From positions 1 through 21,210 of the IMG/VR virus record IMGVR_UViG_3300042565_001158: a stretch of DNA of 21,210 bases. The stretch is one strand, 5' to 3'. Both the position numbers and the translations under genes were made by a program. The notes beneath the pieces were generated by a model. The model searched no databases and was not told the DNA's origin. It worked only from the letters and a program-made list of their open reading frames with translations. Origin of the DNA: a virus. Of the stretch, positions 1 through 21,210 are shown in pieces; the first letter of the stretch is position 1, and each line of letters starts with the position of its first letter.

Positions 1-462
1 CAACTCAACCAAATCATAATCCTTAATAATTCTAATCTGTGAGTCTGACTTCTCATCGTATCCGTCATCCCACTTATTCATTCGTCCACCAATAGAAAAA
101 CCAGTTAGAGTTCCGTCTAGAACTTTCTCCCATGTATCTTGTGCGCCTTTTGAAACATATGCAGAAACGAATACGCCCTTGTAAAACTTCTTTGTCTCTG
201 GATCAAAATACTTATCTTCTTTAAAGTTAACCATCTTGCCAACTGCTAGTGGCTGGTGCATTTCTCTAATATTCCCACGAAATTTTGCGAAAGCATTCAT
301 AGATGCCTCAGATGTAACAATATCCATCTGCTTGTCAAGGTTGTCTAATGATGCAAAACCTGAAACGATACGACGCTCTTTGTCTACCTTATTAAAGGGC
401 ATTGAAAGACGAAGATTTTCCCCATCTGAATTCCAATGGGCCTTGGATATATTGCTCACCAT
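1..462 (-). CDS. Phage prohead serine protease, XkdF-like (3' end outside window)
   Basis: Translating the minus strand from the ATG at 462 gives 154 open codons that run off the left end of the window, so the C-terminus is missing. The protein resembles XkdF/U35-type prohead proteases, which process scaffold and capsid during head maturation. Visible features are 'SGFASLDNLDKQMDIV' (34-49), 'REMHQPLAVGK' with candidate catalytic His69, and 'TGFSIGGRM' with candidate catalytic Ser123. The tail 'DYDLVEL' matches the strand that usually follows in this family. It lies directly downstream of the portal gene, the normal order in PBSX-like and HK97-like head modules. An AAGGGG ribosome binding site lies about 12 nt before the ATG. 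The family call is by motif and position only. A 78-aa plus-strand frame over this region is a shadow. Confidence 0.75.
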   Translation of the reverse strand, partial: MVSNISKAHWNSDGENLRLSMPFNKVDKERRIVSGFASLDNLDKQMDIVTSEASMNAFAKFRGNIREMHQPLAVGKMVNFKEDKYFDPETKKFYKGVFVSAYVSKGAQDTWEKVLDGTLTGFSIGGRMNKWDDGYDEKSDSQIRIIKDYDLVEL

Positions 463-485
463 TATATTATAAACCCCTTTTTATA

Positions 486-494
486 CATATATCA
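486..494 (-). promoter_or_regulatory. Possible extended -10 element before the protease gene
   Basis: The minus strand reads TGA-TATATG in the 52-bp gap between portal and protease. It differs from the TGN-TATAMT pattern found elsewhere in the window only in the last bases. A start point about 7 nt downstream would leave a short leader carrying the AAGGGG ribosome binding site. This is the weakest of the promoter candidates. Confidence 0.3.
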
Positions 495-516
495 CATATT
501 GGACATATTGGACATT
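494..516. repeat. Tandem 9-bp direct repeat (2.5 copies)
   Basis: The unit ACATATTGG (plus strand) occurs at 494-502 and 503-511, with a partial third copy at 512-516. It fills the portal-protease gap, overlaps the portal stop codon, and sits just upstream of the possible -10 element. It could be a binding site for a regulator or simple slippage. Nothing in the sequence decides between them. Confidence 0.55.
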
Positions 517-2107
517 AAGGTGTTTGTCGTCCCTCTCCCTTTGGTGCTCTGCCAGCAACAGTTGAAGTGCTGTCAGAATTACTATTGGTTCTTTCGGCAT
601 CCCTAGATCTTGTAGTTCTTGCCTCGGCTGATGCTGCTGGACTTAGATCTAGAACTTCATCTCCGCCGTCTCTTTGTGGCATATCCAGAACGACTCTTGC
701 TTCATTAGGAGTCATGATCTGATTCTTAACATATCTTTCAAGAATCTGAGACTGTGCAATTTCATCTGTTAGTGTTAATTCGTTAAATGTGAATTCAATA
801 ATATCTGTTTTTTCACGAATGATTTTGTTGATCATCTTCTCTAGTTGTCTTTGTGCTGGTCGTGCAACCTGTTCCTTAAAAGTACGATCCTGTGCAAGTG
901 CTGCTGCTATAGATCCAGAATCGCCACCTCCAAGTTTAGACAGTGGCACCTGATGTGCTACTAGGATATCATCACGGTTTTGCTTACGATACTCTTTAAA
1001 TGAGCCGTCCTGTATACCGTCTTCGATGGGCTCCATCTTAAATTCAACCTTGTTGTTTTCGCTATCACCTGGAAGTGGAATATATAGCGTTCTGTGCGAT
1101 TGCCCCCTGAGACTTGTTTGCAAGAATCTAAACATCTTGTCTTCTGCATCTCCAGAAAGTTTTGCACCCTTTAACGTTACAACATAACGTGGTACTGCCT
1201 TATTTGCAAAGTAATCAATATTGTACTGTGAAGCAAGAGAGTCTCCATGTAGTGAGTTTATGGCCGACATAATGTCTGGCACTCCGTAGAATGTGTTTAG
1301 AGGTGAGTATTGCTTAAAGTGAATGATTTCATTTGGTCTAGCATCTGTGGTTAGTGGGTTTTGATTCTTTGCACCAAAGTTACGGAAGTAAACAATCTTA
1401 TTTCCAATGATTTGAACATAGCCATCCTTGATTCTTCGTACTCGCATTGTTGTTGCTGGTATATGTCCAACGTATCCAATTTCTCCACGAGTTGTTCTTC
1501 CAATTTCTAAGTAGCCATTTCCTGTTGATTGAAGATCTGTATAAACCTTTTCCATTGTGGCTGTAAAAGAGTCGTCATCATTAAGAGACTCTAGCCAGTC
1601 ACGCATCTCAATTTTTGCTCGTTCAATTCTCTTTCGTGCTTTCTGTGTTGCACTGTTGTCTTCTGAGGCTTCAAGTCTCATCATAGTTCTTGGAGAAACC
1701 TTAAACTCATATCCAAGCCCAACAATGTTTTCTACCTTTGCATCAATTGCTGCGTGGTTTGCAAATGATGTGTCATAGTAGTTTGCTAATTCATAAAGGT
1801 TCCATGGTGGTGTGATAACATCAAACATTCCATAGCCGTTTACATATACTAACCCTGGGTTTATTTCTTTTGATTGTGCTCCATCAATACCGCTTTTTCC
1901 AGCAAGTGCTGCAGTTGTATATTGTGTTGTTGGCTCAACCATCTTGGTTGCTGATCTGCTTATTCTTCTTTTAAAATTTGCTTCTAGTCCGTCAAGAGAT
2001 TTTAAAGTATCCCAGTTGCCACTAAATGGATCAGACTTTGCAAACGTGTCGTCTTTTTTTGCTGCTTCATCAATTCTTGCGCCGATTTCATATTCATTAT
2101 CTTGCAT
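515..2107 (-). CDS. Phage portal protein
   Basis: A 530-aa protein, normal length for a portal. The portal forms the dodecameric ring at the capsid vertex through which DNA is packaged and to which the tail attaches. Supporting stretches are 'FANHAAIDAKVENIVGLGY' (115-133), 'STGNGYLEIGR' (194-204, the usual 'GNaYl' region), 'YSPLNTFYGVPDIMSAI' (267-283) and 'RDDILVAHQVPLSKLGGG' (378-395). The last two are the most diagnostic of PBSX/P2-type portals. The last 40 residues are polar, Ser/Thr/Arg-rich and probably disordered. The ATG at 2107 lies 2 bp after the stop of the 130-aa gene, so the two are probably co-translated. The prohead protease follows directly downstream. No terminase gene is visible, so it must lie outside the window. 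Confidence 0.9.
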   Translation of the reverse strand: MQDNEYEIGARIDEAAKKDDTFAKSDPFSGNWDTLKSLDGLEANFKRRISRSATKMVEPTTQYTTAALAGKSGIDGAQSKEINPGLVYVNGYGMFDVITPPWNLYELANYYDTSFANHAAIDAKVENIVGLGYEFKVSPRTMMRLEASEDNSATQKARKRIERAKIEMRDWLESLNDDDSFTATMEKVYTDLQSTGNGYLEIGRTTRGEIGYVGHIPATTMRVRRIKDGYVQIIGNKIVYFRNFGAKNQNPLTTDARPNEIIHFKQYSPLNTFYGVPDIMSAINSLHGDSLASQYNIDYFANKAVPRYVVTLKGAKLSGDAEDKMFRFLQTSLRGQSHRTLYIPLPGDSENNKVEFKMEPIEDGIQDGSFKEYRKQNRDDILVAHQVPLSKLGGGDSGSIAAALAQDRTFKEQVARPAQRQLEKMINKIIREKTDIIEFTFNELTLTDEIAQSQILERYVKNQIMTPNEARVVLDMPQRDGGDEVLDLSPAASAEARTTRSRDAERTNSNSDSTSTVAGRAPKGEGRQTP

Positions 2108-2109
2108 GA

Positions 2110-2502
2110 TTAGTCCTCGTCTCCATATTTAGCAATTGTATCTTTTGCTGCTTGTACGGCACCTAGGTCATTAAGAGAAGGAATAAGTCCAGCCTTTAAG
2201 CGATCAACTTGCTCTGAATACTCTTCTTCTGTTACTCTGGTTAGACCTGGAACAAATACGCAAGTACCGTCTCCTGGATCTCCGTAATACATTGCGGTCT
2301 TTTTTAGTTCTGCAATTCTAGAAATGTCATTTTTGTCTGATGGGATGTTAAGAACTGAGCCATTGCCATCTGTAAACCACTTGCCGTTAGCCTTTTTATA
2401 TACGTATAGGCCCCAGTCGTAATTCTTTTCAATTACCTGTCGTCTAACATTCTTTACAATTGGTTGACCAGTTTTTGGGTCTATTAGTGAATCCATATCC
2501 AT
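2110..2502 (-). CDS. Hypothetical protein upstream of portal
   Basis: A 130-aa protein I do not recognise. It begins 'MDMDSLIDPKTGQPIV' and contains 'YDWGLYVYKKANGKWFTDGNG' in its first half, which looks like a small beta-rich domain. Charged helix follows ('RVTEEEYSEQVDRLKAGLIP', about 88-107). The stop is 2 bp from the portal start and the gene begins 12 bp after the LamG protein gene, so a head-module role is likely. There is no Shine-Dalgarno sequence. A TGG-TATACT extended -10 ends one base before this ATG, so an mRNA from it would begin near the second in-frame ATG at 2496. In that case the real protein starts at residue 3. A read-through transcript could use the 2502 start. Confidence 0.75.
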   Translation of the reverse strand: MDMDSLIDPKTGQPIVKNVRRQVIEKNYDWGLYVYKKANGKWFTDGNGSVLNIPSDKNDISRIAELKKTAMYYGDPGDGTCVFVPGLTRVTEEEYSEQVDRLKAGLIPSLNDLGAVQAAKDTIAKYGDED

Positions 2503-2503
2503 A

Positions 2504-2512
2504 AGTATACCA
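2504..2512 (-). promoter_or_regulatory. Extended -10 promoter, probably leaderless
   Basis: The minus strand reads TGG-TATACT. Seven nt separate it from the in-frame ATG at 2496, the distance expected if transcription begins at that codon. The gene lacks a ribosome binding site, which agrees with a leaderless message. It would drive the 130-aa protein, portal and protease. Confidence 0.5.
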
Positions 2513-2514
2513 CA

Positions 2515-5500
2515 TTACACTGGATCTTGTACGAACTGATTCCAATTTACATCTGTGAACACCGTATATGCGTACTCGCTAAAACGAACAGGCCTGTCAT
2601 CATCTACAATTATCTTATTAGTTCCAGTATAACTCTTATAAATGTCTGATGGGTTTACACCATAGTAACTTGTTTCGGACAAAACAAGAACCTTATTCCA
2701 GTTAAATGAGCCAGTATTCCAAAATTCCCAGTCAAGCCCGTAGGAGCCAAGAACCTTGACTCTAAACCAAGGTCTTTCGGATACGTTCTGTACCTCTTGA
2801 AGGTTTGTAGACTGGTAGTAAGATATGCTGTTAAACAGTAGTGGACCTGTTAGTCTTACTGCCCCTTCAAAAAACGAAAAGTTCAAACTACTTGAAAAAT
2901 TAATTCCAAGGAATGACCACTCTTGTAGAGTAAGAATTGGCTCTTTTACTACCTTTCCATTTAGGTAAAAACCAATGCCGTTCTGAATAAGGCCAGTCAT
3001 TGCATCTATGGCATAGATCTTTGCTCTTCTTCCAGAGGGGTCGCAGGCAACCATGTAGAACTTAATGTACGAGTCTTTGCTTTGAACTTCAAATATCTGT
3101 GTTGGAGCATAAGGGAAATAGTCTCCATCAAACCTAACTGCCATTTGCATGGCTATGACCTTAAATCCTTCAGATCTACTTTCGTTTACTGGAACAACAA
3201 GGCCTCTATTTACAAGAGGATCATACTTTCCTTTTAGTTGAATTCCACTTGTCTTTGTTAGGTATAGGTAAGGTGATGAACCTGTATAGATTGAAAAAGG
3301 ATTATTCTTTTTAAAGTTATAATAAATTCCAGTCTTAGTATATGGATATATAGATGTTCCAAATCTTGTTCCAATAGGGCTTGCATCGGATTCATTAAGT
3401 GCCTGAGATGAGTAGGTAAGTTTTTTAATTGCAACATTATTTGTTTGTGAATTTTTTACATTCATCTCTATGTGTGTAACAATTGATAAATCATTAAAGT
3501 CTACACCCGATGGTGGATATATTATCATATTGTCAACAACCTCATATTTTGTTGTCATCCAGTCATGCCCAGGAATAAGGACTCCGTTTCTTGAAGGCCT
3601 TTCTGTTTTTGTAAAATAAAAAGAAGTTTGGTTTGCGCCTAGTTCTGTATACTGAAAAGTTACATATGTCTTTACAACTGCACCATCTGTGTCATACCTG
3701 TAGTCTTTTGAAACTCTGTTTTTTAAATCTTCGTAATCGTTGTATCCTGTAAATAAATAATTATCAAGAGATGTGTAGGTTCTTTGAACTGGAACACCAT
3801 ATTCGCTTGCCAGTTCTGCATAGGTCCATGGCTGTGGGGTTGTTTCTATTGCAATAGTTTTTGATGGTATTGGATAGTCAATGTTAAACTGAATAAAGTC
3901 AAGATCAAAATACTGGTCACCTCTTTTATCAATAACAGATTCAGCAAAATATGTTAGTGGCAACTGGTCTTCCCAGTATGCATTTGCAGAAACTGTAAGT
4001 TTGTATGTATCAAAAATTGTTTCTGGCAAAATTGTATAACTTGCAACATGATCTAGCAGAGAGTCTTCTTCAAGAACTACAACTCCTCCGCCAGAGATTG
4101 CTCCGTTTACCGTATATGTTCCAATCGGATTCTGAATAGATGTAGTGTCCAATCCTCCATCTATATTTATTAACTGGTTATTTTGATAAACAGCAAAGAG
4201 GTCTTCGTTCCATATTGGTACACCAATTTCGTTAAATAGTGATCTAATTTTTTGGAAATTGTATGCGGTGCATAGACCAATATTGTATATTCTTCCAGTG
4301 AATGTCGATGTGCCATTCTTATCTCCGCCAATATACATTCTTAAATCTGATAAAGATCCAAAGAAATCTGATACGGGGTTTCCAAATCTTGAAACAAATG
4401 CTGGAATGTTTATACCGACATCAACAATTTCTCCTGGCTCTGCTGTCAAAGGAGAGTATAGAGTAGTATAAAAATCTAAAATACCAACTCCATTTATTCC
4501 TAATCCATAGGAATATTTTTCTTTAAACGTTCCATCTTGATTTTGAACAAGAGTTATCCATGGGGTCTCTATGGAAAACGAGTTAGAACTTATTATTTTA
4601 AAAATGTTTACATGATTATCTGACTTATTAAACTCTGTTTTTTCAAATTGCGTAACTAGTACTTTTGAATCTTCTGAAAGTTGATGAGGCATATTTGTTG
4701 TATACATCGTATTTACAATTCCAGTTGCTGTATTCATAAATGCTTTTGCTTCATTAATTTTTATATTATTGATGCCGTACTTGTAGTCAACTTTATATTG
4801 TTTTAGTTCTATTGAAAAGTAAGTGTTTGTATTTTCTTTTTCAATTCTAATTAATGTTTGAGCAGAAGTTGATGACTGTGGCAATTTAAAACAACCATAA
4901 AACGCAGATACTGGAGACTTCATAAAATCAAAGTTTTTAAAAAACAAATAGCCAGATACTGAGTTCCAGGATGTATTGGGTCTAAAAGAAAAGAAGTCTA
5001 TTGTGTCTGATGACTGTGCTGTTTTGCAGTCTAAGAACAGTTCTTCTTCTGTACTTGATGATAAAACTATTTCTGGAAGTGGATGAGACAAGACAGAAAG
5101 AGATCTATTAGCAACAGACACGTTATCACTAAAGCCTTGTGTCCAAGAACCAATTTTTGGATAAGAATAATTTGATGTATAGTCCGCAAATGAGTAATCA
5201 ATAAACACAGATGTTCCGCTGTATGATGTATTAATATTTTCTGGAATATCAACACCCTGACCAAAAACAAACCTTCTTTTTGCAACCGCTGTTGCCACTA
5301 TGTAAGGATAAATTCCAACACAGTCAATTTCTATTGGATATATATCATCATAGGCATAAAAACCTATCCAGTCTTGATCCTTTCCATTTTCGTCCAGCAT
5401 CGATGGAAGAGCAAGATCTTCTGTTCTATAGTTTAAAGAGATAACTTCTTGCCCATTTATGACAAGAGATGCAGTATCTTTTCCAACACGCACATGAAGT

Positions 5501-6519
5501 AGCATTGGCCTTGTCCATTCGCCGACATAGTATGCGCTATATTCATTTCCTATCTTTAATCCAATAGAAGGCCCATCTACATAAATTCCATCTTGCGATC
5601 CAAGTGGACCGATAATTCTTTTTCTGTCGTTACTATAAGAATTTATTCTTAGCCATGTTTCAAAAGTATACTGCTTAAATTTTCCAGACTCATTTAAAAA
5701 TCCAACACCAGGAACTATTAAAGATGGGTTGTCTCCATTTGGATACATTGTTGTAAGACCAGATGTTCCATAAACAATTGGGATACCTGAATTTTTAGCC
5801 TTGAGCATGTTATCAGAAACTAGATAGTATGCGTCTAGTTCTTGCAATCCATAACATTTTGAAACTACTGCCTTTTGAGGTGCAATAGATATGCTAGAAG
5901 GAATATTTACTGGTTCAACTCCAAGAGATGTCGATGCAAACTCTTCTGACCACTGTCCAAGACTTATTCCATTTACCAGAAAAACATCTTCTGTTTCTGA
6001 CCCACCAATAAAGTTTATCTTGAATACAAGCCTTAACTTTGAATCGTCTGGTGGTGTATCAAATGTTTCTGATATAAAAATCCAGTTGCTATTTATAACT
6101 GTGTCGTAATTTTTTAAGTGTCTGACTTCTTGCCCACTTGTAGTGTCTGTATACTGATAGCCAATCTCGAAACCAGCAACGTATGCACTTTCAGAATAAA
6201 AGTATCCGCCTACAGAAAATGTCCTGAGATATTCATTAAGGTCTTTTAGGTCCATAATGTCATTGCTTACTGCAATTATGGAAGCAGACTCAGCCTGTGT
6301 TGGAGTTGCAGTTATTTTACCTACATAACTATTGATAAAAGGCTCATCTACCGACTGGGTATAGTTCTCGTATGTACCGCCAACAATTGTCCAATTAGAA
6401 AGATTTCTTTTAGATTCTGTAAGCAAAGAGATATAGTCTGCTTTGTCATCCAATGCCCAAAGGCCAGTCGGATGCTCAGCAAAGACTTTTTCGGCATATA
6501 GATTTGATGGGCTAGACAT
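2515..6519 (-). CDS. Large virion protein with LamG/concanavalin-A-like domains
   Basis: A 1334-aa protein, the largest gene here, with no signal peptide or membrane segment. Three jelly-roll (LamG-like) regions can be picked out. One is about 275-400 ('FKQYTFETWLRINSYS' then 'GKDTASLVINGQEVISL'). One is about 525-760, closing with 'DLRMYIGGDKNGTSTFTGRI'. One is about 1119-1236 ('GIGFYLNGKVVKEPILTLQEW'). The N-terminal 35-190 looks like a carbohydrate-binding jelly roll. LamG domains bind glycans or proteins, so a tail or capsid-surface adhesin is the likely role. Its place between the reductase and the portal is unusual for a fibre. The ATG at 6519 has no Shine-Dalgarno sequence but follows an extended -10 element by 9 nt. 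No enzyme active site was seen. Domain edges are approximate. Confidence 0.8.
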   Translation of the reverse strand: MSSPSNLYAEKVFAEHPTGLWALDDKADYISLLTESKRNLSNWTIVGGTYENYTQSVDEPFINSYVGKITATPTQAESASIIAVSNDIMDLKDLNEYLRTFSVGGYFYSESAYVAGFEIGYQYTDTTSGQEVRHLKNYDTVINSNWIFISETFDTPPDDSKLRLVFKINFIGGSETEDVFLVNGISLGQWSEEFASTSLGVEPVNIPSSISIAPQKAVVSKCYGLQELDAYYLVSDNMLKAKNSGIPIVYGTSGLTTMYPNGDNPSLIVPGVGFLNESGKFKQYTFETWLRINSYSNDRKRIIGPLGSQDGIYVDGPSIGLKIGNEYSAYYVGEWTRPMLLHVRVGKDTASLVINGQEVISLNYRTEDLALPSMLDENGKDQDWIGFYAYDDIYPIEIDCVGIYPYIVATAVAKRRFVFGQGVDIPENINTSYSGTSVFIDYSFADYTSNYSYPKIGSWTQGFSDNVSVANRSLSVLSHPLPEIVLSSSTEEELFLDCKTAQSSDTIDFFSFRPNTSWNSVSGYLFFKNFDFMKSPVSAFYGCFKLPQSSTSAQTLIRIEKENTNTYFSIELKQYKVDYKYGINNIKINEAKAFMNTATGIVNTMYTTNMPHQLSEDSKVLVTQFEKTEFNKSDNHVNIFKIISSNSFSIETPWITLVQNQDGTFKEKYSYGLGINGVGILDFYTTLYSPLTAEPGEIVDVGINIPAFVSRFGNPVSDFFGSLSDLRMYIGGDKNGTSTFTGRIYNIGLCTAYNFQKIRSLFNEIGVPIWNEDLFAVYQNNQLINIDGGLDTTSIQNPIGTYTVNGAISGGGVVVLEEDSLLDHVASYTILPETIFDTYKLTVSANAYWEDQLPLTYFAESVIDKRGDQYFDLDFIQFNIDYPIPSKTIAIETTPQPWTYAELASEYGVPVQRTYTSLDNYLFTGYNDYEDLKNRVSKDYRYDTDGAVVKTYVTFQYTELGANQTSFYFTKTERPSRNGVLIPGHDWMTTKYEVVDNMIIYPPSGVDFNDLSIVTHIEMNVKNSQTNNVAIKKLTYSSQALNESDASPIGTRFGTSIYPYTKTGIYYNFKKNNPFSIYTGSSPYLYLTKTSGIQLKGKYDPLVNRGLVVPVNESRSEGFKVIAMQMAVRFDGDYFPYAPTQIFEVQSKDSYIKFYMVACDPSGRRAKIYAIDAMTGLIQNGIGFYLNGKVVKEPILTLQEWSFLGINFSSSLNFSFFEGAVRLTGPLLFNSISYYQSTNLQEVQNVSERPWFRVKVLGSYGLDWEFWNTGSFNWNKVLVLSETSYYGVNPSDIYKSYTGTNKIIVDDDRPVRFSEYAYTVFTDVNWNQFVQDPV

Positions 6520-6528
6520 TATAAGTCT

Positions 6529-6537
6529 ATTTTACCA
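6529..6537 (-). promoter_or_regulatory. Extended -10 promoter for the LamG protein gene
   Basis: The minus strand reads TGG-TAAAAT in the 23-bp gap after the reductase. Nine nt separate it from the ATG at 6519, so the mRNA would have a leader of only two or three bases. The gene has no ribosome binding site, which fits. The sequence matches the extended -10 elements elsewhere in the window. Confidence 0.45.
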
Positions 6538-6542
6538 CACGG

Positions 6543-8573
6543 CTACTTGATTTTTATCTCACAATAGTCTGTTGTGCAGTACATCTCTCCTTGAGCCTCA
6601 AGATTTTCTGCTCCATCATAAATAGCAGCAAAATCAATGTGCTTTAACTTACCAACATATGACTCATATTCTTCTTCAGTGATCTGAGTATATGGCTGCT
6701 GAGGATAAACAGTATTTCCCATTGGAAGGAATGATACTGCCTTTAGTTGTCCCTCGTACATATGAAGTGCTGGAACAACATGCTTTGACTCTGTTTCCTT
6801 GTCAAATGAAAGTGTTACAGAAACACCATTATCAGACCAGTACTTCTGAGCAGTTGCAGCAAGAGCAATCTTTTCAAATAGTGTTACATCCTTTTCAGAT
6901 CTTGGGTGACCTGACTTGATTGGGAAGTAAACTACTGATGTATTTGCTGACACTACGTCATCTTCAATTGTGTACCCTGCTGCTTTGAACAAATGCATCA
7001 TTGGATCTGTGTTTCCAAATCGAACTGCACGAAGGAAGAAGTTTCCTCCAGGTCCCCAGTGAACTCCAGGAGTTGCACCAGAAAGAATTGAAACCGATCC
7101 TGATGGCTTAACTGTTGTTACACGAATTGATTCACGAACACAGAGCCATTCTGAATACTGATGGTCATAGTGACGGATCTTGTTGTATCCTTCATCCATC
7201 CACTCACGAACAATTGGCAAACCCTTTTGATCTGCAAACGATGCAATACCTGTAAGAGATGTACCAATGCGACGGTTGCGTTGCATGATACCGTTTGTTT
7301 GTGGCCAATGCGTTGGAACAAGTGTTACAGTCTTTCCATATAGGTATGCAAACTTCAGGGTACGCAGGAAGTCCTCCTTAGACTCATGACGATTCAAGTG
7401 CACTTCTACAAGTGTACATAGTTCGTATGATTCTAATGGCTGCTCCGCACATGGGTTAAATCCCATCACACGATAATCCTTACCGTCTGGCGCATCCTTT
7501 AGTCGTCCATAATTACGAGCAACATCAAGCCAGATAAAACCTGGTTCTCCGTTTTCTGTAATTAAATCTACATAGTCTTCGTACTTTGTTCCTACTTCTG
7601 CTGAAATAGAATTGTTAGACATCCAAGCCCAACCTGGATTTTCTGGATCAAATGAGTTGCGTTCTGGGAACATCTCTGAGTTCTTTAGATTCATGAATGT
7701 GTCGTCTCCTGCAGTACCCAAAGCAAGTGTTGCGGATCTGCGGACATTGCCTGATACAACACAGGTACCAATAAGGTTTACAAGGTCCACGATGGCACGA
7801 GAGTCTAGTGTTTCTCCGCCTCTGGAGCCGATTACACGGTCTATCTGGTCATGCAACTTGATAAGAGGTGCAGGTCCTGATGCAACGCCTCCAAAGCCCT
7901 TGATAGGTGCTCCAAGAGGTCTGATCAAATCATAGTTAAACTTCTGAATACTCTGGTTTGGTCTTAGGTAAGAGTTGATAAGTAGTCGCACTGACTCTAC
8001 CCAGCCTTCACGAGTGTCTGGAATTTCGAACACCTGTTCTGGTTCTGTTGGGGTATAGATTGAGAAATTCTTATCCTGTCCCACTGTATCAAACCCTACA
8101 CCAATGCCAAGCATAAGGGCATCCATAACCCAAGCAAATAATGCTCCTGGATCATTCTTGTCAAGATCCTTTGTTGAAACCATTGCACAGTTTTGTAGTG
8201 CTGCTGAGTTCTTCTTCTCCATAGTCATAGGAGTTCCGAATGCCCACATACCTCGTCCTGGTGGAGTCCACTTCAATTCAAACATTCTCTGGAATGCTTC
8301 TTGTGCTGACTTCTGAGCCTTGTAATCATTCCATGGCAAACGGTTCTCTTTAGCATGGTTCTTCTGTACTGAATACATACCCTCGATTACACGACGACAT
8401 ACTTCATGCCATCTTTCCTTAGTTCCATCTTCTTTCATGCGAGAATACGTACGAATAAAAGTAATCTCTCCAAGTGAATTTTCTGCTGCATCCTTAAACC
8501 CAAATGGGCTTTCTTGGCTCTTGTACTTTTCTACGAAGTCCTCTGGAAGTTTAAAACTAAAAAAATCTGACAT
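6543..8573 (-). CDS. Adenosylcobalamin-dependent ribonucleoside-triphosphate reductase (class II)
   Basis: A 676-aa protein close to the monomeric Lactobacillus leichmannii-type reductase (739 aa). That enzyme makes dNTPs from NTPs using a B12-generated thiyl radical. Catalytic residues are all present. Cys129 is in 'LQNCAMVST'. 'NPCAEQ' has Cys375 (thiyl) and Glu377. Cys386 lies 11 residues after Cys375, as in the reference enzyme. A C-terminal Cys666-x4-Cys671 pair would shuttle reducing power. 'PPGRGMWAFGT' (104-114) is also typical. The protein looks intact and is probably active if the host supplies cobalamin. It has its own promoter and an AAAGGA ribosome binding site. It sits between the oxygenase block and structural genes, away from any replication module in view. 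Confidence 0.95.
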   Translation of the reverse strand: MSDFFSFKLPEDFVEKYKSQESPFGFKDAAENSLGEITFIRTYSRMKEDGTKERWHEVCRRVIEGMYSVQKNHAKENRLPWNDYKAQKSAQEAFQRMFELKWTPPGRGMWAFGTPMTMEKKNSAALQNCAMVSTKDLDKNDPGALFAWVMDALMLGIGVGFDTVGQDKNFSIYTPTEPEQVFEIPDTREGWVESVRLLINSYLRPNQSIQKFNYDLIRPLGAPIKGFGGVASGPAPLIKLHDQIDRVIGSRGGETLDSRAIVDLVNLIGTCVVSGNVRRSATLALGTAGDDTFMNLKNSEMFPERNSFDPENPGWAWMSNNSISAEVGTKYEDYVDLITENGEPGFIWLDVARNYGRLKDAPDGKDYRVMGFNPCAEQPLESYELCTLVEVHLNRHESKEDFLRTLKFAYLYGKTVTLVPTHWPQTNGIMQRNRRIGTSLTGIASFADQKGLPIVREWMDEGYNKIRHYDHQYSEWLCVRESIRVTTVKPSGSVSILSGATPGVHWGPGGNFFLRAVRFGNTDPMMHLFKAAGYTIEDDVVSANTSVVYFPIKSGHPRSEKDVTLFEKIALAATAQKYWSDNGVSVTLSFDKETESKHVVPALHMYEGQLKAVSFLPMGNTVYPQQPYTQITEEEYESYVGKLKHIDFAAIYDGAENLEAQGEMYCTTDYCEIKIK

Positions 8574-8609
8574 AATATGTATCGTCCTTTCAAAAACGGA
8601 ATAGTGTTA

Positions 8610-8637
8610 AGTATAGCAGAGTTTTATAAAAAGTAAA
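8610..8637 (-). promoter_or_regulatory. Promoter of the ribonucleotide reductase gene
   Basis: The minus strand carries TTTACT (8632-8637), a 16-bp spacer, and TATACT (8610-8615) preceded by TGC, giving an extended -10. Transcription would start about 30 nt before the ATG, leaving a leader with the AAAGGA ribosome binding site. It lies in the only sizeable gene-free gap (8574-8690). Apart from the inverted repeat, the rest of that gap shows only AT-rich sequence with a short TAATGAA direct repeat. Confidence 0.65.
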
Positions 8638-8642
8638 ACTCT
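8618..8642. promoter_or_regulatory. Inverted repeat inside the reductase promoter (candidate operator)
   Basis: Perfect 9-bp arms AGAGTTTTA (8618-8626) and TAAAACTCT (8634-8642) flank a 7-bp centre. The repeat covers the -35 hexamer and most of the spacer. Neither strand has a T run after it, so it is not a convincing terminator, and an operator is more likely. The outer half-sites AGAGTTT/AAACTCT recur in the palindrome at 11433-11448. Confidence 0.5.
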
Positions 8643-8690
8643 ACCTAAATGTATTGTTGAGAGTTATGGAAAAATTAAATCAGTAATGAA

Positions 8691-9320
8691 TTAATGAATC
8701 CAGTGTTGCGGAACCATAATCTTTTCACCGCTTTTAACCAAGTGTGCGGTGTGATGATATGGTGGTGATGGTGGAAATACAATAATACTTCCTGCCTTTG
8801 GCTTTACTGCAAAAGTATAATTTTTATTTTGTTCTGCTTTTGCAAAGTCTGGGTCTGGACTAGAGTTTTGTAAAACACCGTCTGGTGATGCAATGGTAAA
8901 AGATATTTCCCCACCTTCATAGTCATCATTAAGGTACATTACAAAAGAAACCTTTAGTCTCTCGTCTCCTTCTTGCTGATCAAAGTGTGCACCCATGTAT
9001 GTTCCTGGCTGATACTTCTTGATAGGATACTGTGGAAACAGTTTCGGTTCATCTGTTATTCCTTGAGCCTTTGCATAATCTCTTGCTACATCATCAAATG
9101 CTTTTTGTAAAGTATTGTAGATGTACTTATCGTTTTCATTTGCATCTGCTGCTAAAGCAATAGTCTTATCTGTTCCGTAGACATAGTGCTGACCACTACA
9201 TGCCATCCATTCGCCCCATGGGTCCTTGTTATCATTTTCAATTGCGTCTACAAGTTTCTTTGGGTCTTCAATTACGTCTGTGTAATAATAAACCTTTTCT
9301 TCAAGTATTTCTTTGTTCAT
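8691..9320 (-). CDS. 2-oxoglutarate/Fe(II) oxygenase, prolyl 4-hydroxylase-like (oxygenase A, Lys type)
   Basis: A 209-aa protein of the P4H/2OG-FeII_Oxy_3 type, which hydroxylates a substrate while turning 2-oxoglutarate into succinate and CO2. The double-stranded beta-helix core supplies the iron triad His112-x-Asp114 ('GAHFDQQ') and His190. 'MYLNDDYEGGEISF' (128-141) is the usual core strand. The residue expected to hold the 2-oxoglutarate carboxylate, 10 after the distal His, is Lys200 rather than Arg. A 20-30 residue loop ('QNSSPDPDFAKAEQ') interrupts the core and is absent from the other five. The last gene of the oxygenase block, it starts 12 bp after oxygenase B with an AAAGGAG ribosome binding site. 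The substrate is unknown. Confidence 0.85.
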   Translation of the reverse strand: MNKEILEEKVYYYTDVIEDPKKLVDAIENDNKDPWGEWMACSGQHYVYGTDKTIALAADANENDKYIYNTLQKAFDDVARDYAKAQGITDEPKLFPQYPIKKYQPGTYMGAHFDQQEGDERLKVSFVMYLNDDYEGGEISFTIASPDGVLQNSSPDPDFAKAEQNKNYTFAVKPKAGSIIVFPPSPPYHHTAHLVKSGEKIMVPQHWIH

Positions 9321-9332
9321 TTTGTATCTCCT

Positions 9333-9998
9333 TTAGTATTTATTATTCTCATACCAGCCTCTGACCTTGATAAAGCCAACAGTCACATATCTGATTGGGC
9401 TGTCTTTGCCTACAGGTCTTACTCCGTGTTCGTATTCTTCAGTCCCTGGAAAAATAAGCAATGTCTTTGGGTTTGGTCTTAAATCAGATCCTGGCTTATT
9501 TTCAAAGAACAAAGTTCCTTCTTTATAATCGTCATTGATGTATAGGATAGCAGCATATCTTATGGATGGATCAGTATGCTGGTCTGTGTGAGACTTCAAT
9601 TCAACACCATGCTGCATTCTTTGTAAAGTTCCAAACCCAGCAAGTTCTAAAGATGGATCAGATAGTTGAATTAGATCTCCAAGTCTTCTCTGCAAAGTAA
9701 CAGTAATTGGCTCATGAACAATGTTAAGATTTTTATCTTGCCAACCCTGAGTGATCTCAAACTTTCCTTCAGCAACAAGATTGTCTACATCATCTCTGCC
9801 AAATTTTTCCATACAGAATCTTGCTAGGTTCTTCGTATACTCAATGCCCCAGTCTTCTTCTGTAGCATTATTAATGATTCCCCAAATTGTTTCTAATTCT
9901 TCGTCCGATATAAAGTTTTTAATGGCCAGGATGTCTCCGTGCAAAACCTCTATATCATAATTGGCATCTGTAAACTCTTTTTCTAGAAAAATTCCCAT
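9333..9998 (-). CDS. 2-oxoglutarate/Fe(II) oxygenase, prolyl 4-hydroxylase-like (oxygenase B, Arg type)
   Basis: A 221-aa protein. The iron triad is His137-x-Asp139 ('SHTDQHTDPS') and His191 ('YEHGVRPV'), and Arg203 ('PIRYVTVGF') is the 2-oxoglutarate anchor, 12 after the distal His. The 'ILYINDDYKEGTLFF' strand is typical. I chose ATG 9998, which follows a GGAGA site with about 10 nt spacing. The open frame extends to a TTG at 10013, but that codon overlaps the ribosome binding site. The start lies 2 bp after the stop of oxygenase C. The middle (about 60-105) differs from the other oxygenases here, so it is not a recent duplicate of its neighbours. Confidence 0.83.
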   Translation of the reverse strand: MGIFLEKEFTDANYDIEVLHGDILAIKNFISDEELETIWGIINNATEEDWGIEYTKNLARFCMEKFGRDDVDNLVAEGKFEITQGWQDKNLNIVHEPITVTLQRRLGDLIQLSDPSLELAGFGTLQRMQHGVELKSHTDQHTDPSIRYAAILYINDDYKEGTLFFENKPGSDLRPNPKTLLIFPGTEEYEHGVRPVGKDSPIRYVTVGFIKVRGWYENNKY

Positions 9999-9999
9999 G

Positions 10000-10746
10000 C
10001 TAGTTATCTCCAACCTTATACTTATTGTTATTCATGTCTATCTTGTATCCTTCTTTGAGCAACTCTTGCCATTGCGCTCTTTCAATTTCCTGCTTGGCTC
10101 TAGTCTCTCGCATTTCTTCTGCCCAAGCATCTCTTAACTCTTGTGGATAGTCAGACTCTTCTCTATCGTCCCAAAAAGATCCAATAGTGTATCTTACTCC
10201 ACTTTCTATTAGTGATACTTCGTGCATATTGTTAAATCCCCCGTCAAATACGGCAAGCATGCCAACCTGTGGCTTAATTTCGATATTTTGATCTGGAAAC
10301 CTCAATAGTCCACCCTCAAAGTTATCGTTTAAGTATAAAAACCCTGCATATCTGCTTCTAGTAAATGCTCCAGCGTTTCCTTCATGATCCGTGTTGTCAG
10401 AATGAATTCTTGCATAGGCTCCTGGCTCCCACTTTTGTGTGTGGTACCCAATCTTAGATATAATCTTTGGATCAAGATCGTGAACTGATGCTATTGCCTC
10501 TGGCATCATTTTTTCAATGTCTGAAAAGATTGTTGGTACAAGGCCAGCATCTAATACTTCTTGATCATTGTCTTGTGGAAGGACGGATGAATATGACTCA
10601 TAAAAAGATATTGGCATCCACGATATTTTTCCATTTGCTGCCTGTGCATCTAAAGCATTAATCATCTTAGCGCACTCTTCACTGCTAACAAAATTTTCAT
10701 AAACAACAATGTCTTTTGTAATTCTTTTTTTATTGTTTAAGTTCAT
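10000..10746 (-). CDS. 2-oxoglutarate/Fe(II) oxygenase, prolyl 4-hydroxylase-like (oxygenase C, Arg type)
   Basis: A 248-aa protein. Iron ligands are His115-x-Asp117 ('ARIHSDNTDHEG') and His175 ('NMHEVSLIESG'), with Arg185 as 2-oxoglutarate anchor. 'GFLYLNDNFEGGLLRFP' is the core strand. A charged, helical C-terminal extension of about 50 residues ('EELRDAWAEEMRETRAKQ'-like) follows the fold. Its role is unknown, possibly substrate or subunit contact. I chose ATG 10746, which overlaps the previous stop as ATGA and has AGGAGA about 10 nt upstream. A longer frame to 10794 would overlap oxygenase D by 50 bp for no gain. Confidence 0.85.
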   Translation of the reverse strand: MNLNNKKRITKDIVVYENFVSSEECAKMINALDAQAANGKISWMPISFYESYSSVLPQDNDQEVLDAGLVPTIFSDIEKMMPEAIASVHDLDPKIISKIGYHTQKWEPGAYARIHSDNTDHEGNAGAFTRSRYAGFLYLNDNFEGGLLRFPDQNIEIKPQVGMLAVFDGGFNNMHEVSLIESGVRYTIGSFWDDREESDYPQELRDAWAEEMRETRAKQEIERAQWQELLKEGYKIDMNNNKYKVGDN

Positions 10747-11417
10747 GGCTTTCTGTCTCCTGTGTGCTCTGTAATCTCCCAGAAGAATGGACATGTATAT
10801 CTAATACCACTTTTAATTTCTGTTACTCCGTGAATATAATTCATATCCCCTGGGAAAAAGTAAGCAGCACCCTTTTTTGGCTTAAACTTAACACCTTGTT
10901 TTGGAAAGTATAACTCTCCACCTTCGTAATCCTCATTTAAATAAAAAAGGCTCGATAGGTCATAGTTTGGAAAATCATTTGGAAGACCTGCATCAGGTCC
11001 TTCGTGCAGTTCTTTGTCTGCATGAGGGTTTTGAAATTGTCCTGGAAGCCACCTAACAATAGTTGTTCCAGTGGGCGTAACTTTTACTTTATAAAACTCT
11101 TCAACAATTGGCTTTAGTCTTTGGAATAATCCTGCAATTACTGGTGCAATAGTTGGGTCATTTTTATCTAAAGATGGGCTGGTGCAAACTCTGTCTTTCC
11201 AGTAGTCTGAATCATAAACAATAGTTCCATTTTCATTTACATGTGTTTCTGTTACATCCCAGATAGTTAAAGACTTTGCAGCCTTTTCTAAAAAAACTAT
11301 CTCTTCTTCTGTCATAAAGTTTTCTAACTCTACGATCATGTCTTTGCTATCTCCGAACCAGCCCGAAGGTGTCATTGATGGCTTTCTAACGACAACAGAA
11401 GAGTTTGTTATTTCCAT
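10743..11417 (-). CDS. 2-oxoglutarate/Fe(II) oxygenase, prolyl 4-hydroxylase-like (oxygenase D, Arg type)
   Basis: A 224-aa protein. The iron triad is His132-x-Asp134 ('NPHADKELHEG') and His196 ('YIHGVTEIKSG'), with Arg206 as the 2-oxoglutarate anchor. 'LFYLNEDYEGGELYFP' (158-172) is the closest to the P4H consensus of the six. It heads a run of four oxygenases (D-C-B-A) with overlaps or gaps of 12 bp or less. A TGA-TATAAT promoter sits exactly 6 nt before its ATG and there is no ribosome binding site, so a leaderless mRNA is likely. A perfect palindrome lies just upstream. Family assignment is firm. Substrate (virion protein, host protein or small molecule) cannot be told. Confidence 0.87.
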   Translation of the reverse strand: MEITNSSVVVRKPSMTPSGWFGDSKDMIVELENFMTEEEIVFLEKAAKSLTIWDVTETHVNENGTIVYDSDYWKDRVCTSPSLDKNDPTIAPVIAGLFQRLKPIVEEFYKVKVTPTGTTIVRWLPGQFQNPHADKELHEGPDAGLPNDFPNYDLSSLFYLNEDYEGGELYFPKQGVKFKPKKGAAYFFPGDMNYIHGVTEIKSGIRYTCPFFWEITEHTGDRKP

Positions 11418-11423
11418 ATCTTG

Positions 11424-11432
11424 ATTATATCA
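11424..11432 (-). promoter_or_regulatory. Extended -10 promoter, leaderless, for oxygenases D-C-B-A
   Basis: The minus strand reads TGA-TATAAT, then six bases, then the ATG at 11417, so the predicted start point is the A of the start codon. A TTGTAG hexamer 16 bp upstream is a poor but possible -35. The sequence ATGATATAATCA is identical to that before the gene at 20631. Confidence 0.6.
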
Positions 11433-11448
11433 TAGAGTTTAAACTCTA
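11433..11448. promoter_or_regulatory. Perfect 16-bp palindrome at a promoter (candidate operator)
   Basis: TAGAGTTTAAACTCTA is a perfect palindrome. It fills the spacer directly upstream of the TGATATAAT element and overlaps the stop codon of the 151-aa gene. Its AGAGTTT/AAACTCT halves match the outer half-sites of the reductase-promoter inverted repeat. Confidence 0.55.
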
Positions 11449-11901
11449 CAATTCCCTTTCTATTTCTAATTGCTTTAAGAATCTTTCTGGATCAAATCTC
11501 CAATTATCTTTTGCAAATGATTTGACAATCTTAATACAGACATCTTCATAGTCATTTTTATCTAACTTGTCCTTAAGAGGGTGAAGCGCCTCAATAGTAT
11601 CAATATAGTTCTGTCTAACAAAAGATGGGTCTCCAGCGTGGTTTCTTTTTAAAACCTTTGTCAGAGTATTTCCAGATGGCTGATAGAGAGACACAGTTAA
11701 ATAGTTTTTTGCAAATCCTGCATCTTGATACATTTCATACCCTTCTAGTGCCTGCTCAACATTATCAAAAGAGATTATTGATCTTACTGGAGACTCTCCA
11801 TCTCTAGATACAGTTATCATGTAGTGACCGACTTTGCCCTCTTTGGCATTTTTAACATAATCGTTAACCATATCATCATGCGTCATATTTAATTCGCTCA
11901 T
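11446..11901 (-). CDS. Hypothetical protein in the oxygenase block
   Basis: A 151-aa acidic protein I do not recognise. The N-terminal half (about 25-80) reads as alternating strands and helices ('GHYMITVSRDGESPVRSI', 'EQALEGYEMYQDAGF', 'YLTVSLYQPSGN') and could be a small alpha/beta domain. The C-terminal half (95-151) is highly charged and helical, ending 'FDPERFLKQLEIEREL'. No catalytic motif or membrane segment is seen. The ATG overlaps the preceding stop as ATGA, so it is translationally coupled to the DUF6065-like gene. It is the last gene before the promoter of oxygenases D-A. It may be an accessory subunit of the block, but only position supports that. Confidence 0.75.
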   Translation of the reverse strand: MSELNMTHDDMVNDYVKNAKEGKVGHYMITVSRDGESPVRSIISFDNVEQALEGYEMYQDAGFAKNYLTVSLYQPSGNTLTKVLKRNHAGDPSFVRQNYIDTIEALHPLKDKLDKNDYEDVCIKIVKSFAKDNWRFDPERFLKQLEIEREL

Positions 11902-12611
11902 CGTTTGCCAGTATTATCGTTTACATAAAGTTTTAAAGTTTTTGTTTCATGAGTTCCCAAAGTTTCACCTTTTTCGTTTACGGCATCTCTATACCAGTCT
12001 GTCCATTTTCCAGAAGAGTTCAAGACTTGTGCTGCCTCACCATAAGATATGTTGGCATTAGTTCTTGCTCTGTCTTCATCCTTATAATCAAGTATCTCTA
12101 TGGCGCTATTGTTTAAGTTAGTCAAGGATATTGGAATTATGGTTGCTAAAGGAGTTCCAGACTTTATTGTTATTTTCTTATTTGCCGTTCTTGCCTTAAT
12201 TGCTAAAGGAAGCGGATTGTCATAAAAAGAAGTACTAATTAAATTAGACATGGTTTCAAAGTCTTCACTAAAATAATTTACTGGGTTTATTGTAAGAATG
12301 CTGACATCAGAATCTGTTCTAAAAACTAGACCAGTACTGAGGCTAATTGAAGATTGTCCTCTTCCAGAGTATGCTCCCTGTGGTGCAGAAATAATTTCAA
12401 TATGATCAGATGTTTGATCATTTACTCCATCCCAAATAAAAACAATATCTTCTTCACAATAAAGGCTCCAGCCAACGACGTTTGCCTGTGTTACTGGAAA
12501 ACATCTGTATGCATGGTTTTCTGATGTAGCATCCATCCAGTCTCTTTTGATAGACATTGGAGCAATAGAAAAAGGATTTCCTTGCATCTTTTCAACTGAA
12601 ATATTAAACAT
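11898..12611 (-). CDS. DUF6065-like protein (second of two)
   Basis: A 237-aa protein of unknown function that I recognise, without certainty, as DUF6065-like. Typical stretches are 'RDWMDATSENHAYRCFPVTQ' (23-42) with the following 'ANVVGW', 'STGLVFRT' (92-99) and 'IKSGTPLATIIPI' (149-161). It is predicted all-beta for the most part, with a 60-residue polar C-terminal part. No catalytic residues are evident. It shares its fold pattern with the 13305-14072 protein (STGLVFRT versus STGYVFRT, SGTPLATIIP versus AGTPYLQVLP). Its start shares a base with the stop of oxygenase E (TAATG), so the pair is translationally coupled. Each copy follows one of two paralogous oxygenases, which suggests it serves the oxygenase or shares its substrate. 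Confidence 0.75.
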   Translation of the reverse strand: MFNISVEKMQGNPFSIAPMSIKRDWMDATSENHAYRCFPVTQANVVGWSLYCEEDIVFIWDGVNDQTSDHIEIISAPQGAYSGRGQSSISLSTGLVFRTDSDVSILTINPVNYFSEDFETMSNLISTSFYDNPLPLAIKARTANKKITIKSGTPLATIIPISLTNLNNSAIEILDYKDEDRARTNANISYGEAAQVLNSSGKWTDWYRDAVNEKGETLGTHETKTLKLYVNDNTGKR

Positions 12612-13294
12612 TACTCGTTATCCCACTTGGGATCATACATGTCTGGTGTATGATATTTCTTGCTGTAGTCTAGCATCGTAACAATAGAATACTTAGTTCC
12701 TGAATGAACTGGCATTGCCTGATGAGGATACATAAAGTTTGATGGGAAGATATAAAGATCTCCAGCCTCTGGCTTTATGTTTAAATTTTGTAATCTAAAA
12801 TATAGTTCTCCACCCTCATAGTCATCATTAACATATGCAACAAGAGATACAGTACAGTTATAAGAGTATCCATGGTCGTGGTGTTCTTTAAAATGTTGGC
12901 CTGGGCCATACTTAATAAAATTAAATGCTTCCCAATACTTAAGAGGCATGATGTTGTGCTGTTTTCTATAGTCTTCAACTGCTTCATTTTGTGCATCATA
13001 TATGTCTTGCCATAGGGACTGCAACTTTAAAGAATCTTCCCCTTTGTCCAACTCTATATCTGTTTTCTTAAACTTAAAGTCTACACAGTCTCTGTACTCT
13101 GGCATTAGTTGTTGGTATCCTACATATGCTGGCATCCAGTGATATCTTTTACCTTCTGGAGATAACTTTCCATACTCAGCAACTGATCCAAGTGTGTTCT
13201 CAAGCCTATTTATAACATCAAACTCTTTTTTAATAACACCCTTGTAGCAAAATATTCCATTGCCAAGGTCTTGCTTATCTGTCCATGTTTGCAT
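12611..13294 (-). CDS. 2-oxoglutarate/Fe(II) oxygenase, prolyl 4-hydroxylase-like (oxygenase E, Lys type)
   Basis: A 227-aa protein. Iron ligands are His138-x-Asp140 ('KEHHDHGYSYN') and His191 ('YPHQAMPVHSG'), with Lys201 ('GTKYSIV') in place of the usual Arg. Lys at this place is also used by animal collagen prolyl 4-hydroxylase. It is a clear paralogue of oxygenase F: both have 'EAFNF.KY', 'YNCTVS', 'NDDYEGGE'/'NEDYEGGE' and 'GTKY', plus a shared N-terminal 'RD.VDF.FK' region. I chose ATG 13294, which has AAGGA 7 nt upstream and begins 10 bp after the previous stop. The open frame runs to 13354, but that ATG has no ribosome binding site and would overlap the preceding gene by 50 bp. Confidence 0.85.
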   Translation of the reverse strand: MQTWTDKQDLGNGIFCYKGVIKKEFDVINRLENTLGSVAEYGKLSPEGKRYHWMPAYVGYQQLMPEYRDCVDFKFKKTDIELDKGEDSLKLQSLWQDIYDAQNEAVEDYRKQHNIMPLKYWEAFNFIKYGPGQHFKEHHDHGYSYNCTVSLVAYVNDDYEGGELYFRLQNLNIKPEAGDLYIFPSNFMYPHQAMPVHSGTKYSIVTMLDYSKKYHTPDMYDPKWDNE

Positions 13295-13304
13295 CTTATA
13301 GTCC

Positions 13305-14072
13305 TTATCTATATTCTCGTCTTGACCAAACTTTGTTTTTATATACCCCGCCATCTGGCTGACGATAAAACTTTGCGTTATCTACCATTTTACCATACAT
13401 AACAGATTGATCTAAAATGTCTATTTCGTGTTCCCAGTTTTCTCTTTTAAAAGGAAGAACCTGTAGGTATGGGGTTCCTGCTGGGATAGTTCCTTCCCAT
13501 CCATCTGCAATAAAAAATGGAAAACTTCCAAGAAGATGCACCTTGTCACTGTCAACAATTCCAGTAGTGTTCATGAATGGAAGATCAAATCTATTCATTG
13601 GTGTCATAAACAAGGCACTGTAGCCTTCTGGCAACTCTAGACCCCAGTCAGAACTCCAAGCAAAATGATGTGTATAAAATCCTTTTGGATGTTCAAACTG
13701 TGGCATGGGAGGCCTCTGAGTACAAAAATCTTTGTACCTAGGGTCATCAATTTTTACATTAATTATTCCTTGAGAATTTTTGGTGAATGTTAAATCGCAC
13801 GGAGTTCTAAAAACATAACCAGTTGAAAATGCATCCATAATTGCTGGACACGCTTTCCATGTAGGAATTTTTCCATAGTCATCTGAGGTTCCTTCTTTTG
13901 GAAAAGGACAAACCTCTTTTGTTGCTTTGTAATATTCACCATTTGGCATTTTTGCAAATCTATCTGCATCTTTATACCATTCTGGAATTTCTTTTTGTGT
14001 TGGAACTGGAACAGAAACACTTTCCTTGTTTAGCCATGGTCTAAATGATCTAAATATTGCAACTAGGGACAC
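13305..14072 (-). CDS. DUF6065-related protein (first of two)
   Basis: A 255-aa protein of unknown function. The core runs from 'KEIPEWYKDADRF' (27-39) through 'CPAIMDAFSTGYVFRTPCDL' (75-94), 'HHFAWSSDWGLELPEGYSAL' (135-154) and 'IPAGTPYLQVLPFKRENWEH' (196-215). The layout is that of a beta-rich, cupin-like or jelly-roll fold, but no complete metal site is evident. It is a distant relative of the 11898-12611 protein. The start is GTG 14072, overlapping the preceding stop as TAGTG, with AGGG 8 nt upstream. No ATG occurs before residue 41. It is coupled to oxygenase F just as its relative is coupled to oxygenase E. Confidence 0.78.
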   Translation of the reverse strand: MSLVAIFRSFRPWLNKESVSVPVPTQKEIPEWYKDADRFAKMPNGEYYKATKEVCPFPKEGTSDDYGKIPTWKACPAIMDAFSTGYVFRTPCDLTFTKNSQGIINVKIDDPRYKDFCTQRPPMPQFEHPKGFYTHHFAWSSDWGLELPEGYSALFMTPMNRFDLPFMNTTGIVDSDKVHLLGSFPFFIADGWEGTIPAGTPYLQVLPFKRENWEHEIDILDQSVMYGKMVDNAKFYRQPDGGVYKNKVWSRREYR

Positions 14073-14782
14073 TACTTATGCCCTAGTTCATTAATATCTG
14101 TCATTACTACAACACAATACTTTGTTCCCTCTTTCATTGGTAATGATGCATGCTCATAAATATAGTTAGATGGACAAAGGACAATATCTCCTATTTTTGG
14201 AGTATGAGTGTATCCATCCATTCTTGGGAACCTGATCTCTCCGCCTTCATAATCTTCATTTATATAAATAACAGCAGAAACTGTACAGTTATACATCGGA
14301 CCATGGTCTGCATGAATATTGAAGTGTGTTCCTTCACCCTCGTACTTAACAAAATTAAATGCCTCATAATATACTACGTTGATTCCCCAGTATCTTGCAT
14401 AATCGTCAACGCAAAACTTTAATTTTTGATAAATCTCTTCATGAAGGTCAAGAAGTTCTGCATTGTGCTCGTCTCTTGGTCCTAGGTTTTCTTGCTTAAA
14501 TCTAAAGTCTACAGCATCTCTAGCCTTTTTAATTGGAACATCTGAGTTAGTTACCTTTGCTTCTGACCACTTATACTTTCCATTACCGCCCAAATTAGAC
14601 TCTAGAATCTTTATGTATCTTTCTGAATCTTCTTTTGAAAATACATTTCTGTATAGGTTAATTCCAAGTGCTGGATTTTCAACTAAAATATTATTACCAA
14701 TGGTTTTTTCTGGATATCTGTTTGTTGCTGTTTCAGATCTATCTTTTGTAAACCATATATTTTCATTTTCGTCATACATCAT
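14072..14782 (-). CDS. 2-oxoglutarate/Fe(II) oxygenase, prolyl 4-hydroxylase-like (oxygenase F, Lys type)
   Basis: A 236-aa protein. The iron triad is His157-x-Asp159 ('NIHADHGPMYN') and His211 ('YEHASLPMKEG'), and Lys221 ('GTKYCVVVM') replaces the usual 2-oxoglutarate-binding Arg. 'VIYINEDYEGGEIRFP' (171-186) is the family core strand. The N-terminal 70 residues are shared in outline with oxygenase E. It is the first oxygenase of the block, starting 42 bp after the 143-aa gene. ATG 14782 has AAAGG 9 nt upstream, and a second ATG follows immediately. The gap holds no clear promoter, so it probably depends on the one at 15280-15288. Confidence 0.87.
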   Translation of the reverse strand: MMYDENENIWFTKDRSETATNRYPEKTIGNNILVENPALGINLYRNVFSKEDSERYIKILESNLGGNGKYKWSEAKVTNSDVPIKKARDAVDFRFKQENLGPRDEHNAELLDLHEEIYQKLKFCVDDYARYWGINVVYYEAFNFVKYEGEGTHFNIHADHGPMYNCTVSAVIYINEDYEGGEIRFPRMDGYTHTPKIGDIVLCPSNYIYEHASLPMKEGTKYCVVVMTDINELGHK

Positions 14783-14824
14783 AGTTACAAGCCTTTCGCT
14801 ATTGTTAAATACTAAAGTTTAAAA

Positions 14825-15256
14825 TTATATAAACCTTGAGCCGTCCCAGCCATGGGTTTCCCCTGCTGCTACAGCCTGGTCTTCTGGAACCTTGACCAAA
14901 ATAACCTCGCCAGTAAACTTTTCAGACAGAAAATCTGAAAGAACTGATGTATTACTAATGGCAAAATTTGCTATTAAAACGTTCTCAGAAAGGAAAGAAA
15001 ACTTCTTGTGATCATCCCAAATATCTACTGGTTCTGATCCTTCAGGAAGTTCTACTCCTCCTGAAAAAGATTCTCCATTCCAGACAGACTTAAACTTTGC
15101 ATTATTTTTAAATGAAGTTGTTTCCATTCCAATAGGAGATGTTGGTTTCGCTAAAGCGTTCTCCACTAAAAGATTTTTTTCAGCATCCGCATATGGAAGC
15201 ATTGTATGAATAACATCCCAAGATGTTTCATTTCTTTTTGATAAAACTGCGTACAT
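14825..15256 (-). CDS. Hypothetical protein, first gene after the fibre block
   Basis: A 143-aa protein I cannot name. It opens 'MYAVLSKRNETSWDVIHTML' and has a long central region with 'NNAKFKSVWNGESFSGGVEL' (50-69). It ends 'AAGETHGWDGSRFI', which resembles the short 'G..YDGS.F' C-terminal tags on phage fibre and fibre-assembly proteins. That ending makes a virion-associated or chaperone role possible, but it is a weak cue. It has a strong AAGGAG ribosome binding site 6 nt before the ATG and its own promoter just after the hairpin that closes the fibre block. It is the leader gene of the oxygenase transcript. Confidence 0.78.
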   Translation of the reverse strand: MYAVLSKRNETSWDVIHTMLPYADAEKNLLVENALAKPTSPIGMETTSFKNNAKFKSVWNGESFSGGVELPEGSEPVDIWDDHKKFSFLSENVLIANFAISNTSVLSDFLSEKFTGEVILVKVPEDQAVAAGETHGWDGSRFI

Positions 15257-15279
15257 AGTATCTCCTTTTTGTAACTATT

Positions 15280-15288
15280 AGTATATCA
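15280..15288 (-). promoter_or_regulatory. Extended -10 promoter opening the oxygenase block
   Basis: The minus strand reads TGA-TATACT, 23 bp before the ATG at 15256, leaving a leader that carries AAGGAG. No good -35 is present, as expected for an extended -10 promoter. It lies directly downstream of the hairpin at 15300-15325, so a transcript could end and a new one begin here. Confidence 0.55.
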
Positions 15289-15299
15289 TACACCTGATT

Positions 15300-15325
15300 G
15301 GGTGTGTATTGTTTTATACACACCC
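15300..15325 (-). terminator. Hairpin after the FN3/Pro-Phe repeat gene (possible terminator)
   Basis: A perfect 10-bp stem (GGGTGTGTAT paired with ATACACACCC) encloses a 6-nt loop, starting 8 bp after the stop codon at 15333. It is the strongest hairpin in the window. There is no T run after it on the minus strand, so classical intrinsic termination is doubtful. It may act as a Rho-type or partial terminator, or protect the mRNA 3' end. Confidence 0.5.
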
Positions 15326-15332
15326 ATCAAGT

Positions 15333-16274
15333 TTAGCAAGCACATGGGTAACATGGGCAGGCCCAGCAATAACTTGCACTACATCCTCCACCCACTCCGA
15401 CACCTACACCTACACCTACGCCTACGCCTACACCTACTGATGGTGGTTGGAAGTAAGGGAAGTATGGTGGGAAGAATGGGAAGAATGGGAAGTAAGGGAA
15501 GAATGGTGGGAAGAATGGGAAGAATGGGAAGAATGGGAAGAACGGTGGGAAGAATGGGAAGAATGGGAAGAATGGGAAGAACGGTGGGAAGAATGGGAAG
15601 AATGGGAAGTAAGGGAAGAATGGTGGGAAGAATGGGAAGAATGGGAAGAATGGAAAGAATGGGAAAAATGGCGGGAAGAATGGAGGAGTAGTAACACTAT
15701 TAGATGATGCAGATGTTACAGAAGTTCCATTAGCATTAACTGCCCGTACGGTATATGACTGTGCAGTATCTGCTTCTTGTGGAACAACTACAGATAATGA
15801 TGATGTTGTTCCAGACTTTCCATCAGAAGATGCCCAAACATATGAAGTAATTGCTGAGCCACCATTATTTGGTGCAGTCCAAGAAACAGTATCGTTACCA
15901 ACTGCAGTTGTTGCAGTCGGTGCGCTTGGTGTTGCTGGAACAGTTGTTACTGTAATTGATGCTGATGCACTAGATGCTGCTGATGTTCCAGAAGCATTTG
16001 TTGCAGTAACAGTGAATGTTGGTGTTGCAGAAGAAGCAATACCAGTTACAACAATAGGAGAAGATGCTCCAGTTGCTGATTGTCCAGTGCTTGCTGTAAC
16101 TGTATAAGATGTTGCTGGAGGGGAACCCGCTGGCAATTCAAATGCTACAGAGCCTGCACCATTTCCAAATGCTCTACCTGTTCCTACGTTTGTAGCAACA
16201 ACATTAATTGGTGGCTTTGGCTCCAAGAAGTCATTTGCTGCTTGGGACTTTTTACCTACTCTTTTATTTGCCAT
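15333..16274 (-). CDS. FN3-domain virion protein with Pro-Phe repeat and cysteine-rich tail
   Basis: A 313-aa protein in four parts. A short basic start is followed by two fibronectin type III domains (about 21-110 and 113-196). Next come a 79-residue run made only of Pro, Phe and Tyr (197-275), built from PFF triplets broken by PPFF about every ten residues, and eight Val-Gly repeats (280-295). The last part is a tail with six cysteines in 16 residues (298-313). I count about 31 Pro and 44 Phe in the run. FN3 domains are common on phage virion surfaces. The Cys tail could be disulfide-linked or bind metal. The start has AAGGGG about 9 nt upstream. The repeat leaves several frames open, but only this one has a domain-bearing N-terminus. 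Neighbouring fibre genes support a virion role. Confidence 0.8.
   Translation of the reverse strand: MANKRVGKKSQAANDFLEPKPPINVVATNVGTGRAFGNGAGSVAFELPAGSPPATSYTVTASTGQSATGASSPIVVTGIASSATPTFTVTATNASGTSAASSASASITVTTVPATPSAPTATTAVGNDTVSWTAPNNGGSAITSYVWASSDGKSGTTSSLSVVVPQEADTAQSYTVRAVNANGTSVTSASSNSVTTPPFFPPFFPFFPFFPFFPFFPPFFPYFPFFPFFPPFFPFFPFFPFFPPFFPFFPFFPFFPPFFPYFPFFPFFPPYFPYFQPPSVGVGVGVGVGVGVGVGGGCSASYCWACPCYPCAC
15390..15437 (-). repeat. Val-Gly hexanucleotide repeat (8 units)
   Basis: Eight GTN-GGN codon pairs in a row encode (Val-Gly)8, with mixed third bases (GTA GGT, GTA GGC, GTC GGA, GTG GGT). The synonymous variation suggests the dipeptide repeat is kept by selection on the protein and is not only recent slippage. 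Confidence 0.8.
15450..15686 (-). repeat. 9-bp minisatellite encoding (PFF)n/PPFF
   Basis: About 237 bp built from the plus-strand unit GGGAAGAAT, broken at intervals by an added codon (GGT/GGC) that gives PPFF, and by a TAA-like variant that gives Tyr. Array blocks recur nearly identically, so larger units were also duplicated. All frames lacking stops here are a by-product of the repeat. The nearly uniform codons point to recent expansion by slippage or unequal exchange. Confidence 0.85.
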
Positions 16275-16303
16275 CTTTTAATTCCCCTTTTCTTATTACA
16301 ATA

Positions 16304-18001
16304 TTACTTAAGATCTCCGAAGACAACCCATGCATTTGCTGCTCTCTTTAGAAGAGTTGCAGATGACCATTGTCCACGTAGTGTTAATCCTGGTGTTGCG
16401 TTAACTGCTGTAGTTCCAGGTGTTGCTGCTGCGATTGAAACTGCCCCTGTACCTGTCTGAAGAATATCAATAGATGTTCCGATTGGAAAGTTTAGAGTTG
16501 CATCTGTTGGAATTGTAACTACTGCTGCTTGAGAAAATTCAATCATTGAATCTCTGTCTGTAAGTGCTCCAAGAGTATATCCTGCTGACTTTTGAGTAAT
16601 TGTTGTAAGTGAAGGAACTCCAGCCTTTGTCTGTGTTCCGTCTGTAAATGCTACACCTGCTGCCGCAACTGTAACTGTTCCAGTAAATGTTGGATTTGCA
16701 AGTGGTGCCTTTAGACCAAGGTTTGTTGTAACTGTTGATGCAAAGTTTGCGTCATCACCAAGGGCTGCTGCAAGTTCATCAAGTGTGTTGAGTGCTGCTG
16801 GTGCAGATGCAATTACTGCATTTACTTGTGCTGTTGCATCTGCAATTGCTTCTGACTTAGCAGTTGCAATTGCTGAAGCCTGTGCTGTTGATACTGGCTT
16901 ATTTGCATCTGAAGTATTGTCAACATTTCCAAGACCTACTGAAGACTTTGTGAGTGCTGCTACTGCAGTTGAAATCTTTGTGTCTGCGTTGTTTCCTGCT
17001 GTTACAACTGCTGCATCTGCTTTAGTTGTTGCATCTGCTGCTGCTGTTGCAACGGCATCTGTCTCTGCTTGATCAGCATATGTCTTAGTTGCAATTGTTC
17101 CATCGATATCAAATCTTTGGTCAGACTGATTCCAGTCAATACCAGTTCCTGCAAGTGATGACTGATCTACTGTTGCTCCTTCTAGAGCAGTTGCAAGATC
17201 TGCAGTTGTTACAAGAAGAGATGTGTCTGCAATTCCGTGTACGCTTGTTGTTAATCCTGCGTGTGTTCCAAGATCTCCAGAAACTACAGAAACTGCTCCT
17301 GCAAGATCTGAGTCAGTAACTAGTACTGATGTATCTGGTATTCCGTGTACGTTTGTTGTAAGACCATTGTGAATACTAATGCTATCTGTCAAAGCGTCTG
17401 CAAGAATTGAGTCTGTCACAAGAAGAGATGTGTCTGCAATTCCATGAACATTCTGTGATATGTTTGCGTGGTCACTTAGGTTTGTTAAAGATGCCTTTAG
17501 TGCAAGACTATTTGTAATTGTTGATGCAAAGTTTGCATCGTCACCTAGTGCTGCTGCTAGTTCATCCAATGTGTCAAGTAACCCTGGTGCGCCTGCTACC
17601 AAGTTGTTTACCTTTGTCTGAACAAATTCTGTTGTTGCAATCTGTGTTGTGTTTGTTGTTGAGGCTGCTGTTGGTGCTGTTGGTACACCAGTAAGTGCTG
17701 GTGAGGCTAGAGGAGCCTTTGTTGCAAGATTATTTGTTATAGTTGTAAAGAACTCTGGGTCATCGCCAATTGCTGCTGCTAACTCGTTTAGAGTATTTAG
17801 TGCTCCTGGTGCGCCATCAAGTATGGCTGCTAGTTCTGCTGCATTAGCAAAATACTGTAGGTTACCCCATGTAGAGGAACCGTTACCCATCTTAAACTTA
17901 CTTGTATCAGTTTCAAAACCGATTTCACCTGCTGCTAGAATTGGGTTTGCAGCCGTCCATTGTGCTGCAGTACCTCTGCGCTGTTGCATTCTTGTTGCCA
18001 T
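16304..18001 (-). CDS. Phage tail fibre protein
   Basis: A 565-aa protein. The N-terminus 'RRGTAAQWTAANPILAAGE' (8-26), then 'IGFETDTSKFKMGNGSSTW', is the common phage module thought to anchor fibres to the virion. It is followed by 'L.TL.ELAAA.GDD..F...I...L..KA' repeats (three copies), three 'VHGI.DTS.LVT' repeats, and an Ala/Thr-rich probable coiled coil around 300-380. The final 90 residues look like a beta-rich tip ('SIDILQTGTGAVSIAAATPG'). The likely role is a trimeric receptor-binding or side fibre. It has AAGGAG before ATG 18001, and a 54-bp gap separates it from the 149-aa fibre gene. No lyase or hydrolase site is seen. Confidence 0.85.
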   Translation of the reverse strand: MATRMQQRRGTAAQWTAANPILAAGEIGFETDTSKFKMGNGSSTWGNLQYFANAAELAAILDGAPGALNTLNELAAAIGDDPEFFTTITNNLATKAPLASPALTGVPTAPTAASTTNTTQIATTEFVQTKVNNLVAGAPGLLDTLDELAAALGDDANFASTITNSLALKASLTNLSDHANISQNVHGIADTSLLVTDSILADALTDSISIHNGLTTNVHGIPDTSVLVTDSDLAGAVSVVSGDLGTHAGLTTSVHGIADTSLLVTTADLATALEGATVDQSSLAGTGIDWNQSDQRFDIDGTIATKTYADQAETDAVATAAADATTKADAAVVTAGNNADTKISTAVAALTKSSVGLGNVDNTSDANKPVSTAQASAIATAKSEAIADATAQVNAVIASAPAALNTLDELAAALGDDANFASTVTTNLGLKAPLANPTFTGTVTVAAAGVAFTDGTQTKAGVPSLTTITQKSAGYTLGALTDRDSMIEFSQAAVVTIPTDATLNFPIGTSIDILQTGTGAVSIAAATPGTTAVNATPGLTLRGQWSSATLLKRAANAWVVFGDLK

Positions 18002-18055
18002 TTATATTCTCCTTATGGGGGCTGCCCATTAACTTATCTTATTATAACCCCTGTT

Positions 18056-18505
18056 TTAATTGAAGTTATCTACTACACTACCGCCATCGAATACAACTGT
18101 CCACTCTGTTGTAGAGGGTCCACCTGCATCCAAACCTACACCCAATGGGCTGTTGAATGATCCACCTTCATAGAACTGAGATACTATGAAACCAGTTCCA
18201 TCAATTGCGGTATCGTGAATGTGCTGTGGCAAGTTATTTGTATCATCGATAGTTGCTTGGGTATACCAAGAACCTTCGTAATAGAAATTAACTCTATTTG
18301 TTAGAGTGTCTAACCACATTGTTCCATTAGTTGGTGAAGAAGGAGCAGTTGAGCCAACAGCCATTGATCGGTTATCGACATACTCCTTAGTTGCTGCATG
18401 GGCATTAAGAGTTGGGGCTCCTACTGTTACTGCATCTCCGAATGTACCGCCGTTTGCTACGACTAACCCATTCTTGACCTTGAAGTCTTTATCGACTGTT
18501 GCCAT
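18056..18505 (-). CDS. Short fibre-type virion protein
   Basis: A 149-aa protein whose first 17 residues ('MATVDKDFKVKNGLVVA') nearly match those of the 541-aa fibre ('MATVNKDFKIKSGLVVE'). It then has 'NAHAATKEYVDNR' (34-46), a common fibre segment, and 'TNGTMWLDTLTNRVNFYYEG' (59-78), which resembles the 'G.lW.dt.t...y.y.g.~W' domain of marine phage fibres. The C-terminus is Gly/Asp-rich and ends 'FDGGSVVDNFN'. It is probably a short fibre or baseplate-decoration subunit sharing an attachment site with the 541-aa fibre. The start has GGGAG 7 nt upstream. Confidence 0.78.
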   Translation of the reverse strand: MATVDKDFKVKNGLVVANGGTFGDAVTVGAPTLNAHAATKEYVDNRSMAVGSTAPSSPTNGTMWLDTLTNRVNFYYEGSWYTQATIDDTNNLPQHIHDTAIDGTGFIVSQFYEGGSFNSPLGVGLDAGGPSTTEWTVVFDGGSVVDNFN

Positions 18506-18540
18506 TTACTACTCCCTCTTCCAACTATTTTTATTTTTTA

Positions 18541-20166
18541 TTAAACTAGAAGTGTTCCCATAACAGTAACTGTTGAGTTATTGTTTGTGGTTGTTACCTG
18601 TAGTTGTACGTTTGCTCCTGAAATACCTGCTGAAATTGATGACGCTGAGCCATTTGTTCCAACAATTCCGTATTCAGTGATTGCAATGTTATCTGAAGAG
18701 TCAAGTGTCAAAAGGACCTTTGATATTTCAGTATGTGTTCCGTAGGCAACCTTTACAAGGTATTCTGCTGAACGGTAGTCAGCCTTTGCGAAGGCGTGTG
18801 CTACTTGGATTCCTGCTGTTGGTGCTGAAAGTGTTGCTGCGACCTGCTTAGCAACTGAGTTTAACTCAACTGAAGTAAATGAACGATTTGTTCCATCTAC
18901 TGCAGTACGAGCACGAGCATCTGTAAAGTAAAGGTTTGTACCTTCTGCAAGATCAGTTGTTGTAGAATCTGCTACACCGTTTTCTGCGGTAATAGTAAGT
19001 CCTGCACCTGTTCCTGTGATTGTAATGTTTGTAAGTGTTGCACCAGTTAAAAGTTGTGCTGCTGAAGTCTTAGCACGAGCATCTGTGAAGTACTGTGCTG
19101 TTCCTTCTGCTACATCAGATGTTGTAAGAGCATCTGCGTGTGCGATGGCTGCTGCTTGTGCAGCGTTAGCCTTAGATGTTGCATCTGCTGAAGCAGTTGC
19201 TTCTGCTGCAGCCTGTGCAGCGTTAGCCTTAGATGTTGCATCTGCTGAGGCTGTAGCCTCTGCTGCAGCCTGTGCTGCATTAGCCTTTGAGGTAGCATCT
19301 GATGATGCTGTTGAAATTGCATTTGATTCTGCTGAATCAACATATGCCTTTGTTGCTGCATGTAGGTTGCTTGTTGGTGCACCTGAAAGTGTCAAAGCAC
19401 CTGTCATTGTGTCGCCAGCCTTTGAAACCTTTGTTCCTACTGATGTAGCAAGGTCTGCTGCATAGTTTGGATTATCTCCAATTGCTGCTGCCAACTCATT
19501 GAGTGTATCAAGAAGTGCTGGTGCTGAATCTACAAGTGCTGCAATTTCAGTGTCTGTGTAAGCCTTAGCATCTACCTCTGCTTGGTCAGCGTATGCCTCG
19601 TAAGCAGTTGTGATTGCAGTTTCACGAGTGTCTGTGTAAGCCTCTGCTGCTGTCTGAGCAACGCTAATTTCTGTTGCTGTCTTGTATGCTGACCAAACCT
19701 CTGTTGAAAGGTTTGATGCATCATTGATCAAGTCATCTGCGTAGTCTTTAGCATCTTGCTCTGCTGTGTCAGCATATGACTGGTAAGCAGTTGTAATTGC
19801 TGTCTCACGAGTATCTGTATATGCTTTAGCATCTACTTCTGCTTGATCAGCGTATGCTTCGTAAGCAGTTGTAATTGCTGCTTCTCTTCCATCTGTGTAA
19901 GAGTTTGCTGCTGCTTGTGCTGCGTCTGCTGAACCTACTTCATCATAATAAGCATCTACCACTGTACGATCAAGTGAAAGTTCTCCACCTGCTGAAACAT
20001 CAAACTGGTTTGATACTGACTTGACTAGTGTTTCTCCACCAATCAAATCAAGAATGTATTGATCTCCTGCATTTTCTGTAAGAATTACCTCACCGTTGAT
20101 TGTACCTTGTAGGCCTTCAACGACGAGTCCACTCTTAATCTTAAAATCTTTATTTACTGTTGCCAT
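18541..20166 (-). CDS. Phage tail fibre protein with Ala-rich repeats
   Basis: A 541-aa protein. The N-terminal module 'MATVNKDFKIKSGLVVEG' is shared with the 149-aa neighbour. About 85-215 consists of repeated helical segments ('YADQAEVDAKAYTDT' twice and variants). 'LLDTLNELAAAIGD' (about 216-229) matches the 565-aa fibre. Three 19-residue copies of 'QAAAEATASADATSKANAA' follow at about 285-340, then 'AQYFTDARAKTSAA' and 'NLYFTDARARTAV', a common fibre motif. The C-terminal 100 residues resemble the end of the 148-aa protein ('ITEYGIVGTNG' versus 'VSEYGTIDNDG'). The helical repeats suggest a long trimeric coiled-coil shaft. It has AAGGAG before ATG 20166. Confidence 0.83.
   Translation of the reverse strand: MATVNKDFKIKSGLVVEGLQGTINGEVILTENAGDQYILDLIGGETLVKSVSNQFDVSAGGELSLDRTVVDAYYDEVGSADAAQAAANSYTDGREAAITTAYEAYADQAEVDAKAYTDTRETAITTAYQSYADTAEQDAKDYADDLINDASNLSTEVWSAYKTATEISVAQTAAEAYTDTRETAITTAYEAYADQAEVDAKAYTDTEIAALVDSAPALLDTLNELAAAIGDNPNYAADLATSVGTKVSKAGDTMTGALTLSGAPTSNLHAATKAYVDSAESNAISTASSDATSKANAAQAAAEATASADATSKANAAQAAAEATASADATSKANAAQAAAIAHADALTTSDVAEGTAQYFTDARAKTSAAQLLTGATLTNITITGTGAGLTITAENGVADSTTTDLAEGTNLYFTDARARTAVDGTNRSFTSVELNSVAKQVAATLSAPTAGIQVAHAFAKADYRSAEYLVKVAYGTHTEISKVLLTLDSSDNIAITEYGIVGTNGSASSISAGISGANVQLQVTTTNNNSTVTVMGTLLV
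19150..19320 (-). repeat. Three tandem 57-bp repeats in the fibre shaft
   Basis: A 57-bp unit encoding 19 residues (Ala-rich, 'ATASADATSKANAAQAAAE') repeats three times, with copies beginning near 19151, 19208 and 19265. The first two are almost identical and the third has diverged. Copy number would set shaft length. Confidence 0.75.
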
Positions 20167-20184
20167 TTTTTATATCTCCTTTTA

Positions 20185-20631
20185 TTATGCCTTAAGTCCA
20201 ATTCGTGCGAAACGAACTGTGACTGGCTTGATCGCTTGGTCTGGAGTGACTGTTAAGGCCACGGTATTTCCAGTGCGAGAGACATTAATGGTGCCAATAT
20301 TCCCATCATTGTCGATTGTTCCGTATTCGCTGACATTTACATTTGTACCGTCAACGAGAATTGTAAGTTCGGTTGCATAGAACTTGTTGTCCCCTGCTGT
20401 GGTCTTTGATATTGAAACAATATACTTGACCATTCGCCAAACTGTAGCGTCAAAGTTATCAACAACAGTTACGTTCTCAATACCAGTGATTGTGTTTTCA
20501 TTGTTACCTGCTGAACCCAAGTCTGTTGCTTGAGCGGAAGCGGTATCGATTAAATCTTCATAGTTTTCTTGAGTAGGTCTATCTCCTGTTTGGAATAGAG
20601 CCTTAACTGATGGAATTGATACTTTGGCCAT
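20185..20631 (-). CDS. Fibre-associated virion protein
   Basis: A 148-aa protein. 'SVKALFQTGDRPTQENYEDL' (8-27) and then 'IDTASAQA' form an N-terminal helical module often seen at the start of marine phage fibre proteins. Its second half ('ELTILVDGTNVNVSEYGTID', ending 'RFARIGLKA') is a beta domain shared with the C-terminus of the 541-aa fibre. It is probably the fibre's partner or a short fibre in the same assembly. The ATG has no Shine-Dalgarno sequence. Instead TGA-TATAAT lies 6 nt before it, so a leaderless mRNA starting here is likely, making it the first gene of the fibre operon. Confidence 0.78.
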   Translation of the reverse strand: MAKVSIPSVKALFQTGDRPTQENYEDLIDTASAQATDLGSAGNNENTITGIENVTVVDNFDATVWRMVKYIVSISKTTAGDNKFYATELTILVDGTNVNVSEYGTIDNDGNIGTINVSRTGNTVALTVTPDQAIKPVTVRFARIGLKA

Positions 20632-20637
20632 GTAGTG

Positions 20638-20646
20638 ATTATATCA
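20638..20646 (-). promoter_or_regulatory. Extended -10 promoter, leaderless, for the fibre operon
   Basis: The minus strand reads TGA-TATAAT, then six bases, then the ATG at 20631. The flanks match the promoter at 11424-11432 (ATGATATAATCA in both). No clear -35 hexamer is seen. Confidence 0.6.
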
Positions 20647-20651
20647 TCCCT

Positions 20652-20669
20652 TTTAATAGTACTATTAAA
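20652..20669. promoter_or_regulatory. Perfect 18-bp palindrome upstream of the fibre promoter
   Basis: TTTAATAGTACTATTAAA is a perfect palindrome, 5 bp upstream of the TGATATAAT element. It contains the stop codon of the 81-aa gene. There is no T run on either side that would make it a clean terminator. A protein-binding operator is the better guess, though a weak hairpin terminator for the upstream genes is possible. Confidence 0.5.
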
Positions 20670-20910
20670 GAATATAGTTACTATAACCAATAACTTGAAG
20701 AGGAATTGGAGGTGGATTTGTTTTAGAGTATCCAAACACACTTACATTTATAAACTGAACTCTAAACGGCAAAACCTCTTGAACCCTAGCCTTTGGCTGG
20801 AAGTGATCGATCTTTATTCTTTTGACATCAAGATCTTGAATCTGTGTATGAGCAAGCCTATGGGTTGTTCTGTAAAATTCTTGTGATAATGGGGTTAGGT
20901 TTGTTGGCAT
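20665..20910 (-). CDS. Small virion-associated protein (hypothetical)
   Basis: An 81-aa protein I cannot name. It begins 'MPTNLTPLSQEFYRTTHRLA' and ends 'PPPIPLQVIGYSNYIL'. The middle ('RIKIDHFQPKARVQEVLPFR') is basic with alternating hydrophobics, suggesting a small beta domain. ATG 20910 shares a base with the stop of the preceding gene (TAATG), a strong sign it is real and co-translated. It sits between a probable baseplate-type protein and the fibres, so it may be a connector. No ORF of comparable quality exists on the other strand here. Confidence 0.7.
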   Translation of the reverse strand: MPTNLTPLSQEFYRTTHRLAHTQIQDLDVKRIKIDHFQPKARVQEVLPFRVQFINVSVFGYSKTNPPPIPLQVIGYSNYIL

Positions 20911-21210
20911 TACTGAGTTACATCTTCAAGGATAACCATTGACCCTTTGGCTACCGTCCAAACTCTGCCTTCTGATAGAAGTTCTGTGAGTTGGATGTCG
21001 AAGATATCTCCTGTCTCAAGAAGTTCTGATTGAGAGGATGTAAGGTTTACAGTAAAACTTCCTTCTGTGTCCTGAAACTCAATTGGCTCAGGGGATAAAG
21101 AAACAACAACCTCATCAGTTGAAGGACGATAAATATCCATAGCAACTTCCCAATCATCAAGAAGAAGTGGCTCTCTAGCATCATTGGTTACATAAACACG
21201 AAATGCTGCA
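20910..21210 (-). CDS. Virion protein fragment, 5' end outside window
   Basis: The minus-strand frame stays open from the stop at 20910 to the right edge. It adds 'AAFRVYVTNDAREPLLLDDW' and 'EVA' before the internal Met at 21140, so that Met is unlikely to be the start and the gene is 5'-partial (about 99 codons visible). The visible part alternates strands ('EVVVSLSPEPIEFQD', 'GSFTVNLTSSQSELLETGD') and ends 'GRVWTVAKGSMVILEDVTQ'. This resembles the small Ig-like domain at the N-terminus of baseplate and fibre-anchor proteins (BppU-type), a tentative comparison. Its stop overlaps the 81-aa gene start. Confidence 0.7.
   Translation of the reverse strand, partial: AAFRVYVTNDAREPLLLDDWEVAMDIYRPSTDEVVVSLSPEPIEFQDTEGSFTVNLTSSQSELLETGDIFDIQLTELLSEGRVWTVAKGSMVILEDVTQ

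Follow-up and report, generated by a model that had tools for sequence, protein, structure and literature searches.

Few unexplained genes are as common in aquatic phages as those for 2-oxoglutarate (2OG)/Fe(II) oxygenases, which are usually supposed to act on host metabolism. A viral enzyme of this kind, from the eukaryotic algal virus PBCV-1, was reportedly tested on synthetic proline-rich peptides by Eriksson et al. in 1999. This protein, vCPH (PDB 5c5t), has the fold predicted for P6, one of the enzymes described here, and the same active-site plan, although it is the product of a single gene. The first-pass annotation of our locus treated PBCV-1 as an established precedent for action on proline-rich repeats; the similarity of fold stands, but the precedent is weaker than stated, as one review's account has it that hydroxyproline was not detected by amino-acid analysis of purified PBCV-1 particles (PMC7019647, its reference 162). 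T4-like cyanophages usually carry 1-5 2OG oxygenases and Synechococcus phage S-SCSM1 carries 24 (PMC9602691); large phage oxygenase sets are not new. The earlier remark that six would be many needs to be qualified accordingly. Like our phage, S-SCSM1 has many diverged oxygenases, largely of PF13640 and related families, with seven annotated around tail-fibre genes. It is, however, a marine T4-like cyanophage whose best match to our P5 is 32% identical, and its authors propose host reprogramming (PMC9602691). DNA comparison with a phage collection gave as its sole match an 83-base stretch in S-SCSM1, covering 1% of the cassette.

Two other groups of viruses resemble the locus in gene order. Streptomyces phage Coruscant (Stanwilliamsviridae) has a similar succession of ribonucleotide reductase (RNR), LamG protein, small gene, portal and protease, with a portal 48% identical, the comparison being made with a contig fragment on gene order and portal alone. 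It differs in that a LysM gene follows the RNR instead, with no oxygenase annotated within the 33 kb seen. In the haloarchaeal viruses HF1 and HRTV-24 a DUF6065-type gene likewise lies between a class II RNR and fibre/adhesin genes, but these are archaeal viruses, the DUF6065 proteins are about 24-30% identical, and the 14.5 kb examined contain no oxygenase.

The window analyzed here is a stretch of 21,210 nucleotides, positions 1 to 21,210 of IMG/VR record IMGVR_UViG_3300042565_001158. Within 6.1 kb, all on the minus strand and adjoining a gene for a fibronectin type III (FN3) fibre-like protein, lie six ORFs of PF13640-type 2OG/Fe(II) oxygenases (Table 1). Their recognition in the first-pass annotation as six distinct prolyl-4-hydroxylase (P4H)-type enzymes with intact triads is borne out: all score above the curated PF13640 cut-off of 27 bits (35.5-58.3 bits), and each has an HxD motif, a distal His and a Lys or Arg about ten residues further on. 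A separate six-frame search of the whole record found exactly these six. They do not follow directly after the repeat gene as had been described, as the 143-aa ORF X2 intervenes. The block also includes genes that went unnamed in that annotation, namely the two DUF6065-type genes D1 and D2 and the gene X1. In many relatives an extra oxygenase of ~300 aa, absent from this contig, lies between P4 and P3. From P6 to the RNR, six of nine gene joins overlap, by 1-52 bases; promoter and terminator scans gave a yield no higher than in shuffled sequence.

Table 1. Features of the fibre and oxygenase locus, with the number of cassettes, out of the 40 compared, that hold a best match to each gene.
Feature	Positions	Strand	Description	Profile match	Cassettes
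Upstream module boundary	16304..18001	-	Tail-fibre-like protein, Mtd N-terminal domain	PF18454 1.3e-13
FN3 fibre-like protein	15333..16274	-	FN3 at ~residues 1-196, (P)PFF stalk at 197-275, VG run, Cys-rich tip
Pro/Phe/Tyr run	15450..15686	-	DNA encoding the 79-residue run
X2	14825..15256	-	143 aa, no assigned function; fibre/cassette interval, optional in relatives
P6	14072..14782	-	Prolyl-hydroxylase-type 2OG/Fe(II) oxygenase; H157, D159, H211, K221	PF13640 7e-10	40/40
D1	13305..14072	-	DUF6065/phrog_7084 relative, GTG start, predicted beta-clip (dUTPase-like) fold	phrog_7084 8.5e-34	40/40
P5	12611..13354	-	2OG/Fe(II) oxygenase; H158, D160, H211, K221	PF13640 1.5e-15	40/40
D2	11898..12611	-	DUF6065 protein	PF19541 1.1e-27	40/40
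X1	11446..11901	-	151 aa, no assigned function		21/40
P4	10743..11417	-	2OG/Fe(II) oxygenase; H132, D134, H196, R206	PF13640 2.1e-9	40/40
P3	10000..10794	-	2OG/Fe(II) oxygenase; H131, D133, H191, R201	PF13640 2e-8	40/40
P2	9333..10013	-	2OG/Fe(II) oxygenase, TTG start; H142, D144, H196, R208	PF13640 1.7e-9	36/40
P1	8691..9320	-	2OG/Fe(II) oxygenase; H112, D114, H189, K200	PF13640 6.4e-11	37/40
Class II (B12) RNR	6543..8573	-	Constant downstream boundary	PF17975 8.1e-32, PF21995 1.5e-14

The six oxygenases are only 20-39% identical to each other and are therefore not recent duplicates. Judging from their sequences they look catalytically competent, with metal- and 2OG-binding residues that do not vary, wherever they could be aligned, among the 47-96 sequences of each of the six paralogues. 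All paralogues are under strong purifying selection, with median dN/dS values of 0.07-0.14. P6, the one oxygenase for which a structure was modeled (pLDDT 91), has a predicted fold that is closest to peptidyl-prolyl hydroxylases. Its nearest solved folds are HIF PHD2, Cr-P4H-1, PBCV-1 vCPH and bacterial P4Hs (E 3e-10 to 1e-7), and its profile matches P4H, PKHD and lysyl hydroxylases. PHD2 and the algal Cr-P4H-1 are nevertheless cellular enzymes with other substrates, at 15-17% identity. As for the DUF6065-type genes, D2 matches PF19541 at 97.5 bits (curated cut-off 26.6) and phrog_7084 at 1.5e-8, while D1, a putative member, matches phrog_7084 at 8.5e-34 but has no Pfam match. A model of D1 (pLDDT 93) is predicted to resemble the dUTPase/dCTP deaminase superfamily, to which all 50 listed fold matches belong, at E 1e-3 or weaker and with low TM-scores; a sequence search of the PDB gave no match.

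The repeat consists of Pro, Phe and Tyr alone, just as first read (44 F, 31 P, 4 Y). Across homologues 2010 of its 2028 aromatic blocks are doublets, and proline blocks nearly always consist of 1 or 2 residues. As (P)PFF contains no Gly, it falls outside the Gly-X-Y pattern of collagen-like phage fibres. The FN3 part found no match in the phage collection; nor did the repeat, for which a low-complexity filter makes that search uninformative. The protein probably belongs to the virion, to judge from its FN3 part, the fibre genes around it and the tip modules that homologues carry. These homologues bear alternative stalks as well as diverse tips (Cys-rich, Hint-like or short). Three kinds of non-Pro/Phe stalk were read, (GAF)n, FGFSPF and FTPVYTFVP, which are also Phe-rich but poorer in Pro. 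Apparent collagen-like matches in such fibres proved to be an artefact of a G-x-x pattern set too loosely; L032, the one that was read, has (GAF)n.

Comparison with relatives carries the argument well beyond the adjacency on which the substrate link had been said to rest. We compared 72 dereplicated IMG/VR loci that share this FN3 protein and have this RNR downstream. At least four oxygenases lie between fibre and RNR in 40 of 41 loci whose fibre has a Pro/Phe stalk and in none of 31 whose fibre homologue has another stalk (Fisher p 1.4e-19, uncorrected for kinship among the 72 loci). The lone Pro/Phe fibre without an adjacent cassette has a full one elsewhere on its contig, behind another Pro/Phe fibre, and the 31 loci lacking both stalk and cassette still have an RNR that is 85-99% identical. 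Thus, in close relatives the cassette comes and goes with the stalk type at the fibre locus. In these uncultured freshwater phages a cassette comprises six to nine prolyl-hydroxylase-like genes, and the most diverged P6 genes adjoin short or interrupted Pro/Phe runs.

A search with the PFF DNA pattern alone found oxygenases at 58 of 80 loci (719 kb, 285 genes), as against 0 of 80 random viral loci (684 kb), so their presence beside the repeat is not due to chance. Ten of 18 apparent exceptions to the pairing have 6-13 oxygenases elsewhere on the contig; in the distant contig L255, which spans 7.3 kb and ends inside the repeat gene, the visible part has the repeat but no oxygenase. In cellular genomes PFF patterns occur as short runs, and among 80 such loci one has an oxygenase and none a DUF6065 gene. 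The possibility, raised in the first-pass annotation, that repeat and oxygenases never co-occur in relatives is decisively contradicted by these surveys. The LamG protein, also suggested there as a substrate, is an unlikely one, since it is found just as often downstream of fibres that lack stalk and cassette. Additionally, phages without a Pro/Phe stalk have 1-6 oxygenases elsewhere in the genome, and such enzymes must therefore have other uses too.

The reading that best accounts for these data, and that we consider probable though well short of assured, is a swappable module that unites a stalk with the oxygenases that modify it; the locus suggests chemical modification of the fibre by the phage's own enzymes. 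This module would comprise the distal half of the FN3 fibre, with its (P)PFF stalk and variable tip, six to nine oxygenases and two DUF6065 proteins that may serve as fibre-associated accessory helpers. The most likely substrate of the oxygenases is, we infer, the stalk, with proline as the probable site of hydroxylation, and since their genes lie in the structural block next to the stalk gene, the reaction would take place during or shortly after stalk synthesis. The paralogues may divide among them the repeat contexts (PFF, PPFF, Tyr variants and ends), and hydroxylation could stiffen what is otherwise a very hydrophobic Pro/Phe rod, or raise its solubility. The fullest form of the proposal is more tentative, possible rather than probable: a (P)PFF stalk hydroxylated by at least six dedicated prolyl hydroxylases would be swapped as a whole unit among related phages, changing cell binding. 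We know of no P4H substrate that is a PFF repeat.

Alternatively, the cassette could modify some other virion or cell-surface target, such as other fibres, the tip, a glycan or a lipid, and travel with the stalk because both would serve one receptor type. We regard this as unlikely, even though the module takes in stalk and variable tip alike, two oxygenases in G007 follow a different fibre-like gene, and those of cyanophage S-SSM7 sit among sugar genes, to which the S-SCSM1 enzymes around tail-fibre genes may be added. Tips vary widely while the cassette core is constant, leaving the stalk as the common feature, and GT2 glycosyltransferases, sought as partners for hydroxyproline glycosylation, are nearly absent in 12 relatives.

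Action on host metabolism or proteins, for example by 2-oxoglutarate drawdown or EF-Tu hydroxylation, has been proposed for cyanophages (PMC3037559, PMC9602691), and such action is reported for some bacterial P4Hs. It agrees with the presence of bacterial P4Hs solved with EF-Tu among the P6 fold matches and with the oxygenases that related phages bear at other loci. It appears improbable here, as a metabolic role offers no reason for a cassette to lie within a structural block and switch with the stalk while RNR and portal stay constant.

We also give little credence to simple hitchhiking, in which stalk and cassette would be functionally unrelated neighbors in one exchanged block. The two do adjoin and swap together, and a single recombination event can therefore move both. 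On the RNR tree the labels of both traits change 19 times, which favours a functional link though with weak support; owing to the poor resolution of the tree, only three independent pairs fall on branches with good support, a number at which a sign test cannot reach significance. The linkage has nonetheless outlasted changes of gene order within the cassette, a divergence of P6 that reaches 44% identity and the sharing of FN3 halves by both sides of the swap, and none of the 31 fibres with another stalk is accompanied by the cassette. Joint synthesis of a modified nucleotide by the oxygenases, DUF6065 and RNR is very improbable: the predicted dUTPase/dCTP deaminase-like fold of DUF6065, its nearness to class II RNR both at this locus and in haloarchaeal viruses, and a weak Tet_JBP match of P4 would fit, but that match lies far below its cut-off, P6 is closest to peptide hydroxylases, and the conserved RNR persists at loci without the cassette.

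The locus ties one oxygenase set to one physical partner, and near-identical phages that either have or lack the stalk and the enzymes constitute a natural experiment. It further marks DUF6065 as a candidate fibre-associated family common to bacterial and archaeal viruses. If the stalk is hydroxylated, it would to our knowledge be the first phage protein shown to have such a modification. Stalk modification, if true, would supply other oxygenase clusters that lie close to fibre genes, those of cyanophages included, with a function that can be tested, and would represent a phage counterpart of the hydroxyproline chemistry of the extracellular matrix.

The window, a linear fragment from IMG/VR, is 21,210 bases long, and its minus strand encodes, in order of transcription, fibre-like genes, an FN3 protein bearing the Pro/Phe run, a 143-aa gene, and then P6, D1, P5, D2, X1, P4, P3, P2, P1 and a class II ribonucleotide reductase (RNR). 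The genes are tightly packed, with the nine joins from P6 to RNR measuring -1, -50, -1, -4, 28, -52, -14, 12 and 117 bases. Located 3' of RNR are a large LamG-like protein (1334 aa), a small gene, the portal and the prohead protease; the LamG-like protein lacks a Pfam match and is named from the first-pass annotation and the gene order of Streptomyces phage Coruscant. The six oxygenases and the 79-residue run length claimed by that annotation were both borne out. All six oxygenases exceed the PF13640 cut-off, a six-frame search of the record returned exactly the same six, and they are 20-39% identical to one another.

Coordinates of features in the window, other viral loci and a cultured cyanophage
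Source	Feature	Positions	Strand
Window	FN3 fibre-like gene	15333-16274	minus
Window	P1-P6, 2OG/Fe(II) oxygenases	8691-14782	minus
Window	D1, DUF6065-type gene near fibre and class II RNR	13305-14072	minus
Window	D2, DUF6065-type gene near fibre and class II RNR	11898-12611	minus
Window	X1, 151-aa gene	11446-11901	minus
Window	Class II RNR	6543-8573	minus
L357	DUF6065-type gene near fibre and class II RNR	6869-7753	
L358	DUF6065-type gene near fibre and class II RNR	6869-7702	
L011	Fibre homologue, apparent Hint/intein-like end	92-1390	
L084	176-aa oxygenase directly after RNR	12031-12561	
L627 (G007)	Two oxygenases directly 3' of another large protein with Hint-like end, separate from the RNR locus	3949-6592	
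S-SCSM1 (MK867354.2)	Seven annotated 2OG oxygenases flanking two tail-fibre genes	210680-219702	

The closest named relatives of this phage infect Actinobacteria. Portal identity to Streptomyces phages such as Coruscant is 45-48%, and the Coruscant order of RNR, LysM, LamG, small gene, portal and protease is nearly identical to that of the window. These affinities, together with an RNR 62% identical to that of DSL-LC01, an Actinomycetia phage assembled from a lake metagenome, make a freshwater actinobacterium the probable host. Three IMG/VR scans, with RNR, P5 and portal as queries, gave 236 loci besides the window. The cassette is syntenic. Multi-oxygenase loci most commonly contain seven oxygenases and at most ten, and many relatives carry an additional ~300-aa oxygenase between P4 and P3. 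Best matches to P6, P5, P4, P3, D1 and D2 were present in 40 of 40 cassettes, with P1 present in 37, P2 in 36 and X1 in 21. The AlphaFold2 model of P6 is confident (pLDDT 91) and, among solved structures, best matches HIF PHD2, algal Cr-P4H-1, PBCV-1 vCPH and bacterial P4Hs. Since the His, Asp, His and Lys/Arg residues are invariant in each of the six paralogues where orthologues align (47-96 sequences), and median dN/dS is only 0.07-0.14 (Nei-Gojobori, sampled pairs), sequence conservation argues that every paralogue is maintained as a working enzyme. In one relative (L256) most cassette genes are broken into short ORFs, probably by sequencing errors rather than decay.

The D1 model is likewise confident (pLDDT 93), and its 50 listed fold matches all belong to the dUTPases or dCTP deaminases, with E values of 1e-3 or weaker. 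The model suggests a beta-clip fold, from which dUTPase or dCTP deaminase activity does not follow. DUF6065 accompanies fibres over a wider range than the oxygenases: at many cassette-free loci a DUF6065 relative is the sole occupant of the fibre-RNR interval, and in haloarchaeal viruses such genes have class II RNR on one side and fibre/adhesin genes on the other. DUF6065-type proteins, with their predicted dUTPase-like fold, are possibly a fibre-associated family without a described function.

Oxygenases also occur elsewhere. Genomes without a Pro/Phe stalk have one to six at other places, some adjoining carbamoyltransferase-like or other fibre-like genes (names read from sequence), and the stalk link concerns this cassette, not all oxygenases of these phages. 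In cassette-free phages, RNR is often followed immediately by a single 176-aa oxygenase (L084, and likewise L207, L214 and L205). The first-pass annotation regarded six oxygenases as many, but large sets are already known: T4-like cyanophages typically carry 1-5, and 24, with putative functions, are present in S-SCSM1 (PMC9602691, PMC3037559). Seven of these lie around tail-fibre genes in this cultured cyanophage; the published account treats all 24 as host-metabolism genes (PMC9602691). The precedent drawn from PBCV-1 holds for the type of enzyme but not for virion hydroxylation, since hydroxyproline was sought in its particles and not found, according to an analysis cited in a review (PMC7019647).

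The (P)PFF repeat is a strict pattern at the protein level, as 2010 of the 2028 aromatic blocks in homologues are exactly two residues long and all but six of the proline blocks comprise one or two residues. Behind the stalk are interchangeable ends, including Cys-rich tails (window), Hint-like domains (L011) and short tails. Apparent Hint/intein-like ends, recognised by eye and sometimes following a Pro/Phe stalk, occur in L011, L177, L233 and L056, with endings such as VVHNAKAF and FLVHNK. Where P6 is 44-54% identical to that of the window the runs are short or interrupted (0-18), with runs of 18-181 at all other loci; this may reflect enzyme-substrate co-variation or shared ancestry. IMG/VR was also queried with DNA for PFFPFFPFFP, oxygenases not being part of the query. 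The run was in frame in 79 of the 80 loci obtained, and 58 contained oxygenases (285 genes in 719 kb), against none in 80 control loci drawn by a random 14-mer (684 kb). Viewed as whole contigs, 10 of 18 apparent exceptions have 6-13 oxygenases, and each of the other eight has a short run or comes from a contig that is short or truncated near the repeat gene. The L303 contig (G022, 60 kb) carries 13 PF13640 genes and the repeat at three places. In a distant relative (L255, portal 49%) a large protein and the portal come immediately after the run; its 7.3-kb contig, which breaks off within the repeat gene, contains no oxygenase.

The interval from the FN3 protein to RNR was compared across 72 dereplicated loci, of which 41 have a Pro/Phe-rich stalk and 31 do not. 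At least four oxygenases lie between fibre and RNR in 40 of the former and none in any of the latter (Fisher p 1.4e-19, a value that ignores kinship). The lone exception, L311, has a full cassette elsewhere on its contig, behind a second Pro/Phe fibre at a distance of ~10 kb. As the FN3 halves of both stalk types are homologous to that of the window, with 36-78% identity, and RNR identity is 82-100%, the switch point lies inside the fibre gene. The non-PFF fibres that were read carry alternative Phe-rich repeats, namely (GAF)n in L032, FGFSPF in L039 and L046, and FTPVYTFVP in L026. In these four loci the fibre-RNR interval holds no oxygenase, an indication that dense proline, not phenylalanine, is the feature accompanying the enzymes. 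The RNR tree implies 19 label changes for both traits, with few branches well supported, and a strict paired test on it yields only three pairs. A single recombination can move both stalk and enzymes because they adjoin; a functional link is nevertheless favoured, since the association outlasts gene reordering and deep divergence. We found no published description of this cassette in the open-access literature. The substrate link, which previously rested on adjacency, is strengthened: in close relatives, stalk and cassette consistently switch together, with hydroxylation as the putative chemistry.
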